From positions 62,001 to 126,000 of the IMG/VR virus record IMGVR_UViG_3300035698_024657: a DNA stretch of 64,000 bases; one strand, written 5' to 3'. How positions within the stretch are numbered: the first letter of the stretch is position 1; each line of letters starts with the position of its first letter. The notes beneath the pieces were generated by a model. That model saw only the letters and a list, made by a program, of their open reading frames with translations. It ran no database searches and was not told where the DNA came from. Position numbers and translations under genes: made by a program. Below, one piece after another: positions 1 to 64,000 of the stretch. The DNA comes from a virus.

Positions 1-619
1 TTTTATTTGATACAACTAAATTAAATGCACTACCATTTTTTGATATTGAAGAATTTATATCCTGATTTTTTAGGATATGTGCAAGTTCTTTTAGAATATT
101 CTTATCAGAATTTGACCAAATTACCTGATATCCCCCAGAACGCGATTTATCTTTATGTGCACAACCTTCTGCTAAATAAAATCCGAGCAATTTCATAAAA
201 CCTTGTACAGGAAATTGGTAAGTACTTCGCTTCTTAAATGTCTTCCGAGAAGTGGTAGTAATTTCAATATATTTAGGCGCCATGCCGCACCAATTACACC
301 TTTTAGACATCCTATAAGTAGTTTTATCGAAAAATTCGTCAGCGCGCATTAATTCAGGAAAAATCTTAAACTTAGAATCAAACACCAAAAGATTATGATT
401 AGGCGTTACACACAAATTAATGCCTCTACATTCGACGCTAAACATCTTCCCTTTATAAGTATCTTCAAAATACTTTGTAGGCTTTTTCCATACAAATTTC
501 TCACCCGTGATAGAATTTCCGGGACGATCTAATGTAGCTACATAATCAGATTTACGAAGATCTTTAAAAAGAACCCATCCATGGCTTTTCGTAAGTATCT
601 CAGTTTGATCGTCATAACA
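1..619 (-). other. Intein within FolE2 with LAGLIDADG-type endonuclease, partial
   Basis: The intein begins at Cys69 of the FolE2 frame (codon 617-619). Its block A reads CYDDQTEILT followed by GWVLFKDL. A block B-like motif VTPNHNLLV lies near residues 139-147 and supplies the Thr and His of the splicing site. LLGFYLAEG near residues 212-220 is a first LAGLIDADG (DOD) motif, so the element is probably a full homing intein. The insertion follows Met in a conserved FolE2 segment that normally reads KGTHMS, and the expected +1 residue is Ser, Thr or Cys. The C-terminal half, with the second DOD motif and the terminal HN, is beyond the window. Confidence 0.85.
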
Positions 620-823
620 CATATTGGCACCTTTCGTAGTCTCGTCAACTGAAACGTACATAGAAACATTTGCCTGTACAGGTTGCGCAATTACTTGGTC
701 CTTCTGCCCAATTTTTAACGGAATACTAACATTCGTCACCCCTGCGCGACTAATGAACTTGCCTCGTGTATCTTTGATATTTTGAATATCTGGAAGATCC
801 TTTCTATCAACTCTATCTGCCAT
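1..823 (-). CDS. folE2: GTP cyclohydrolase FolE2, intein-interrupted, partial
   Basis: This is the 5' part of a gene that runs off the left edge; 274 codons are visible. The first 68 residues resemble the start of type-2 GTP cyclohydrolase I (FolE2), with the pattern DIQNIKDTRG, then AGV, then VSMYVSVDETTKGANM. FolE2 converts GTP to dihydroneopterin triphosphate, the entry step to folate and to queuosine/7-deazaguanine. From Cys69 onward the reading frame is an intein, so the remaining FolE2 extein lies outside the window. The neighbouring queD supports a 7-deazaguanine role over a folate role. The ATG start at 823 sits just downstream of queD's stop. Identification rests on the short N-extein only. 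Confidence 0.75.
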   Translation of the reverse strand, partial: MADRVDRKDLPDIQNIKDTRGKFISRAGVTNVSIPLKIGQKDQVIAQPVQANVSMYVSVDETTKGANMCYDDQTEILTKSHGWVLFKDLRKSDYVATLDRPGNSITGEKFVWKKPTKYFEDTYKGKMFSVECRGINLCVTPNHNLLVFDSKFKIFPELMRADEFFDKTTYRMSKRCNWCGMAPKYIEITTTSRKTFKKRSTYQFPVQGFMKLLGFYLAEGCAHKDKSRSGGYQVIWSNSDKNILKELAHILKNQDINSSISKNGSAFNLVVSNK

Positions 824-838
824 TAATCTATCCCCATA

Positions 839-1372
839 TTAACCATTACTGGTATCAAACTGTGTCCCGTAGTCGCCCATCGTCTGCAATTGTTCTGTAG
901 TAAATACCATCATTTCTTTAGTAAGTGTACCAAAGGAATGCGGAGTTTCCCATACCTTAACTTGCTGCAACCAGGCTAATCCTGGACGAAGCTCATTAAT
1001 CTGTATACAGATTGCACCCCAAATATAATGTAAAATATTCTCAACGGTAGGTGACTTCTTTGTCATTTTAAAATACTCAATATCATTGAGCAGTCTATGG
1101 TCCATCCGTTTGATTACGCCCTCTTCAAGAATACGTTTCAACTCCTTGAAATCAATAACAAAGCCGGTGCCTTCATCGATTTCGCCGCGTACAGTGACTT
1201 CAAGATGATACGTATGCCCATGTGGCTCTCGAATCTTTCCCGCATCGTCTTTATAAAGACTACATGCATGAAATGCTGCACGATTTTTTGCAATATCCCA
1301 CTCGTGATTAGCGAGATAATGAGATGCACCAAAATTTAAATGTTTAGTTACTTCTACAGTTGGCTGAGTCAT
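839..1372 (-). CDS. queD: 6-carboxy-tetrahydropterin synthase QueD (PTPS family)
   Basis: A 177-residue member of the 6-pyruvoyl-tetrahydropterin synthase family. The zinc ligands are visible as His18 (in NFGASH) and His51 and His53 (in PHGHTYH). Cys37 is the likely catalytic cysteine, here separated from the HGH by a longer loop than in typical bacterial QueD. MDHRLLND and PTVEN match conserved family segments, and VWETPHS supplies the substrate-binding Glu. QueD turns dihydroneopterin triphosphate into 6-carboxy-tetrahydropterin, the step after FolE2, whose gene follows directly. Phages use this route to make preQ0-type bases that protect DNA from host restriction. QueE, QueC and a transglycosylase are not in the window. 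Confidence 0.88.
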   Translation of the reverse strand: MTQPTVEVTKHLNFGASHYLANHEWDIAKNRAAFHACSLYKDDAGKIREPHGHTYHLEVTVRGEIDEGTGFVIDFKELKRILEEGVIKRMDHRLLNDIEYFKMTKKSPTVENILHYIWGAICIQINELRPGLAWLQQVKVWETPHSFGTLTKEMMVFTTEQLQTMGDYGTQFDTSNG

Positions 1373-1380
1373 AATAGCTC

Positions 1381-2037
1381 CTATATTAAGTCTTCCACAA
1401 TTTGTCTACACTTTTTAATGCGATTATTCATTGCATTTTGTGCAAGTTTAACCTCACGACTAATTTCACTTTTAGAGCAGCCTTGTAACATTAACTGCAA
1501 AATTGTATAGGTTGTCATATCTATAGTTTTTACGCGTTGCAGGAGTCGAGATACAATCTGCTTATTTTCAATATCCCTTAAGTAATCTGGCTGATGTGTA
1601 CTAAGGGGTAAACCGAGGCTCAAGGCAAGATCAAGGGAAAACGACAAATTAGGTAATTTTAAAGATGAACCACAAGTAGTACATTCTGCGGACGCCTTAG
1701 AAACTTGCTTAGTATTACACACATTACATATTTGATGGGGGTGACCACGTTGGTGCTGGATAAAATTAATTGTCTTATTTTTAAGCTGCCGTAACATTAA
1801 CCAATGAAATTTTTTGCCCGGCACAGGCTCCCAACGATTAAAAAGTCGCCACATGTCCGCAAGAAGAATTGCAAAAAGGTCATCAACGTTCCATGTGGAA
1901 TCCCGACACGCCTTGTACGCGACCTGTCGAATAATTGGCGTAGCAAGTTTAACGAAGTCCGTAAAATGCTGAGGATCCTTCGTACGGTGAAACTTTTGTG
2001 CCGTCACATCAATAGCGTCCATCACTGGCTGAGACAT
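1381..2037 (-). CDS. Sigma-70-like RNA polymerase factor with internal zinc ribbon
   Basis: The protein has 218 residues. Residues 30-95 are helical and resemble sigma region 2, with WNVDDLFAILLADMWRLFNRW and then FHWLMLRQLKNKTINFIQ. Residues 175-215 look like a region-4 helix-turn-helix, with LMLQGCSKSEISREVKLAQ. Between them is a four-cysteine knuckle, Cys104, 107, 119 and 122 (CNVC and CTTC). It most likely redirects host RNA polymerase to phage middle or late promoters, in the manner of SPO1 gp28 or T4 gp55; that role is inferred from architecture. The start overlaps the primase-like gene by a few bases, suggesting coupled translation. A plain HTH regulator is the alternative. Confidence 0.7.
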   Translation of the reverse strand: MSQPVMDAIDVTAQKFHRTKDPQHFTDFVKLATPIIRQVAYKACRDSTWNVDDLFAILLADMWRLFNRWEPVPGKKFHWLMLRQLKNKTINFIQHQRGHPHQICNVCNTKQVSKASAECTTCGSSLKLPNLSFSLDLALSLGLPLSTHQPDYLRDIENKQIVSRLLQRVKTIDMTTYTILQLMLQGCSKSEISREVKLAQNAMNNRIKKCRQIVEDLI

Positions 2038-2711
2038 ACGTTCTCCGTTTCAGATAATTTGCTTAAAAATACTTGATGTAATGTATATAATTTTTGCTGC
2101 AAAAGCAACGAAGAAAATCCGTCAAATAGCTTTTTATCAAAAATATATTGAGTATGATCATACCATTGCCACAAAGCGTCAAAATATTGTCCCAATATTA
2201 TAGGAGGAATCCCAATATTTTTCAAATATATGTACACTTGATAGGCTTTACGATGCAATTCGGTTTCAATTTTTTCCCTAACAACAGTAAAACTGTCTTC
2301 TGATGAAATAATATTAAGATCACGTAAAGTATGTGCATTACTATACCCAGCACGTTCCGCTAATCGATGCAGTGCGTCAGGAAAAGTCATATTTTCCATA
2401 CGCATTACAAACTCAAATACACTCGCACCTGCGTGACAACCAAAACAATGAAAAGTGTTCGTTTCAACATAGAAACGCATACTGGGTGTTTCACTATCTG
2501 CATGAAACGGACAAAGACAAACATAATCTCCATTATTTTGAGGGAATAAATCTAATCCATATTCCCATGCAAGCGTAACGAGATCTGTTTTTTCTGCAAC
2601 AGCTGCGACGTTAATAGTCGCTGAGGTCTGCTGCTGAGGTACTTTGCCCTGAATCGGGTACGTCCGCTGAGTTTGTTGCGGCGGATCCGCTGACATTCGG
2701 ACTCGCATCAT
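2022..2711 (-). CDS. Stand-alone DnaG-type zinc-binding (CHC2) primase protein
   Basis: About 229 residues with a CHC2 zinc domain: C-P-F-H near residues 67-70 and C-F-G-C near 89-92, flanked by YVCLCPFH and TFHCFGCHAG as in bacterial DnaG. Segments AGASVFEFVMRMENMTFPDAL and LAERAGY also fit DnaG. No RNA-polymerase core or TOPRIM domain follows, so this is only the template-recognition part; the catalytic core must be elsewhere. ATG 2711 is preferred because GGAAG precedes it at good spacing, although GTG 2714 directly abuts it. The first ~33 codons overlap the 3' end of the helicase gene in another frame, which is a long overlap for this genome. Confidence 0.82.
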   Translation of the reverse strand: MMRVRMSADPPQQTQRTYPIQGKVPQQQTSATINVAAVAEKTDLVTLAWEYGLDLFPQNNGDYVCLCPFHADSETPSMRFYVETNTFHCFGCHAGASVFEFVMRMENMTFPDALHRLAERAGYSNAHTLRDLNIISSEDSFTVVREKIETELHRKAYQVYIYLKNIGIPPIILGQYFDALWQWYDHTQYIFDKKLFDGFSSLLLQQKLYTLHQVFLSKLSETENVCLSQ

Positions 2712-5358
2712 CACTACTTCCGCTTAAATGTTTTACGGTATTATCCCAACTACCAATCCAGTTAATATCCCTCTTCCAGAACAAATCGATACATGAACCT
2801 TGATGGTATCTGCCTTTAATCACTTCAAAATGTGCTTCATGGTTGACTTCATCTTTTTCATCGGCAAAAATACGAAAAATCGAATCACAATGATAAGAAC
2901 TTGCATCAGAAAATGCAATATGTTCAGTACCTTGCTTTGTTGCCTTTAAAGATTCCCTGTTCATCTGTGCCGCCGTATAATATACGGTTTTATGTGCACG
3001 GGAACCTTCTTTTAATTCTCTAAACACGTGATCATACATTTCGGCTCGATCTTTATACTTGGACATCGGTCGAATCAAGTTTGCATAATCAATTAATACT
3101 ATATCTGGAACTTGTCCGTGTATCTTTTCAAATGCCAAAACTTCAGATTCAATGATCCCTGTAGTACATCCTTGTGGAATGTCTACAAGATAAAGAGGAT
3201 GTTGCACCTTTTTCTGATGTTCCAAGAATGCCATATATTTACGACGATTGTAACCTACTAATTGTGTACGCATAATATCGGTTAGCGGAATTTTGGCTTC
3301 TCGCGATTCCCACATATTTTGAAGAATTTGGGCGTCCATTTCAATCGTACAGTACATCACCATCTTACCGGCTTTAGCTACATTGCACCCAATATTAAAA
3401 AGTGCACGACTATTGTGTACAATTATATCATTAGTAACAAAATTGTGCGTCGAAGAGATTTCTAAATCATATGTGTCAGCTAATCCTGTGCATTCAATAC
3501 TTTTAACTGTATCCCAAAAAATGTCGGATGTTGCAAGCTTTTTAAGGGGTGGACTATTTAATGCATCTGCCAACTCTTCAACTTTATTACGACATATACC
3601 ATATTTATTCCAATCACGAGAATAATTAAATTCAAATTTGCATCCGGCGTTAGCTATCTTTTTACGATCAATTTTATCTATTCGCGTAATAGGTAAATGA
3701 GGTTTAATTAAATTCATTGGAATCGTATCCACATTGGTATTTTGTTGTGCCTCATACAAAAATTTCAATGCCTTTGATACTCTTTCACATTTTTCCCCGA
3801 CAAAATATGGACCAATTTCATTAAGAAATTTTGCACGGCAACTACCCATAACTTCGAGACTTCCCACTATAAATTTTTTATCGTTACACGTTGTGTAATG
3901 CTCCCAATATCGAGTAAGAATACCTAACCTTAATAATAAATGACTAACCTGCCGAGTTAATTTAGGGGAACCCGTTTCAAATGTAATATGCGATAATGTT
4001 TTACCATAAATACTTCCATCACAACTCCAGAGGATAGCTAAAAATAGTGCCAACTTTTCCTTCGGGAGTTTAAAGATTTCATCCGGAATTGTTTTTTGTA
4101 CCGATTTTTTACTGAGTAACCCAAACCCTTTTAGCCACCCTTTAATAGGATTGACAGTCAGGCGCCGGTATTTGGTTTTACCGTAACGTACTCTTTCTGG
4201 GGTCAATTCTTTCCCCACAATTGCTAAAGTGCGTTTATATTCAGGCAACGTTGTACCATGAACGGTTACCTTTAGGTCCGCAATATCACTATCTTCGACT
4301 ACTCTGCGAAAATCTGCACGAATGTCTAAATCATAATTAGTGAACCCAATAGATTGCGTAGATAAATTACCTTCAGCAATTAAATATGCTAATAAACGTA
4401 CTTGATTTGAAGGTAATTTGCTTTTACCAAATATAGGAATTTCACGAGGAACTGCAATACGGTCACCAATAGTTACAGATTGTAAAGGTTGCCAACCCCC
4501 TACGGTAAGTAGTGGATGGGTATGAGTAACTTCAATAATGCGTCCAGATGTAGTCGTGACTTTAAATACTTCCTGTTTTCCCGAATGCATATAATTAGCG
4601 GGTTGTACAGTACGTAATTTGTTCCAATTATTAGATAAAGTCAAAACTTTACCTTCTTGAGAATTAACGACATCTTGAATTGTGCGCAATGTACCGTCAG
4701 CCATTACTAATTGACTGTCAAATTTTACGCATTTACCTGCACCAGTTCGACCGATGATTAAGTATAATTGGCCTGCAAACATTCCACCCGTCAATTCGTC
4801 TATCTCTTTGATCCCATATTGTATTCCCTGATACTTTTCAGGATGTTGTTCTTTGTCAATATAATGGCGTATCCGCTCATCAGGCTTATCAAAAACAGAA
4901 GTACGTTCAACAATAGAGGTAGTACTGGCAGTTAAAATTTGTTGCGCAATATTTGATGCAATCTCAACAGGATCTATGTCTGCCTCAAGACCTGCGCCAA
5001 TTTCTTTATACACTGAATACAATTTACGTTTTGCTGTATACTCCTTAAGTTCATCTATATAGTATTTGGAGTACTTATCTATTCCAAACGCGTGCAACTC
5101 TCCAAACAATAAAAGAATATCAGTTTTATTGTTTGGATCATGTTTAGACAGCCAACGATCTAAAATATTGCGATCAATAAGTTTGTAATATTTTCGATAG
5201 AACCTTTCAATAATCTCAAACATGTACTGATGCCGCGTATCATAAAAATCGGCAACATTCATATTATTGATTTGCTGATTCAGTACATTTTCATCGAGTA
5301 AAAGAGCAGTAAGTACTTTTTTCTCTGTTACAGAATTATTGAATGTAGTTTCAGGCAT
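2611..5358 (-). CDS. dnaB: DnaB-like replicative helicase, interrupted by an intein
   Basis: The 915-residue precursor carries N-extein 1-209, intein 210-649 and C-extein 650-915. The N-extein has the DnaB N-terminal helical domain and, near its end, LTGGMFAGQLYLIIGRTGAGK. Splicing restores the Walker A motif GRTGAGKS by joining Lys209 to Ser650. In the C-extein, CTIEMDAQ and IVLIDYANLI (Walker B) are typical of DnaB/RecA-fold helicases, and AQMNRES fits the motif H3 region. The acidic, Ser-rich C-terminus overlaps the primase-zinc gene. It lies beside the loader, SF2 helicase and primase parts, so it is the fork helicase. The mature enzyme would be about 475 residues, normal for DnaB. Confidence 0.92.
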   Translation of the reverse strand: MPETTFNNSVTEKKVLTALLLDENVLNQQINNMNVADFYDTRHQYMFEIIERFYRKYYKLIDRNILDRWLSKHDPNNKTDILLLFGELHAFGIDKYSKYYIDELKEYTAKRKLYSVYKEIGAGLEADIDPVEIASNIAQQILTASTTSIVERTSVFDKPDERIRHYIDKEQHPEKYQGIQYGIKEIDELTGGMFAGQLYLIIGRTGAGKCVKFDSQLVMADGTLRTIQDVVNSQEGKVLTLSNNWNKLRTVQPANYMHSGKQEVFKVTTTSGRIIEVTHTHPLLTVGGWQPLQSVTIGDRIAVPREIPIFGKSKLPSNQVRLLAYLIAEGNLSTQSIGFTNYDLDIRADFRRVVEDSDIADLKVTVHGTTLPEYKRTLAIVGKELTPERVRYGKTKYRRLTVNPIKGWLKGFGLLSKKSVQKTIPDEIFKLPKEKLALFLAILWSCDGSIYGKTLSHITFETGSPKLTRQVSHLLLRLGILTRYWEHYTTCNDKKFIVGSLEVMGSCRAKFLNEIGPYFVGEKCERVSKALKFLYEAQQNTNVDTIPMNLIKPHLPITRIDKIDRKKIANAGCKFEFNYSRDWNKYGICRNKVEELADALNSPPLKKLATSDIFWDTVKSIECTGLADTYDLEISSTHNFVTNDIIVHNSRALFNIGCNVAKAGKMVMYCTIEMDAQILQNMWESREAKIPLTDIMRTQLVGYNRRKYMAFLEHQKKVQHPLYLVDIPQGCTTGIIESEVLAFEKIHGQVPDIVLIDYANLIRPMSKYKDRAEMYDHVFRELKEGSRAHKTVYYTAAQMNRESLKATKQGTEHIAFSDASSYHCDSIFRIFADEKDEVNHEAHFEVIKGRYHQGSCIDLFWKRDINWIGSWDNTVKHLSGSSDDASPNVSGSAATNSADVPDSGQSTSAADLSDY
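3412..4731 (-). other. Intein in DnaB at the Walker A lysine, LAGLIDADG type
   Basis: This 440-residue intein starts with Cys210 and ends with VHN (His648-Asn649), followed by Ser +1. Block A is CVKFDSQLVMADG; block B is TSGRIIEVTHTHPLLTV with its Thr and His; the C-terminal blocks read YDLEISSTHNFVTNDIIVHN. Two LAGLIDADG motifs are visible, LLAYLIAEG (about 322-330) and FLAILWSCDG (about 439-448), so the homing endonuclease looks intact. The insertion separates the P-loop Lys from the following Ser, so the helicase cannot bind ATP until splicing has occurred. Confidence 0.95.
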
Positions 5359-5653
5359 TTGGTCCGTTTTCCCACCGTTTCAGTGCGGCCCATACATCAA
5401 CTTCATCCGGACTATCATTGCACCCACTGGGACAAGTGGTAGCATGTGCCCACATACGAATTACGGCCCAATATACAAGCTTCTTAGGCAACTTAAATGC
5501 TGCCCATAACCAAATAGTTTCATTGAAAAAGTTCTTGACATTTATACGCCCCAACCATACATGATACGTTACTTGCCACCACATAGTAGGAGGTAAACAG
5601 TCCTCAAGGCCCAATGCTTTTTGAATTTTACGTTCTTTTCTACTAATCATCAT
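5351..5653 (-). CDS. Small protein with N-terminal QKALG motif, Trp-rich
   Basis: A 100-residue (or 99-residue, using ATG 5650) protein of unknown function. It begins MISRKERKIQKALG, a form of the N-terminal motif shared by six small proteins in this window. After the motif it is rich in Trp and hydrophobic residues (MWWQVTYHVW, ETIWLWAAF, YWAVIRMWAH) and has two cysteines in CPSGC. It overlaps the start of the dnaB gene by 8 bp and the end of the preceding tagged gene by about 10 bp, so the three are probably translated together. A replication-accessory role is suggested only by position. I do not recognise the family. Confidence 0.65.
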   Translation of the reverse strand: MMISRKERKIQKALGLEDCLPPTMWWQVTYHVWLGRINVKNFFNETIWLWAAFKLPKKLVYWAVIRMWAHATTCPSGCNDSPDEVDVWAALKRWENGPNA

Positions 5654-5987
5654 AGTGATCCGTGCCGTGCTTTAATGCAGTTATTTCAAGTGTCCCGTTA
5701 AATTGGGGGTATTTTTCATTTACTGCAGTATTTAGTTTTGGTAATAGTTGACCATAATACATCGCGTGCACTGTAAAATTCTCCTTAATAATGGTATGAG
5801 TAACATTAGTATTACCTCCACCCGGCATATGCGTGACTTTAGAGACCTCCCCACCTTTCGATAATGCAACTGTGTTAATTATTCCGGTACCTGGTTCAGC
5901 CTCCGTCAGAGTAGCAGTCACGTAAACCACGTACTTTCTTGGATAAACCCCTAACGCCTTTTGGACTGCAATTTCTTTCTCAGTCAT
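5643..5987 (-). CDS. Small protein with N-terminal QKALG motif
   Basis: About 114 residues, function unknown. I choose ATG 5987 over GTG 5999 because it gives MTEKEIAVQKALG, in register with the other proteins carrying this motif, and it overlaps the upstream loader stop as ATGACTGA. The rest (YVVYVTATL, then NTVALSKGGEV, THTIIKENFTVHAMYYG and LPKLNTAVNEKYPQF) looks like a small alpha/beta fold; no cysteines or enzyme motifs are visible. It lies between the helicase loader and another motif-bearing protein, so it is part of the replication operon. Confidence 0.65.
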   Translation of the reverse strand: MTEKEIAVQKALGVYPRKYVVYVTATLTEAEPGTGIINTVALSKGGEVSKVTHMPGGGNTNVTHTIIKENFTVHAMYYGQLLPKLNTAVNEKYPQFNGTLEITALKHGTDHYDD

Positions 5988-6768
5988 CGAAAAAGTCACT
6001 TTCTAGCTTCTCTAAAATTTGTGGGCGATAATTTCCTACGAAGATAATTTCGGTGAGGCGTTCCATGAACATTGCCGCAATCGTTTGCCCTACAGTGTGC
6101 TCGATATCTGCCTTAATTTCATTTGACGTAACGATTAAAGGCTTCTTGAAATAATCACACCGTTTCTTAAATAAAGGTAATAACAATCTTTGCACATTGT
6201 CATTCTGATCCTGAAAGCCTTTGTCGATTTCATCAATTACTAAAAAGTCCATCTCTACGACTAACTTTGTCAAATCTTTACGGACATCGGGATCACGTAA
6301 CGCCATAAATGCTTTATCAACTAAATCAGACATCAAAATGAAATACCCAGAGTATCCACTTTTGAGTGCCTTCTTTAATACCAACGTGGCAAGAAAACTC
6401 TTCCCTGAACCATTTCCCCCTTGCATAAATAATCCGAATCCCGTTTCAAGCGCTTTTGCCTGTTGACGGTTATATAGCACGATACGTCTGAAATGTTCCG
6501 CGTTATCCTGCTTGAAACGCTCATCTATGTCTTGATATGACAATTCCCTAAAGGCAACAGGAATATTCGCATGTGCCAGCGTATAAGCATCATTGAACGC
6601 AGTTACACATGCGCACTTAGCAAACTTTTCAGCTTCTTCCTCACCTACAACCCGCGTACCTTTACAAATGGGACATGTATCACAGTATTTGCTCTTCATC
6701 GCAAGAACTTCATCTGCAGACACCTTAAATGCATCAGAATCAAATCGAAGGGGAATCTTTTTAATCAT
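5980..6768 (-). CDS. DnaC/DnaI-like AAA+ helicase loader
   Basis: A 262-residue AAA+ ATPase. An N-terminal cysteine cluster (Cys29, 32, 35 and Cys52, 54; CDTCPIC and CAC) forms a zinc-binding element of the kind seen in DnaI and phage loaders. Walker A is GGNGSGKS at 117-124, Walker B is FLVIDE at 175-180, sensor 1 lies in IVTSN at about 212-216, and an arginine-finger-like Arg occurs in MERLTE. The family loads the hexameric helicase onto DNA; the DnaB partner is encoded two genes downstream. Its stop overlaps the next start. IstB-type transposition ATPase is unlikely, because no transposase is present. Confidence 0.88.
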   Translation of the reverse strand: MIKKIPLRFDSDAFKVSADEVLAMKSKYCDTCPICKGTRVVGEEEAEKFAKCACVTAFNDAYTLAHANIPVAFRELSYQDIDERFKQDNAEHFRRIVLYNRQQAKALETGFGLFMQGGNGSGKSFLATLVLKKALKSGYSGYFILMSDLVDKAFMALRDPDVRKDLTKLVVEMDFLVIDEIDKGFQDQNDNVQRLLLPLFKKRCDYFKKPLIVTSNEIKADIEHTVGQTIAAMFMERLTEIIFVGNYRPQILEKLESDFFDD

Positions 6769-6783
6769 TCAAATCGCTTTACG

Positions 6784-7377
6784 TTAAAAGGCGTCCGCAA
6801 TATCTTTATCGAGAGCTTTTGTACTCTTGGGCGTCTGTGCGGCAAGCTGCTTAAATTTATCGGGATCAACAGGTTTTCTCGTCTTTGTCGTAGCTAACCA
6901 TTGATACAACATAGTATCACTCGATATTAGCGGAATTGACGCAACAAATTTCTTATTGAATTTCTTCGCGAACAACCATTCAATCATCTCTTTATACACT
7001 GCATTATCTTGAATCACTTCATGCATATTACGGAATTGACTAATACGGATTGCAAATACTTGCCACTGCTTCCCGTGAATATCAAATTCATGCGGATACT
7101 TTGCACTATACAAATTTTGGAAAAGCCTAAGAAAATGCTGTACGTTCCACGCCGTAATATCGGCATCCATATTAATCTTACTGCCTTTAGTATGTTTTAC
7201 CACCAAACTTCTCTTTGGTGGATCATATACAGTGTCTGGTCTATTCTTAAGTTGCTTATTCTCTTGCTCCAACTCTTTATTATGTGCAGTAAGAGCAATT
7301 TTCTGGTGATTCAAAAAGTATATGGCTTTATCTACCTGAACTTCATCATCTCTAACGAAAAAACGGACACATATCAT
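6784..7377 (-). CDS. Unknown replication-region protein with coiled coil
   Basis: A 197-residue protein I do not recognise. Residues about 15-45 form a probable coiled coil (NHQKIALTAHNKELEQENKQL), followed by a basic linker (RSLVVKHTKG) and an alpha-rich domain (WNVQHFLRLFQNLYSAKY, FAIRISQFRNMHEVI, YKEMIEWLFAKKFNKKF). The start overlaps the SF2 helicase stop as ATGA, so the two are coupled, and the loader gene follows. A DNA-binding or helicase-partner role is possible from context only. Confidence 0.6.
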   Translation of the reverse strand: MICVRFFVRDDEVQVDKAIYFLNHQKIALTAHNKELEQENKQLKNRPDTVYDPPKRSLVVKHTKGSKINMDADITAWNVQHFLRLFQNLYSAKYPHEFDIHGKQWQVFAIRISQFRNMHEVIQDNAVYKEMIEWLFAKKFNKKFVASIPLISSDTMLYQWLATTKTRKPVDPDKFKQLAAQTPKSTKALDKDIADAF

Positions 7378-8846
7378 ACGGTAACTTCCTTATATGTTAC
7401 TCGAAAACGTGATTCACTTTTATAAAGGCGTTCACGCTTTTTAGAATGTCTATGCAAATATTTATAAGGATCAATAAAATCCACTACAATTGCGTGGTCT
7501 TTTCCTTCAGAGGGTGTCATACATCGAAGACGTTGAAATACTTTGATCGCAGATTCACCACCAGAAGCAATAATTGTTGCATCAAGTGAAGGAACGTCAA
7601 TACCTTCGTCCCCAAGAGTTGTAATTAATGTAAGGAGTTGTCTACTTTTCAACTTACGCCAAAGTACCGCACGATCTTTTGACTTACTGTTGCTAAATCT
7701 TGCATTAGGAATAAGAGCTTCAAGAGCATTACCGTGATTAATCTTCGTAACTAAAATCATACAAGTCTTACCCTGCGCTTGTAAGCTGCGAGCAACTTTA
7801 ACAATTGCAGCGTTCCTCAACTTATCGTCAACAATCGCTTGCTTATAAATAGTAGCATAAGCGGTCTTACCCTCAAACTGAATGACTTTAGGTAACTTGA
7901 TCAGATGCACAGTTGGTCTCACAAGATAACCAGCATCAATCAGTTTACTATAATCAATCTCATATATAATAGGTCCAAGTAACCCTTCCAGTAATCTTTC
8001 CGTATTATCTTCTCTAAAAGGTGTTCCCGAACAACCTAAAATATATTCGGCGGAATACACCTTATTCTGCAAAATGTATTTATGAGTTGCACTAACTGCA
8101 TGATGACATTCATCTACCCAAACAAATTTTGAGGTTTCCACTAATTGCTGTATCGCTAACTTTTTAGCGATCGCAGGAATTCGCTCCATCTGCTTTTTGG
8201 GAATTTTCTCTTTAATATCATATGCAGCCATTAACGATTGAATCGTCGAAACAGTTATAGGTTGAATATCACATTCACCGTCACCAATAAGGCCTACTTG
8301 TGCCTCGGGAAGAAATTGTTTAAACTTATCAACAGTTTGCCGTGCGACGTCGATACTTTGACATATACTCAATACTGGAAAAATTCCCAGTCGCTGAACC
8401 AACATAATTTCCATTAACGTTTTGCCGGAACGTGGGCGAGCCCAAATAATTCCGCGTTTCTTTTCATACGCAATATCTACTGCATCATCTTGGTACGGTC
8501 GGGGCTGTAAAATTAATCCAGGAATAGGTTGCTGCGGATACGCCATTCGATTATCTTCAATACTATATGGAACTCCATACTGATTAAGCGCTTCCTCAAC
8601 ATATGGCAATAAGCCTGTGAGAAATTTACCCGTCTTTACACTAAATAAGTGATTCTTCCCGTCCCATTGTTCTTGAATGAACTTTTTATTGCTCATTGCC
8701 TTAATAAAATGACTATTATGTATCTCATAAGACAGAAGCGCATCAAGATAGCTCCATATTTCACGGAGACCTGGATGATCGACATCTTCAGGAACAAGTT
8801 GACTAAGAATAGTCTTAATTTCTAATCTTGCGATCCCGCCAACCAT
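7374..8846 (-). CDS. SF2 DNA/RNA helicase, UvsW-like
   Basis: A 490-residue superfamily 2 helicase. The Q-like motif is QPRPYQDDAV (about 114-123), Walker A is ARPRSGKT (136-143), the DEAD-type box is DECHH (245-249), motif III region is GCSGTPFRED (271-280), and the second RecA domain has LGDEGIDVPSLDATIIASGG-type motif V and QRLRCMTPSEGKDHAIVVDF motif VI. An N-terminal ~110-residue domain precedes the core, as in T4 UvsW, which remodels recombination and stalled-fork intermediates. ATG 8846 has a strong AGGAAAGG ribosome site, even though it overlaps the previous gene by 25 bp. Confidence 0.85.
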   Translation of the reverse strand: MVGGIARLEIKTILSQLVPEDVDHPGLREIWSYLDALLSYEIHNSHFIKAMSNKKFIQEQWDGKNHLFSVKTGKFLTGLLPYVEEALNQYGVPYSIEDNRMAYPQQPIPGLILQPRPYQDDAVDIAYEKKRGIIWARPRSGKTLMEIMLVQRLGIFPVLSICQSIDVARQTVDKFKQFLPEAQVGLIGDGECDIQPITVSTIQSLMAAYDIKEKIPKKQMERIPAIAKKLAIQQLVETSKFVWVDECHHAVSATHKYILQNKVYSAEYILGCSGTPFREDNTERLLEGLLGPIIYEIDYSKLIDAGYLVRPTVHLIKLPKVIQFEGKTAYATIYKQAIVDDKLRNAAIVKVARSLQAQGKTCMILVTKINHGNALEALIPNARFSNSKSKDRAVLWRKLKSRQLLTLITTLGDEGIDVPSLDATIIASGGESAIKVFQRLRCMTPSEGKDHAIVVDFIDPYKYLHRHSKKRERLYKSESRFRVTYKEVTV

Positions 8847-9073
8847 GTGACCTTTCCTGTATCTTTATCTATAATCATATGTAAACTCGCATGGACATCT
8901 GCACGTTTATTCAAACGATGGACAATCCCATTAAATTGGTCATGTGCCTGACGTATCGTAGTAGCATTCCTTTCATATATAGCATGATGAGTATATCCAT
9001 TCATCCTAATATACCCTTCATATTTTCGAAATAAGCCTAATGCTCGTTGTATTTTTTCTTCTTTCTTATCCAT
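8822..9073 (-). CDS. Small protein with N-terminal QRALG motif
   Basis: An 83-residue protein of unknown function that opens MDKKEEKIQRALGLF, one of six with this N-terminal motif. Here the motif continues as QRALGLF, which resembles a bacterial sliding-clamp-binding peptide (QxxLxLF); this is a resemblance only. The remainder is His- and Arg-rich (YTHHAIYERNATTIRQAHDQF, IVHRLNKRADVHASLHMIID) with no cysteines, and ends with a strand-like DTGKVTWLAG. It lies between the SF2 helicase and two further motif-bearing zinc proteins. Confidence 0.65.
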   Translation of the reverse strand: MDKKEEKIQRALGLFRKYEGYIRMNGYTHHAIYERNATTIRQAHDQFNGIVHRLNKRADVHASLHMIIDKDTGKVTWLAGSQD

Positions 9074-9076
9074 TAG

Positions 9077-9265
9077 CTAATGATGGAAACACTGAATTGG
9101 ATAATCTGGCAAACGGTGACAATCATGACAATAAAAAAGGACATCACAATTACTATTTATTCGCGCATACATCTCATCTGCAGGATATGTTCTACCACAA
9201 CAAGCGCACATATGTGTAGGATATGCTCCTAAAGCCTTTTGGACTTTTCTCTCTTTCTCATCCAT
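9077..9265 (-). CDS. Small zinc-ribbon protein with N-terminal QKALG motif
   Basis: A 62-residue protein starting MDEKERKVQKALG, followed at once by a probable zinc ribbon: CACC and CHDC (C-x2-C twice), with additional Cys and His near the end (CFHH). The upstream gene stops in the same TAATG in which this one starts. It resembles the adjacent 73-residue protein and the 71-residue protein at 12778-12993 in layout (motif, then CxxC, then CxxC) while differing in sequence. Function unknown; zinc ribbons often bind nucleic acid or protein partners. Confidence 0.65.
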   Translation of the reverse strand: MDEKERKVQKALGAYPTHMCACCGRTYPADEMYARINSNCDVLFYCHDCHRLPDYPIQCFHH

Positions 9266-9486
9266 TATCTAAGCGGGCCTATGAAGGCCCCATCAGGCAC
9301 ACCATGTAATCTATCTGCGCATAGTTGCGCGGTGGCGCATAGTGTACAGAAGTACATGCGCTTACAATGTACAGCGCTTTGGTATAACCACTTTTCATCA
9401 ACAGTAAATATCTTTTTACAATTATCACAAAGGAATTCGGGCAACGTGCCCAATGCTTTTTGGACGTCTTGCTCTTTCTTATTCAT
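9265..9486 (-). CDS. Small zinc-ribbon protein with N-terminal QKALG motif
   Basis: A 73-residue protein starting MNKKEQDVQKALG, then a probable zinc ribbon with CDNC and CTLC (C-x2-C twice). A Cys between them (HCKRMYFC) and a later Cys could also take part. It overlaps the acyltransferase gene upstream by 8 bp and the next motif-bearing protein by one base (TAATG). Together with 9077-9265 and 8822-9073 it forms a tandem run of three motif-bearing genes. Function unknown. Confidence 0.65.
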   Translation of the reverse strand: MNKKEQDVQKALGTLPEFLCDNCKKIFTVDEKWLYQSAVHCKRMYFCTLCATAQLCADRLHGVPDGAFIGPLR

Positions 9487-10054
9487 TTATACAATGTGGA
9501 TAAGAAGAAATTATATGTGCAGGAGAACCTCCATATACATAACCCGGCAAAGTGTCTTGATTTACTACAGACTGGCTAAGTATCACACAATCCTCTCCAA
9601 TAGTTACACCCGGATTGATTGTAATTAGTCCACCTTGTAACCACACCCGGTCTTTAAGGATCGTCTTTGCGTACTTATTAGGAAAGTGTGTATTCTTTAC
9701 TTGAGGAACTCTACAAACATGTGACCAAATTTGGCAATTAAAGCCAATGCAGCAATCCTCACCTATTTCAAGATCTCCAGTAGCGTCAAGTGAAGTATAT
9801 TGCGCCACCCAGGAGTTTTCCCCAATCGTACAATCACCATGCCCGTGAATTGTTACATGATTGTGAAGAGTAACATTATCTCCAATACGTACAGTACCTC
9901 CTACTGCAATACATACCCCATCTTCAATGCGCGCGTTATCACCAATAATCAGACTCAACGGCTTACCAGAGTGTCCAGAAAATTTAACATCGGGACTTAT
10001 ACTGGAATGGAATCCGGCAGTATATGTGATAATAACATCGAAATTCTTACTCAT
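9479..10054 (-). CDS. Left-handed beta-helix acyltransferase
   Basis: A 191-residue hexapeptide-repeat transferase. Repeats such as IGDNARIEDGVCI, VRIGDNVTLHNHVTI, CTIGENSWVAQYTSL and LEIGEDCCIGFNCQI give the left-handed beta-helix, and the later VWLQGGLITINPGVTIGEDCVI plus YGGSPAHII are typical of sugar O- or N-acetyltransferases. The His in VTIHGHG or in IWSHVC is the likely base. It directly follows the DegT aminotransferase gene (8 bp overlap), suggesting it acylates the aminated sugar, as PglD- and WbpD-type enzymes do. The exact substrate is inferred. Confidence 0.82.
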   Translation of the reverse strand: MSKNFDVIITYTAGFHSSISPDVKFSGHSGKPLSLIIGDNARIEDGVCIAVGGTVRIGDNVTLHNHVTIHGHGDCTIGENSWVAQYTSLDATGDLEIGEDCCIGFNCQIWSHVCRVPQVKNTHFPNKYAKTILKDRVWLQGGLITINPGVTIGEDCVILSQSVVNQDTLPGYVYGGSPAHIISSYPHCINE

Positions 10055-11159
10055 AAAATTCTTTCACGCTATCTGCAATATATTGAATATCAGCATCAGA
10101 TACCCACCAGCCGCAAGGCAAGCAGATATGTCTTTCCATAAACGCCGTAACGCCGGGAAGGTCTACGGGATCTGCATGAAAACCGCTATACAAATCATTA
10201 TTCACGTGCATCGCTGATGCATGAATACCTTTATCTCGTAAAAAAATTGTCAACCCATCTCCTTTGTTGCCCACAAATGTAGATACCCATGCAGCCGATG
10301 GTCCCGTCCAAGATCTTTGAAGAATTCCATCGAGTGCCTTACTAAGACGTAAATCATTCATGACATAAGTAGATAAACGCGCACTTAGATTGGGCGCAGT
10401 CATCTGAGCAATACCAATACATCCTGCGATGTTATTCATATGTGCTTTAAATCCAATCTCGGGTACATCACATGTCCAATCAATCTCGCCACTAGGAGTA
10501 CGGAATCCATCTCTATCTGGCCCAAACCACTTCAACTTATTGGCCCGTGCCATATCATCGGCATCTCTGAAAGCAATAGCGCCCCCGTCTCCCGTAGTTA
10601 TATGCTTGATTGCTTGAAAAGAGAAACAGACGTAGTCACCATATCCACCGTCACCTAAAATACCGCGGTGTGCATACATACTGAATGCCTGCGCCGCGTC
10701 AACAATAAGTTTGATCCCGTGCTCTTTACAAATTGCATCAATTTCCCGCAATGGCCCAAGATCTCCACCCCAACATACGTACATAAGAACTTTAATATCG
10801 GGATATTGTTCAATACGTTTAAGTAAAGTATCCGGAGAAATCATACCATGAATTGGATCGACATCAACCCACACGGGAGTTGCGCTAAGTGTTGCAATTG
10901 GCGTGTTAGTAGCGATACACGTCATGGGAGTAGAAAATACTTTACTGCCTGCCTCAACGCCTGCTAGCCGGAGTGAAATTTGTAAGCTACTGGTACACGA
11001 ATTAGTAGTCAGCACTTTATCATTATGTAAATGGGCACGAAGACATTTTTCGAACGCCTTAACGCTTTCTCCTTCAGCAACGTAACCGCTTTGTAGTACT
11101 TCACCCATTTTATCTACAGCGTTCTCCGGAACATAAACCTTAAACAAAGGAATCATCAT
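10047..11159 (-). CDS. DegT/DnrJ/EryC1/StrS sugar aminotransferase
   Basis: A 370-residue PLP enzyme of the DegT family, which transaminates nucleotide-linked keto-sugars. The Schiff-base lysine is Lys185 in FSFQAIKHITTGDGG; the cofactor aspartate lies in IVDAAQAFS (about 152-160); SGYVAEGESVKAFE near the start is the usual family signature. AGGAG sits 3 bases from ATG 11159 and 6 bases from ATG 11156, so the second ATG may be the one used. With the PseB-like dehydratase and the acyltransferases next door it would make a 4-amino-4,6-dideoxy sugar; the exact sugar cannot be told from sequence. Confidence 0.9.
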   Translation of the reverse strand: MMIPLFKVYVPENAVDKMGEVLQSGYVAEGESVKAFEKCLRAHLHNDKVLTTNSCTSSLQISLRLAGVEAGSKVFSTPMTCIATNTPIATLSATPVWVDVDPIHGMISPDTLLKRIEQYPDIKVLMYVCWGGDLGPLREIDAICKEHGIKLIVDAAQAFSMYAHRGILGDGGYGDYVCFSFQAIKHITTGDGGAIAFRDADDMARANKLKWFGPDRDGFRTPSGEIDWTCDVPEIGFKAHMNNIAGCIGIAQMTAPNLSARLSTYVMNDLRLSKALDGILQRSWTGPSAAWVSTFVGNKGDGLTIFLRDKGIHASAMHVNNDLYSGFHADPVDLPGVTAFMERHICLPCGWWVSDADIQYIADSVKEFYE

Positions 11160-11168
11160 ATTCTCCTA

Positions 11169-12080
11169 TTAATACATTTCTTCAATACCCATTTGAATAT
11201 TACATACCTGCAGTTTTAAATCTTTTTCCGCATTGACGTTATATGCAATCATTTGTATAGCGTCTGATGTTTTTATGAACCCTGACGCAATGATAATAGC
11301 TTTATGCGGAGAATTATCGGCACACCACATATTTAGTTTACTCCATCCATGATGGGATCCCAAAGACATTGCAGATAATAACAATTTAAGTATTTCGGGT
11401 TCCTCCAAAGCAACTATATGTGCCCAATCCCCGTATTGTTTTAATACTGCATAACCTTCCGCAGCCCCCGCTAGTACAATCGGGATATAATGATGCTGTG
11501 GATGATACGTCCACCGAGTATGTTGCCATTTATAAAATGTACCAGGTACCTTTTTATGTTTATACATAAGGTATGCTGAATTTTCTGCTGGACCCATAAA
11601 TGTACGAAATGCAGGACTATTTTCGGTAAGAAATCTGGCATTAGAACATTCATATACATCGATCTCCTGCACAGGATACCATCCTGCACTAAAGTGCCCC
11701 TTAAGTACGGTGCGTCCCCGTTGAGGGAAACCTACAATATATTCATATTCCCCTAATTCCCTCTCAGACTGTAGAGCAAATTTACTAAGTGCCTTAAATA
11801 ATCCAAGCTGTCTATGATCTTTTTGTATACCTACGGCAAAACATCTACCAACGTTGATAGGTTCATCGGAAATGCACAATTTACGAGGTTCTACCCCCCA
11901 AATACCTACTAGAATATCATCACAAAATGCTCCGTATATACGAACCTTGCCGCAATGCACAGTGGTGAACCACCAGTCAATCCATCTGAAGGATATATCG
12001 CTCGTGACAAATAGTTTATTGTGTAGATTTCTATACTCTATCAAATCCTTTGACATGTCAAGTAAACGGAACTTAGGCAA
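11169..12080 (-). CDS. GNAT-family N-acetyltransferase
   Basis: About 303 residues with a GNAT-like core in the first half: WIDWWFTTVHCGKVRIYGAFC and ILVGIWGVEPR, then GRCFAVGIQKDHRQLGLFKALSKFAL, where RQLGLF is a variant of the acetyl-CoA pyrophosphate loop. I prefer TTG 12080, because GGAGG precedes it by 8 bases and the overlap with the SDR stop is 8 bp. ATG 12095 lacks an SD site and would overlap by 23 bp. In the pathway it would acetylate the amino-sugar after the DegT step, as PseH does; this is inferred from the neighbours. Confidence 0.7.
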   Translation of the reverse strand: MPKFRLLDMSKDLIEYRNLHNKLFVTSDISFRWIDWWFTTVHCGKVRIYGAFCDDILVGIWGVEPRKLCISDEPINVGRCFAVGIQKDHRQLGLFKALSKFALQSERELGEYEYIVGFPQRGRTVLKGHFSAGWYPVQEIDVYECSNARFLTENSPAFRTFMGPAENSAYLMYKHKKVPGTFYKWQHTRWTYHPQHHYIPIVLAGAAEGYAVLKQYGDWAHIVALEEPEILKLLLSAMSLGSHHGWSKLNMWCADNSPHKAIIIASGFIKTSDAIQMIAYNVNAEKDLKLQVCNIQMGIEEMY

Positions 12081-12768
12081 GATGTAAACCTCCATTCAAA
12101 TGAAGGGTTTGACCTGCCATATAAGGAGTGTCTATCAAGAAATCGATAGAATTCATAACTTCCTTAAAATTCCCGAACCTACCCAATGGAATAGTCTTCT
12201 TCAACGCAGTCTGATGTTCTTCAGGAACTTTTTCAATCATACCATATTCAGTATAACCTAAACCAATCCCAAATGGTAAAATATTATGTCTGACTCCTTC
12301 AGGGAGTAATCCTCTTACCATGCCTTCCATTGCCGACTTAGTTACACTATACCCTAAAGCGCCAAAAACTGGGCGATGCGCAACGACAGAGCTTACGAAA
12401 ATAAGTCTGCCATACCGTTGTTCTTTCATCCTGGGCCACAACCTACTAACGATCTCTAATACGCCGGTACAATTTACCTTGAACTGTTGGTGCAAGTCAG
12501 CAAAAGATAGTGTACTCATAGAAGCATTTACAGTAAGACCTGCTAAATGGATAAGATTAATGGGGGCATTCTTCATAAGCGCAGTATTTAGAAGAGGATC
12601 AGCAAATATTGCAGGACCATTAGATAAATCGTATTTAATAAGGTGTGCCCCTTCTAAACTACCAGGATAGTTTGAACCATATAATCCTATAACTACTTCG
12701 TCACGTTTTAACAATTCTGCAACGACTCTTTTACCAATTCCCCCTGATGCGCCAGTGACTAAATACAT
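12073..12768 (-). CDS. Short-chain dehydrogenase/reductase
   Basis: A 231-residue classical SDR. The nucleotide-binding glycine motif is TGASGGIG (residues 5-12), and the catalytic set is Ser near 127 (IFVSSVVA) with Tyr140 and Lys144 (GYSVTK). The C-terminus AGQTLHLNGG is typical of the FabG-like group. AAGGA precedes ATG 12768. It sits among sugar-nucleotide genes, so it may reduce a keto-sugar; a fatty-acid or unrelated ketoreductase role cannot be excluded. Confidence 0.85.
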   Translation of the reverse strand: MYLVTGASGGIGKRVVAELLKRDEVVIGLYGSNYPGSLEGAHLIKYDLSNGPAIFADPLLNTALMKNAPINLIHLAGLTVNASMSTLSFADLHQQFKVNCTGVLEIVSRLWPRMKEQRYGRLIFVSSVVAHRPVFGALGYSVTKSAMEGMVRGLLPEGVRHNILPFGIGLGYTEYGMIEKVPEEHQTALKKTIPLGRFGNFKEVMNSIDFLIDTPYMAGQTLHLNGGLHLA

Positions 12769-12777
12769 AATTTTCCT

Positions 12778-12993
12778 TTACCAGATCTCGAGATCGTGTG
12801 AACCGCAATTACTACAATATATTAGACTACCATCAATAGTTGCGGCCGGCTCACCTTCAGTAGTATTCAATATCGTATGCGTAGTGGCACAAACCGAAGG
12901 CACACAGGTAGTTAATATTCTCCCGCAATTACTACACCATACAGCTTCCATCGAACCAAGTGCACACTGTATCTTCATTTCTTTGATATTCAG
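12778..12993 (-). CDS. Small zinc-ribbon protein with N-terminal QCALG motif, CTG start
   Basis: About 71 residues. I assign a CTG start at 12993, because the following residues (NIKEMKIQCALG) align position for position with MNKKEQDVQKALG and relatives, and CTGA overlaps the upstream TGA stop exactly where ATGA usually would. A longer ORF from ATG 13041 would overlap the cupin gene by 52 bp. After the motif come CSNCG and, near the end, CSNCGSHDLEIW: two C-x2-C knuckles, with further Cys between. Function unknown; it is the only motif-bearing protein inside the sugar-nucleotide genes. Confidence 0.6.
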   Translation of the reverse strand: MNIKEMKIQCALGSMEAVWCSNCGRILTTCVPSVCATTHTILNTTEGEPAATIDGSLIYCSNCGSHDLEIW

Positions 12994-13454
12994 CGTGATT
13001 CTACTTCCCAATACTCTGGGTGATCTTTCATCGGACCCCATCTCTTATCATCCTCTATACTTGCTTCAACTGTCACATTCGATACTCCAATCATAAGGGT
13101 ATCATCAGTAAGCGTTTGCCATGCATTGGCATAGTTTGCAGGAACATACAATGCTTTAGGAATATTTCCAGACAACGTAAACTTCTCAGGCTTCCAGGTA
13201 CTGCCTGGCTGAGTTAGCATCATACCCTCAGGAAGTAAAACAAACTTAATTCCCCCCTTCAAACAGATAAATATTTTTGCTTCATACTTATGGTGATGGA
13301 ATCCTCGCACAGTACCTGTTTGAAAGTTATCACATACATAAACTCGCTTACCCCAAAAATCGAAATCAGGTAATTGGAGAGGAATATTCGTAAAATGTCC
13401 TCTATCATCTACGAACAGTTCTCGGTCAAACAATTGTGCTTTCATCTTATCCAT
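12990..13454 (-). CDS. Cupin sugar isomerase/epimerase (RmlC/FdtA-like)
   Basis: About 154 residues from ATG 13454, which has AAGGA upstream and overlaps the previous stop by only 8 bp; an upstream ATG at 13541 would run 95 bp into the previous gene. The single-domain cupin shows RGFHHHKYEAKIFICLKGGIKF, resembling the RGLH region of dTDP-4-keto-rhamnose 3,5-epimerase and of 3,4-ketoisomerases, and LYVPANYANAWQTL, the usual second cupin motif. It would rearrange a 4-keto-6-deoxy-sugar nucleotide. Epimerase versus ketoisomerase is unresolved. Confidence 0.78.
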   Translation of the reverse strand: MDKMKAQLFDRELFVDDRGHFTNIPLQLPDFDFWGKRVYVCDNFQTGTVRGFHHHKYEAKIFICLKGGIKFVLLPEGMMLTQPGSTWKPEKFTLSGNIPKALYVPANYANAWQTLTDDTLMIGVSNVTVEASIEDDKRWGPMKDHPEYWEVESR

Positions 13455-14388
13455 GATTTTCCTTAAACTGGAGAGTTGATATATTAGAATACTTGATGTG
13501 TGAAAAGTCTTTAATGCGTCCTTCACGATAAATGCGAGCAATATCTTTTACAGTGTCACATATAGAGAATTTTGGCTTAAACTTTAACTGTTGCTTTGCC
13601 TTTTCTCCCGATGCTTTATAATTTCGCCGATCTTCAAACTCTATTTCAGTAACGTCAATTTTAACCGTAGGAATCACTTCTTGAACAATATTAGCGAGAT
13701 CAATAATCTTGTAGTTACGTTCAAGCAGATTAAAAGTACCTGGACACATCGCAAAACTTTGCTGCACCAAAACTTCTGCCAAATCTCTTACATGAAGCAT
13801 AGGCCGATACTGTTCGCCGCCAAATACTGATATCCTACCTTCAATAAGGGCACGGATCGCCAAAATATTAACCACTAAATCGTTACGTAGTCTCCCCGTT
13901 ACTCCATGAACGGTACCTAACCTGGAAATGAAGACTTGTGGTTTACCTTTCAAAATCTCTTCGGCACGTATTTTAGTCTCGGCGTAGAGGGACAATGGGT
14001 TAAGAGGAGATTCTTCAGTTACGAGATCATTATTTGCACCGTATACTGAACACGATGACGGAAAAATGAGTCTACCTTCAAAATGGTCACGTAAGATCTT
14101 AACTGATGTAATATTCGCCACCTCGGTCTCATGCGGACGGGCAGCGCAAGCAGCATCGCCAACAATTCCTGCTAAATGTATCACTACATCTGGTTGAAAC
14201 TTCTTCAAAAGGGGTACCATAAACTTTGAATCGCCTACGTTACCTGCCTGAAAGGGGATATTTCGGAGATAATTATCCTCGTACAGAAGATTGTCCACTA
14301 CTAAGACGTCGTGCGTCCCTAAAGTGTTTAATATATCGACGACAGCGTGCCCTACAAGGCCAGCCCCCCCTGAAATGAGGATGCGCAT
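13447..14388 (-). CDS. NAD-dependent sugar-nucleotide epimerase/dehydratase
   Basis: A 313-residue extended SDR. The NAD site is GGAGLVG (residues 7-13), HLAGIVGD follows, and the catalytic triad region is SSCSVYGA (111-118) with Tyr135 and Lys139 (LYAETK). MLHVRDLAEVL (near 197-207) is the usual active-site segment of GalE-like enzymes. It begins in the TAATG that ends the GIY-YIG gene, and its ribosome site (AAAGGGGG) lies inside that gene's 3' end. Substrate not determinable; UDP- or dTDP-hexose is likely. Confidence 0.87.
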   Translation of the reverse strand: MRILISGGAGLVGHAVVDILNTLGTHDVLVVDNLLYEDNYLRNIPFQAGNVGDSKFMVPLLKKFQPDVVIHLAGIVGDAACAARPHETEVANITSVKILRDHFEGRLIFPSSCSVYGANNDLVTEESPLNPLSLYAETKIRAEEILKGKPQVFISRLGTVHGVTGRLRNDLVVNILAIRALIEGRISVFGGEQYRPMLHVRDLAEVLVQQSFAMCPGTFNLLERNYKIIDLANIVQEVIPTVKIDVTEIEFEDRRNYKASGEKAKQQLKFKPKFSICDTVKDIARIYREGRIKDFSHIKYSNISTLQFKENHG

Positions 14389-14966
14389 TATTTGCCCCCT
14401 TTACGATGTTTTGCAGATTCAGACATTTTTCGTCGGGTTTTGGCAGACATTTTCTTACCTTTCCAATAAGCTAATTTAGGATTACCTTTCATTGTCCTTT
14501 TAATCTTCTCTACCGTCGCTGAAGAAGGTTTTCGCCCTTTCAACGTGGCACTAATCTGGGCACGTTGAACCAAGGACATAAGTTTACCATAATTAGGATT
14601 TTTCTTCCCTTTAAATTTCCCCTTTAAACTATTACTAATTTTTCGACGAGTCTCTTCAGAAGGTAATGGACTTGCACCTCCCGAAGATAAATTACAAAGG
14701 GGACCTTTTCCCTGATCTCGTCTACCTACAACGCCTATGAATAATTCCTCGTAAACAAGTGCATCAATTTCACTAACATTTTTAAGAGGAAAGTCAATTT
14801 TTACATTTTCGATACCAATTTTTCTAATTTTATTCTGCAAAAATGGATTACTTCTACCCCTGCCTAAATGGTCCCAGATTTTATACCTATGCCCGTGACC
14901 TTTGCCCACATAGAAAGGTACCCCAGTACAATCCGTGTATACGTATACATAAAAATCGGTTGTCAT
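14388..14966 (-). CDS. GIY-YIG homing endonuclease with NUMOD3 repeats
   Basis: A 192-residue SegC-like endonuclease. The N-terminal GIY-YIG domain starts VYVYTDCTGVPFYVGKG, has HLGRG and a catalytic Glu in ALVYEELFI. From about residue 105 it has several NUMOD3 DNA-binding repeats, for example SEETRRKISNSLKG, RAQISATLKGRKPS, SATVEKIKRTMKG and SAKTRRKMSESAK. It sits between two sugar-nucleotide genes without disrupting either. A free-standing selfish element; its likely target is the intergenic junction in related phages that lack it. Confidence 0.92.
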   Translation of the reverse strand: MTTDFYVYVYTDCTGVPFYVGKGHGHRYKIWDHLGRGRSNPFLQNKIRKIGIENVKIDFPLKNVSEIDALVYEELFIGVVGRRDQGKGPLCNLSSGGASPLPSEETRRKISNSLKGKFKGKKNPNYGKLMSLVQRAQISATLKGRKPSSATVEKIKRTMKGNPKLAYWKGKKMSAKTRRKMSESAKHRKGGK

Positions 14967-14976
14967 ATATTTATTC

Positions 14977-15921
14977 CTATTTAGGTAAAAGCCCTTCCGC
15001 TATTAATAGATTTTTTACTTCTTCACGCGATGCAAATGGTCCATCAGCAGAATCATAGCCATCTACCATTTCTTCGCCCAACTTCTCACTTTCGAACGCC
15101 CCAATTATTTCGACAGTTCCTCCAGTATGTTCCGCAAAAATGTTCGCGATGTCTATAATCCGGATAGATGGTAATTCGGGAATACTAAATATTCCCCTAT
15201 CTACTGAGTGGACTGGGGGTGATGCTATTACAAAATTACCGAATATTGGAACTACGCTACGATACTCCAAACTATCAGTAACGGTACGCATAATCAAACC
15301 AATAGCCTGAGGGAATGTGGTAAAGAATCTCGTCATCCTTTCGTCGGTCACCGGAAAAACGGGATTTTTTTCGTTCAATTTATCTCGATACAATGGAATC
15401 AGCGACCCCGCAGAATTGAGAATATTACCGTAGCGTACACCAACAAATTTCGTCTTACTTGCTTTATGTGCCGCATTCGCCCATATCTGTTCGGCGATAT
15501 TTTTCGTCATTCCATAAAGAGTTCGTGGAGCAACGGCCTTATCAGTCGACACAAAACATGCAGAAGCAACGTCGTTTGCTAAACATGCACGAGTTATGTT
15601 CTTAGTTCCGATAATATTCGTCTGTACTGTCTGCATAGGATTATGTTCACAGATCTTAACATGTTTTTGCGCAGCGGTGTGTACGACTACATGCGGCTTA
15701 TAATGTGCAATCGCATCCATCACACTTTGTAAATCACGTACATCGCCCAATACAAACTTTACGTTATCCTCTCCAGCATACTTCAATGCCATTTTATACT
15801 GTTTCTGTTCGTCACGAGAAAACACTATAAACTGATGAAGAGATCCGGTCGTCTTATGTAAGAAGTCAATCAAATACGAACCAAGACTACCTGTTCCACC
15901 TGTTACGAAAATGCGTGCCAT
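14977..15921 (-). CDS. PseB/FlaA1-like UDP-sugar 4,6-dehydratase
   Basis: A 314-residue CapD-like SDR. The NAD motif is GGTGSLG (residues 8-14), FSRDEQKQ (34-41) is diagnostic of the UDP-GlcNAc inverting 4,6-dehydratase group, and HTAAQKHV (81-88) is conserved. The catalytic set is Asp127 and Lys128 (STDKAV) with Tyr136 and Lys140 (YGMTK). The family takes UDP-GlcNAc to a 4-keto-6-deoxy product, sometimes with C5 inversion, as the first step to pseudaminic acid, L-FucNAc or QuiNAc. With the DegT and acyltransferase genes, a PseB-PseC-PseH-like order is plausible. Confidence 0.87.
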   Translation of the reverse strand: MARIFVTGGTGSLGSYLIDFLHKTTGSLHQFIVFSRDEQKQYKMALKYAGEDNVKFVLGDVRDLQSVMDAIAHYKPHVVVHTAAQKHVKICEHNPMQTVQTNIIGTKNITRACLANDVASACFVSTDKAVAPRTLYGMTKNIAEQIWANAAHKASKTKFVGVRYGNILNSAGSLIPLYRDKLNEKNPVFPVTDERMTRFFTTFPQAIGLIMRTVTDSLEYRSVVPIFGNFVIASPPVHSVDRGIFSIPELPSIRIIDIANIFAEHTGGTVEIIGAFESEKLGEEMVDGYDSADGPFASREEVKNLLIAEGLLPK

Positions 15922-16758
15922 CTATTTATTTCCTCCGCATGGACGACCCTTACCTATTTTTCCTGCTTTTATCATAGCGTCCTGAAGCCGCACATGATTT
16001 GCGCTACCTGTAACATTATCTCCATTAACACTGAAACTATTCTTTGAACAAAACCAACCATACCAATTCAATAGCCTTCCGCCTCTATACCCTGCAAAGA
16101 GTATCCTATCTCCAAACAATCCTTCAGGATTCTCAGGAGATTTAATACTTCCATGCTTAATATCTTTACCTGTAGGAAAACCTACATTTTTAGCTACGTC
16201 AGTCTTAGATATCATACCCCCCATAGACACAAGTATGCCGTAAGCGTAACAATGTTCCCCATCGTTCACGACACCTCCGCCATATTTAGGATGTACCCAA
16301 CCTGGCCAGGATTCACTAAATTCGGGCCGTTGTAAATTACCTGTCAACCCGTATAGATTGCCTTTCTTTCGTAAAAGTTTGATTGACTCAACAAACCATT
16401 CATGTGGATCACAAAGTGTTTCCCAGTCATCTTCCAAATTGATAAAGTAAGCTGTATCAGTTGCATCTAAAAGTGCTTGTGCAGTATCCCCCCAATATGT
16501 CCAGGGTTCAATCATTAACTTATGTACATTGGGAACAGTTTTCAAGTACTCAATACACTCAGCCGACTTCAACAAGGGTGTGTTGTAATATTGTAAGGAC
16601 TCCTCTGTAGGCACTGACTCAAAAATAATAAACTGCCAATTCGGATAAGTATTGTGTTCTACAAATGATTCAATATCCCGTTTAACTAAATCATGGCGAC
16701 CTGTACTTGTAAGCCATATAGATATCTTAGGATAATCAAAGTCTTCAATCAGATCCAT
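15922..16758 (-). CDS. GT-A glycosyltransferase, paralogue 1 of 3
   Basis: About 278 residues from ATG 16758, which has AAGGAG 7 bases upstream; the more distant ATG 16785 would lengthen the overlap with the previous gene. It opens with YPKISIWLTSTGRHDLVKRD, includes ESVPTEESLQYYNTPLL, and has LEDDWE as a metal-binding DxD-like motif. These blocks recur in the next two genes upstream, so the three arose by duplication. The second half (YGGGVVNDGEHCYAYG, GLFGDRILFAGYRGGRLLNWYGWF) likely sets acceptor specificity. A family 2-type transferase; donor and acceptor unknown. Confidence 0.75.
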   Translation of the reverse strand: MDLIEDFDYPKISIWLTSTGRHDLVKRDIESFVEHNTYPNWQFIIFESVPTEESLQYYNTPLLKSAECIEYLKTVPNVHKLMIEPWTYWGDTAQALLDATDTAYFINLEDDWETLCDPHEWFVESIKLLRKKGNLYGLTGNLQRPEFSESWPGWVHPKYGGGVVNDGEHCYAYGILVSMGGMISKTDVAKNVGFPTGKDIKHGSIKSPENPEGLFGDRILFAGYRGGRLLNWYGWFCSKNSFSVNGDNVTGSANHVRLQDAMIKAGKIGKGRPCGGNK

Positions 16759-17545
16759 CTGGTTCTCCTTTATCACGTAAACCAAAATATCCTGCGTCTA
16801 ACGCATCCATGTAAATCTTCTTACTCCATGCCCGATCACGCCCAGTAACTTCAGTGTGCCCTATATGGGCAAAGGATCCAAAATATTTCAACATCACCCC
16901 CATATACATATCATGGTTTACCATCGCCTCATTTTGATGGCACTCAATCCGCCAGAAATCTTTCAACGGATGGTCCCTGGGATATCCGCCAATCCGTTGC
17001 ATCTTATCTACATCTACAAATGTAGCACCCCCTGCAGTAGGCCAGTAGAGGTAATCAGATATTGGGTGCCGCTTGACACCCACAAATCTTTTGTCGGTTT
17101 CATCGACTGTAGGATTAGATAAATCATTTCGAAAACCTAAAAGGTTAGGGTCGTCTTTGAGTAATTCAATACCATCAAGCCACTGGTCTTTCGGATCACA
17201 TACACATAAGCAGTCATCTTCAAGACATATGGCATATTCCGCATTAGTCACTGTCAAGAATTTAGATAGAACCGTTCCAAATGGTGGCCACGGTTCTGCC
17301 CATATGCGCATATCAGTGCTCTCAGGGACTACCTCTCTAACTTCTTTAAGATATTCTAAGCACCTATCTGTCTGCATAAGAGGAGTATTGAAATACTGAA
17401 GGCTCTCTTCTGTCGGAATAGATTCAAAGATAAGCCATTCGATATTAGGATAGGTATTATGCTCAAGAAAACTATTTATAGTAGTTCTCAAGAATTCAAA
17501 CCTACCTGTACTTGTAATCCATACCGAGACTTTAGGGTAATCCAT
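16745..17545 (-). CDS. GT-A glycosyltransferase, paralogue 2 of 3
   Basis: A 266-residue GT-A transferase starting MDYPKVSVWITSTGRFEFLR. It shares ESIPTEESLQYFNTPLMQ with paralogue 1, and its metal motif is LEDDCLCVC. The second half has GGATFVDVDKMQRIGGYPRDH and AHIGHTEVTGRDRAWS, matched in paralogue 3 by GGAQLMDAYKVSDIGGFIKDH and AHIGHHGVQGGDRGWT. AGGGAAG precedes ATG 17545. It overlaps both neighbours by 14 bp. It probably adds one residue of a glycan; donor unknown. Confidence 0.75.
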   Translation of the reverse strand: MDYPKVSVWITSTGRFEFLRTTINSFLEHNTYPNIEWLIFESIPTEESLQYFNTPLMQTDRCLEYLKEVREVVPESTDMRIWAEPWPPFGTVLSKFLTVTNAEYAICLEDDCLCVCDPKDQWLDGIELLKDDPNLLGFRNDLSNPTVDETDKRFVGVKRHPISDYLYWPTAGGATFVDVDKMQRIGGYPRDHPLKDFWRIECHQNEAMVNHDMYMGVMLKYFGSFAHIGHTEVTGRDRAWSKKIYMDALDAGYFGLRDKGEPDGSD

Positions 17546-18437
17546 TTTCTTCCCTCTTACTTAGAAAATACTCACGTGATTTTTTCGGCTGTTTATTCAA
17601 TCCATCACCGCACCAACCCTTTTCTGCCGCTTCTGCATACTGCTCCACAGTCCATCCGCGATCCCCTCCCTGTACACCATGATGTCCGATATGCGCAAGG
17701 CAACCATAGTAAGAGAGATTGATTCCCGTATACATTCCAGCTTCACGCATCTTACGCGACTGATCATGTTCAGTTTGTATATACTGATCAGGTGAATGAT
17801 CTTTAATAAATCCGCCGATATCACTTACTTTATACGCGTCCATCAATTGCGCACCACCAGAGCACCATTGTCGCCATATAACGTATCTCGTGTCTTCAAT
17901 ACTAAATGCCTCAGGAAATCTTGGGCACCCTTCGAATACCGTCTCATCGCGCAAATCCATACGTACCCCAAGTAATCTCGGATCAGCATGAAGTAATTTA
18001 ATGTTATCGACTAATTGTGCACCTGGATCGGTAACAGTGCGTAAATCATCTTCAATATTGATATAGTATCCTTCAGTATTTTCTAAGAGTTTCGTATACG
18101 TCAAACCCAGGCGTTCAAAAGGTTGTATGTATATCGTAAAAGTAACATCAGGAAATTTCTCTTCTAAAGAATTCAAATACTCTTCAGTGGCAGCCTCATC
18201 AATGTATTCTAATGCAAAGAATTTCTTTGAAACATCAGTCATTTGTGAATGTACAATAACAAATTCGTAATTCAAATATGTGCAATGCTCGATCCACGAT
18301 TCAATTGTAGTTATCAATACATCAAGTCTACCTGTAGAAGTTACCCATACACTTATTTTAGGGAACTCCGCAGCGTTAGCATAATGTGACTCATAGTCAA
18401 AAGATGGATCACTAATTTTTGGCGTAGATCCTGGCAT
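17532..18437 (-). CDS. GT-A glycosyltransferase, paralogue 3 of 3
   Basis: A 301-residue transferase with a ~25-residue N-terminal extension before FPKISVWVTSTGRLDVL, the block it shares with the two downstream paralogues. IEDDLRTVTDPGAQLVDNI carries the metal-binding acidic motif. LGVRMDLRDETVFEG, GGAQLMDAYKVSDIGGF and AHIGHHGVQGGDRGWT match paralogue 2 closely, so these two form the nearer pair. AAGGAG lies 10 bases before ATG 18437. Acceptor and donor unknown. Confidence 0.75.
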   Translation of the reverse strand: MPGSTPKISDPSFDYESHYANAAEFPKISVWVTSTGRLDVLITTIESWIEHCTYLNYEFVIVHSQMTDVSKKFFALEYIDEAATEEYLNSLEEKFPDVTFTIYIQPFERLGLTYTKLLENTEGYYINIEDDLRTVTDPGAQLVDNIKLLHADPRLLGVRMDLRDETVFEGCPRFPEAFSIEDTRYVIWRQWCSGGAQLMDAYKVSDIGGFIKDHSPDQYIQTEHDQSRKMREAGMYTGINLSYYGCLAHIGHHGVQGGDRGWTVEQYAEAAEKGWCGDGLNKQPKKSREYFLSKREENGLP

Positions 18438-19344
18438 AGTCTACCAACTCCTTGTATGCTTTAGGCATATGTAACTTAAGATACGTATGAAAAAACGGAC
18501 TAATCTTAGCCTTAGTAGGATAAACAAATTCCTTCCCTACAGTCATATTTTCAAACATCACATCTGGGACATGCCAACATAGTGGCGCATCCATATCCAC
18601 GTCATTAAAGTCTGCAATTTTATACCCCAATTGTTGTATTCTATGGGCAAACATAAGTTCCCCTACATAAACTGCCCAGTCACGATAACATTTTCCCTGA
18701 TTAAACCAATCTTTGCCCCAATACTGATCGAACAACTGATAGACATGTCCTCGAATAAAAGAGAAAAATCCCGCATTATAATACACGGAGGGCGAAGCCA
18801 ATACATTACCTATGATGTCAGTATATTTAATATGACCGGGACATTGAAACGGTTTTACGGTCATCCATGCACCAACTAAACCAATCTCATCGTCCTCACA
18901 CATCTTATCAATACCATCTTTATACCAACCATCCTTTATAGGAGTACAATCTGCGTCACATGTGAAATAATACCGAAAGTTAGGGTACGCGTGATATAGG
19001 GCCTGCCTATCTGCAAACGGTCCAGGATACTTAACTTCTGGCGCATCCAAAACTTTAATAGTCGTGCCAAATTTTGTTGTCGTCCCATCAATTTCTTGAT
19101 AATATTCTTTAGTCAGCGCACAATCCGTATCGGCGTTAATGATCACAAAATACTCAAGGAATGTACCCGGATCAAATTCCACAAAACCTTCAATCGATGT
19201 CTTAATGAAGTATAATTTTTCAAGGGGATCTAAAATTTGTCCCCCAGCGGAATCTTTATTGAACGGGGTATCCGCCATATTATATATAATTATCGAAGCA
19301 ATCGCATAATTTTTCGGCAAATGGTTATACTGGGAATGTATCAT
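18412..19344 (-). CDS. Putative GT-A glycosyltransferase
   Basis: A 310-residue protein with ASIIIYNMADTPFNKD near the start, then EYFVIINADTDCALTKEYY and YYFTCDADCTPIKDGWYKDGI, where DAD is a DxD-type metal motif. Later segments (YYNAGFFSFIRG, LMFAHRIQQLGYKIADF, LCWHVPDV) are aromatic-rich, as in galactosyl- or glucuronosyltransferase-like proteins. It starts in an ATGA overlap with the upstream methyltransferase gene. I infer a sugar transferase from fold-like motifs and context; the family is not certain. Confidence 0.65.
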   Translation of the reverse strand: MIHSQYNHLPKNYAIASIIIYNMADTPFNKDSAGGQILDPLEKLYFIKTSIEGFVEFDPGTFLEYFVIINADTDCALTKEYYQEIDGTTTKFGTTIKVLDAPEVKYPGPFADRQALYHAYPNFRYYFTCDADCTPIKDGWYKDGIDKMCEDDEIGLVGAWMTVKPFQCPGHIKYTDIIGNVLASPSVYYNAGFFSFIRGHVYQLFDQYWGKDWFNQGKCYRDWAVYVGELMFAHRIQQLGYKIADFNDVDMDAPLCWHVPDVMFENMTVGKEFVYPTKAKISPFFHTYLKLHMPKAYKELVDYARIYAKN

Positions 19345-19934
19345 CGACTATATACCCACCCAATTTGATACCCTTTAAAAAGTGGTACTACACCAACGTT
19401 TTCAAAAAATTGCTGAATATACGTGCCCTTACCTATTTCATCATTCACATGATCATCTACTACAATGAGTGCACCCTTTTGCATGTGGCGTTCTATAGCA
19501 AGAAATTCTTTCACATGATGAAAGGCAGACGCATGAGGATTATCAGCATCAAGATCAAATGAATCTAAATACAATAAATCAATTGGATGAGACGGCACAA
19601 ATTTCCATAAATATTCAACGGAATCTGAGACAATTACTTCCACTTGATCATTTTTACATAGCTGTCGCGAAATATCACAATTTTCCTTTGATATATCAAT
19701 AGATAGTACATTACCTCCATGCATTTTGACAAACTCACTGAATAATACTGTACTATAACCATCTCGCATACGTTTACGCATTTCCGTATCAGTATTCCGT
19801 ACAGTACCTGTTTCAACGATATAATAACTACTCTGTTCTTTATCTACTAAATATTGGAACATTATTCGAAACGTTTCTTCTCTAATAGTCAAATTATTTG
19901 CGTATATACCGTTAAATTTAGACATAAAATTCAT
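19341..19934 (-). CDS. SAM-dependent methyltransferase
   Basis: A 197-residue class I methyltransferase. YIVETGTVRNTD is motif I, VLSIDISKENCDISR motif II, DLLYLDSFDLDA motif IV and ALIVVDDHV the following strand; this pattern fits the Methyltransf_24/CmcI-like group. Lying between glycosyltransferases, it most likely methylates a sugar hydroxyl to modify or cap the glycan. AAAGGA precedes ATG 19934. A protein or small-molecule target cannot be excluded. Confidence 0.78.
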   Translation of the reverse strand: MNFMSKFNGIYANNLTIREETFRIMFQYLVDKEQSSYYIVETGTVRNTDTEMRKRMRDGYSTVLFSEFVKMHGGNVLSIDISKENCDISRQLCKNDQVEVIVSDSVEYLWKFVPSHPIDLLYLDSFDLDADNPHASAFHHVKEFLAIERHMQKGALIVVDDHVNDEIGKGTYIQQFFENVGVVPLFKGYQIGWVYSR

Positions 19935-19940
19935 ATTTAT

Positions 19941-20744
19941 CTAATCCTTTAACTCCATCTTGCAAATGGCTTCCCAAGATTCCTTTAAATTTCGTCTTAC
20001 CCAATCTCCATCATGCCGCTTTCTGGCCTTTGCAGCAGGTTTCTCCGCCCCTACATGCCCGAAATGGTATATACAACTATCCGCAACTACTCTGAATTCT
20101 ATAGGAAGATTTTCTTTTTTTGCGGTTTTATATAAATCACATAAAAAGACCCCGTCTTCCCCAAATTCAATGGTTTCATCCAGGCCGCCCATTTTCTCAA
20201 ATAATTCTCGTTTAATAAAATATCCCCCAGTAGGATAATACGCCGAATCTTCTATTACGTCCCGATGCTCTCGCCAGGTGGCATTAAAGTCGTCTTCTCT
20301 GAATGTTTCAGGAGAATCTCCATAATCCCACTCATTATGTGCGCCTCCCTTAGTTTCAACATGTGCCGTAGGATAACTATATACTGTTGAACATAAATGT
20401 TGAAATAGCATATCAGCCTTAACCTTAGCGATAAGTGCCTCATCCCAACCAGGCGCAGGATAAATATCATCATCCATAAAATGGAAAAATTTTCCTTTTG
20501 CTTGTGCAAATAATATATTTGAACGAGAAGAAATAGATAAATTTTGCGCAGAGTGTGTATATACAGATACAATTGCGTCATGCTTTGCTGCAACATTATC
20601 TAATTCAGGAGTTGCCATATTTCCGTGTACTAAGACTTCAAAAGGATTCACAGTATTTTTAGTTAATCCTTTTAGCATTAGATCTAAATACGTAGGATTA
20701 TCTAAAGATACGCATACAATTGAAATTACTGGATCATTATTCAT
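19941..20744 (-). CDS. Family 2 glycosyltransferase
   Basis: A 267-residue GT2 enzyme. ISIVCVSLDNPTYLDLMLKGL is the N-terminal nucleotide-binding strand and helix, FFHFMDDDIYPAPGWDEAL holds the DDD metal motif, and YPTGGYFIKRELFEKMGGLDE with EFGEDGVFLCDLY supplies the catalytic acid region (ED). AAGGGAACAG precedes ATG 20744. It resembles the next gene downstream in layout and probably acts in the same glycan chain. Confidence 0.85.
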   Translation of the reverse strand: MNNDPVISIVCVSLDNPTYLDLMLKGLTKNTVNPFEVLVHGNMATPELDNVAAKHDAIVSVYTHSAQNLSISSRSNILFAQAKGKFFHFMDDDIYPAPGWDEALIAKVKADMLFQHLCSTVYSYPTAHVETKGGAHNEWDYGDSPETFREDDFNATWREHRDVIEDSAYYPTGGYFIKRELFEKMGGLDETIEFGEDGVFLCDLYKTAKKENLPIEFRVVADSCIYHFGHVGAEKPAAKARKRHDGDWVRRNLKESWEAICKMELKD

Positions 20745-20756
20745 AATACTGTTCCC

Positions 20757-21497
20757 TTATTTTGAAGGTAATTGGTCCCCTACATGAAGTATTCCGTTAT
20801 ACAATGTACCCCAAGGCATCTTCCACTTACGCATAAATGTGCCTTTTGCGTTTTCTCTATGCTGTGCCTCATTAGGAATCTTATCAGTGGTGATACATTG
20901 AAAATGGTATACACAACAATCGGCTACTGCGCGAAATTCGTAAGGCTTGCCCGCTTGTTGTGCCGCAAAATAAATCTTCGCAGCAAAATCAGGATCAGTA
21001 CCAAAACATGGGAAGTATGCTTCATCATACCCACCTACCTCATCCCACAATGCTTTCGTTACAAAAATAGGACAATACGGCGATATGACATCTTCAGTGT
21101 TACGCTCCGCCAACCACCTCTTCATGAGGGCATCCTCATCAAAGTCTTTAGGAGTTTTACCAAAATCCCAAGGTGAGTTCATACAAGCATTGTTATACTG
21201 TGGCTCAATCATCAAAGAAGTCAAATACTGATAAGGAATATCGGGATTAATTTTTGCAACAAGTGCAGTATCCCAGCCAGGACCTACCCACATGTCATCA
21301 TTCAAATAGCAAATATAATCCCCAGTTGCTTGTCTGCCCAATAAATTGAGCGCTTTAGGTAACCCAAGATTATTCTCTGCCGTATTTTGATGAATGAGTA
21401 CCTCATGGTCAATAACAGTATTCTTCTTAATAGAATCTACAAGAAATTTCGTATATTCTAAATTGTCTAATGTGGGGATTAAAATTGATATTTTCAT
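20757..21497 (-). CDS. Family 2 glycosyltransferase
   Basis: A 246-residue GT2 enzyme starting MKISILIPTLDNLEYTKFLV. The metal motif is NDDMWVGPGWD; FVTKALWDEVGGYDEAYFP and CFGTDPDFAAKIYFAA form the acceptor side with a catalytic Asp. It parallels the neighbouring GT2 gene (DDDIYPAPGWD), suggesting an old duplication. Its start overlaps the stop of the RmlD-like gene as ATGA. Confidence 0.85.
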   Translation of the reverse strand: MKISILIPTLDNLEYTKFLVDSIKKNTVIDHEVLIHQNTAENNLGLPKALNLLGRQATGDYICYLNDDMWVGPGWDTALVAKINPDIPYQYLTSLMIEPQYNNACMNSPWDFGKTPKDFDEDALMKRWLAERNTEDVISPYCPIFVTKALWDEVGGYDEAYFPCFGTDPDFAAKIYFAAQQAGKPYEFRAVADCCVYHFQCITTDKIPNEAQHRENAKGTFMRKWKMPWGTLYNGILHVGDQLPSK

Positions 21498-22369
21498 AAT
21501 TCACGCAACTGTGTATCAAAATCTGCAATTTGTAACTTTGCTAATTGGTCCGGCCAATTAGTAACTAACGTTTTATCTGCCCGAACACTATCATCACGGC
21601 GTATTTCGATATCCAAACCTTTCTCCGTCATATAGTCTACCAAGATATCATATTTACTTAACTGCGGCGTAGCAATATGCAATAAATTTGGAGTAATTTC
21701 AATTTGCTTATCTAAAATACGCCAACACATCTTGCCGAATTCTACACCAGTTATCGGAGATATATACCACTCAGTATACCCTCCAACGCATTCCTGTTGC
21801 TTGAACCACGTAAACATTTGAAATGCAGCAGGACTGAGCTCCTCGCCAAGTAAGCAGCATCTAAATACTTGTGAACGTTGTTTAACTACTTCGTCAGCAA
21901 ACACTTTAGCATACCCATATAATCCGTAAGATGGTGAAGGCTGGGCACTTTCATGATAAGGGCCGTCTTTACCATCAAATACACAATCGGTACTGGGATG
22001 AATTAACTTCGGCCCATATATCATGGACAAGGCAATAGGTAATTCAGTATTAATCATGAAATATTCACGAGTTGTAGGAGTCGCCCCCGGCTCAAATTTA
22101 TTCAATACCCCAATACAATTAATGACCATATCAACATCGCCAATTTGCTCTGTTAAATCTTGCACGCGATGTATCTGAGGTATAGTAGGATGTACTGCAT
22201 CAAAAAGAATTCGAGTATGATCTAACACTCCCCCATATACGGCATCGAGCTGATTGAATTTCTCCTCAGATCGCGCAGTCAAGACTAAATCACACTTATC
22301 TTTCAATACTTTATAGACGGAACTGCCTAACATACCAGTAGCGCCTATAATTGCAACGCGTTTCCTCAT
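21494..22369 (-). CDS. RmlD-like dTDP/UDP-sugar reductase
   Basis: A 291-residue SDR of the RmlD substrate-binding family. The NAD(P) motif is GATGMLG (9-15); the family signature STDCVFDGKDGPYHE starts at 126; Tyr151 and Lys155 (LYGYAK) are catalytic. RmlD makes dTDP-rhamnose from the 4-keto sugar; related FnlB-type enzymes act on UDP-acetamido sugars in the L-FucNAc route. With the PseB-like and cupin enzymes in the block either reading fits. It abuts the next gene by one base. Confidence 0.82.
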   Translation of the reverse strand: MRKRVAIIGATGMLGSSVYKVLKDKCDLVLTARSEEKFNQLDAVYGGVLDHTRILFDAVHPTIPQIHRVQDLTEQIGDVDMVINCIGVLNKFEPGATPTTREYFMINTELPIALSMIYGPKLIHPSTDCVFDGKDGPYHESAQPSPSYGLYGYAKVFADEVVKQRSQVFRCCLLGEELSPAAFQMFTWFKQQECVGGYTEWYISPITGVEFGKMCWRILDKQIEITPNLLHIATPQLSKYDILVDYMTEKGLDIEIRRDDSVRADKTLVTNWPDQLAKLQIADFDTQLREL

Positions 22370-23284
22370 TTAAAATTCCTCTACTTTCAAAACAAGTTCA
22401 CGTAACCTGTCAGAAAACTTATGTTTTTCTAAAACAATCTTCTGGCCATATTCTGCCATAAGTTTGCGGCGTCCTTCATTTGCCAAATAATATTTTACTT
22501 TTTCAACGCATTCTCCAGGCGTCTTATATGTATCGCACATCTTACCAATTTCAAACCAATCTTCAATCCCCGCAACATGATTAGTCAATAGAAAACCACC
22601 CGCACCCATAATTCGGTAATCTCGAGCACTCATGGACAGCGCTACTCGCGGCCAACCCGAATGCCCAATATTTACTTTAGTACATTGGCACATCTTATTA
22701 TGGTCACGGTTAAAAATGTTTGTCCAGTGTTCAAATTCCGCCGACTCCTTCGTAGCAAAATCTTTGAGAGCAGTAAGTGCATCGTGTCTGCCGTCATGCA
22801 CGGTAAGGTCGGATCCCGCGAAAGCCACATCAGCATCATACGCAAAATGATCTTTAGACGCTAAAGATTCTATACAATGCCAAATAGGTGAAATCCCTTC
22901 AGACAACCAATGAATATTGTCTATTCCTGCTTTCCGATATTTCTCAACGTTACCCTTACCTATCGTAAATTTTAGGTGGCAATGTTGAAACATTGGGCCA
23001 TTGGAATTCAAGAAGATATTGATATCATAGCGAACATCGAAATTCCACATCACTGTTAAAACTTTTTTCGAAAGTTCCGCAATAATATCATTATACCTGA
23101 TATCTTTAGCTAAAAGTACGAAATCTGGTTTATGCGTATCTACCATTTCTAAAATGCCTACCGCACCCGGAGCAACTCGGGGATCATTCACCGCAACAAC
23201 AGTATGTCCTAATTCTTCAAGCCCTCCCTTCACATAATGCCCCGATTGCATATCCAACATCGGAAAACCTATCACAATCTTCAT
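22370..23284 (-). CDS. CgeB-like GT-B glycosyltransferase
   Basis: A 304-residue protein resembling the CgeB/Glyco_trans_1_2 group. KIVIGFPMLDMQSG and KPDFVLLAKDIRYNDII mark the first Rossmann domain; VAFAGSDLTVHDGRHDALTAL and VNIGHSGWPRVALSMSARDYRIMGAGGFLLTN, with IEDWFEIGKMCDTYKTPGE, mark the donor-binding domain. The C-terminus (YGQKIVLEKHKFSDRLREL) is typical of the group. It belongs to the glycan block; specificity unknown. Confidence 0.75.
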   Translation of the reverse strand: MKIVIGFPMLDMQSGHYVKGGLEELGHTVVAVNDPRVAPGAVGILEMVDTHKPDFVLLAKDIRYNDIIAELSKKVLTVMWNFDVRYDINIFLNSNGPMFQHCHLKFTIGKGNVEKYRKAGIDNIHWLSEGISPIWHCIESLASKDHFAYDADVAFAGSDLTVHDGRHDALTALKDFATKESAEFEHWTNIFNRDHNKMCQCTKVNIGHSGWPRVALSMSARDYRIMGAGGFLLTNHVAGIEDWFEIGKMCDTYKTPGECVEKVKYYLANEGRRKLMAEYGQKIVLEKHKFSDRLRELVLKVEEF

Positions 23285-23288
23285 TTAA

Positions 23289-24449
23289 TTAGCCCAATTC
23301 ATTTAACTTTTCCAAATATTTAGATGCTAAGACATCCCACGAATAGTTTTCTTGAATAATAATACGATTAGCATCACCTAACTGTTCCAATGTAGGAAAA
23401 TTATCACATGCGAATTGCATTTTTTGCATTAAATTATATGCACTGGGGGTAAACATAGGTACATCACCATAAGGCAAAATAGTTTGATCCATGACATCTA
23501 CTAATAGAGGATAATCTAAAGGAAACCATTCATTCATTGGTGGCGCATTCGTAGTAATTACCGGCAAGCCACAAGACATCGCTTCTAATATGGGGAGACC
23601 TAATCCCTCACGCCTACTCGGTGCCAAATAAATTTTACCGTTGCGATAAAGATCAATTGCATCGGGTACTTCAGCTAAACTGACATATTCTTCGCCCTGC
23701 GGATGACGTAAAGGGTTATGTGCCTTCTCACCTATCTGGCTATGAATATTTATACTAACCTTACCTTTATATCCTTGAAATTCTAACTGACGGAACGCAG
23801 TTTGAACAATATCAGACCCTTTACGCACACCTGAGCCCCCAAAACCTACGCTATGGAGAAAAGTGTACTGCTTTTGACTTATTTTATCGATTACATCAGA
23901 AACTTCAAGAGATCCTTTAATGTCTGAGGAAGACTGCACAACGCCATCTACTAAAATATGGCTGGGAGAACTTTTTCTCCCCAATTTACAGTTTTCTGGA
24001 CAAAAATAATCGGTATCTATAGGAAAAGGGAGATGTACACATTCCCCTGGCCAAGATTCTGCGTAAATAGCTGCCCCTATTTTAGTAACATTGATTACAA
24101 GATCAATATACTCGGCATAAGGAAGAAATTTGGCGAGTTCAATACTATCAATCATCGGAATGAGAACAATTTTAACTCTGCTCGCTGATAATATTTCAAA
24201 AAGATCAAAATTGAATGGGGTTTCAAGAAGAATGACAACGTCGGGCTCACACGTATCCAAATATTCGTGAATTTGTGAGGGAGTAAGTGAAATATCCCCA
24301 AAAGTGTGGGGAATATCTACATCAAGTGTGCCCTTAATGGGATGGTTGATAACTAACTGACTATCAATGGGAAGATATTTTCGAAAATTTGAAGCAATCA
24401 CACCCAGGCCACTATGATTCGAGTACGCAACGAGACCTATCTTGCACAT
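23289..24449 (-). CDS. GT4-family glycosyltransferase
   Basis: A 386-residue GT-B enzyme. The donor-binding signature is SRREGLGLPILEAMSCGLPVITTNAPP, with the E-x7-E motif of family 4, preceded by IYLAP. LVAYSNHSGLGVIASNFRKYL is the N-terminal acceptor loop, and KFLPYAEYIDLVINVTKIGA lies in the first domain. Part of a run of six GT-B genes between 22370 and 28894. Donor and acceptor unknown. Confidence 0.85.
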   Translation of the reverse strand: MCKIGLVAYSNHSGLGVIASNFRKYLPIDSQLVINHPIKGTLDVDIPHTFGDISLTPSQIHEYLDTCEPDVVILLETPFNFDLFEILSASRVKIVLIPMIDSIELAKFLPYAEYIDLVINVTKIGAAIYAESWPGECVHLPFPIDTDYFCPENCKLGRKSSPSHILVDGVVQSSSDIKGSLEVSDVIDKISQKQYTFLHSVGFGGSGVRKGSDIVQTAFRQLEFQGYKGKVSINIHSQIGEKAHNPLRHPQGEEYVSLAEVPDAIDLYRNGKIYLAPSRREGLGLPILEAMSCGLPVITTNAPPMNEWFPLDYPLLVDVMDQTILPYGDVPMFTPSAYNLMQKMQFACDNFPTLEQLGDANRIIIQENYSWDVLASKYLEKLNELG

Positions 24450-24450
24450 T

Positions 24451-25434
24451 TTACAACCTTTTCTTAATTTCGTCTATAAATCCCGCAGTAATCTTATCTA
24501 TGTTGTAATTCTCAAGTACGTACTGTCTTCCCTTGGTCGCAATTTCCTCTCTTTGACGAGGGTTACTGAGGAAGAACGCGATCTTCTCTACTAAGTCGGG
24601 ATAATCCATAGGGGAATAGGTAACACAGTGTTCCCCAGCGGTTAAGACCTCATCAAAATAGGGAATATCTGGTGTAATCAGGCAACAACCCGAACCGGCA
24701 GTTTTGAGGACTCTGTTTGAGAAACCTAACTCGTATTGAGGTAATAAATCATTGACAAAATTCAACCCAACTCTCGCACGAGAGTAAAATTTTGCCATCT
24801 CACCGCCTATTAAAATCCCATTGCTAAAGAAATGTGTATTTGGAATCTTCTCTTGATAGTCACCCCAGTGAAAAGATCCCCCACCAACCTGAACATTATG
24901 TCCATCGGTGATCAACTGAGATAGAAACTTTAATCTAACAGTCGATTGAGCGGGATTAGGTCCACCAAGAAAACCAACATCAAATGAGTACTGCCCGCGA
25001 CGTTCGATACACGTATGATATCGATGATCGAAGAATTGAGGAACCCAGATAACATCTTTAGCATACTCCTTAAGTATTGGTACAAGGCCACGAGTTTCTA
25101 ACATCAGTAAATCATAGATACCTTTGATCCCTTTGAACCATGCCCCCGACTGCCCATCATCGGGACCGTATTCATCGGGAATCCACTGTGCTAAAAATAT
25201 TCCCGCGTCTTTCAAAGGTTGCAAAAGGGTATGATCAAAGTTCCTACCCATAGTAACAAGACAAAACTCTGGACGGTGCTTCAAAATTTGAGCAATTGAG
25301 TCACTGGTATGCGCAGTCAACTTATTAAAAGATACCATCTGAACGGAATGATGTTGAATTGTCCATGATTGTGCAATTCTTATACTATTCTGCGACGCAT
25401 CCTCATCACAATAACCAATTACAGTTATTCGCAT
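24451..25434 (-). CDS. CgeB-like GT-B glycosyltransferase
   Basis: A 327-residue protein of the CgeB-like group. [19 protein letters not shown] starts the first domain; [18 protein letters not shown] and [42 protein letters not shown] form the donor domain, with [15 protein letters not shown] and a C-terminal [10 protein letters not shown] helix. It overlaps the upstream gene by 10 bp. It is clearly a relative of 22370-23284 in domain plan. Confidence 0.78.
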
Positions 25435-26417
25435 ACTTTTTCAAATACCCTCTGCCACTCTTTTATAAACCTTATAGGGCCAAAGAACTCGCGCACTACC
25501 TGTCGAGCACTGTCGGCCATCAACCGTGACTTCAATGAGGATTGTGACGACAATGCAGCAGTAATTCCATCCCGAAGTTCTATCGGGTCATTACTAAATA
25601 CGCCGTGCATACCAGATTTAAAAATATTACCTGGTTCACAATAAGCAGTAGATACTATTGGAGTACCTACAGCAGCGGCTTCCAACAAAGACATCGGAAT
25701 AGGTGACATTATTGATGGATTAAAATACACTCCCGCATTCACTAATAGATCAAGGATTTCTTCACGTGGTCGGGCACCTTTAGAAAACTTGCCAATATTA
25801 TCATTCCCATAACCATATAGTGAAATATTATCAAAATGGGGTTCAGCAGAAACACCAAGTACATTCGCCCAAAGCGTAAAGCCACAAGCCCAGTCTCTGG
25901 TGATCATCTCATTTGTAGTCGTCATAATCTCGGTACCGGAATAATCTGTCTTTTGGGGAAATGCGTCGACATCAAATGAATGATAGATATACGAAGAATT
26001 TTCATCCCTTTCCATATCCCACGCTTTTTGCGACGTAGGGGTAATAAATACATTATGCGTAAGATACTGATGCCTTATATTTTTCCACTTATTCACTTCA
26101 CCCGGATAATTTTTAAATGGCCAAGTATGCTCAAGCATAACTGCAGGAAGATACTTACCCCAAGAAGAACAAAAAGTCTCAATAAATGGGTGCCAATGAA
26201 TTAACATTAAATCAAAATCATCGGGATTTACTCCGGCAGCCTCAATACCGTGAATATTATCAGGTATTTTAGCACTTCCGGGCCATACGCTTTTTGGTCT
26301 TTTATCTTCTGGCCAAAAGCCATGTGAATCTATGACATGAAAAAATTCTACCATTGGAATCTTTGCTAATTCCAATTGATAGCTTTCATGCGCGAAATGG
26401 GTTAAAACGCGTAGCAT
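25425..26417 (-). CDS. GT-B glycosyltransferase (family 4-like)
   Basis: A 330-residue GT-B protein. [16 protein letters not shown] and [15 protein letters not shown] lie in the acceptor domain; [38 protein letters not shown] is the donor domain. The first Glu of the E-x7-E motif is replaced ([11 protein letters not shown]), so catalysis or donor binding may differ from typical family 4. GAGGGC lies before ATG 26417. Confidence 0.75.
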
Positions 26418-26450
26418 ATGCCCTCACTGATTGTCGAATTTAACTCCATA

Positions 26451-27620
26451 TCATTGATTCAAATCAGTGATAGCTTCCGCAAGCTGCGTTGCAGCACTCG
26501 TCCACGAAAAATCACGTTCAATGAGTTCCTCACGTTGCTTTGTAGCATTTTCTTTTGAAATCTCTTGATGCTTATATAAACGGTGCACCATTCGCGCATA
26601 CTCTTCAAGATCAGGAATAGCAAGTTGTTGATAATGTTCATATACTCCAGGCCAATGAACTACGTGACCTAAAGGTTTCCACTCATAATCCAACATAATA
26701 GAATACTTAGGATTCAAAAATGCTTCTGAACCTGTACCACCAGTAGTAATGATAGGCAATCCCATCGCGGCGGCTTCCAGCAAAGGCATACCCCACGCCT
26801 CGCCAGCAGACGGCAGGATAAACGAATCTGCATTACGATAAAGTTGCATCATATGCTCTTCAGACAACGCACCATGAACAAGATAAATTCTCGGCCCCTG
26901 ATCTGGCGCAATACCCATCTGCTGTCTAATTCCTTGTATCTGTGCATCAACCCCGATCTTATCTATCGTACCTGCACCAACTAAATACGTCTTTAAAATA
27001 AGTCCGACATCAGAATTACCTTTAAACGTGTTTAAAAATGTACGGATAGTTGCGAGCATATTTTTACGGTCACCTTGTTGAATCCATTGACCAACACTGA
27101 GGAAGTTATACTTCGTCGTGATGACCGTATCATCAAGTAGCGGGGGACCTTCAGGAGTGTACATATCAAAATCAATTCCAAACGGCACTATTCTGATAGG
27201 TTTAATAATGTTTGATTGCATAAATGCAGACATGCAAAAGGCAGACGGGACAAAAATTGCATCCATTTGATTACATTTAGCTGCCCACTGCTGTGCAGTT
27301 TTATCCGTTTCCATCATCGTAAACCCGATAGATTTCTTGAATGGACTTTGATCCCCAAAGAACTCGGTGGCAATTGAAAAATGCACCAACGTAGTATTGG
27401 CGTGATCAAGTTCTTTCCCTTTTTCGACGAGTCCATTTAAAACTGCCTGATCCGCGGGATCAAGTGCAAGATTGCCAGAATTGATCCAAACAATGGGTTC
27501 TAAATACAAATCAAATATATCCAACTTATGCAATTCCAGAATAAACTTCCGAGCCACCGTTGCATATCCAGAAAAATCTTGAAAGGGTGCTTTAAATAGA
27601 ACTTTTAACTTCTCTGACAT
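26451..27620 (-). CDS. GT4-family glycosyltransferase
   Basis: A 389-residue GT-B enzyme. KVLFKAPFQDFSGYATVARKF is the N-terminal acceptor loop, NFLSVGQWIQQGDRKNMLATI opens the donor domain, and PSAGEAWGMPLLEAAAMGLPIITTGGTGSEAF carries E-x7-E. It starts in the TAATG that ends the next GT4 gene upstream. A 33 bp gap separates it from the downstream glycosyltransferase. Confidence 0.85.
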   Translation of the reverse strand: MSEKLKVLFKAPFQDFSGYATVARKFILELHKLDIFDLYLEPIVWINSGNLALDPADQAVLNGLVEKGKELDHANTTLVHFSIATEFFGDQSPFKKSIGFTMMETDKTAQQWAAKCNQMDAIFVPSAFCMSAFMQSNIIKPIRIVPFGIDFDMYTPEGPPLLDDTVITTKYNFLSVGQWIQQGDRKNMLATIRTFLNTFKGNSDVGLILKTYLVGAGTIDKIGVDAQIQGIRQQMGIAPDQGPRIYLVHGALSEEHMMQLYRNADSFILPSAGEAWGMPLLEAAAMGLPIITTGGTGSEAFLNPKYSIMLDYEWKPLGHVVHWPGVYEHYQQLAIPDLEEYARMVHRLYKHQEISKENATKQREELIERDFSWTSAATQLAEAITDLNQ

Positions 27621-28894
27621 TATCGAGTCTCCTCATCGGGTACCATAATTTTAGGTGAATCAGCAGGAATTGGATACGCTGACACAGTAAATTCTGGATA
27701 AGGTGTCCAATTGGCAACAGCTTTCTTTACGGCATCTTCAAACCGCTGTTGTACGGGTTTCAAAGAATACTGTGCTAAAATATGATCACGACACTTTGCA
27801 CCCTTTTCCTGTAACATTTTCTTATTATAGTATGCTTCATCTAACGCAGCGACAAATTTCTCATCCGTAACGTATCGCGTATGAATATACGGAGTTACCT
27901 GGTTACCATACAAAGGCATAACATCCGCAGAAAGTAACCAACCTGTATCATCTGTAATTAATCCTGCAGGTCCTGGACAATTAATTGAAATTGCGGGCGT
28001 CCCTGCAAGCATAGATTCGGCAATAGGCATGCCAAAACCTTCGGCAGTTGATCTATTTACTAATACATCCATAAGATTATAGAATTTATTAATCAACTCA
28101 TCGGTTTGTTGTGCAGGATTTGCATTACTGAATACAATAGAAGAATTACGATATCTCATCCGCATCGCGTATTCAAGACTATGTCCAGCATCTGTACCCG
28201 GAGAATGTACAAACAATAATGCATCGTCCTTATCTTTTTGCCATGCATCGAAGGTTTCCATAATAGACAAAAGCTGTTTACGCTCTGCATGTCTACCAAC
28301 AGTACCTACAATGAAAGTCGCATTCACATGTTTATTGCCGGTATAAGTATTGAACTCCGTACGAAAATCTGTTTTCTCTTGAGTAGTTAATGGATGATAA
28401 ATATTAGGATCAAATCCAATAGGTACGTAATCAACGGCGTCATCATTAATATCAGGATGACCCGTCATTAAATCGTAAGTAAATTGTGACCCGCATATAA
28501 TATGATCACAACTATTATAAAAGGGCATATTATAATCAGGAAAAGGAAGATCATCCCAAAGATGATAAAAAATTAATGGGCATTGTCGCCTAATTTCATT
28601 ATCCATCTTAAAGAGATAATCAAAAAATCGCGGATCCGCATTCGCAAGAATTGCATCAGGTTTTTCTGTAGTGAGAAAATGTCTAACATGTTCCTGATTT
28701 CCATATCCAGGAACGGGCCAAACCTTACAACCTTCCCAGTCTGTAGGTTGAAAAGGAAAACGTGCCTGGGGCTGAGAAGAGGCCATGAAAATTATTTCAT
28801 GTCCCTTTGTCTTCATATGTCGTGCAAAAGCAGCAGCAATCTTACCGTAACCACTGTTTATGGCAGGATTATCACTAATAACCAATACTTTCAT
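27620..28894 (-). CDS. GT4-family glycosyltransferase, first gene of the glycan block
   Basis: A 424-residue GT-B enzyme. LVISDNPAINSGYGKIAAAFARH is the N-terminal loop, TFIVGTVGRHAERKQLLSIMETF opens the donor domain, and NRSTAEGFGMPIAESMLAGTPAISINCPGP carries E-x7-E. GGAG precedes ATG 28894 by 8 bases. The 75 bp gap upstream holds a promoter-like box, so the glycan block may have its own transcription start. Confidence 0.87.
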   Translation of the reverse strand: MKVLVISDNPAINSGYGKIAAAFARHMKTKGHEIIFMASSQPQARFPFQPTDWEGCKVWPVPGYGNQEHVRHFLTTEKPDAILANADPRFFDYLFKMDNEIRRQCPLIFYHLWDDLPFPDYNMPFYNSCDHIICGSQFTYDLMTGHPDINDDAVDYVPIGFDPNIYHPLTTQEKTDFRTEFNTYTGNKHVNATFIVGTVGRHAERKQLLSIMETFDAWQKDKDDALLFVHSPGTDAGHSLEYAMRMRYRNSSIVFSNANPAQQTDELINKFYNLMDVLVNRSTAEGFGMPIAESMLAGTPAISINCPGPAGLITDDTGWLLSADVMPLYGNQVTPYIHTRYVTDEKFVAALDEAYYNKKMLQEKGAKCRDHILAQYSLKPVQQRFEDAVKKAVANWTPYPEFTVSAYPIPADSPKIMVPDEETR

Positions 28895-28930
28895 TCTCTA
28901 ATCTCCACGATATAATTTACATCTATCTAC

Positions 28931-28944
28931 TATTCTATATATAC
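28931..28944 (-). promoter_or_regulatory. Promoter-like box GTATATATAGAATA
   Basis: On the minus strand the 75 bp gap between the HExxH gene and the first glycosyltransferase contains GTATATATAGAATA, 37 bases before ATG 28894. An almost identical box, GTATAATAGAATA, lies before the tail sheath gene, and ATAGAAT recurs in the gap after the capsid gene. A phage-specific -10 element read by the sigma-like factor is plausible; no convincing -35 is seen. Confidence 0.35.
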
Positions 28945-28969
28945 ACGCATACTCGTAAGAGTGTACCAA

Positions 28970-29311
28970 TCAGTCAATCGTTTCAGCCGCGCGAGCCTCC
29001 CGCTCAAATCGAATATTACTGTACCTGAATCCTGCCGCGATCCACTGACAAAAGTACAAGAATAACCATGGAGGAATTGATATCCACCACCAACCAAATA
29101 ACCTGAGCCGCGAATACTGTTCAACGTGTTTTAGCTCATGTTTCATGAACCTTTCAGTTATTTGATCTCTACGATAGACAAAGTATAGATTCCGACCAAA
29201 AGTCATACAACCTTGACCGGAAATCGTACGAACCCACTTTCGATTATAATGAAAACGTACATCAAAATCTATATAGTCGTCACGCGCTGCTAAATGTTCC
29301 ATATTAGGCAT
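28970..29311 (-). CDS. Small membrane protein with HExxH metalloprotease motif
   Basis: A 113-residue protein. KHELKHVEQYSR places H58-E59-x-x-H62, the zinc-protease HExxH motif, and FEREARAAE (about 102-110) offers a downstream Glu ligand in gluzincin style. Residues 70-95 (LFGWWWISIPPWLFLYFCQW) form one hydrophobic segment, so it is probably membrane-bound. It lies directly after the endolysin, so a lysis or envelope role is possible. No strong SD site is visible before ATG 29311. The family and activity are not established; this could be a minimal DUF4157-type fold. Confidence 0.6.
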   Translation of the reverse strand: MPNMEHLAARDDYIDFDVRFHYNRKWVRTISGQGCMTFGRNLYFVYRRDQITERFMKHELKHVEQYSRLRLFGWWWISIPPWLFLYFCQWIAAGFRYSNIRFEREARAAETID

Positions 29312-29320
29312 AATAATAAG

Positions 29321-29740
29321 CTAAAGAACTAACTCTATATGTGGCATATCAATAAAACTATGATCCCTGATAAATTCATCACTATCCCAATCTCCGCCCC
29401 ATCTAATAGGTACATTTGCCATATGAGCAATACCTTTAACAATACCTGCAAGCAAAATAAATCTGTCCGTGTTCTGCCAATCAATGCCACCTTTACCATT
29501 ACGTAGGTTAGGATCCCATGGCGCGATATCTACGGCGATCGACGGTTCTTGATTATGTTTACTATCGGGCCACTGCTTTGTACTGGCACCCTCTTCAAAT
29601 GCGATATTTTGAGCTTCTTCATCTCTATAACCACAAGTAATAGAAAAGTCCATTACTTTGATTGACTCAATCATAAGCATCTGTAAAGTAGGATGTAGGG
29701 TAGCAAGACGTGCCCGCGAAGCCCTTCCAAAACTTGCCAA
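29321..29740 (-). CDS. M15-family endolysin (L-Ala-D-Glu peptidase-like)
   Basis: About 139 residues from a TTG start at 29740, preceded by GAGGAG at 9 bases. The start gives M-A-S-F-G-R-A-S followed by ARLATLHPTLQ, closely matching the N-terminus of the T5 endolysin. An upstream reading to 29827 would overlap the fibre gene. The zinc site reads SKHNQEPSIAVDIAP (His62, Asp71) and MPHIEL (His134, Glu136). The family cuts peptide bridges of Gram-negative-type peptidoglycan. No signal peptide is seen, so a holin would be needed; none is identified in the window. Confidence 0.85.
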   Translation of the reverse strand: MASFGRASRARLATLHPTLQMLMIESIKVMDFSITCGYRDEEAQNIAFEEGASTKQWPDSKHNQEPSIAVDIAPWDPNLRNGKGGIDWQNTDRFILLAGIVKGIAHMANVPIRWGGDWDSDEFIRDHSFIDMPHIELVL

Positions 29741-29760
29741 TATACATTTCTCCTCTTTTG

Positions 29761-32322
29761 TTACCAAGACATTACAATACGTGACGCAGCGGAACCTCCG
29801 TAAGGATCTTGTGCGCCTATGCCCCAAACATAAATATCGCCAGAGCTGATACAGTAAAGTCGCACGGCGTCTGAATTTATTTCATAACTTTCAACTAATC
29901 TATTAGGGTACCCGTCCGCTGCAATAATGCCCCCATCATCACTAACTTCAGTAATAGCCCTTTCCCAAAATTCCCCATCATATCTATAAATAGTGTTAAC
30001 CGGTAACTCTCGAATTTTACCTAATATATTCCAGTCACTTACATATACGGTGGCGCCCTCGGAATAGTCTAACTCTTTTTCATACATATCAATTCGGAAA
30101 CGTAAACCAGTCAACTCTTCATCAGTAAAGCCGTCAGTACGAAATTCCCACGTAATCGTCGATTGTGACTCGGTTGAAGTGATTACACCATCATAAGCGG
30201 GCTTTATCAACGCTCTCGAAGGACTGATACGAATATATAGAGGATGTTCCGCATCTGGATTCTTGATTCTATTGACAATCACGTGGAACTTATAAAGCTC
30301 ATCAGGTACTAAATTCATACGATTAGTAACGAGTAACCTACTAAGTTTCACCGCATACCCTTCCGTAACATTATCAGGGATAACAATAGCACCATCATCC
30401 TCATCATTATCATCCGGATTTGGTGGATTAGGAGGAGGAGGAATAGGTACCGGAGGAGGAACATCGGGTTGCGCCGGTGGTGGTGGTGGCGGAGGATCCG
30501 GATCATCTTGATCCTCACCATCTGGTGGAGGAGGCGGAGGTGGAGGAGGAGGATCCTCTGGTGGAGGTAATGTTGGTGGAAGGGGAGGTAATGGAGGTTG
30601 CGTAGGTGGCCAATCTAAACCATCTCCTCCACCAGGAGGTGCACCAACCGTAGGGGGTCTATTATCTCCGCCACCTGGAATAAGAATTTCGGTAGCAATA
30701 GGAAATTTTACAAACCACTGATCGGGCGGAGAAGGCTCATCTATAGAATGGTTGCCCTTCTCTAATGGTGAAATTGTAGAATGCTCTTTTATAATATATG
30801 ACGCATCTACAAATATAGAATTTGCGAGTTCAGCATTGCCCCGATACACTTTGAAATTACGTAACATTGCATTTGCAATCATCCTCCAAGTTTCAAAACG
30901 TAACGCACCTTTAATTGTGGCTTTAACTACTCCCTCTATTCGGAATTCTCCGTTAGTTGTCTCTGCCAGATTATCAGCATTAAAGGTAAAGGTATGCCGA
31001 CGAACATTCGCGTCATTCGTACCTACTCCGAATAAATCACCATTATTATTAATATACTGCGCTTTAGGAGAATTTGCATCGATGCCCGTACCTACGTTGC
31101 TGGCAAAACCAACTTTTAGGGGGCCCGAGCCATCTGCACTAAGTCTTCCAAGACGAGGAGACATTGAAACAGCGCTACATTGATATCCATATTCCCATAC
31201 AATAGTATATACTTCACTCGTAAGGAAAGAAAGGCCATTTGTTTGGAGACCAAATTCAATTGCTAACTCTGGATTGATGTAAGTACCACGAAACAAATCA
31301 CCGCCAAAACGTGTCGAGTGCGTAGTATAATCACTTAAAGCTTCGCCTTCAACATCTGTGATAAATGTTTCACCCGCTTCAGCAGAATATGGCACTAATT
31401 GACGTACATCAGTTATCAAATTATCAGTATGTGCATCAGAGAGCGAAGTGAAATGTGCATTCCAACACGTTACATACAAATAATTATCAGAACTATGGGT
31501 TAACATACTAGAAGGGACACCGGCTAAATGTTTACTACGAGTAAATCTGGGTTGACCCGTTAAAGTTTCATCAATCCCCGTACTATTGAATATATTTTGT
31601 CCTTCATCATTATTCGTACAAAATAATGTAGTATCTCGAATACTTAAATATTGCGGTGCAGTCGCCCCCGTTGCAAGTTCCGCATATTTTTCCCACTGCA
31701 AACTGGCAGTATCTGCATTATATTTAAATACTGCTCCAAGATCACCAAAAGAAACTGATACATATAACTCGTTAGAGAATATGGTAAAATTGCTGCACTG
31801 GCCCACACCATCAAATCCAGTAGAAAAATCTCCTACTAATCTCCAGGTACGCGTTATGGGATCCATAACGGATACCCCACCCTTATGCGCCAAATATACT
31901 TGTTTATTATAATAGATCAGATCACGAATATTCCCCGCAGCACCCTGAAATTCTCCGTACGTCTTATTAAGTATTCTATCCCAATCATCTTGAGGATTAC
32001 CGGTGATATTATAAAAAATTTCACCCGTAGCATTATTTGCAATATATAGACGATTATATTCAGTATCCGCAGCATATCCAGTGATATGGTAATAATCAGC
32101 AATAGGCAAACCGATATACGAGGCTGTCCAACCTTGCGATGATCCATCAGCAGGCGACTTTCTACGTAACCGCGCAGAAGCGCCACCTCCCGAAACAGTA
32201 GAGCCAGAGGGTGCGGCAGAACCGGATACAGTAATTGCCCAAAGATCATCGTTGGCGGCAAACCACCCAATAGTCTCTTCGCCATAATCCTCAATGTTCC
32301 GTGTAATATTTAACCAGCTCAT
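29761..32322 (-). CDS. Tail fibre/adhesin with polyproline hinge
   Basis: An 853-residue structural protein. The N-terminal ~330 residues carry repeated strands with aromatic turns (ETIGWFAANDDLWAITV, YNRLYIANNATGEIFY, LIYYNKQVYLAHKGGVS), a beta-propeller-like pattern. Residues 330-550 look like a jelly-roll or concanavalin-like region (FRGTYINPELAIEFG, NADNLAETTNGEFRIEGV). Residues about 551-637 are a polyproline hinge. The C-terminal ~215 residues form another beta domain. It is the last structural gene before the endolysin, a usual place for receptor-binding proteins. Confidence 0.7.
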   Translation of the reverse strand: MSWLNITRNIEDYGEETIGWFAANDDLWAITVSGSAAPSGSTVSGGGASARLRRKSPADGSSQGWTASYIGLPIADYYHITGYAADTEYNRLYIANNATGEIFYNITGNPQDDWDRILNKTYGEFQGAAGNIRDLIYYNKQVYLAHKGGVSVMDPITRTWRLVGDFSTGFDGVGQCSNFTIFSNELYVSVSFGDLGAVFKYNADTASLQWEKYAELATGATAPQYLSIRDTTLFCTNNDEGQNIFNSTGIDETLTGQPRFTRSKHLAGVPSSMLTHSSDNYLYVTCWNAHFTSLSDAHTDNLITDVRQLVPYSAEAGETFITDVEGEALSDYTTHSTRFGGDLFRGTYINPELAIEFGLQTNGLSFLTSEVYTIVWEYGYQCSAVSMSPRLGRLSADGSGPLKVGFASNVGTGIDANSPKAQYINNNGDLFGVGTNDANVRRHTFTFNADNLAETTNGEFRIEGVVKATIKGALRFETWRMIANAMLRNFKVYRGNAELANSIFVDASYIIKEHSTISPLEKGNHSIDEPSPPDQWFVKFPIATEILIPGGGDNRPPTVGAPPGGGDGLDWPPTQPPLPPLPPTLPPPEDPPPPPPPPPPDGEDQDDPDPPPPPPPAQPDVPPPVPIPPPPNPPNPDDNDEDDGAIVIPDNVTEGYAVKLSRLLVTNRMNLVPDELYKFHVIVNRIKNPDAEHPLYIRISPSRALIKPAYDGVITSTESQSTITWEFRTDGFTDEELTGLRFRIDMYEKELDYSEGATVYVSDWNILGKIRELPVNTIYRYDGEFWERAITEVSDDGGIIAADGYPNRLVESYEINSDAVRLYCISSGDIYVWGIGAQDPYGGSAASRIVMSW
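30410..30670 (-). repeat. Polyproline/acidic low-complexity segment
   Basis: Imperfect GGA/GGT-rich triplet repeats that encode long proline runs broken by acidic patches such as DGEDQDDPD and NPDDNDEDDG, roughly residues 551-637 of the fibre protein. It is much more GC-rich than its surroundings. A stiff, extended linker between two beta domains is the simplest reading; triplet slippage could vary its length among relatives. Confidence 0.9.
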
Positions 32323-32335
32323 CTAACTTACCTCT

Positions 32336-33358
32336 TTAACGTCTACGACGATAAACAATACGTGCAGTGCACTCCGTAATAGATGCACCCGCTTCAGCAA
32401 TTATAAAACGTAAAGTATGGCCCGAGTAATACGCCAAATTTAAAGTTTGAGTAGTCCAACCATCAAAAGTGGCAGTGGGCGGCGCAGTGGAAATATTTCC
32501 AATTAATGTTTGATTTGGAATATATGCGGTTGATCCAGAATACAAATGTAACGTAACTGCTCCGGTAGAACCTTGGCACATTATCTGCAAGGAATCAAGT
32601 GTAAAATTACGTGAAAGCCTACCACTAAAAGTATGTCCGACTTGTGGATATAGGAAACCTATACTCTTTTCCATCTGTGTAACTAAATCTATTTCGTGAA
32701 CATTTACAAGATCTTCAATGGTACCTACACGCCCATCTTTTATACGAAATGATGGACGATCATCGAAAATCGCATACCAAGTGCTATTACTTGTACTATA
32801 ATACCCGTCCCCTGTATAGTCTTTTACAATGCTTCCACTCACATCAAGTACCATTGAAGCAAGAGTAATGCCTGCGGAAGTTGGAGTAGCATCAACAGAA
32901 ATAGTATAACTGTCATAAACTCTCGCAGAATATTCATTGCCCGCATCATCATATTGAGTATTATCATACAGAGGAGTATGCGCAATATTAACATAGTATC
33001 TACCCGCAACCGTGACCCCAGTAGATAAATTCGTACGATTAGGTAATGCGGGACGATATAAGGGATCTGCACCAAGACTTCCACTAACAGTAGTTGCAGA
33101 AGGCACAGTAATTAACTGACCTTCCGAATCCACTGCGGTGCCGGGAAATATTTCAAAAGTAGTACCATCCGCGGTGGCGACTTGCAATGAAGGCTCAGCA
33201 GTAATCTTAGACGATACCACACCAGAACGCACCATAAATGCTTTTAAATAATCCCGGAACACTTTTGTACGCGAGTAACTTACCATATTAAGGTCTTTAG
33301 CAGTCACATGCTGATCATCAAAAAACTGACTACCATAACCATTAAGTACGTTTGCCAT
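32336..33358 (-). CDS. Tail fibre or baseplate appendage protein
   Basis: A 340-residue structural protein. The start MANVLNGYGSQFFDDQHVTAKDLNM resembles phage tail proteins that attach a fibre to the baseplate. The middle is beta-rich with a conserved-looking FEIFPGTAVDSEGQLITVPS and YYVNIAHTPLYDN; the C-terminal ~100 residues (SGRLSRNFTLDSLQIMCQGS and later LNLAYYSGHTLRFII) look like a carbohydrate-binding jelly roll. Family not recognised with certainty. Confidence 0.65.
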   Translation of the reverse strand: MANVLNGYGSQFFDDQHVTAKDLNMVSYSRTKVFRDYLKAFMVRSGVVSSKITAEPSLQVATADGTTFEIFPGTAVDSEGQLITVPSATTVSGSLGADPLYRPALPNRTNLSTGVTVAGRYYVNIAHTPLYDNTQYDDAGNEYSARVYDSYTISVDATPTSAGITLASMVLDVSGSIVKDYTGDGYYSTSNSTWYAIFDDRPSFRIKDGRVGTIEDLVNVHEIDLVTQMEKSIGFLYPQVGHTFSGRLSRNFTLDSLQIMCQGSTGAVTLHLYSGSTAYIPNQTLIGNISTAPPTATFDGWTTQTLNLAYYSGHTLRFIIAEAGASITECTARIVYRRRR

Positions 33359-33391
33359 AATTTGCCTCTATATTATTGATATCTCTTTTAC

Positions 33392-34939
33392 TTACTCAAG
33401 TCCGGTAGCACCATTTCTAAATGGGGGTGGTCCGTTACTTACATGGTAATTTACAAAATATGCTAAATCAGCAATATCCACAGCACCCGTATCATTCATA
33501 TCTAATCTACGTACGGGCGCAGGAAGGGGACCACCATTAAACATATAGTTCACCATCGAGGTAAGATCGTTATATTCAACTAATCCATCGTTATTTGCGT
33601 CACCTGGAATATACGAACCTCCCCAAATATCTGACATATCCATAGGTTCATAAGGATATTCAAGTCCCGTGCTTACTCGAGAAACTGTAGTAAATGTTCC
33701 AGGATTGAGCGCAGAATACAATATATTTGCAGGATAGTCGACATACCCTTTGATCGAGAATTGGTGTAACTCAAAATCTCCTGAGCCACTCGCCCAAACA
33801 TGACAACGCCACTGATAATATCTCTTTACATCACCAACAGCAATAATTTGGCCTAATGCAACGCGGGAAAATGTTTCGGCAGATAAATCAAGAATGGTAT
33901 CCGCTGCGCGAATTTCAAACTTATACTGTGCCGCATTATATGTGCGCACCACCCAATCATATTTCCACTCATAATTAGTATAACCAAGAGGGGGAGTAAG
34001 TGTAGCTAAATCAAGTAAACTTCCTGGAGTATTCGTATTCGGCGCAGCGGCGCTTACAATAGTATCTTTTACAACTGTCTCTACGGCAGCAGAAAGAGAA
34101 GTATTATATACTAACATCGGATGAATCGCAGGGAAACCTAAATGCGAATCGCGACCAGAAAGAAAAGTGTCATACGACTGAAAAAGTCGGTGAAAAATAG
34201 ACGCAGATGAGGTTACTGTCGCAGTCTCTGAACCAAGAATAGTGGCATCAGAAGTAACCGCATTTACAATATATGCATCAGACAGTGCATCTTTACGTAA
34301 AGTAGTAATTTCAGCATTTGACGTAACTGACGCAATTTCTTTATATACTATTGGAGGAATAATATACGCATCGGATAATATCGTTTCGGTAGCAGGAGAT
34401 ACGTACGTTTCCGCATTAGAATAAACAGATACAACATCTTGTTGTACGTCTACTCCAATAATTTCAAATTCTACTGATTCAATAGCAGAAGTACTGCCAT
34501 GATTAGTATCCAAGAAAAGTTTAACGAACCGCGCGGACTGTGGAGCAACTTGATGATAATCACGTTCAATTTGTAAACTTCCACCAAAATAGAAAGTCGG
34601 AAAATTAATTTGACTCTCTATAACAATATTACCAAAAGTACCCGTCAACGAATCATCTAACCCAACACGGTAGGCTTTTACGCAAATATCACCAGGAGTC
34701 GCTGACCCCCAAAGCGCAAACCCAGAAAGAGTACGAGATTGTCCAAGGTCTATAATAATCCATTCATCACTTATATTCCCTTCACCTGTAGCATATCTCG
34801 TATAATCTTCGAGAGCAACCGCACCCTGATTTACGGGTAACCCATCGATGATATTTGTCGCAGCACGAGTAGAAGCATCCCACTGAGATGAGTAAGATAC
34901 AACTGTGCCTAATGAAGGAGCGATATTTGAATTAGCCAT
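33392..34939 (-). CDS. Tail adhesin with discoidin-like and dockerin domains
   Basis: A 515-residue protein. Residues about 20-175 resemble an F5/8 type C (discoidin) carbohydrate-binding domain: ATNIIDGLPVNQG, SDEWIIIDLGQSRTLSGFALWG and APQSARFVKLFLDTN. Residues about 170-260 carry a run of short SDAYI/SNAEI/TSDATI motifs. The next ~170 residues are a beta domain. Residues 446-505 are a type I dockerin with two calcium-loop repeats. It lies among fibre genes and is probably an adhesin. Binding partner unknown; a dockerin in a phage tail protein is unusual. Confidence 0.75.
   Translation of the reverse strand: MANSNIAPSLGTVVSYSSQWDASTRAATNIIDGLPVNQGAVALEDYTRYATGEGNISDEWIIIDLGQSRTLSGFALWGSATPGDICVKAYRVGLDDSLTGTFGNIVIESQINFPTFYFGGSLQIERDYHQVAPQSARFVKLFLDTNHGSTSAIESVEFEIIGVDVQQDVVSVYSNAETYVSPATETILSDAYIIPPIVYKEIASVTSNAEITTLRKDALSDAYIVNAVTSDATILGSETATVTSSASIFHRLFQSYDTFLSGRDSHLGFPAIHPMLVYNTSLSAAVETVVKDTIVSAAAPNTNTPGSLLDLATLTPPLGYTNYEWKYDWVVRTYNAAQYKFEIRAADTILDLSAETFSRVALGQIIAVGDVKRYYQWRCHVWASGSGDFELHQFSIKGYVDYPANILYSALNPGTFTTVSRVSTGLEYPYEPMDMSDIWGGSYIPGDANNDGLVEYNDLTSMVNYMFNGGPLPAPVRRLDMNDTGAVDIADLAYFVNYHVSNGPPPFRNGATGLE
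33425..33604 (-). other. Type I dockerin module
   Basis: Residues 446-505 of the adhesin. The first loop, DANNDGLVEYNDL, has the calcium ligands D, N, D and D in EF-hand-like spacing, followed by the helix TSMVNYMFNGG. The second loop, DMNDTGAVDIADL, keeps D, N and the last D but has Thr at the third ligand position, followed by AYFVNYHVSNG. The linker GGPLPAP is typical of bacterial cell-surface dockerins. Dockerins bind cohesins, so a partner on the host surface or in the tail is expected. Confidence 0.88.
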
Positions 34940-34948
34940 AAATTATCC

Positions 34949-35533
34949 TTAATACCATTCGGCGTACAATGCTAACGAAACACTTGTATTTTCAATACCA
35001 GACGTACGTGGTTGTGCTGCAAGTCCTACATAATAATCATGAGTCATTCGGCCACTGCCACCAGAAAACGGCGTTAACACCAAAGGTGAAACACTACCAC
35101 TCATAACCGTCCAATTGGCCGCACCGTGTTCAAAACCTACAACGGTAACATTATGTAAGCCCCCACAACTAATACTTCCAGAAATATCGGTTGAATATGA
35201 TCCACTATATGCACAGAGTTTAACATTTTGTACTCTTGACGCCGACCCAGAAGTAAAACTTATGTGCAATGTACATTGCGCGGAAGGCAAAGAAGAAATT
35301 AATACCGAACCTGCACCAATATCGCCCATTCCTGGAGAATTCGATACATATCTAATATTCGGCAATTCTCCAGAATTGACCGTACCGAAAACATTCGTGG
35401 CAAATGTACTACTTTGATAATCATGCAGTGCAATAGAATCACCAAAATTCGTGCCAAAAAAGCCAATACGTGTGTGGCCCGAAATTGTGGTTACGTCATC
35501 GCCACCTTTCATGGTTACTGTAATTGCCATCAT
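34949..35533 (-). CDS. Structural protein of the fibre region, unknown
   Basis: A 194-residue beta-rich protein starting MMAITVTMKGGDD. Segments HTRIGFFGTNFGDSIALHDY, CTLHISFTSGSASRVQNV and NVTVVGFEHGAANWTVMSG suggest a sandwich fold; the C-terminus (SLALYAEWY) ends in a strand. It lies between two fibre genes and overlaps the upstream stop in TAATG. I do not recognise the family; a fibre tip or chaperone-like part is possible. Confidence 0.6.
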   Translation of the reverse strand: MMAITVTMKGGDDVTTISGHTRIGFFGTNFGDSIALHDYQSSTFATNVFGTVNSGELPNIRYVSNSPGMGDIGAGSVLISSLPSAQCTLHISFTSGSASRVQNVKLCAYSGSYSTDISGSISCGGLHNVTVVGFEHGAANWTVMSGSVSPLVLTPFSGGSGRMTHDYYVGLAAQPRTSGIENTSVSLALYAEWY

Positions 35534-37431
35534 TAATCTCCTAAAATATCCGCTTGACCACCATAGCTCGAATCTATCGTAGCTTTCTTATTTACAATCA
35601 TTCCATTTCTTATATCGTACACCGTAGCGTCAATATCTGATTCATTAAATTGATCGGTAGTAGTTTGTGCAACATAATAACGTTCATACAAGACAGTCAA
35701 TTTCGAGTGCGCAGGGGAAATCGCCTGTAGTGCAGCATCAATAGCAGGAGCACGCCCATCCTGACTTTCAGGTAACCATACAATTACATCAGTCACAATA
35801 TCCTGTCTCGCAGCTAATTTAGTATTAGTCCCTAATTTAGTATAAGATAAACTGCCACTATGAAAAGGTTCTATAGACCCTGACAATGCAGGTAATGTAG
35901 GAGTCACTGAAGGATTATATGGGCCCATCCACCTATTGAAAGTATCGTAATACACCCACGCAGAATAGTAATGATTTGTATGAGTAGTATTTGGATGCCA
36001 TAATGCACGTTGCGTACACTGCGGCTGAATCATATCACGTACAACATACGGTGGAGTATTAGGTGCTTGATGTGGTGTACCATCAGTTGAATACTGAATA
36101 GTTACTTTACACGTAGCGGCGGAGTCGCCAGAACAAGTAGGACAAGATCTTCCAAGATCCCATTGAAGAAGTGTCCCGGTGGCGTCGCCTAACATCTGTG
36201 CTTCAAAATTATGCATCCCTGCAGATTCGGTACATACAAATTGGGATTGAACACCCGTATCTACCATAAAAGTACGTGTGGCTAATCCATAAGTACTTGT
36301 ACGGTATGTGGCCGTAAATGCATTATGTATTCTCCCATCTACAGTTATCTCATTAGGTAATTGTTCCAGCCATACGGGATCCCCGCCAGTAGCGACACCT
36401 ATAAGACCATCATGGCTCATAGGATCAAGTAAAGTGATTTCACCTGCTGGGGTAATATCAAAGGTATACACTTTCAACGTTAAATTATCTACTGCTTCAT
36501 TAAAACCTAATACAAATAGATCATTGCCTAAAGGAAGGATATCCCCCTTACCAAAATCATTAAGAAATTCAACACGATCGATCGCAGAGGTACCAATGGC
36601 ACCCGTAGTATTATTGACCTCAATAGTTAATATCTGCCCATCGACCACAGCCTGAGTACGAAAAACAAGAACAACCATCTCATCGTTAACTTTACAAATT
36701 GTGGGCGAACTGTTAAAATTTACACCAAACGAAGTATCGATTGTTTCGACGGCACCTAAATCACTGAGCACTCCGGTGGCAGATACCCTAAAAGTACGCA
36801 TGTCACAATATTCACTGGGGCCCTTTACATAAACGAGTACATATAGATCATCTACAAGGTGACAAATGCGACTATCCCCAATACCGTCTGAAGTAAATTC
36901 TAACGCGGGGTTTACAGTGATGGTCCCATTAGCCGCAATCGTAAAAGTAACAAGAGTTCCATAATCTTCATCGTCCTCGGCTGCCGCACCACATGATATA
37001 TATACACGGTCCGCATTCGCTGCAGGAATTAAATCTCCATTATTCCACTGAGGGGCAAAATTAGCGCTGTCCGTTGTAGTAATATTACCTGCAAGATCGA
37101 CTGAAAAAGTATACACATATCCTGCGCCCGCGCCCGCTTCCGGTCCATTGACTTCGAGAACTAACCCTTCTTCTACTTGACACGCTCGAATATGACCAGT
37201 ATAGACATTAGTAAAATGTAACTCGGCAAGATAAGTATCATCGATATTACCGTTAGCGTCGATGCCAAAACTTCTGGCATAGCCATCATTACCGGTGGCC
37301 CCATCATGATATTTGCCAAGGCCGAGATAAATATTACCAATTGCGCGAACAACAAACGGATATCTAAGACCCGATAAGGGTCTTGGAAAAAATAGAAAAC
37401 TATCTATAAAAGTCGAATCGCCTCTAGCCAT
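35533..37431 (-). CDS. Tail protein with beta-propeller-like repeats
   Basis: A 632-residue protein. Residues about 20-380 repeat a pattern of the kind GNIYLGLGKY, DRVYISCGAA, LYVLVYVKG, MVVLVFRTQ and LFVLGFNEA, each followed by YTFD- or FTI-type strands and ANGTI/AGNIT turns, consistent with a beta-propeller. From about 400 on, a SCPTCSGDSAATCKV cysteine segment precedes a different beta domain with LTVLYERYYVAQT. No enzyme motif is seen. A likely fibre component or receptor-binding scaffold. Confidence 0.6.
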   Translation of the reverse strand: MARGDSTFIDSFLFFPRPLSGLRYPFVVRAIGNIYLGLGKYHDGATGNDGYARSFGIDANGNIDDTYLAELHFTNVYTGHIRACQVEEGLVLEVNGPEAGAGAGYVYTFSVDLAGNITTTDSANFAPQWNNGDLIPAANADRVYISCGAAAEDDEDYGTLVTFTIAANGTITVNPALEFTSDGIGDSRICHLVDDLYVLVYVKGPSEYCDMRTFRVSATGVLSDLGAVETIDTSFGVNFNSSPTICKVNDEMVVLVFRTQAVVDGQILTIEVNNTTGAIGTSAIDRVEFLNDFGKGDILPLGNDLFVLGFNEAVDNLTLKVYTFDITPAGEITLLDPMSHDGLIGVATGGDPVWLEQLPNEITVDGRIHNAFTATYRTSTYGLATRTFMVDTGVQSQFVCTESAGMHNFEAQMLGDATGTLLQWDLGRSCPTCSGDSAATCKVTIQYSTDGTPHQAPNTPPYVVRDMIQPQCTQRALWHPNTTHTNHYYSAWVYYDTFNRWMGPYNPSVTPTLPALSGSIEPFHSGSLSYTKLGTNTKLAARQDIVTDVIVWLPESQDGRAPAIDAALQAISPAHSKLTVLYERYYVAQTTTDQFNESDIDATVYDIRNGMIVNKKATIDSSYGGQADILGD

Positions 37432-37465
37432 TGTGGTATTTACCTATTATTAAATATTGCATACC

Positions 37466-40400
37466 TTATCCTACTGTAGGAGGCGTGTAACCGTCCTCAG
37501 ACAACACTAATTCATAACCGATTCTTGTTAGATCCATCAATAGACGTAGGTCATAAATCGGGCCAACATTAACAGTATTATTATCATTCACCAACACAAT
37601 ATAACCTACTGCGATCTTATCTGAAACCAAACTACCGCTTGTAAAGGTAGCATGCGCACCCTGCCATAAATTGTCTCTCCATGAAGGAGAATCAGTAAAT
37701 CTCCAGACACCTGAGCTAATAGAAGAAATCGGTCCGGTGGTGGATTTCAATTTCCACTGAGGAGTGGCGTAAGCATTCCGAATATCTGGATTCACTAAGG
37801 TAAAGGCATTAGCTGCACGAGTAATTCCATGATGCGTGCCACCGTGTACTGCGGCATCTAACATAAAATCAAGTTGCTTACGGTAACCCGGAATAGATGC
37901 ACGTTGCTCCGCTGAGCCAGATATTCCCGCGCCCGTTACGGCGTAGTGTACTGCAGAGTACGTGACAAAATTCGTAACATACCATGAACGTTCAAAATAT
38001 GAATATAAATCGGATACCCCCGCAGTAGGCCAGCCCACAAATGTAGTTGCCCCAGTAGAATTAAATGGTACATTAGGGAATTCTGCATATTGCGTCCAAC
38101 TATCTGTAGCCGGATTGAGATAAAAAACATCGCCATTATGTAATGCAACAACTAAAATATCGTTGTGCTTAGACATTGCATTAATTGCCCCAGTAAACGT
38201 ATGATCAGTCGCCCATGCAGTACCATCATACTTCCACATTGTATAACCATTGGTAGCATGATTGATCGCGGCATATAAATAATCTCCATGAGATATCATC
38301 TTTACCACGGTGTCGCCTGCAACGGCGGGCGTGCCAGCTGATGCAAAATTAGTACCATCATATGTAACCATATGATGGATGGGAGAACCACCCCATTTAT
38401 AAATTTTACCGCTTGATTCATCAAATGTGCCACAGAAGGCATAACCGAACGCAGTAGATAATGATCGAATTGGGCCTACACCACTATTTTGCATTAAAAA
38501 GAAATACGTTCCGTCGTTAGGGGATACCCACAACTCACCATTTTCTAATCCTACGTATAGTGCACCTAAATAGGAGAAGATGGCAGAAATCTCACCATTG
38601 TATCCGAAATAATGTGAGTATCTCCAAGTAGTGCCATCATCAGAAAATACTAAATATCCTGAATTATTTCGGGCATATAGATAATCACCGTGTGCGGCAA
38701 CAAGATAGCCAACATTATCTCCCGCGGTACCTAATCCACTTGGTGCGAATTCCCACGTAACTCCATCAGAAGATCGGATAATATTTTCTTCGCTATCACC
38801 TGCAGCATATAAATAACCATCAAATACTTGAAGAGAGACTCCACCCATATCTTGTACTGTAGCTGGTCCATAATTTACATGGACCCAATCCGTCCCTCTA
38901 GTAGTTCGGAAAATCGAACCACTGGAATCGCATGCAGCATATAGGTGGCCACCAAATTCGGCAAAATCGTAAATATTATCAGGTAAAATCGTGGGATCAT
39001 ATATGGTCCAATCACCAGAAGCAAATGGATAAGTTCCACGAAGAATTTCACCTTGATCGGTACCCGCGTACAGGAAGCTTCCTGATTCTATGAGACTATG
39101 TACACGTTCAATGGAGGCATCAACGTCAGTTAAATCTACGAGAGTAGACCACGTATCTCCCTCATCGTCAGATGTTAATAATAGTCCATTTATTCCCGTA
39201 GCCGCGAAATATGTGTCACTACTACCTGATGTAGTAAAATCACTAATTTCATCAGTAATTCCTGCTGCACCAGTATATTTTGCTTCCCATTCTTGGAATG
39301 GCGTATCTCTCGAAACATCAATCCACAATTTATTATCATGCACTTCCATCGCTTGTGCATCATAATCTAACGTACCAATAGCACCACCAACGTACGTTGC
39401 GAGGCCCGCTTCAGTAATGGTCATACCAATATCAGTGACGTCATCAGTTTCATAGGGCGTACACTTAAATAAAAGTGGATACCTATTTGTTTCGTCAGGC
39501 GCGTACATCGGCGTACCATTAGTATAAAGGGCTGTATTTGACGTATCTAATTGCGGTCCCGCAATACACCAATACATATTGTTGTGGAATATTACAGATT
39601 CGGTAGAAGTCACGTCATTGCGCATCGTACTTAGGCCCCAGGTCTCATCAGAGTCTTCAAGGAAGAAAAGTATATCGGAAACCGCTTCCGTATTCCATAT
39701 ATCATATTCATACGCACTTTCAGAAGAACCACTAACACGAGTACCTGAAGTAAGGCGATGTAACTGAAGACGTGGATAGCCCCCCTCGAGCGTATCTATA
39801 GGATAAACAATGGGTGTCGGAAATGGGCCAGTGCCTGGTGGCGCTTCAACTACTCCTGGGTAATCGTACGCAAAGAAATATAAATAATTTTTTGAATCAT
39901 ATACACCGCGACCATAATAAGGACGGTGAGTAGTTAAACCCCTCACAGGTACATTACTGGGTGAGAAATGTTGAGAGGGCGCATTACCTACTACAAATCT
40001 GGAAAATGTTGCAGGATTATATGCTACGAGATTATAATATTGTCCCCAATCAGTACCCCAAAGAAATTCACCGGGGTTCTTATAGTAAGTACCTATCGTC
40101 ACATAACAGTTGCTTATAAATAGATCGTCAAATACAACAGTATGCCCAATATTTAGGGAGTACGTCCAAGTATCGGCAACCGGAAGACCTGACGGATTAG
40201 ACGAAACATTTTGCGCCCAACTACCAAGACTCGTGGCTGTTTGAGTCACCTTCAATGTAGGAGTAATGAGACTAAACGTACCGCTGCCAGAAATATATCT
40301 ATCTTCTACGTAAGTTTGATCCGTGTACTTACCTTGCCCAAAATATGTTCCAAAGTTATCATATAGCGCAGTATTTTCACACGTAGTAATAAAGAGGTTA

Positions 40401-40558
40401 TTCCGCACGGTCTCGACAGCGGTTGAACCAGAAGTAAACTCGATACCATACATACGTAATACGTTATATAACTCAGTATCCGTAGAATACGTAGCAGTAT
40501 AATACGTAGTTACCGAACGTAATAGACTTTGAAGATATTGGTCATAAGTAATCGCCAT
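37466..40558 (-). CDS. Large tail fibre with Asp-box (sialidase-like) repeats
   Basis: A 1030-residue protein. The N-terminal ~250 residues are a beta-rich attachment region starting MAITYDQYLQSLLRSVTTYYTATY. The centre contains Asp-box motifs (S-x-D-x-G-x-T-W): SDDEGDTW near 462, SSDGVTW near 595 and SDDGTTW near 638, with degenerate copies between, each preceded by a LYAA-type strand, so a beta-propeller of the sialidase/BNR kind is likely. The last ~150 residues (HYANA-free, rich in Trp and aromatic residues) form a separate domain. No catalytic Arg triad or Tyr can be assigned, so glycan binding rather than cleavage is the safer call. Confidence 0.7.
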   Translation of the reverse strand: MAITYDQYLQSLLRSVTTYYTATYSTDTELYNVLRMYGIEFTSGSTAVETVRNNLFITTCENTALYDNFGTYFGQGKYTDQTYVEDRYISGSGTFSLITPTLKVTQTATSLGSWAQNVSSNPSGLPVADTWTYSLNIGHTVVFDDLFISNCYVTIGTYYKNPGEFLWGTDWGQYYNLVAYNPATFSRFVVGNAPSQHFSPSNVPVRGLTTHRPYYGRGVYDSKNYLYFFAYDYPGVVEAPPGTGPFPTPIVYPIDTLEGGYPRLQLHRLTSGTRVSGSSESAYEYDIWNTEAVSDILFFLEDSDETWGLSTMRNDVTSTESVIFHNNMYWCIAGPQLDTSNTALYTNGTPMYAPDETNRYPLLFKCTPYETDDVTDIGMTITEAGLATYVGGAIGTLDYDAQAMEVHDNKLWIDVSRDTPFQEWEAKYTGAAGITDEISDFTTSGSSDTYFAATGINGLLLTSDDEGDTWSTLVDLTDVDASIERVHSLIESGSFLYAGTDQGEILRGTYPFASGDWTIYDPTILPDNIYDFAEFGGHLYAACDSSGSIFRTTRGTDWVHVNYGPATVQDMGGVSLQVFDGYLYAAGDSEENIIRSSDGVTWEFAPSGLGTAGDNVGYLVAAHGDYLYARNNSGYLVFSDDGTTWRYSHYFGYNGEISAIFSYLGALYVGLENGELWVSPNDGTYFFLMQNSGVGPIRSLSTAFGYAFCGTFDESSGKIYKWGGSPIHHMVTYDGTNFASAGTPAVAGDTVVKMISHGDYLYAAINHATNGYTMWKYDGTAWATDHTFTGAINAMSKHNDILVVALHNGDVFYLNPATDSWTQYAEFPNVPFNSTGATTFVGWPTAGVSDLYSYFERSWYVTNFVTYSAVHYAVTGAGISGSAEQRASIPGYRKQLDFMLDAAVHGGTHHGITRAANAFTLVNPDIRNAYATPQWKLKSTTGPISSISSGVWRFTDSPSWRDNLWQGAHATFTSGSLVSDKIAVGYIVLVNDNNTVNVGPIYDLRLLMDLTRIGYELVLSEDGYTPPTVG

Positions 40559-40561
40559 AAT

Positions 40562-41986
40562 TTATGTCCTAACAACGATTGTAAGTGTTCCTACAACAGC
40601 ATATGAATCTGCAGGAATAACAAGGTTTCCAGAAGAATCTTGAGTAAGCGTACCCGTCGAAGAACTTTCAGCAAATGTAGTTAAAGGCACGGTCACATCA
40701 TCCACACCTGTAGTGTCCGCAATTGCATTAAGTACATCAGACTGCTGTACTTCTTCACCGATAGTATAACTATTAAGGAAAGTAGTTAATGCAGTATTAA
40801 CATCAGTAGTGACGCCTGCAGCAGTATACCCAGGCAACGCCCGAATAACACAGGCTACATCAATCTGTCGAGGAATAGCACTCTTAACTAAAAGATCGGC
40901 CCCCAAAACTTTTCGAGAATCATCTTCCATATATATTTGCAAAGATTCAATCAAAGAATTATAAGAGTATACTATAGTAACTTCTTCCCCTGCAGTCAAT
41001 CCCGTAAATACAAATTTATCTGATCCCCTAATAGATCCTGCAAATTTACTTACATCCTGTGTAAGCGTATAATGCGTCCCCGCAATTAACGTTCCAGTAG
41101 TACTACCAATAAGTGAGAAGCCATCCGCGGCCAATACATTAATAGGTTGTTTTGAAACAACAAAGGTATACGGAGCACTTACAGGAACAGTGTATACTTC
41201 AGAAGGTGCCTGCGCAGTAATAAGTCCACGAACATAAATATCAACGGCGCCTACATCATTACGGCGCAACTCGGCAACACCCTCAGCAGATGATGCAATC
41301 TTCGCATCAAGCACGTCCGAGATTCGAGTAATCGTTTGATAGTACCCATCAGTAGTGCCTACATTATTGCCGGTAATAACTGCCTTCAATCGAGAACGGA
41401 AACTTGTTAGAGTTTCAAAATCTGCACCGTTCGTAAAAGCATTAAAATTGTATACTCCTGCGACACCCGTTATCGAATCTAAAATCGCGGCAAGCGCGCC
41501 AGGAGCAATATTTCCATCTACCCCCGCAACGAGTGCACGAACTTGAACATCTACTTCATATCGGCCAGTCGAACCATTGAAACTGGTAATGCCTAAAGTA
41601 ACGTCCTGCGTGGTCACATATTGTTGAGATGTACCATTAGGAGTGGCCTTACTCGCTACAGTCGTACCACGAGGAATAGTAATAGTCTCTGCGGGTGCCT
41701 CAAAAGAATAGAACGATGCAAGGCCCGTAGTTTTAAGGGGGCCTCTACGAAGTAGTTGAAAATTTCTACCTAACTGTTCAACATCGGAAGTACTTGCTAA
41801 ATCAGGAGATTGTGCATTTGCAGTTCGATTTAAATCAAGGTATAGACTTTCAATTTCCCGCGCAGGTGCATCAATAACAACGTCACGCGTAAACGTTCCT
41901 GGAGTAGTATCAACATTGGGACGTACACTATATAAAAAGTTACGCATTGCGTTCACAACGTTTAAAAAACTCTTAATTACTGCCAT
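40562..41986 (-). CDS. Baseplate J-like wedge protein
   Basis: A 474-residue member of the Baseplate_J family (P2 gpJ, Mu gp47, T4 gp6). The diagnostic parts are DAPAREIESLYLDLNRTANAQS, TIPRGTTVASKATPNGT, VQVRALVAGVDGNIAPGAL and FTNGADFETLTSFRSRLKAVI. It forms the baseplate periphery linking the hub to the fibres. The genes on its right are hub and tail proteins, on its left fibres, the usual myovirus order. Confidence 0.88.
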   Translation of the reverse strand: MAVIKSFLNVVNAMRNFLYSVRPNVDTTPGTFTRDVVIDAPAREIESLYLDLNRTANAQSPDLASTSDVEQLGRNFQLLRRGPLKTTGLASFYSFEAPAETITIPRGTTVASKATPNGTSQQYVTTQDVTLGITSFNGSTGRYEVDVQVRALVAGVDGNIAPGALAAILDSITGVAGVYNFNAFTNGADFETLTSFRSRLKAVITGNNVGTTDGYYQTITRISDVLDAKIASSAEGVAELRRNDVGAVDIYVRGLITAQAPSEVYTVPVSAPYTFVVSKQPINVLAADGFSLIGSTTGTLIAGTHYTLTQDVSKFAGSIRGSDKFVFTGLTAGEEVTIVYSYNSLIESLQIYMEDDSRKVLGADLLVKSAIPRQIDVACVIRALPGYTAAGVTTDVNTALTTFLNSYTIGEEVQQSDVLNAIADTTGVDDVTVPLTTFAESSSTGTLTQDSSGNLVIPADSYAVVGTLTIVVRT

Positions 41987-42017
41987 AAAATATCCCTCAA
42001 AATACTACTTATCAACG

Positions 42018-42614
42018 TTAACCGCTAAATATGACGGAGCCCGTAAGTGTACGGGTGCCTCCTGAAATTGTTGTTACCGTTACGCCGTAGTCCAATGTCC
42101 CTGGATCTGAAACATCCTCATAAACATCGATACTATTCACTTTTGCAATTTGCGCCTCACCCGCTAAATTGGGTATGCCGCGTTGTGAACTGATCAACGC
42201 CATTAAACTTTTAGATAGTTCGAATTTAATGACTGCTTTGATTTCAGAAATAGGAGAGTCTCCTAACCACTGTGCGACATTAATCGCAACTTCCGGATGA
42301 AAATCGTTACTTTCCGTAAGTACAAATTTTTCTAACGTCTGCGCAAGTTTATCTACAAGGCTTACTTCTAATACTTTACCCGCGGCATTAAACTGTATAT
42401 CATAATAATACCCCTTACCTAAACAGCGGGGACATTTACTTAAGGTATACTGCGCGTCACTCAATTTATGATTACATACATGCTTCAATTGAACATCAAA
42501 CGCGGTATAATTAGTAGTAACGCTGTCCGTAGCATCAGCAACCGAAGCATAGGTAAATATTTGCGAATCAATGATCGAGGCATCTGACGTAAGAGTAATA
42601 GTATAACTTGCCAT
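42018..42614 (-). CDS. Baseplate protein with DnaJ-like zinc knuckle
   Basis: A 198-residue protein. The first strand, TITLTSDASIIDSQ, carries the SDASI motif seen in other structural proteins here. A CNHK then CPRCLGKGYYYD segment is a C-x2-C-x-G-x-G-type zinc knuckle. The C-terminal half (HPEVAINVAQWLGDSPISEIKAVI, then LDYGVTVTTISGGT) has a layout that could match the gp25-like wedge family. Position next to the baseplate J gene supports a baseplate role; exact assignment uncertain. Confidence 0.55.
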   Translation of the reverse strand: MASYTITLTSDASIIDSQIFTYASVADATDSVTTNYTAFDVQLKHVCNHKLSDAQYTLSKCPRCLGKGYYYDIQFNAAGKVLEVSLVDKLAQTLEKFVLTESNDFHPEVAINVAQWLGDSPISEIKAVIKFELSKSLMALISSQRGIPNLAGEAQIAKVNSIDVYEDVSDPGTLDYGVTVTTISGGTRTLTGSVIFSG

Positions 42615-42623
42615 AATAATCCT

Positions 42624-42818
42624 TTAGAATATTCTAAAGCCTCCATCATCTTGCCCACCTGCCTGAGGAGTAGTATCAGTATTCCTCATAGTCGGTTGAA
42701 TTCTACGGGGTACCGTATACTCACTTTCAATCTGCGCCCGTGAAATAATTCGAGCATCCGAGAGCACATCATTAGTAACATATGCATCAGAAGCAATTGT
42801 GGTCGTATCTGTTGGCAT
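42624..42818 (-). CDS. Small structural protein with SDAYV motifs
   Basis: A 64-residue protein. It contains IASDAYV and LSDARII, forms of a short strand motif found in three other structural proteins of this window. The rest (YTVPRRIQPTMRN, QAGGQDDGGFRIF) is polar. It lies between baseplate genes. Too short for a family call; a peptide that docks onto a baseplate partner is one reading. Confidence 0.5.
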   Translation of the reverse strand: MPTDTTTIASDAYVTNDVLSDARIISRAQIESEYTVPRRIQPTMRNTDTTPQAGGQDDGGFRIF

Positions 42819-42833
42819 GGATCCTTACCCCGA

Positions 42834-43358
42834 TTATAATGAATCAATTGCATCAAGTACTTTTATGTACTGATCAACCGAATCAATTTTATCCTCAATA
42901 GTAGTAACAGCTTTATCCGCAAAATCTACAGATTTTGCGGATTGCTGTGCTTCAAAATTTAACCCATTCACAATATTTTCCGCGTCTCTATATCCACCAA
43001 GAGATATGCCCTTAACCCCTGCTAAAGATAATAAGGTTTTAAGCAATTTAGCTACTTCAACACAATCCGCGAACTCTGGACCAATATTCAATAAATTTAG
43101 GACACGTTTCTGTTGACTAAGAATTGCGCCCGCAGAAGAGAATACTTTAAGGATTTCCGCCTGTTTCCGTGAGGCTATGCGCTTTTTATATGCATACGTG
43201 GCCAATTGTGCTATTAATGTACGTTTTGTTCTGTTCAACTGCATTCGCAATGCCATACGTGCAGGCCGAGATAGCCCAACAAGTGCTTTAATGAAACAAG
43301 TTGATACCCCAATCTCATCAGACATTTTTCGCAATTGTGGAACAGTAATTGTAGCCAT
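42834..43358 (-). CDS. Unknown alpha-helical baseplate-region protein
   Basis: A 174-residue protein, almost entirely helical: QLRKMSDEIGVSTCFIKALVG, RQAEILKVFSSAGAILSQQ, VEVAKLLKTLLSLAGV and a C-terminal helix DKAVTTIEDKIDSVDQYIKVL. A basic middle (LNRTKRTLIAQLATYAYKKR) is notable. It overlaps the repeat-rich fibre gene in TAATG. No match is recognised; a fibre-assembly chaperone or adaptor would fit the position next to the fibre. Confidence 0.55.
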   Translation of the reverse strand: MATITVPQLRKMSDEIGVSTCFIKALVGLSRPARMALRMQLNRTKRTLIAQLATYAYKKRIASRKQAEILKVFSSAGAILSQQKRVLNLLNIGPEFADCVEVAKLLKTLLSLAGVKGISLGGYRDAENIVNGLNFEAQQSAKSVDFADKAVTTIEDKIDSVDQYIKVLDAIDSL

Positions 43359-46204
43359 TAGTTCATGTCATCCCAAGTTGATCCATTATATACGCGAAGT
43401 TTATGGGTAGTACTATCCATATATATGTCACCCTCAGCACCACTTGCAGGTTCCGATCCAGGAGTAATATGTACAATAGTTGCAGCGGTTAACTTACCTT
43501 GAATTAATGCATCACCATTAACATCAAGTATGTCTCCAGTACGATTGACTGTCATATGAGTAGTAGTATCGTCTTTAAAATCGAATGCCCAAGACGGAGC
43601 ACTAGATCCTATCTGAAATTGAAAAGTGCCATCATTAAGTTGACCAAAATTCGCGTAATCGCCGCCAGAAAGATTACCATCTACTCCGTCAAAGAATATA
43701 TTAGCATAACCATCGCCAGTATTCAAAATCTCTAAACTTGTACGAGTATCGCTTGAAGACTCGAATCTTGCTTGTAACGCGGCTGAACTATCTGTTCTAA
43801 AAGTGTCTGCATAAATAGCTACAGAAGAAACATTATCGTTTAAGCAGATATCATCAAGTGTAGCAGAGGTATTCTCCCCAGTACTACCGGATAAAGAAAT
43901 GTCTAAGTAATGTAAAGTGACCGCATCTTGCGGATCCCAAGGATCATCACACGCTAACTTACCTTGAATTAACGCATCACCATTAACATCAAGTATGTCT
44001 CCAGTACGGTTGACAGTTACATGGGTGGCGGAATCATCTTTAAACGCGAATGCCCAAGATGGCGCACTATTACCTAACTGAAATTGAAAAGTACCATCAT
44101 TTAATTGGCCAAAATTCGCATAGTCGCCACCAGCAAGATCGCCATCTACTCCGTCAAAGTATATATTAGCATAACCATCTCCAGTATTCAAAATCTCTAA
44201 ACTTGTACGGGAATCGCTTGAAGATTTAAATCTTGCTTGCAAAGTAGCTGAACTATCTGTTCTAAAAGTGTCAGCATAAATCGCTACAGAAGAGACATTA
44301 TCATTTAAACAAATCTGATCAAGTGTAGTACTTTTAAATGCGTAATTAGCAGCAATCTCTGTACCAATACTTCCACTTACGGTGTCAGTATACTCTCTTA
44401 CATTAGAGACTTGGTTATTGAGATCAAGACCAATACTTCCACTTATAGTGTCGGTGTATTCTCTTACGTTAGAGACTTGATTATTGAGATCGTCTCCAAT
44501 ACTTCCACTTACAGTATCTACGTATTCTCTTACATTAGAGACTTGATTATTTAAGTCATCGCCAATACTTCCACTTACTGTATCTACGTAAAGTTTAGTG
44601 GCCCCATCAGTATCCACAGTTGGAGGATCAAGAAGTGTAAGCTTATTACCATTTAAACTAAGGCTACCATTAATAATAGAGTCCCCGTTGGTGTATAAAC
44701 CATCTGAAAAATAAAATCGATCTGCCACATTGTCCCATTTTAAATATTCCCCGGCGACGTTTGTGTCCTCGTAGAAATAGATATACGAATCTCGATCCGG
44801 GCCGTCATAATTTATGTAAATTTTATGGTAATTAATATGTAGACCAGCAATAGTAAGATCATTGTCAGTAGTTGCGCCAACGTCAGTAACTTCTTGAAAT
44901 GTCGGAGTTCCTCCACCTACAGCATCTTTGAACGCATAGTTAGCTGCGATCTCTGTACCAATACTTCCACTTACAGTATCAACGTATTCTCGAGTATTAT
45001 GAATCTGATTATTGAGATCATCTCCAATACTTCCACTTACAGTATCAACGTATTCTCTGACATTAGAGACTTGGTTATTAAGATCATCCCCAATTGAACC
45101 CGATACTGTATCCACGTAAAGTTTAGTGGCGGCATCATAGTCTGCAGTAGGAGTAGCTAAGTGGATGATTTTCTGGTTACTGAACATATCAATAGAGCCA
45201 GAGGTTATTCCAAGGTTATAGAAGAACGAACCTGAAGCATCTACTTGAATACCGTGATCAGTAAGTGATCCACGGGTAACGACATCATCAAGAGTATCAG
45301 AACTCGATCCACCGCCTACAGCATCTTTGAACGCATAGTTAGCTGCGATCTCTGTACCAATACTTCCACTTACAGTATCTACGTATTCTCTTACATTAGA
45401 GACTTGATTATTGAGATCGTCTCCAATACTTCCACTTACAGTATCTACGTAAAGTTTATTAGCCGCATCGCCACCCACAGTAGGAGTAGCTAAGTGGATG
45501 ATTTTCTGGTTACTAAACATATCAATAGAACCAGAAGTAATCCCTAAATTATAGAAAGCAGAACCTGAAGCATCTACTTGAATACCGTGATCAGTAAGCG
45601 ATCCACGTTTAGCGACATCGTCCAAATCATCAGTACTCGCACCAATATTATCATCGACATAGTCGTATAGGTTTAAAACCTGGTTGTTTACATCTACTCC
45701 AATTGAACCAGATACGTCATCAACATATTTTTTAGTAGAAGCATCATAGTCAGCAGTAGGAGTAGGAAGATGGATAATCTTCTGGTTACCAAACATATCA
45801 ATAGAACCAGAAGTGATTCCTAAATTGTACATATAAGAACCTGAGGCATCTACCTGGATGCCATGATTGGTATATGGGCCCGTATCTGTCACTTGTTGAA
45901 GGGTCCCAACATCTCCCTCAATACTAACTGCAGCCCACTTTATTCCAGTAACCTCACTACTGTCAGCAGTAAGCACATAATCATTAGATCCAACACCTAA
46001 TCGAGTGTTTGCAGTACCAAAAGTATGGAGATCGCCTTTAGTAGTTAAAGTTGAATATAATCGCCTGACTAAAGGCCCCGCGGCCCGTCGCCACAGCTCC
46101 TCGCCTGCCCCTTTTGCATCTCTGCGGGGGTCAATCGTAGTAGACTCATTCAACGCTGCAAAAAGTTCCTGTCCAAGTAGCTTTTGTAATTCGGTCAAAG
46201 TCAT
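43358..46204 (-). CDS. Repeat-rich trimeric-type tail fibre
   Basis: A 948-residue fibre. It contains a heptad-like repeat of the kind YVDTVSGSIGDDLNNQVSNV, present many times and probably coiled coil, alternating with TDHGIQVDASG and INMFxNQKIIHL-type strands. Two near-identical ~123-residue modules (LNDNVSSVAIYADTFRTDSS to NGDALIQGKL) follow. The C-terminus EGDIYMDSTTHKLRVYNGST is a common phage fibre tip. Trimerisation is inferred from family behaviour. It follows the spike and hub genes, suggesting a short or side fibre. Internal repeats invite recombination. Confidence 0.8.
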   Translation of the reverse strand: MTLTELQKLLGQELFAALNESTTIDPRRDAKGAGEELWRRAAGPLVRRLYSTLTTKGDLHTFGTANTRLGVGSNDYVLTADSSEVTGIKWAAVSIEGDVGTLQQVTDTGPYTNHGIQVDASGSYMYNLGITSGSIDMFGNQKIIHLPTPTADYDASTKKYVDDVSGSIGVDVNNQVLNLYDYVDDNIGASTDDLDDVAKRGSLTDHGIQVDASGSAFYNLGITSGSIDMFSNQKIIHLATPTVGGDAANKLYVDTVSGSIGDDLNNQVSNVREYVDTVSGSIGTEIAANYAFKDAVGGGSSSDTLDDVVTRGSLTDHGIQVDASGSFFYNLGITSGSIDMFSNQKIIHLATPTADYDAATKLYVDTVSGSIGDDLNNQVSNVREYVDTVSGSIGDDLNNQIHNTREYVDTVSGSIGTEIAANYAFKDAVGGGTPTFQEVTDVGATTDNDLTIAGLHINYHKIYINYDGPDRDSYIYFYEDTNVAGEYLKWDNVADRFYFSDGLYTNGDSIINGSLSLNGNKLTLLDPPTVDTDGATKLYVDTVSGSIGDDLNNQVSNVREYVDTVSGSIGDDLNNQVSNVREYTDTISGSIGLDLNNQVSNVREYTDTVSGSIGTEIAANYAFKSTTLDQICLNDNVSSVAIYADTFRTDSSATLQARFKSSSDSRTSLEILNTGDGYANIYFDGVDGDLAGGDYANFGQLNDGTFQFQLGNSAPSWAFAFKDDSATHVTVNRTGDILDVNGDALIQGKLACDDPWDPQDAVTLHYLDISLSGSTGENTSATLDDICLNDNVSSVAIYADTFRTDSSAALQARFESSSDTRTSLEILNTGDGYANIFFDGVDGNLSGGDYANFGQLNDGTFQFQIGSSAPSWAFDFKDDTTTHMTVNRTGDILDVNGDALIQGKLTAATIVHITPGSEPASGAEGDIYMDSTTHKLRVYNGSTWDDMN
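43491..43860 (-). repeat. Fibre module copy 1
   Basis: A 370 bp segment that recurs at 43956-44325 with an offset of 465 bp. Most differences between the copies are synonymous or single-residue changes, for example DLAGG against NLSGG and ATHVTVN against TTHMTVN. In the protein it spans the C-terminal module from LNDNVSS to NGDALIQGKL. Confidence 0.9.
43956..44325 (-). repeat. Fibre module copy 2
   Basis: The partner of 43491-43860, 465 bp away, which encodes the N-terminal-side copy of the same fibre module (LNDNVSS to NGDALIQGKL). High protein identity with scattered silent differences points to duplication followed by purifying selection or gene conversion. Confidence 0.9.
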
Positions 46205-46207
46205 TAA

Positions 46208-47398
46208 CTATTCACCCTTAACCTTTTTGGCTAAATCATCTTTCTGAGATTTCATAGCAGTACCTACGGGAGCCACTGTGACCAGGGGCATGAGTACATT
46301 CGCGGCGTTGGCATAATGTAACTTATTCACATAATCAACGAGATCATTAAATGTTTTTTGAAACGATTCGCCTAAAAGCATCGGTTCCCCACTATCGCCA
46401 CCTAAAAGAACTTCCTTGCCTTCATCAACATCTACTTGCAGATTCCCTTCACTAATTCCAAATTTTACATCGCCTTTTACATTGATAGTAAGATTACCTT
46501 CCTCATCTACAGTAAATTCAAAACCTTGATCCGCCTTAGTCTTAAGTTGGATCATAATCTTTTTTGCGGCTTTTGCGTGTGTCCCATCGGTCAACACTAC
46601 TTCACCGTCATCCGAAACTTTCGTACCTAAAACAAATTCAATGAGCGGATCATCTATCGCCGGCTCAGTAGTATCATTTGCATCTGCAGTACCCAATACC
46701 TTTAAACGAAATTCTGTAAGTGCGTCCTCTGCCGCCGCTCCAGGAAGAGCAGAACCTAAGGGCGCACCACTGGTTGCGATAATATCTTCTGATTGCTTAT
46801 CAGAAATAGTAGAAGCACGTTTAACTACACCAAAATCTAAAGTACCTGCATCAGTAATTGCACGATAATTCATAGAATTCTGTACAATTATATTATTGTC
46901 CCTGACCAATTGCCAATAATCACCGTCTGCAGATTTTATTAATACGTCTCCGGTATTCGACATATGTAAATGCGTACCAGTAGTGGAAGGACGAGAAAAT
47001 TGATTACTTTGACTTTCTTCGGTGTTATCCACATAAGATACTAACATCTTTTCGCCGACTTTAAGTTGCTTTAAATCAGCGGTGATCTCCTCACCTGTTC
47101 CTCGCGGCGTACCAACTAAATCTCTATAACCTACGGGTACGTATGCTAAAATATATGCATCAAAACCTACACCAAACCCTACCAATACGGTACTTCCTAA
47201 TGTAGGCAATTCAAAAATACCTTGACCTGAGGGAGTCAATAAAACATCCTGACGAGTACCTGGATGATCTAACCATTCAATATTAACTGTACCCTTATCG
47301 GCGTTCGTACTAATAACGACCGCAGGGCGTAAAAACGCGGAAGGCGCAGGACGTGGCGCAGAATGCGTAGAATAATCTCGTGAATTAAATGATAACAT
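46208..47398 (-). CDS. Baseplate spike protein, gpV/gp5-like OB fold
   Basis: A 396-residue protein. Residues about 25-115 form an OB-fold: FLRPAVVISTNADKGTVNIEW, FELPTLGSTVLVGFGVGFDAY. A TGTHLHMSNTGDVLIKSADGD segment follows, then a C-terminal beta-helix-like part (NLTINVKGDVKFGISEGNL, EVLLGGDSGEPMLLGESF). This plan is that of P2 gpV and T4 gp5, the spike under the hub. No lysozyme domain is present. It lies next to the hub gene, with ATG 47398 overlapping the hub's stop. Confidence 0.8.
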   Translation of the reverse strand: MLSFNSRDYSTHSAPRPAPSAFLRPAVVISTNADKGTVNIEWLDHPGTRQDVLLTPSGQGIFELPTLGSTVLVGFGVGFDAYILAYVPVGYRDLVGTPRGTGEEITADLKQLKVGEKMLVSYVDNTEESQSNQFSRPSTTGTHLHMSNTGDVLIKSADGDYWQLVRDNNIIVQNSMNYRAITDAGTLDFGVVKRASTISDKQSEDIIATSGAPLGSALPGAAAEDALTEFRLKVLGTADANDTTEPAIDDPLIEFVLGTKVSDDGEVVLTDGTHAKAAKKIMIQLKTKADQGFEFTVDEEGNLTINVKGDVKFGISEGNLQVDVDEGKEVLLGGDSGEPMLLGESFQKTFNDLVDYVNKLHYANAANVLMPLVTVAPVGTAMKSQKDDLAKKVKGE

Positions 47399-49407
47399 TA
47401 TATATTATCCGATTGGTGGGGCCTTGCAGGTGACCCAAGTATTTCTTGTTTTGACGTAGTTTTAGTTGCAATATTTCCTGGATCTGCATTTAAGGCGTCT
47501 GCGGACATTTTTCCGGGAATACTATAATCTAAAATTTCAGGTAAAATTTCCCAAGGTTTTCGACCATACTTTAACTGTAAAGTAGTTGTAAACGTCTGCC
47601 CATACGTAAATTTATGGCTAATCTCAGTAATGTAATACACCATATTACGCATTGGAATATATATGGGCATATGTACACGCAATTCCGGTCTACCGAGAAT
47701 AGTAACCGAACCAACGAACCGCGCAGAATTGACACGAGTCATCCAAGATTTCGCGAAATAGAAACAGTCTTTAGCTTGAGTAATATAAGGATGACTTATA
47801 CTAAGCATTCTTCTACCGTACTTCCGCAACAAACTATTATCCTCGTAAAACCCAGTCATTTTTAAAATTTGTGGTGCATTTTCTACATAATTTGGTTGTC
47901 CTGCAACATAGACACTGGTTACGACATCCTTATCGCTTTCGGTAAATTGATGTGATATCATATCATCTTCGCGAATAATATATATTTCAGGATCAGGATG
48001 CGTCAAAATATGGTAATTATCGAAACGGGGTTGGTGATACCAAAGATCCCCAAACTGATCAGCATAAAACTCATAATTCGATAACTGCGCAACTTCGTTA
48101 GCGATTTCAAGATGACTGCGATATTCATTTTGCCAGTTTTGAAAAGATGCACCAAAAATTGTTTTATATACAGATAAATCCCGCAGTCCCTTTGCAGCAA
48201 CGTCAAACGGTAAAACTTGAATATGCACACGACCCGGAGAAAAGAACAAATTGTCTAGTTTATCTCCAGCAGACCCCGATGGAAGCCAGTCACCTGCCTG
48301 AAATTTTAACCCAGAAATTACTGCTTGCTTTTCTACAGTTTTACCATCAACACTGTTACTTGGATCATATTCCGCGTTATATACAAAATGTCCCGTACCA
48401 TAAACATTAAGGTTTTCTGCATCATCACCGCCCAATACAAGAGTCTTAATGATCTCCCAGCCCTGTTGCCCGGAAAATCTATTTTGCCATATCTTATATT
48501 GGCCACCTTCAGGAAGGCCGGATTCAAAAAGCGACGGATTTACATTAGCCTGAGTAACGTTCATAATTTTTGAAACGTCTGAACCCTGGATCCGTAGCAT
48601 ATTTGTCTTACCATCGAATTCGTCACTAACACTATCTACAAAACCGGTAAACGCAACAATCATATCATCGGGATCATTTTTAGACTTAAAGCGACGGGTC
48701 AATAAACAAACCATCAACTGCATCGGCATAAAAACACAACGACCATTTTCTAATTGTCCGCCATATTTTTCAAAAAACGCAGATTGTTTTTCTACATTCT
48801 TCAATAACTCCTTAACCTCTGTAGCACTAAGCGTCTGAATATTCTTATTAAAACGTTCCGCATCAGACTCCTTACCCTGGGTATCGGAAACTTTTGCAGC
48901 ACCCGCACTATTAGCATCTTTCGGATACAATTTGTATTTATAGTCAGTACCATCAGTATATAATATGCTCATTAAACCATCACTCTCTTCGGAAGAAGGA
49001 TGATGGCGCACACGTTGAATTACTTCAGTATTCAAAAAATCTTGTGCATTCTCCCAAGTGGGCGTAGCGGCCGCGTCGGCAATCTCAACCTTTTTACCAT
49101 CGACGGAACTCGTAAACCTTCCAGCTACGCCAGACTTCAAATTTGAAATTTCTGCCACCATATCGTCAGAAACAAAATACTTATTATTTGTGTTAGTTAG
49201 CGAAACATTAAATTGACCAATTTTTCCAGTACTTCCGAGGGAAAGTTGTAACGCAGTAATATCACTAATATCGGGAATAGTAGTAAATGCACTATTTAGG
49301 CTACGAATAGGATCACCGTTTGAGTCTATTGAAATGAATATCAAAAGAGCTTCAGGATAGAAATTCTGTATAGACTGGTCATCAATATGTTGGGTCGCTT
49401 TACTCAT
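47398..49407 (-). CDS. Baseplate hub protein (gpD/gp27-like)
   Basis: A 669-residue protein. An N-terminal region with ALQLSLGSTGKIGQFNVSLTN and VAFTGFVDSVSDEFDG resembles late control protein D, and the C-terminal YYITEISHKFTYGQTFTTTLQLKYGR is typical of hub proteins. Its place between a tail protein and the OB-fold spike supports the call. The 8 bp overlap with the upstream gene suggests coupling. No peptidase or lysozyme motif is visible. Confidence 0.72.
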   Translation of the reverse strand: MSKATQHIDDQSIQNFYPEALLIFISIDSNGDPIRSLNSAFTTIPDISDITALQLSLGSTGKIGQFNVSLTNTNNKYFVSDDMVAEISNLKSGVAGRFTSSVDGKKVEIADAAATPTWENAQDFLNTEVIQRVRHHPSSEESDGLMSILYTDGTDYKYKLYPKDANSAGAAKVSDTQGKESDAERFNKNIQTLSATEVKELLKNVEKQSAFFEKYGGQLENGRCVFMPMQLMVCLLTRRFKSKNDPDDMIVAFTGFVDSVSDEFDGKTNMLRIQGSDVSKIMNVTQANVNPSLFESGLPEGGQYKIWQNRFSGQQGWEIIKTLVLGGDDAENLNVYGTGHFVYNAEYDPSNSVDGKTVEKQAVISGLKFQAGDWLPSGSAGDKLDNLFFSPGRVHIQVLPFDVAAKGLRDLSVYKTIFGASFQNWQNEYRSHLEIANEVAQLSNYEFYADQFGDLWYHQPRFDNYHILTHPDPEIYIIREDDMISHQFTESDKDVVTSVYVAGQPNYVENAPQILKMTGFYEDNSLLRKYGRRMLSISHPYITQAKDCFYFAKSWMTRVNSARFVGSVTILGRPELRVHMPIYIPMRNMVYYITEISHKFTYGQTFTTTLQLKYGRKPWEILPEILDYSIPGKMSADALNADPGNIATKTTSKQEILGSPARPHQSDNI

Positions 49408-50389
49408 TACCTAAATTACTCTCTGCTTGTGCGTTACGTAGTGCCAAAATTTTCCGAAGAGTATCATCATTCCGAATAACTTGATTCGCGGAACGTGTCG
49501 TCGCTTCAGATAATGCGCCGGCATCGTAATGTATCAAAAATTTCAATTGATAAAACAATTGAAAAGGATGTGTACCTTTTTCATTAAAACTAAACTCTGC
49601 AAAATGCCCGACATAAATACGATCACGGAATTCAAGGGCAGTTAATTGGCCTACGCCAGAACTCTGCGACTGATCATTTTGATCTTCATCATACCATCTC
49701 TCTAATACGCGGAACGCGCGAAGAGCGGGAGAGTTTAATTCCGTAGGCGCCGCTTCTACGACTTTTGGTATAATAGGTAACCCAAAAATAGATCCCAATT
49801 GAATTTTTGGCTCAGGTGTAATATTTCCAGTAGTACCAGTTAATTGAATTTCTCCTATATCTGGACCCCAATGTTGAAATGCCCATCCAGCACGGGTACG
49901 AATTTTTTGGAAAAATTTCTTTTTACGCACATCAATAGATGTAGGATTCACATAAAGAGTGATCTTTTGCATAGTGGCGTCTTGTTCTGCAATGGCATCG
50001 ATATATGGCTTCCTATTTGCGGGATCCGTTGAAGGATAATCATCGTAAGGTACGCCAAAAGCTCCTGTACTGGTATATTCTAAAAGATATAGTTTAGAAG
50101 AAAGTGCAGATAAATCATTAGATACACGATTATACGCAGTGAATATCCCATCAACTACAAAATCTGCTTGTGACTGATTCACATCACCTAAAAACTCTTG
50201 AGGAGAAGGCCCAAGCCACGGGGCAGAGCCATCTGGAAGATTAGCATCTTCAATATTTTTATCGTAATACTGAGAATATTCTGGATATATATTACGATAT
50301 CCACGAACACTTATCGCGGGAGTATCAGTAGTATACGAAGGAGGAGTAGGCAACTTATAAAACTTGAGTTTTTCCTTTTTACTTTGCAT
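49400..50389 (-). CDS. Tail/baseplate protein between tape measure and hub
   Basis: A 329-residue protein. QKITLYVNPTSIDVRKKKFF followed by RTRAGWAFQHWGPDIGEI and LTGTTG is a pattern of tail proteins that bridge tape measure and hub, sometimes with a LysM-like part. The C-terminal FNEKGTHPFQLFYQLKFLI is conserved-looking. Its position fits a tail-tube initiator or hub adaptor. Exact family not certain. Confidence 0.65.
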   Translation of the reverse strand: MQSKKEKLKFYKLPTPPSYTTDTPAISVRGYRNIYPEYSQYYDKNIEDANLPDGSAPWLGPSPQEFLGDVNQSQADFVVDGIFTAYNRVSNDLSALSSKLYLLEYTSTGAFGVPYDDYPSTDPANRKPYIDAIAEQDATMQKITLYVNPTSIDVRKKKFFQKIRTRAGWAFQHWGPDIGEIQLTGTTGNITPEPKIQLGSIFGLPIIPKVVEAAPTELNSPALRAFRVLERWYDEDQNDQSQSSGVGQLTALEFRDRIYVGHFAEFSFNEKGTHPFQLFYQLKFLIHYDAGALSEATTRSANQVIRNDDTLRKILALRNAQAESNLGNE

Positions 50390-50398
50390 TTCTCTCTC

Positions 50399-52330
50399 CT
50401 AATTCCGTTGGCCCATTGGCCCGACCGCGGTATGAGCGCTTGTGCCCGCAACAGTTTCACTGCCTGGATTATTTGTAACGTGGAACGTAATACCAACATG
50501 TGTATTCTTTGCAATTTCTAAATCAACATCGGGGCCCACTTCCATAGCTAAACCTGCATCCATTCTACCGCTATCAACATATTTCGACAACATGTCCAGA
50601 GATACGCCACCGTGTGCATCAGTATACTTTTGTTTACGTTCCATTTCCTCGGGTGAGTATTCACCTGTACCCATCAGTCGATCCATTCCCTGATTTACTG
50701 CATCGTTACGAAGGAGCATAGGCACTCCCGCTCCAGCAACATCTTGTACATACTCAAATATGTCCGCGCCTCCACCCAATACTTCAACAACTGCGCCCAA
50801 TATATTCGTCCAAAATGCGGAAAAATCACTATACCACTGTTTATTCAACTCAGCAACATTATCAGCGTGTTCAGAAATAAGCTTATGCTTATCTGCAGCA
50901 CTTTCCATCGTTTTAGCCGCCTGTAACATCCGCTCATCAGAAGTCATTGTCATTTCTTGAAACGCTTCATAAGACAATTCACCTTTAGCAAGTGATGGGC
51001 CCGCCTTTTTAAATTCTTGCCACTCCGGCATTCCCATCGCCTGTGAGGCTTGCCCTGCAGCACCCGGACCAGAAGTACCTTCAATCTGCATAAGTTTCTG
51101 ATAAACGCCTTCCATTGCTTTCATATATAACGGAGGCGTTACCGCATCCCGATCAGCTAAAACATTAGATGCCTCATATGCACTAAGATCGCTAAACTTT
51201 GTATTCTGTCCATGTACTTTACTTGCTGCGGCATCCAATGCCTGGACAGTGTTGGTGTCCATACTGCCCTCCATTTCTTGTGCAAAAGCAGCAGTAAGTA
51301 CTCTACCCTGAAAACCTCCGGCAGTAGTTTGTTGAGATAAACTCGCTTGACCCATTTTCATTGCAAGGCCCATAGTCATGTATGAATTATTGACCCGGTC
51401 AGAAAATACTCCAAGAACCGCACCAGTATCCATTGCATTAACTCCAACATCCGCAAACTGTTTACCTAATGCAAAAATCTGCTCACTGTATCTCTCCATA
51501 GGTAAACCACTTTTCAAAATCGTATCTAATAAACTCTCAATTTGAGTATTCATTCCCCCAGCAGTACGAATATTGAACGTTTCGGAGAGGTCACGAATTT
51601 TGTCAGAAAGGTCTACAGGAAACGCAACATCATACTTAACTAAGTCAGCAAAATTCTGTCCGCCCGTACCTCCCATTTCCCGCATCACGTCGCCGCCGCC
51701 GTGGCCCCGAGCTGCTCTAAGTGCAGCATTTAATAATGGTGCAGCTTTTGCACCCGCCTCACCAGCAGTTTTCCAACCAGTCGTCAACGTATTAAAAGAT
51801 TCACGAATTGAAACATTACCCGCACCAAAAGATCGCTGTAAATTAGCCTGTTTAACCTGGGCTTCATCTATCACAGCAGCGAACTTAATTACTGCAGCAA
51901 TCGCTAATTGAATTGCCGCAGTCCAACCAGCAAAACTTGACGCAGACATACTGGTAGTCTTACCAAAAACTGTCATTGTTCCATCTAACTGATTTACGGA
52001 CGTAGATGCGTTGACCGCGGCAGAACTAAATTTAGTAATGCCCCCACCAACCCCACCTTCACCTAATTGCGTCGTTAACGACTCGGCTGCCTTAGTAAGA
52101 TTAGATTTACCAATAGCTAACTGTTTAACGACGCCTTCTAATTTCTTCGCATCTTTCGCAAGCGCCTTATACTGAACACTCTCCTCTTTGAGACCCTTCT
52201 GTAACTTTTTAAGTGCTTTTATATATAGCTTAAGTTTTTTAGGATCACCAATATTCGCAGCGGCGCCTTGCATAAGGTTATCGCTGGACTGTTGATTCTT
52301 AGTGCCCCCAAAAGGATTAGGTTCTTGCAC
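50399..52330 (-). CDS. Tail tape measure protein
   Basis: A 643-residue mostly helical protein: KKLKLYIKALKKLQKGLKEE at the start, GWTAAIQLAIAAVIKFAAVI as a hydrophobic helix, GQFADVG-like and Gly/Ala-rich segments, then DVMREMGGTGG and helical stretches to the end. This profile and the position between the chaperone pair and hub proteins are typical. By the usual ~1.5 A per residue rule the tail would be of the order of 95 nm. No embedded peptidase motif is visible. Confidence 0.78.
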   Translation of the reverse strand: MQEPNPFGGTKNQQSSDNLMQGAAANIGDPKKLKLYIKALKKLQKGLKEESVQYKALAKDAKKLEGVVKQLAIGKSNLTKAAESLTTQLGEGGVGGGITKFSSAAVNASTSVNQLDGTMTVFGKTTSMSASSFAGWTAAIQLAIAAVIKFAAVIDEAQVKQANLQRSFGAGNVSIRESFNTLTTGWKTAGEAGAKAAPLLNAALRAARGHGGGDVMREMGGTGGQNFADLVKYDVAFPVDLSDKIRDLSETFNIRTAGGMNTQIESLLDTILKSGLPMERYSEQIFALGKQFADVGVNAMDTGAVLGVFSDRVNNSYMTMGLAMKMGQASLSQQTTAGGFQGRVLTAAFAQEMEGSMDTNTVQALDAAASKVHGQNTKFSDLSAYEASNVLADRDAVTPPLYMKAMEGVYQKLMQIEGTSGPGAAGQASQAMGMPEWQEFKKAGPSLAKGELSYEAFQEMTMTSDERMLQAAKTMESAADKHKLISEHADNVAELNKQWYSDFSAFWTNILGAVVEVLGGGADIFEYVQDVAGAGVPMLLRNDAVNQGMDRLMGTGEYSPEEMERKQKYTDAHGGVSLDMLSKYVDSGRMDAGLAMEVGPDVDLEIAKNTHVGITFHVTNNPGSETVAGTSAHTAVGPMGQRN

Positions 52331-53004
52331 TACGCGTTCTCCTCAATAACAACAATGTCGTCAGTACCTTCAATGCCACTCTCTTTACTGCGCGCAAGTT
52401 TAACCGCATCCGCTGCTTTTTGCCGCAGAATGGTGTCTTGTTCCTCATCATCAAAGAAAACATTTTCACGAGTATTTTCAGACTGTTCCTGAACGTGAAA
52501 GAACAATTCCCTATCTAACCAAGGTTTTGCGGCGTCAAAAACATCTGCAATCAATTTTATATCCGCATTTGCATCAGTCATAGAATTACGAAGAATCCAC
52601 TGTTGTTGTATCCAATTCAATTTTCCATCATGTAGGGATAGTACATGAGAAGGATCACAGTGTTTATATACTTCCCATAATCCTATAGACTCATTGAGTT
52701 CAGTAAATTCTGGTAACGCCGCGGATAACTCATCAATGATAGCAGAGTGAAATTGGCCATACGCACTATGAATAGATCCAAAATATAGCCCAGGAAGATC
52801 AGTAATAGGTATAATACGATTACGTACCCTACACATAACTGTTCTTGAAAAAAATTCAACATATTCAGGCAAAGTAGCACGCGAAGAAAACGCCTGATCA
52901 GTAAAAGTAAAGATGAAAGGAATCCCTTGCACATTTACTGCTTTAGAAGGAAATTCCCCATAAATTATAGCCTTACGGAGTTGTTGAAGAACTATCGGAG
53001 CCAT
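52330..53004 (-). CDS. Tail assembly chaperone-like protein, second of pair
   Basis: About 224 residues from ATG 53004 (MAPIVLQQLRKAIIYGEF); AGGT lies just upstream. It overlaps the previous gene by 32 bp in a +1 relation. It is alpha-rich with FTFTDQAFSSRATLPEYVEFF, LWEVYKHCDPSHVLSLHDGKL and QQQWILRNSMTDANAD. The position directly before the tape measure is that of the downstream tail chaperone (lambda T-like), so it may also be made by frameshifting. Function inferred from order. Confidence 0.6.
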   Translation of the reverse strand: MAPIVLQQLRKAIIYGEFPSKAVNVQGIPFIFTFTDQAFSSRATLPEYVEFFSRTVMCRVRNRIIPITDLPGLYFGSIHSAYGQFHSAIIDELSAALPEFTELNESIGLWEVYKHCDPSHVLSLHDGKLNWIQQQWILRNSMTDANADIKLIADVFDAAKPWLDRELFFHVQEQSENTRENVFFDDEEQDTILRQKAADAVKLARSKESGIEGTDDIVVIEENA

Positions 53005-53497
53005 CAGATACCTGCTCGTCGTCATTATTTGGAGAATCATCAAACTTCGTAGCATCCAACTCAGGAGGTATAACACTCTTACCTAACAATGCCGCTATAT
53101 ATTGATTTACCATTTCGTCATACATGAATGTTAGACGAGTGACAACTGCCTCACTTAGCTTCTTCACAAACAAAACTTTATAATCAAACAGAGAAATCGT
53201 ATTATTCCCCGCAAGATTATGGTCTTTATTATACTCCTCCAACTCTTCGGAAGTAACCACCTCTTTACCGTTAATCATGGTAACGCATTTTGCCAAAAGG
53301 TGTACTTTAGTCAGGTAAGATAATTCTAAGGCAGCAACATTTCCAGTAAGACGAGCGACCTCTACGAGGTCGCCCATCGTCAATAATCGCATCTCTACAG
53401 TCCATGATTGGACCGGGCTACCTTGCCATTTCTCAAATGGGGCCAGTGTCTGACTAAGTCCACAAGTCTGCACCCCTAATTGCTCTAACATACTCAT
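52973..53497 (-). CDS. Tail assembly chaperone-like protein, first of pair
   Basis: A 174-residue protein: WTVEMRLLTMGDLVEVARL and ALELSYLTKVHLLAKCVTM, then LFVKKLSEAVVTRLTFMYDEM. It ends in an acidic, Ser-rich tail (DDSPNNDDEQVSDGSDSSSTTP) that overlaps the next gene. Its position between the tube and tape measure matches gpG-type tail chaperones, which guide tape-measure assembly. The end CCG-TAA sits at a point where a +1 shift would enter the next frame. Confidence 0.6.
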   Translation of the reverse strand: MSMLEQLGVQTCGLSQTLAPFEKWQGSPVQSWTVEMRLLTMGDLVEVARLTGNVAALELSYLTKVHLLAKCVTMINGKEVVTSEELEEYNKDHNLAGNNTISLFDYKVLFVKKLSEAVVTRLTFMYDEMVNQYIAALLGKSVIPPELDATKFDDSPNNDDEQVSDGSDSSSTTP

Positions 53498-53533
53498 TAC
53501 GCATCTCCACTCAATTTACGAAACAATCAGTAA

Positions 53534-54013
53534 CTAAACTACTCTCGTACACTGTACGGACATATCTTCAATAATTAAAAGTCCATCCGATGAAATAGAT
53601 TTTCCCCATTCAGTAATCCAACAATCTTCATACGTAAGAGTACGTAATCTAGTACCTGCAGAATCCGCAAGAGCGGGACCAGTTACCTGATTGTTTTGAA
53701 CATTCGTAGGTTTCCAAACAGTTTCGATCACATTAATAGATTGGACCTGCTTTTGAATATCTTGAGAAACGATTCCAAAATAATCTAACAATGTATCTTC
53801 ATATAAACGTACCTTATTCAAGGTGACCTGATACGTAGGTACACCTGGAACAATCTCAGTGATTTCACCCCCATTGGTAGCAATCTCTCGAACATGTTCA
53901 TGTGTGCGAGATTGCTTAGGGGTGAAGGTTTTAAGCGTACCTACAGGAATGTTATTTACCTGTATTTCGTACGAATAAAATACCTCTGCCCGTGTTTGCG
54001 GTAATCTTGCCAT
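53534..54013 (-). CDS. Tail tube protein
   Basis: A 159-residue protein: EVFYSYEIQVNNIPVGTLKTF, HEHVREIATNGGEITEIVPG, PTYQVTLNKVRLYEDTLLDYF and a C-terminal LTYEDCWITEWGKSI plus SSDGLLIIEDMSVQCTRVV. This beta-sandwich layout and position directly after the sheath gene match gp19-like tubes of myoviruses. TAGGAG precedes ATG 54013. The SWISS-like disulfide is not needed; two cysteines are present. Confidence 0.82.
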   Translation of the reverse strand: MARLPQTRAEVFYSYEIQVNNIPVGTLKTFTPKQSRTHEHVREIATNGGEITEIVPGVPTYQVTLNKVRLYEDTLLDYFGIVSQDIQKQVQSINVIETVWKPTNVQNNQVTGPALADSAGTRLRTLTYEDCWITEWGKSISSDGLLIIEDMSVQCTRVV

Positions 54014-54048
54014 AGTTATCTCCTATTAGACTTATCCTAAATTTCAAC

Positions 54049-55446
54049 TTATACGTAAATGTAGAAAGAAACATTAATATAATTCAAAGGATACAAGAAC
54101 TTAACCGAACCCGTTACATTAATTCTCGTAGGTTCAGCAGTGTCCTGTGCCGCGGTAATCGCAACCTCACCCGTAGTAGGATCATTTCGAGTACCATAAG
54201 CAGCAATTAAACCATCACGTACCAATGACTGCCAAATTGCAGCAACCGTAGCAGCGACGGCTGCAGGAGTACCTTCACTAATTACAATTCCTTTACCAAT
54301 ATAAGCCTCATCTAACTTATCGCGAGTAATTCTACGTACCAAATCATCAGCAGCAACTACAGAAATTTCTCTATTATCCGCAGTTGAAGTATCCGTAGTA
54401 ATAGCATGACGTACTTTATTAACTCCAGATTTTGCATAAATTACACAAACTCCTTCATTCCCCATACGATTCATCTCATAGGGTTCATACTGATCATCAG
54501 GAATTACGAAACCTACAATCTGTTTACCTGTTACAGGGCGGATAAGCTTATCTTGCCCAGTAATTAAACCTGACATTGCCGCGGCAATATATTCACCACC
54601 TAAAGTAAGGGCGGTTCCTGCAGGAGATGTTCGAGTAACCGTTGCGGCAGGAGCCATCAAAATAACCCGCTTATTATCGTGCGCATCAGCCTTATCTACA
54701 AAATTCTGTACAGTATAAGTACTATTAAGCGCACCGATTATACATTCACGTTCATGTCCAATATCTGGATTAGATTCCTGTAAACAGTGCGCAATCACAT
54801 TATTCTGAATTGCAGAACCACTGGCAATCGGAACAACGTACGCAACAGTAGATTTTTTCTTCAACTTATTTAACGCAGTTGTCCAATTTGACGGGGTCGC
54901 AGGATTACCTGAAACCTGGACACACATAACTGCAGGTGCACCATTTTCAAGCGCCATCGCGGCACCGATAGTCATCTTACCTGTAGAAGTCGATTCGCTT
55001 CCATAAAAAGCTTTAACATCGTTAGAATCTACAAATATCGTTGGATCATATTGCGTAGATGGTACAGGATAGGTATACGAAACATAATATGTTTCACCTA
55101 CACGAGGACCAGTACTACCTGCGGTAGAATTCGTACCCCAATAAATTGCTCCGCCGGAACCAGATGAGTCATAATAATTCGCCCATGAAGAGTATCCTGC
55201 ACCTGCGCCAGGATAAGGTGAAGAAGTTAAATTAGAAATGTCTCCTGCACTACCACTATTAGGTAGTAAATCAAAACTACCTGGCTTGGTAGCACTGTAT
55301 GCACCGCGCACAATTGGATAATCAGTAATAACACGAGAAGATGGTCCACTTGCAACAATGCAGGGAATTCGTGCATCTTCCGAAATATTGATTATCCGAT
55401 TATTTGCAATACTGGTAACATTAACCGAAGGTGGTGTGTAAGCCAT
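54049..55446 (-). CDS. Contractile tail sheath protein
   Basis: A 465-residue protein with gp18-type sheath features. The N-terminus MAYTPPSVNVTSIANNRIIN has the extended arm that locks to the neighbour. The centre has FVDSNDVKAFYGSESTSTGK and GALNSTYTVQNFVDKADAH, HDNKRVILMAPAATV. The C-terminal DLVRRITRDKLDEAYIGKGIVI and FLYPLNYINVSFYIYV are typical of sheath C-termini. It proves a contractile tail. GGAGG lies 9 bases before the ATG; an AT-rich promoter-like box lies further upstream. Confidence 0.9.
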   Translation of the reverse strand: MAYTPPSVNVTSIANNRIINISEDARIPCIVASGPSSRVITDYPIVRGAYSATKPGSFDLLPNSGSAGDISNLTSSPYPGAGAGYSSWANYYDSSGSGGAIYWGTNSTAGSTGPRVGETYYVSYTYPVPSTQYDPTIFVDSNDVKAFYGSESTSTGKMTIGAAMALENGAPAVMCVQVSGNPATPSNWTTALNKLKKKSTVAYVVPIASGSAIQNNVIAHCLQESNPDIGHERECIIGALNSTYTVQNFVDKADAHDNKRVILMAPAATVTRTSPAGTALTLGGEYIAAAMSGLITGQDKLIRPVTGKQIVGFVIPDDQYEPYEMNRMGNEGVCVIYAKSGVNKVRHAITTDTSTADNREISVVAADDLVRRITRDKLDEAYIGKGIVISEGTPAAVAATVAAIWQSLVRDGLIAAYGTRNDPTTGEVAITAAQDTAEPTRINVTGSVKFLYPLNYINVSFYIYV

Positions 55447-55462
55447 TACTTACGCCCTCCAT

Positions 55463-55475
55463 TATTCTATTATAC
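55463..55475 (-). promoter_or_regulatory. Promoter-like box GTATAATAGAATA before the sheath gene
   Basis: GTATAATAGAATA on the minus strand, 17 bases before the sheath ATG. It differs by a single inserted base from the box at 28931-28944 (GTATATATAGAATA). It contains a TATAAT -10 hexamer. No good -35 at 17 bp spacing is visible. A late promoter driving the tail genes would be reasonable, given the sigma-like factor at 1381-2037. Confidence 0.35.
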
Positions 55476-55496
55476 AACCTATTTATTCTCACAAAA

Positions 55497-56579
55497 TTAG
55501 TAACTTGTAAGGCCATCCGTATTTATTTCCTCAAGTACTGGTAAGATAAAGTCTTCTACCCAACTACTATACACCGATAAGGTTAAATCGATTGAGAATA
55601 ATCGATCCGCCCCACGTACACGTACAGATTCGGGACCTTTACCTACATCTATAATATAGATCCCTTCGTCAGTTAGGTCACTTACGAAGTCGTAGTCCAT
55701 TCCAGTTTCATTCGCACTTGTGCCCATTTTAGCTTTACGTTGGGGATTTGAATGTTTTGCTAAATGAAAATACACAAAAAGAAGCTCAGCAATTTTTTGA
55801 GTAGTCGCCAAATCTTTAGATTCTATGAAAACTCGAATGGTCCCATCTAAACCCCCGCCTACTCGATAAGATACTGGCCCATTTACTCGGGCATACGCAG
55901 TATTATCATTAACTTCTGTCCAACTTCCAGCAGATCCCGTGAAAAGCTTAATAAAGGGGGTAATATCCGTAGAAGGAGAACTATCGAGTAACATGCTATA
56001 CGACGCGCCAACCGAACCACTGGTGTGGGCAGATACAAAATAATTGGTGTCTGCCGCAAGAGTGATTAAAGGTGTCAAAGAAGTAGTTGCCCACTCATCT
56101 ACATGAAACTCTTTACCCGCAATACTTCCACTCGCTAAAATGTTATCAGGCTCACCACCAGAAACATCCCATAAACGAACGATAATGTCATTTTCATACG
56201 GTCCAATATATTTTAATGCCAAATCCACAGAACGAACAGGCATAGTATATGTCTCAGTCTTCACGCCAAATGCGACTAATGTATCAGTTGAAAGATCTAT
56301 GGATGCACGGGGCCTTGAGCCAATTTGCAAAGTATCCCAATAATGTCCAATTCTACTATCAATTGCCCAATGATCGTCAGTTGTACCTTCCGAAAACAAT
56401 ACAATTACTGGATAATTTTCAGCATCCCACGGATACTGTTCAAAGGCATCAGGAGAATTTTCTCCGGATAAGGATATAACTTCTACACCCGTATTTTCCC
56501 ATCCAGTATTCAACGTAAAAATTTTATTAATGAACGCTGTAAAGTTCTGTTTAATTCCGCGTGGTTGTTGATATTGCAT
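55497..56579 (-). CDS. Neck or tail-completion protein, with carbohydrate-like domain
   Basis: A 360-residue protein. The N-terminus (GIKQNFTAFINKIFTL) and the C-terminal ~130 residues (RVFIESKDLATTQKIAELLFVY, ADRLFSIDLTLSVYSSWVEDFI) look like a neck/tail terminator. Between them, about 100-235, is a beta-sandwich insert (DLALKYIGPYENDIIVRLWDVSGG, ASGSIAGKEFHVDEWATTSL, NYFVSAHTSGSVGASYSML) of the kind seen in surface-exposed decorations. The gene just precedes the sheath in the map; the exact part is inferred. Confidence 0.55.
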   Translation of the reverse strand: MQYQQPRGIKQNFTAFINKIFTLNTGWENTGVEVISLSGENSPDAFEQYPWDAENYPVIVLFSEGTTDDHWAIDSRIGHYWDTLQIGSRPRASIDLSTDTLVAFGVKTETYTMPVRSVDLALKYIGPYENDIIVRLWDVSGGEPDNILASGSIAGKEFHVDEWATTSLTPLITLAADTNYFVSAHTSGSVGASYSMLLDSSPSTDITPFIKLFTGSAGSWTEVNDNTAYARVNGPVSYRVGGGLDGTIRVFIESKDLATTQKIAELLFVYFHLAKHSNPQRKAKMGTSANETGMDYDFVSDLTDEGIYIIDVGKGPESVRVRGADRLFSIDLTLSVYSSWVEDFILPVLEEINTDGLTSY

Positions 56580-56587
56580 TCTTCTAC

Positions 56588-57517
56588 CTATGCGGAAATA
56601 GTCGCATTTGAGGTTAAGGTAACGGTATCCGTATACGTACGTTTAACTACATCTGGCGCAAGAAGATATCTAACATCACTTTCCTCAATTCGTACAGTTT
56701 CAAATTCTTGATGCATTATTATCCCGCGCCAACGACTATCACTCTTATTGACAATTTCCCAAATTACACCAGTATTTCTTCCCATAGTTCCAATGATTAA
56801 ATCATAATTTTCTACATAAGGAATAGACGCAATCCAATGACGTAAGTCACGCCGCTTAACCCTACCAATCTGTTCCGCGGGATACTCTTCCGGCGCCATA
56901 GGTACTCTAACCAATACAGTATCGGTAGGGTTATATTTGGTAGCAGAAGTAGTATATTGCTCAAAGGCAGCAGGATAACTCGTACCCCTACAAAGGGAAC
57001 ATTCCCTATTCGCAAATCCGGTAGACCTATCTACACAAGAACAAATATTTCGGTATGAATAGGATACATCGCCCGGAGTATAATCTTCATTGAACCACAC
57101 CTTAACTGCGCCTGCAGTCGCCGCAGAGGTACCGACAAGAATCTCTAAAGAGTATTCAGTATCGTATACTATGGAATCTTTATCGAATACTCGAGTAAGT
57201 TCAGTCGCGTCATTAAACAATCTAAATACATCGGACTGAGTACGCGAATTAGGGTGAACGTCTTCGCCATCACCAGGTTGCCAAATATACGCAGAGTACT
57301 GAGTTGAGGTAGTATCCCACGAGGTAATAGATTTACTACGGAATTCCCCTTGGTCTACGCGATGAAACAAGAAGAACGGCTCACCCCCTACACGTATTTG
57401 CAGGGTGTGCGATTCGAGCATGTAGTCCTCGACTTCTTTATCCAAGCCAAGTTCACATTCCCGAAATAATTCTTCGCCACTACCTAAAGGATTTCCACTA
57501 TTAACAATAGGTGACAT
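56588..57517 (-). CDS. Neck/connector-region protein with zinc knuckle
   Basis: A 309-residue protein, not recognised. It has CSCVDRSTGFANRECSLC, a C-x-C plus C-x2-C knuckle, near residues 160-180, and YSLEILVGTSAATAGAVKVWF before it. The C-terminus ends in TDTVTLTSNATISA, a copy of the TSxAxI motif shared by several structural proteins here. It overlaps the upstream methyltransferase gene in a one-base TAATG. Position suggests neck or portal-adjacent assembly. Confidence 0.55.
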   Translation of the reverse strand: MSPIVNSGNPLGSGEELFRECELGLDKEVEDYMLESHTLQIRVGGEPFFLFHRVDQGEFRSKSITSWDTTSTQYSAYIWQPGDGEDVHPNSRTQSDVFRLFNDATELTRVFDKDSIVYDTEYSLEILVGTSAATAGAVKVWFNEDYTPGDVSYSYRNICSCVDRSTGFANRECSLCRGTSYPAAFEQYTTSATKYNPTDTVLVRVPMAPEEYPAEQIGRVKRRDLRHWIASIPYVENYDLIIGTMGRNTGVIWEIVNKSDSRWRGIIMHQEFETVRIEESDVRYLLAPDVVKRTYTDTVTLTSNATISA

Positions 57518-58020
57518 TATTGAGTGTACCTTAATACATGTCGAACACTTTGAATATTTTCTTCAGGATATACCATATCCGGGACAACTTCTTTTGATAT
57601 CAATTCAAAACCATTTGCTTGCAAATATTGTAAAAAGGGCATCGAAACTCCATTATAGGTATTCATCACACTCTCATCATAGGAAGGTTTAGCAAAATCA
57701 ATGGGTTCGGTCTCTTCATATTCTACCTCACCTCCAGGTGAAGTAACTCTAATTACTTCGCGTGCAATTGCAATCGGATCGTCCAATTGGTAAACCATAT
57801 TACCTAACCGTATACGCCCAGTAACAGAATTGTCAGGTAATGGGATGCCTTCATTAAGATCATGTACTATATCCGGTCCCGCTTCTTCAGAATCAATATC
57901 TATAGATACATAACCGTCCTCGGGAGCATTTTCAGGACGGCCGTATGAAGCACCTCCCCCTAAATCGAGGTATGGGATATCTTGATAATCTTCATATTGA
58001 GAAACTTTCTTTTTACGCAT
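57517..58020 (-). CDS. SAM-dependent methyltransferase within structural genes
   Basis: About 167 residues from ATG 58020 (AAGGAAAAG upstream), in preference to ATG 58053, which overlaps the previous ORF and lacks an SD site. YLDLGGGASYG is motif I, GYVSIDIDSE motif II, DIVHDLNEGIPLPDNSV and RLGNMVYQL the following Methyltransf_11-type segments, and TSPGGEVEYEE motif VI. Its target is unknown; methylation of a structural protein or of the glycan is possible. Methyltransferases are unusual in this part of a myovirus gene order. Confidence 0.75.
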   Translation of the reverse strand: MRKKKVSQYEDYQDIPYLDLGGGASYGRPENAPEDGYVSIDIDSEEAGPDIVHDLNEGIPLPDNSVTGRIRLGNMVYQLDDPIAIAREVIRVTSPGGEVEYEETEPIDFAKPSYDESVMNTYNGVSMPFLQYLQANGFELISKEVVPDMVYPEENIQSVRHVLRYTQ

Positions 58021-58045
58021 ATTCAATACTTTTCCTTTTCTAAAA

Positions 58046-58312
58046 TTAAGCATGAGACATTTTCTTACCTTTATTCCAAGCAGGTTTACCCTTATTCCAA
58101 GGAATTCGCCCTTTATTTGCTTGACTCATTTTCTGCTTAGTTTCATCAGAATGTTTACGCCCTTGAGCATTTTTAGACATTTTCTGTTTAGCCTCTACAG
58201 TATGATGTCTACCATAAATTATGACAGCCCTATGCGAACTTCGACGTTCCTCTGAGGGCCCTGGAAAGTGACCTCGGAAAACCGGTGGTTGAACTAAACA
58301 TTCCACGAACAT
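58046..58312 (-). pseudogene. NUMOD3-only remnant of a GIY-YIG homing endonuclease
   Basis: An 88-residue frame whose last ~55 residues hold NUMOD3 repeats (GRHHTVEAKQKMSKNAQG, GRKHSDETKQKMSQANKG, NKGKPAWNKGKKMSHA), the DNA-binding repeats of SegC-like endonucleases. The GIY-YIG catalytic domain is absent. The first ~30 codons overlap the end of the gene at 58230-59009 and are probably not coding, so the real remnant is about 58046-58230. It fills the whole gap between two structural genes. Decay after loss of the nuclease is the simplest explanation. Confidence 0.75.
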
Positions 58313-59009
58313 TAACGTGATCTAATGCATATTTCATACGCATTGCCTTTAAATCTGTGGCATATTTTTGCATCATTGCACTAAAGATTCCAGAATACTT
58401 TGCACTTCTATCACGTGTCAGTGATATACCATTATCATTATATATAAAATGCTTTCCTGCCTCATAGATCCCTAATGCGGTAAGCCCGTTTATAAGCGCA
58501 CCCTGTTCAATAATTGCATAATATGGTGTAGGGACATCAACAAAAGTATGATAAGTGATTGCAGGTGGATAAGCATTCCACCAATTCAATCCATCTTGCA
58601 AGAAATCGAGAATTTCTCGATCTCGCGGAAATTTATTTGCAAAACCCCCCATATCGGCGTGCATATATAATGAGGACCGTAAACGTTCTGACATCACAGC
58701 TTTAACAATAGATTCTCTACGATCTTCAAGTTTAAATACATTAGGAATATCTTGAGTAGCTTCAAGACCTAATGTATCAGAACGCCACCAAGTACCATAA
58801 TATCCATAAGACCATGTGGAATTTGGACTAATTTCATACCAATATTTACCGTCGCCAGCGCCAGAGGCTGTACCGTTAGCAACAAGTGTGCCGCCTGTTT
58901 GATACTGGATAGTTACATAAACATCGCCATCAGGTGTTACAGCATCACCATTTTCGTCCTTAAATTCGGTCCAAACCCGCTCAGACTGGTCGCGATATAT
59001 AATCTGCAT
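58230..59009 (-). CDS. Structural (neck/head-completion) protein, unknown
   Basis: A 259-residue protein. The N-terminal ~90 residues are a beta domain (RVWTEFKDENGDAVTPDGDVY, YYEIS-like WSYGYYGTWWRSD), and the rest is helical (ESIVKAVMSERLRSSLY, REILDFLQDGLNWWNAYPPA, GALINGLTALGIYEAGKHFIY), ending LSRALRGTSKFA. Such a beta-plus-helix plan occurs in neck proteins. I do not recognise the family. It ends just before a decayed homing endonuclease. Confidence 0.55.
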   Translation of the reverse strand: MQIIYRDQSERVWTEFKDENGDAVTPDGDVYVTIQYQTGGTLVANGTASGAGDGKYWYEISPNSTWSYGYYGTWWRSDTLGLEATQDIPNVFKLEDRRESIVKAVMSERLRSSLYMHADMGGFANKFPRDREILDFLQDGLNWWNAYPPAITYHTFVDVPTPYYAIIEQGALINGLTALGIYEAGKHFIYNDNGISLTRDRSAKYSGIFSAMMQKYATDLKAMRMKYALDHVNVRGMFSSTTGFPRSLSRALRGTSKFA

Positions 59010-59011
59010 GC

Positions 59012-59437
59012 TTATTCATCCCGTATTGCGTACTCCCCATTAGGAAGAATTGCTAAATATCTCTTTATGTTGCGGCCATTCAAATTTGCTTGAAAACCAA
59101 GCGCAGTAAAATTCACAGTGGGTCCACCCTTAGACAAAATATCTGCACGGGGCGAAAGACCAAATTTCACGGTTTCTCTAATAAAATAGATAGGTCGAAT
59201 ATTAGTCAATTCACCAACATCTGCAGTACACGCGGAAAAATGGGTTAAATCACTATTATCGACTTGCGTAGAGAATTTACCGTTTGACATATATACAGTG
59301 TACTTTTTCGTTCCCAAGATTATCGATAAACTCTCTAAATCATTTAATCGATCCAACACCTTGCAAAATAATACTTCATTGCCTTTACCATCATAGCCGT
59401 CAAGAATTTCACCATTACAAAACTTTGCTTGCCACAT
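59012..59437 (-). CDS. Small structural-region protein, unknown
   Basis: A 141-residue protein: WQAKFCNGEILDGYDGKGNEV, VLDRLNDLESLSIILGTKKYTV, then FIRETVKFGLSPRADILSKGG and LNGRNIKRYLAILPNGEYAIRDE. It may be a small alpha/beta domain. Its ATG lies in the TAATG that ends a possible 32-residue ORF upstream. Neighbours are structural, so an assembly or neck role is possible. Confidence 0.5.
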   Translation of the reverse strand: MWQAKFCNGEILDGYDGKGNEVLFCKVLDRLNDLESLSIILGTKKYTVYMSNGKFSTQVDNSDLTHFSACTADVGELTNIRPIYFIRETVKFGLSPRADILSKGGPTVNFTALGFQANLNGRNIKRYLAILPNGEYAIRDE

Positions 59438-59535
59438 TATCTACTTTCCTTTTCTACTATAAAAGTAGACGTGAAACTGGTTGTATCCACTTCCACATCT
59501 AATTTATTGGTGGTTAGTATTGTATTACTATCCAT
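59437..59535 (-). CDS. Possible 32-residue peptide
   Basis: A short open frame starting at ATG 59535 in the 126 bp gap between the GIY-YIG gene and the 141-residue protein. It reads MDSNTILTTNKLDVEVDTTS and on to a charged end EKESR. Its TAA stop overlaps the next ATG as TAATG, the tight junction used throughout this genome, which favours translation. No clear SD site is seen. Function unknown. Confidence 0.35.
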   Translation of the reverse strand: MDSNTILTTNKLDVEVDTTSFTSTFIVEKESR

Positions 59536-59563
59536 AACAATCAACTTATATTAAAGTTAAGTC

Positions 59564-60289
59564 CTAAATATGTATCCAAGTTTTCCGTTTAACTACATTA
59601 GTAATTACTGTTGGGCTAACTCCAAATACTTTTGCAGTGGTTCTTCGGTCATAATTGGGTAAATTAAACATTGCACGGATTTTAAAAACATCCCCTTTAG
59701 TCAATTTAGAATTAGAATGCCCTTCACCAATACATTTACCCTTACGGCTTTTACCTATTTTAAGTTTCGTTGCAATAGAATGAGATTTTCCATACATTCC
59801 GTGATTCTCTCCTGCAATCTGTGGACGAGGAATACCTTTTTGCGCAGCACGCATTTTAGAACAGTGTTCTACAGTTCTTACAAAACTTTTAGACCACTCG
59901 CCAATTTTCCACTTAGCTTCTTTAGTATGTATATTCCCTTTATTCATTTCACTGAGTTTCTTTTTAGTTTCAGCAGAATGCCTATAACCACTTGTTCCTT
60001 CTCCCCCATCAGTAAGATTGCAAAGTGACCCAGTACCTAAATCTCTACGTCCATGATACTTAATCCAATACTTTTCGTAGTGAAACGCTTCTATTTCAGT
60101 AAGATTTTTATGAATAAAAACAACTTCAACGTTATCCTTACCTATTTTACGGATCTTATTTTTCAATAACCGATTCGTAGTCCCCGCCCCTAAATGACTT
60201 AGAACACGAAATCTGGCCCCTCTCCCTTTTCCTACATAAAAAGGAACATTATCAAGATCAAAATACATATAAACATAGTATGTATTCAT
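59564..60289 (-). CDS. GIY-YIG homing endonuclease with NUMOD3 and C-terminal HTH
   Basis: A 241-residue SegC-like enzyme: YYVYMYFDLDNVPFYVGKG (GIY-YIG), HLGAGTTNRLL and the catalytic Glu in AFHYEKYWI. NUMOD3 repeats follow (SAETKKKLSEMNKG, SIATKLKIGKSRKG), then a C-terminal helix-turn-helix of the NUMOD type (TTAKVFGVSPTVITNVVKRKTW). It lies between two structural genes without interrupting either. It is a second intact homing endonuclease, related to that at 14388-14966. Confidence 0.92.
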   Translation of the reverse strand: MNTYYVYMYFDLDNVPFYVGKGRGARFRVLSHLGAGTTNRLLKNKIRKIGKDNVEVVFIHKNLTEIEAFHYEKYWIKYHGRRDLGTGSLCNLTDGGEGTSGYRHSAETKKKLSEMNKGNIHTKEAKWKIGEWSKSFVRTVEHCSKMRAAQKGIPRPQIAGENHGMYGKSHSIATKLKIGKSRKGKCIGEGHSNSKLTKGDVFKIRAMFNLPNYDRRTTAKVFGVSPTVITNVVKRKTWIHI

Positions 60290-60298
60290 ACTCTATCC

Positions 60299-60838
60299 TC
60301 AGGTGCGATCGTAAGTCAACGAAACTGTCTTTTGATTTACGGGCCCCGCTGCAATACTCGAAGTCGTTTGTAACTGGAACGACATCATCGAAGTCCGTGC
60401 TCCTGAAGCATATCCTGGAGAACTCACATACGCAGCCAATGTTAAAGTGCCGTCCGTGTAATTAGGAAGGCCAACATTATTACTACCTGGAAGAGCTACA
60501 GGAATTACAGGAACAGCATGTGTGCTAACAGCCGGCAATGACGTCTGAGAAGGCGCACCAGATTTCGCATAAGCGCCGGAAAATATGACTGACTCTCCAG
60601 TGATGTAATCTCCGGCAGATTTATACAACTTCGCATTAGATACTGTAGAAAACGAACCAGACCATTGCGCCTTCCAGTATTTTGCGTAACTGTTTGAGCC
60701 TGCCGCAATGGGATTACCCGCCGTAGTCAAATCAATACTATCAGCAGAGCCGAAATTAAGATTAGTAGCCAATCCCGTACCTTGGCCCGCTGCTGCTGCA
60801 GTCCCGTTAAATTCAACCCATGTAACCGTTACGGCCAT
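60299..60838 (-). CDS. Structural protein, unknown (head or tail)
   Basis: A 179-residue beta-rich protein beginning AVTVTWVEFNGTAAAAGQGTG. Gly/Ser/Ala-rich loops (FGSADSIDLTTAGNPIAAGS) and a C-terminal FQLQTTSSIAAGPVNQKTVSL suggest an exposed jelly-roll. A decoration, minor head or neck protein is possible from its place between head and neck genes. Not recognised. Confidence 0.5.
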   Translation of the reverse strand: MAVTVTWVEFNGTAAAAGQGTGLATNLNFGSADSIDLTTAGNPIAAGSNSYAKYWKAQWSGSFSTVSNAKLYKSAGDYITGESVIFSGAYAKSGAPSQTSLPAVSTHAVPVIPVALPGSNNVGLPNYTDGTLTLAAYVSSPGYASGARTSMMSFQLQTTSSIAAGPVNQKTVSLTYDRT

Positions 60839-60854
60839 TGTCTAATCTCCTTCA

Positions 60855-61547
60855 TTAACCGCGTTCTGCTGCTTCTGCAGCTTCTTGCTTTGCAATTTCT
60901 TTCTGAGCCACAGCTTCATTAGCGTCTTCAGCAGCCTCGAGGCGTTCTCTATCTTGTTGTTGTTTTTCAGTAAACGCTTCAGGGCTAATGTCCATACTAA
61001 CCTTCAGCAGCAATTCGGAAGAATCCATTGAAGTTTCACGCATTTTAGGTGTAACATCCATTTCAGCTTCGACCTTTGCAGCCGCAGTACGTTTATTTAA
61101 AAATTTATTATCTGTAGCCTGGATCGCAAGTCTACTTGAATTAACCTGTTCTTGAATATTTTTACGTGTTGCTGCAGTAATGTTTGCCTGAGTTTCTAAT
61201 TCGGTGTGTGTACGGGTAGAATCACGAGATGCTTGATCATATTGGGATAGAATATGTGACGCGGATTCAAGTTTTAACTGCGGAACCGTCACAGGTGCCG
61301 CTGCATCTACAGAAAACTCTGCATCCTCTGTACACCTCACCAAATTGCCTGCTTTTAAATGTGTTGCAAGACTGGAACATTTTAAAATAACTTCCGCAGT
61401 ATATCGATTACTTAAATTTACGCTCTCATGACAATTGATAGCAAGTGTATCCTTATCAATATCTAATAATACGGAATACCCATCCTGAGCGACTACAATA
61501 ACATCCTCTAACTTTTCTGGCTCTGTTAACTTTTCTTGCTCTGACAT
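60855..61547 (-). CDS. Unknown head-region protein with long coiled coil
   Basis: A 230-residue protein. The N-terminal ~80 residues form a small beta-rich domain (KLEDVIVVAQDGYSVLLDIDK, VNLSNRYTAEVILKCSSLA, LKAGNLVRCTEDAEFSV). Residues 95-230 are helical and highly charged, ending DRERLEAAEDANEAVAQKEI and a run of Ala/Glu/Lys, probably coiled coil. It resembles a scaffold or assembly protein in composition, though it lies after the capsid gene. Function unknown. Confidence 0.5.
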   Translation of the reverse strand: MSEQEKLTEPEKLEDVIVVAQDGYSVLLDIDKDTLAINCHESVNLSNRYTAEVILKCSSLATHLKAGNLVRCTEDAEFSVDAAAPVTVPQLKLESASHILSQYDQASRDSTRTHTELETQANITAATRKNIQEQVNSSRLAIQATDNKFLNKRTAAAKVEAEMDVTPKMRETSMDSSELLLKVSMDISPEAFTEKQQQDRERLEAAEDANEAVAQKEIAKQEAAEAAERG

Positions 61548-61552
61548 CTTAA

Positions 61553-61747
61553 TTACTCCTCTAACTTTTCAAGGTCTTCTATAATAGTTGTTACACTATT
61601 CCAAGCATCTGACGTTATATCCCTAATTGTCTGTTTATACGCCTTACATTGTGCATCATCCAAACCCATTTGTTCAATAGTATTAAATAATTGCGCACGA
61701 AGACGATTCATAACTTTATCAATCTGCGCTTTTGCGTCTTGAGACAT
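61553..61747 (-). CDS. Small helical protein, unknown
   Basis: A 64-residue helical protein: AKAQIDKVMNRLRAQLFNTI, CKAYKQTIRDITSDAWNSVT, IIEDLEKLEE. It sits between the hairpin that follows the capsid gene and the coiled-coil protein. The charge pattern would suit a helical hairpin or dimer. No family recognised. Confidence 0.55.
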   Translation of the reverse strand: MSQDAKAQIDKVMNRLRAQLFNTIEQMGLDDAQCKAYKQTIRDITSDAWNSVTTIIEDLEKLEE

Positions 61748-61776
61748 TTATCGCAACCGTCCTTTTATCATCTTTT

Positions 61777-61802
61777 ATGGAGGGGGAAGTTATTCCCCCT
61801 CC
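61777..61802. other. Perfect GC-rich hairpin after the capsid gene
   Basis: An 11 bp stem, TGGAGGGGGAA paired with TTCCCCCTCCA, around a 4-base loop, in the 90 bp gap after the capsid gene. On the minus strand it is followed by ATAAAAGAT, so no U-run is present; on the plus strand it is followed by CAATTATAAAAC. It therefore lacks a standard intrinsic terminator tail. It may stabilise the capsid mRNA end, attenuate read-through, or form the 5' end of a new transcript. Confidence 0.65.
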
Positions 61803-61804
61803 AC

Positions 61805-61821
61805 AATTATAAAACATTCTA
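61805..61821 (-). promoter_or_regulatory. Possible promoter with ATAGAAT and TATAAT boxes
   Basis: In the gap after the capsid gene, the minus strand reads CATAGAATGTTTTATAATT, giving ATAGAAT at about 61814-61820 and a perfect TATAAT at 61805-61810. ATAGAAT is shared with the boxes at 28931-28944 and 55463-55475. If TATAAT is the -10 element, transcription would begin at the hairpin. No -35 match is evident. Confidence 0.25.
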
Positions 61822-61837
61822 TGAATATTATCCTAGC

Positions 61838-62812
61838 TTAGGACGGGAATCCAGAGAATGTACCTCTCGCAACCGAATTAGCGTTAACCAACAGCATACC
61901 GAGCTCTTCATAACCGACATAGCCGATCAGTGCTTCTTTCGGGGTGTCGTCCGGAAGCAGGATAAGATCAGTACGAATAGGTAACACACCAGTGAACCGC
62001 GGCTCTGAATAACAGTAAACCCAGTTATTCGGGACCAAACGAGAAACGATTATATCGATTCCCCACAAAGATCCAACCAGGCCTGTCTGCCAGATTTCAC
62101 GCTGGGTTACAGGATCCACATCAGTGTTCACCCACGAACGTAAATGAGAATACGAGACAAAATTCATCAAATACGCATACGCCGGTAAATCCCATTTCAT
62201 GACAGTAGCGGAAAGCTGATTCATGAAATCCTTGGAACAACCACCAGTGGAAGTAACGATAGGGTTATTCGAAACGTTCGCGGCAACAGTAGTTTCAGTC
62301 AGTGCCAAGAACTGAGTATCCTCTTCAACCTGCACAGCGATACGAATCCGCTCCTGCATACGATCAAGGACATTGAAACGACGTTGCTGGATTTCTTTCA
62401 ACCTAATTGCCGCGGGTGCGAAAATTTCCCACGTAATCGGCTCGACATATTCGCCTTCAACGATAAACTGGACTGATTCGCCCTTCTTAGTCACCGTAGA
62501 AGCAAAAGCAGTAATGTCGCGATCATACCTAGCTATCTGACCTTGACCAAGAACGTCGATCTCGAAAAATCTACGCGCCATGCCCTGGTAATCCAACTGG
62601 GTACGAATAGGAATAGCCATCTGAGCTCCAAGAGCTTGACGACCCGCTTCTGTTTGTAGAAGCGTAAAAATCTGATCAGCTTCACTCGCATCTGTATATT
62701 GAGTGTAAGGATCAGTGGTAGAGAAATCAGCAGTCTTCTCTACACCGCCAAAACCTGCATTAGGTGCGGTCTTTTGGAACCCCGGAGGGTAAGAACTAGC
62801 TTGCTTATGCAT
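61838..62812 (-). CDS. Major capsid protein
   Basis: A 324-residue protein. The layout fits HK97-fold capsids: N-terminal arm (YPPGFQKTAPNAGFGG), IPIRTQLDYQGMARRFFEIDVL, EGEYVEPITWEIFAPAAIRLKE, then ERIRIAVQVEEDTQFLAL and a C-terminal YVGYEELGMLLVNANSVARG. AGGAGG lies 10-11 bases before ATG 62812, the strongest ribosome site seen here, as expected for the most abundant protein. The codon and base composition are somewhat less AT-rich than average. Head genes on its right and neck genes on its left support the call. Confidence 0.82.
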   Translation of the reverse strand: MHKQASSYPPGFQKTAPNAGFGGVEKTADFSTTDPYTQYTDASEADQIFTLLQTEAGRQALGAQMAIPIRTQLDYQGMARRFFEIDVLGQGQIARYDRDITAFASTVTKKGESVQFIVEGEYVEPITWEIFAPAAIRLKEIQQRRFNVLDRMQERIRIAVQVEEDTQFLALTETTVAANVSNNPIVTSTGGCSKDFMNQLSATVMKWDLPAYAYLMNFVSYSHLRSWVNTDVDPVTQREIWQTGLVGSLWGIDIIVSRLVPNNWVYCYSEPRFTGVLPIRTDLILLPDDTPKEALIGYVGYEELGMLLVNANSVARGTFSGFPS

Positions 62813-62832
62813 AATAAGTAATACCTCCTAGG

Positions 62833-63384
62833 TTATCCAAACAGGACAACGCCTAAAGTATAAGAGTTTCCGGCTGATGGTACGCGAGTGACAAAACCAA
62901 GAGGAATAGGAGGAGCATCTACACCGCTTGCAGCGTGTGAGACTAGATTAGTCCACTTACCCGCTGCACTTGCATACAACAGATCCATAAGACTAGCGCT
63001 TTCCATATTACCCAGAGTAGTGCCCTGCTCATAAGTCTTGGTAGCAGTACCGTGAATGATTTCAAACTCACTGTGACCATGTAAGAGAGTAACTTTCGAA
63101 CCACTCGGTTGTGACATACCTGAAACAGCTGAGGTATAGTCTGCCGAGTTTTCCAAAGCAACACCCATAATAGCACTACCGGACGTGGAGCAGAGCGAAA
63201 CATACGGGGCAACACCGTTGCCTACGTCTGTCCCTGCAGTAGAAAGCACAAATAGATTTCCTGCATACCACGTACCAGTCGGAGCCTGGTTGCTGTTATA
63301 AGGGGTACCTCCAATAGCAGCAGACGCGACGTTGAATGTCTGCTTGATACCAAAGTATCCCTTAAGTTTAATTTGTCCTGCCAT
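62833..63384 (-). CDS. Capsid decoration-like protein
   Basis: A 183-residue beta-rich protein: IKLKGYFGIKQTFNVASAA, GTWYAGNLFVLSTAGTDVGNG, SGSKVTLLHGHSEFEIIHG, then NSYTLGVVLFG. Genes of this size and kind just upstream of the capsid gene in transcription order are often decoration or head-stabilising proteins. A GGAGG ribosome site precedes the start. Function inferred from position. Confidence 0.6.
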   Translation of the reverse strand: MAGQIKLKGYFGIKQTFNVASAAIGGTPYNSNQAPTGTWYAGNLFVLSTAGTDVGNGVAPYVSLCSTSGSAIMGVALENSADYTSAVSGMSQPSGSKVTLLHGHSEFEIIHGTATKTYEQGTTLGNMESASLMDLLYASAAGKWTNLVSHAASGVDAPPIPLGFVTRVPSAGNSYTLGVVLFG

Positions 63385-63426
63385 TAATTAATGACCTCCA
63401 AAATAGCGTTAAACGTGAAACGTGAA

Positions 63427-63996
63427 CTATCGTCTCCGGTTAGACCGGATCCAGCCTTTAGCTATAGCTTCATCTAACTTACCCACTTTAGCTAACTGAT
63501 TTTCAATATTACTTGTGAACAATTTAGCAACATCCACACTTGCTGCAGCAGTATCAACGGCGGAATTTGCATGAAGTTGGGGCACAACTTCAGCAGTTCT
63601 AGCCTGTTTCGAAATTCGGGCCTGTTGCTCAGCGGTTAATTGTGCATTATTCTTAACTGCAGGTTGAATACCTTCAGGAGCAACGTCTTCAGCATCGCTG
63701 CCATCTATCCGAATCTTCTCTACTGCGTCTAAAGAATTGTGCACCACACCATAACTCATATCTTCCGCTTCTGGAATCTGATAAGCTTCAAGTGCTCGCT
63801 GGTTATGAACGGGAAGTTTCTCTAAATGCGACTTAACTGCACGAAGACTTGCTTCATCATACTGCACATATTCTGTGGCCTGCTTCTGGATATCGGCAAG
63901 AGTAAACGGAATAACTCCACGAGACGCAGAAACACGCGCCAAATGTAGTGCTTGTTTAGCAATAATATCGGATTGCTTCTCTGCCTTCAGATCCAT
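63427..63996 (-). CDS. Head assembly (scaffold-like) protein, possibly partial
   Basis: 189 residues are visible from ATG 63996, only four bases from the window edge, so the true start may be further right. It is helical and polar (DLKAEKQSDIIAKQALHLARV, LRAVKSHLEKLPVHNQRAL), with an acidic middle (IDGSDAEDVAPEG) and a basic end (IRSNRRR), a composition common in scaffolding proteins or in the scaffold part of protease-scaffold fusions. No protease motif is visible. Position before the decoration and capsid genes supports a head-assembly role. Confidence 0.55.
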   Translation of the reverse strand: MDLKAEKQSDIIAKQALHLARVSASRGVIPFTLADIQKQATEYVQYDEASLRAVKSHLEKLPVHNQRALEAYQIPEAEDMSYGVVHNSLDAVEKIRIDGSDAEDVAPEGIQPAVKNNAQLTAEQQARISKQARTAEVVPQLHANSAVDTAAASVDVAKLFTSNIENQLAKVGKLDEAIAKGWIRSNRRR

Positions 63997-64000
63997 ATTC

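Follow-up and report, generated by a model that had tools for sequence, protein, structure and literature searches.

A predicted type I dockerin at the C-terminus of a tail-cluster protein in an uncultured contractile-tailed phage

The window analysed here is a stretch of 64 kb, corresponding to bases 62001-126000 of a 130,254-base IMG/VR record of an uncultured virus. Its minus strand carries a head and contractile-tail cluster comprising major head, sheath, baseplate J and large fibre-type genes, the last of which ends at about 29.8 kb. The major head protein (61838..62812) matches phrog_2522 (E 2.9e-51), the tail sheath (54049..55446) phrog_2839 (E 2.4e-41), and the baseplate J protein or baseplate wedge subunit (40562..41986) both PF04865 (E 6.9e-20) and phrog_6. 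The presence of a tail sheath in the cluster identifies a contractile-tailed phage, or myovirus. By head and sheath, its closest INPHARED relatives are distant, at about 24-38% identity, and include Bacillus phage G together with mycobacterial and gordonial myoviruses. The gene studied here (33392..34939, minus strand) lies between baseplate J and the final genes of the tail cluster, and encodes a protein of 515 aa. The original prediction had placed it in the fibre gene set, a location borne out by its neighbours, among them baseplate J (PF04865) and the tail sheath. On the baseplate side, and on the same strand, stand three genes: that of a 1030-aa protein (37466..40558) for which Pfam returns propeller-type repeats (DUF6242, under the cut-off), that of a 632-aa fibre-type protein (35533..37431) and that of a 194-aa tail-cluster protein (34949..35533) in which no cohesin or other fold is recognised by sequence. 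Immediately downstream, also on the minus strand, lies the gene of a 340-aa tail-cluster protein (32336..33358) matching no Pfam or PHROG family.

Several other features of this phage deserve mention. A candidate fibre shaft is a protein of 948 aa that contains long, nearly exact repeats (DLNNQVSNVREYVDTVSGSIG; window 43358-46204, minus strand). The fibre genes adjoin about 18 kb of minus-strand sequence (window 10047-28894) with genes of sugar-nucleotide and glycosyltransferase type, including a DegT aminotransferase, an epimerase and several glycosyltransferases, which may add decorations to proteins of the virion or change the surface of the host. No tRNA gene was found in the 64-kb window. 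Two inteins were noticed (window 2611-5358 and stretch L004, 11118-14147), one of them within a DnaB-type helicase. In the same phage, a uracil-DNA glycosylase-DNA polymerase A fusion is accompanied by a Cpn60 chaperonin, which might serve to narrow down the host, and by a ribonucleotide reductase (L005, 13512-16316 and 17401-19074; L003, 14496-16583).

The 515-aa protein is composed of a discoidin-like N-terminus, a repeat region, a middle domain and a C-terminal dockerin, as deduced from the open reading frame, domain searches and a full-length relative 62% identical to it. Residues 16-153 (34481..34894, minus strand) match the discoidin or F5/8 type C family PF00754 with E 2.5e-5, and lactadherin C2 chains are among the weak matches of a PDB sequence search. 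The discoidin-like domain proposed in the original prediction is likely, but its 24.8 bits fall short of the Pfam cut-off of 28.2 and leave it less than certain. The N-terminus (MANSNIAPSLGTVV), judged by eye, shows no signal peptide, and the Pfam search detected no catalytic family in the protein. A cellulosome component was considered and set aside, since neither a signal sequence nor a plant-polymer enzyme or similar module accompanies the dockerin. The whole protein has no match among INPHARED isolated phages; weak matches of this and other viral dockerins are confined to unannotated faecal fragments.

The dockerin module occupies residues 446-505, encoded by 33425..33604 of the minus strand (GDANNDGLVEYNDLTSMVNYMFNGGPLPAPVRRLDMNDTGAVDIADLAYFVNYHVSNGPP(P)). 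Residues 445-496 match Dockerin_1 (PF00404) with E 1.2e-5 and 25.8 bits, above the gathering cut-off of 22.9 bits, and this is the sole dockerin in the whole 130,254-base record. When PDB chains were searched with a two-sequence profile, solved type I dockerins came out on top (best E 3.9e-4), with calmodulins lower. A search of all six frames of the window for the dockerin-loop pattern gave exactly two hits, which lie 33 codons apart within this one open reading frame. Codon-shuffled windows contained on average 0.025 single loops and no pair in 40 shuffles, and a chance loop match was rejected on this control. Like other type I dockerins, the module has two calcium loops in tandem, whose positions 1, 3, 5, 9 and 12 carry D/N-type ligands, with one deviation. 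The first loop, DANNDGLVEYND (33566..33601, minus strand), is canonical at every ligand position (D1, N3, D5, E9, D12). The second, DMNDTGAVDIAD (33467..33502, minus strand), has a threonine at position 5 (D1, N3, T5, D9, D12). The relative has D5 in its second loop but a glutamate at position 1, so that this loop is short of one usual ligand in both sequences compared. The description of the calcium loops as near-perfect is therefore accurate for the first and too generous for the second. Between the repeats lies a GGPLPAP segment (33515..33535, minus strand), to which DGPAPDP is homologous in the relative; GGPxP-type linkers after dockerin repeats occur in several uncultured bacterial phyla. 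The host origin that the original prediction suggested for this linker is conceivable. The surrounding signature DLTxxVxYxFxxGP retrieved one listed IMG/VR record, that of the relative, in a scan from which the window's own record was possibly omitted. On family match, PDB profile search and a loop pair beyond chance, the C-terminal module is by its sequence a genuine two-repeat type I dockerin, at the place where it had been predicted.

We modelled the module with AlphaFold2 from an alignment of 21 dockerin-type modules from virus contigs. The core, with pLDDT of 78-88, displays two loops, each followed by a helix. Compared with the PDB by Foldseek, its best 29 matches are all dockerins, with probabilities of 0.98-1.00 and rmsd of 1.5-2.5 A; TM-scores by target are mostly 0.66-0.87 and drop to 0.38-0.40 only for larger double-dockerin targets. 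As might be anticipated with a query of this length, no PDB match of the module model attains E 0.001. EF-hand proteins such as calmodulins appear far lower in the list, from E > 1. The model supports a dockerin fold rather than an ordinary EF-hand pair, although with dockerins in the input alignment itself this result is supportive and not an independent proof. The model of the full 515-aa protein, built from a two-sequence alignment, has a pLDDT of 28 and is unusable.

One other virus record spans the gene, IMGVR_UViG_3300035698_008725 (41,953 bases), the source of the full-length relative. Its dockerin is 65% identical to that of the window protein and scores 20.5 bits against PF00404 in a six-frame search, under the cut-off of 22.9. 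The two records are colinear across most head, tail and fibre genes, and the dockerin gene keeps its position within the tail and baseplate cluster in both. Identity decreases from 94% for the major head protein to 79% for the sheath and 44-71% for the fibre-type genes, as expected if the latter encode surface-exposed adsorption proteins. Within this range, the downstream 340-aa protein is 71% identical and the 632-aa fibre-type protein 44-47%; this protein and the 1030-aa propeller-type protein both diverge fast. Five more contigs carry the same major head protein (83-94% identical) and give no match to the fibre gene, baseplate J or the dockerin; judging from length and gene order they probably end before the region, and are consequently uninformative on presence or absence of the module. 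The comparison of related phages with and without the module, which had been proposed as a check, thus yields one relative at 62% identity that keeps it, but no information from the five head-protein contigs.

Between the two sequences, the dockerin has a dN of 0.29 and a dS of 1.72, giving a ratio of about 0.17, against 0.18 for the rest of the protein; with dS near saturation, these ratios are approximate. This substitution pattern clearly argues that the module is maintained under purifying selection. The possibility raised in the original prediction that it is a structural leftover is thereby disfavoured. A recent host-derived remnant devoid of function would be in keeping with the mainly bacterial distribution of dockerins and with a location at the C-terminus, a part of the protein that readily accepts additions. 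Such a remnant would hardly have retained 65% identity with a dN/dS of about 0.17 at a dS of about 1.7 in two diverged phages, nor does the composition of the module set it apart, its G+C of 41% matching the remainder of the gene. We regard this explanation as highly improbable.

The pairing of dockerins with cohesins depends on calcium and fixes complexes to cell surfaces (PMC12484212), and such pairs also occur away from cellulosomes (PMC9012536). Of the search for cohesins in host and phage genomes that had been suggested, the phage side was carried out: the cohesin family PF00963 has no match at E <= 10 in the full 130,254-base record. Likewise, it has none at E <= 0.1 in 32 other virus records with dockerin motifs, many of which are fragments. 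In a phage without a recognisable cohesin, the partner of the dockerin, if a cohesin, should lie outside the phage. At the positions that we take to be the usual cohesin contacts, according to the numbering assumed here, the module has Y-N and I-A at 11-12 and V-N at 18-19, unlike clostridial dockerins, which presumably have S-T and K-R there. The partner would then be a non-clostridial cohesin or no cohesin at all, and cohesins from clostridia would be of little use for testing it.

The original prediction had also envisaged that the dockerin might attach a further part of the tail by way of a cohesin-like domain in the virion, an idea that these searches leave without sequence support. A broader version, in which the dockerin docks inside the virion on a divergent partner and so links the adhesin with the tail or with another fibre, draws on the 194- and 340-aa proteins, which flank the dockerin protein in the two phages, are conserved between them and belong to no recognised family; a divergent beta-sandwich is conceivable in them. 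PDB sequence searches with both proteins returned noise only. Set against this version is the absence of PF00963 from the record and from the 32 others, several of which carry multiple dockerins, and we hold internal docking to be rather unlikely.

Dockerins are not restricted to this phage. A scan of IMG/VR with a dockerin-loop DNA pattern yielded 96 stretches, some of which resemble cellular sequence, while those from very large phages often have single loops inside long proteins. Pfam confirmed the dockerin in three sets of viral proteins. The first consists of 217-aa proteins with a C-terminal dockerin, encoded two genes after the tape measure gene (L021 and its relatives L040 and L067). 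In the second, proteins of 1351-1388 aa with a C-terminal dockerin are encoded directly after the tape measure gene (L035 and L038). The third is an 804-aa protein that combines a dockerin with the self-cleaving chaperone domain Peptidase_G2 (L084 and L090). Moreover, a 638-aa protein with three dockerin-loop pairs is encoded in the baseplate region of L112 (IMGVR_UViG_3300032030_000012, 140000-152000, the record from which L084 also derives). This large phage has, in addition, one dockerin loop inside a protein resembling baseplate J; the genes of these two proteins are at 8466-10379 and 935-3118 of L112, minus strand. The similarity of all these viral proteins to the window protein extends at most over the dockerin stretch, which makes more than one acquisition of the module probable. 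This distribution suggests, as far as sequence comparison goes, that dockerins have been grafted repeatedly onto unrelated viral tail-region proteins. The viral fold library BFVD already holds two phage proteins named 'Dockerin type 1' (A0A8S5M688 and A0A8S5NQH0, found by fold search only), and phage dockerins are therefore not new in themselves. In the open-access papers searched, we found no account in which an adsorption protein of a phage bears a dockerin; one paper deals with a carbohydrate-binding module from the cellulosome (PMC5967307), and another reports dockerin similarity for a single gene of a vibriophage, located close to the integration region (PMC3558961).

A different use may be represented in a 183.7-kb record (L034/L113, IMGVR_UViG_3300020112_000604), in which several of the encoded proteins are small, carry dockerins and seem to have signal peptides. 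Four of them lie on the minus strand of L113 (87000-100000) at 1553-2608, 4643-5752, 5799-6635 and 11243-12106, two being transglutaminase-like by eye. During infection these proteins may be sent out into the surface or cohesin system of the host itself. Very large phages (L013, L016, L045, L053, L080, L103 and similar ones) have in common a protein of about 1200 aa whose single GDVNGDGIID loop, located close to residue 600, may bind calcium in a structural role.

Such lone mid-protein loops, most simply understood as structural sites, lend some plausibility to a purely structural role in the window protein as well, namely that of a calcium-stabilised cap at the fibre end, serving stability, oligomer register or protease protection and binding no cohesin. 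Conservation alone would fit this role equally well, and contact positions unlike the clostridial ones agree with it. On the other hand, what has been kept is a complete dockerin, with both repeats, linker and helices, rather than a lone loop, and its matches are cohesin-binding dockerins rather than EF hands in general. We consider a cap improbable, though still worth weighing.

The reading that we prefer, tentatively and with somewhat less than even confidence, is that the C-terminal dockerin of the adhesin acts as a calcium-stabilised plug that docks on a cohesin-type module of the host surface. In this form, the tethering to cohesin-bearing hosts that the original prediction had proposed is plausible. 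The reading is based on the dockerin sequence, the predicted fold, the place in the fast-evolving part of the tail cluster, the selection on the module, the lack of a recognisable phage cohesin, and the occurrence of dockerins in unrelated viral tail-region proteins. The 515-aa protein would be a virion component involved in adsorption, either at the tail tip or as a side fibre. Its dockerin would fold around two calcium ions, be exposed at the tip of the adhesin and engage a cohesin-type module linked to the S-layer, the outer membrane or a surface protein of the host. The discoidin-like domain and the neighbouring fibres may make carbohydrate contacts, beside which the dockerin would add its own attachment. 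A wider proposal, that phages infecting cohesin-bearing bacteria have added dockerins to their tail proteins several times in independent events, with the host cohesin as receptor or co-receptor, is possible but more doubtful.

The usual phage receptors are sugars, porins, pili and teichoic acids. Should tail dockerins indeed bind the cohesins of the host, phage adsorption would have a new class of interface, built on a protein pair that is very tight and well understood. Cohesins would then point to hosts of uncultured phages, and surface cohesins outside cellulosomes would be under phage selection. Recurrence in unrelated viruses lifts the finding above a single curiosity.

The window dockerin shares with cellulosomal type I dockerins (PF00404; 3ul4, 6kge, 2ccl, 5nrm) the tandem loop-helix repeats, the calcium ligand pattern, the predicted fold and the C-terminal position. 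It differs from them in being carried by a phage tail-cluster protein that has neither signal peptide nor catalytic domain, in its contact residues and in having no known cohesin. In the non-cellulosomal dockerin and cohesin proteins of bacteria and archaea, such as those of ANME archaea (PMC9012536), the dockerin also resides on non-enzymatic, surface-linked or multidomain proteins; these are, however, cellular, with cohesins in the same genomes, whereas the window protein is viral and its record contains none. The GC-type dockerin (NF041540) is weakly matched by the module of the relative (E 2.9e-4), but at 21.2 bits against a cut-off of 29, and the window protein gives no match at E <= 0.01; membership in this type was consequently rejected. 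The dockerin proteins of other uncultured phages (L021, L035, L090, L112; BFVD A0A8S5M688 and A0A8S5NQH0) are likewise phage-borne and often encoded in the tail region, yet where compared they are unrelated to the window protein outside the dockerin, and no published function for them came to light. Phage tail proteins carry further host-type binding domains, among them discoidin, Ig-like and BACON domains, whose ligands are carbohydrates or unknown. These too are accessory binding modules appended to a tail or fibre protein, with the difference that a dockerin would use a protein socket. The addition of a binding module of host type to a tail protein is a known design among phages, here in a new variant.
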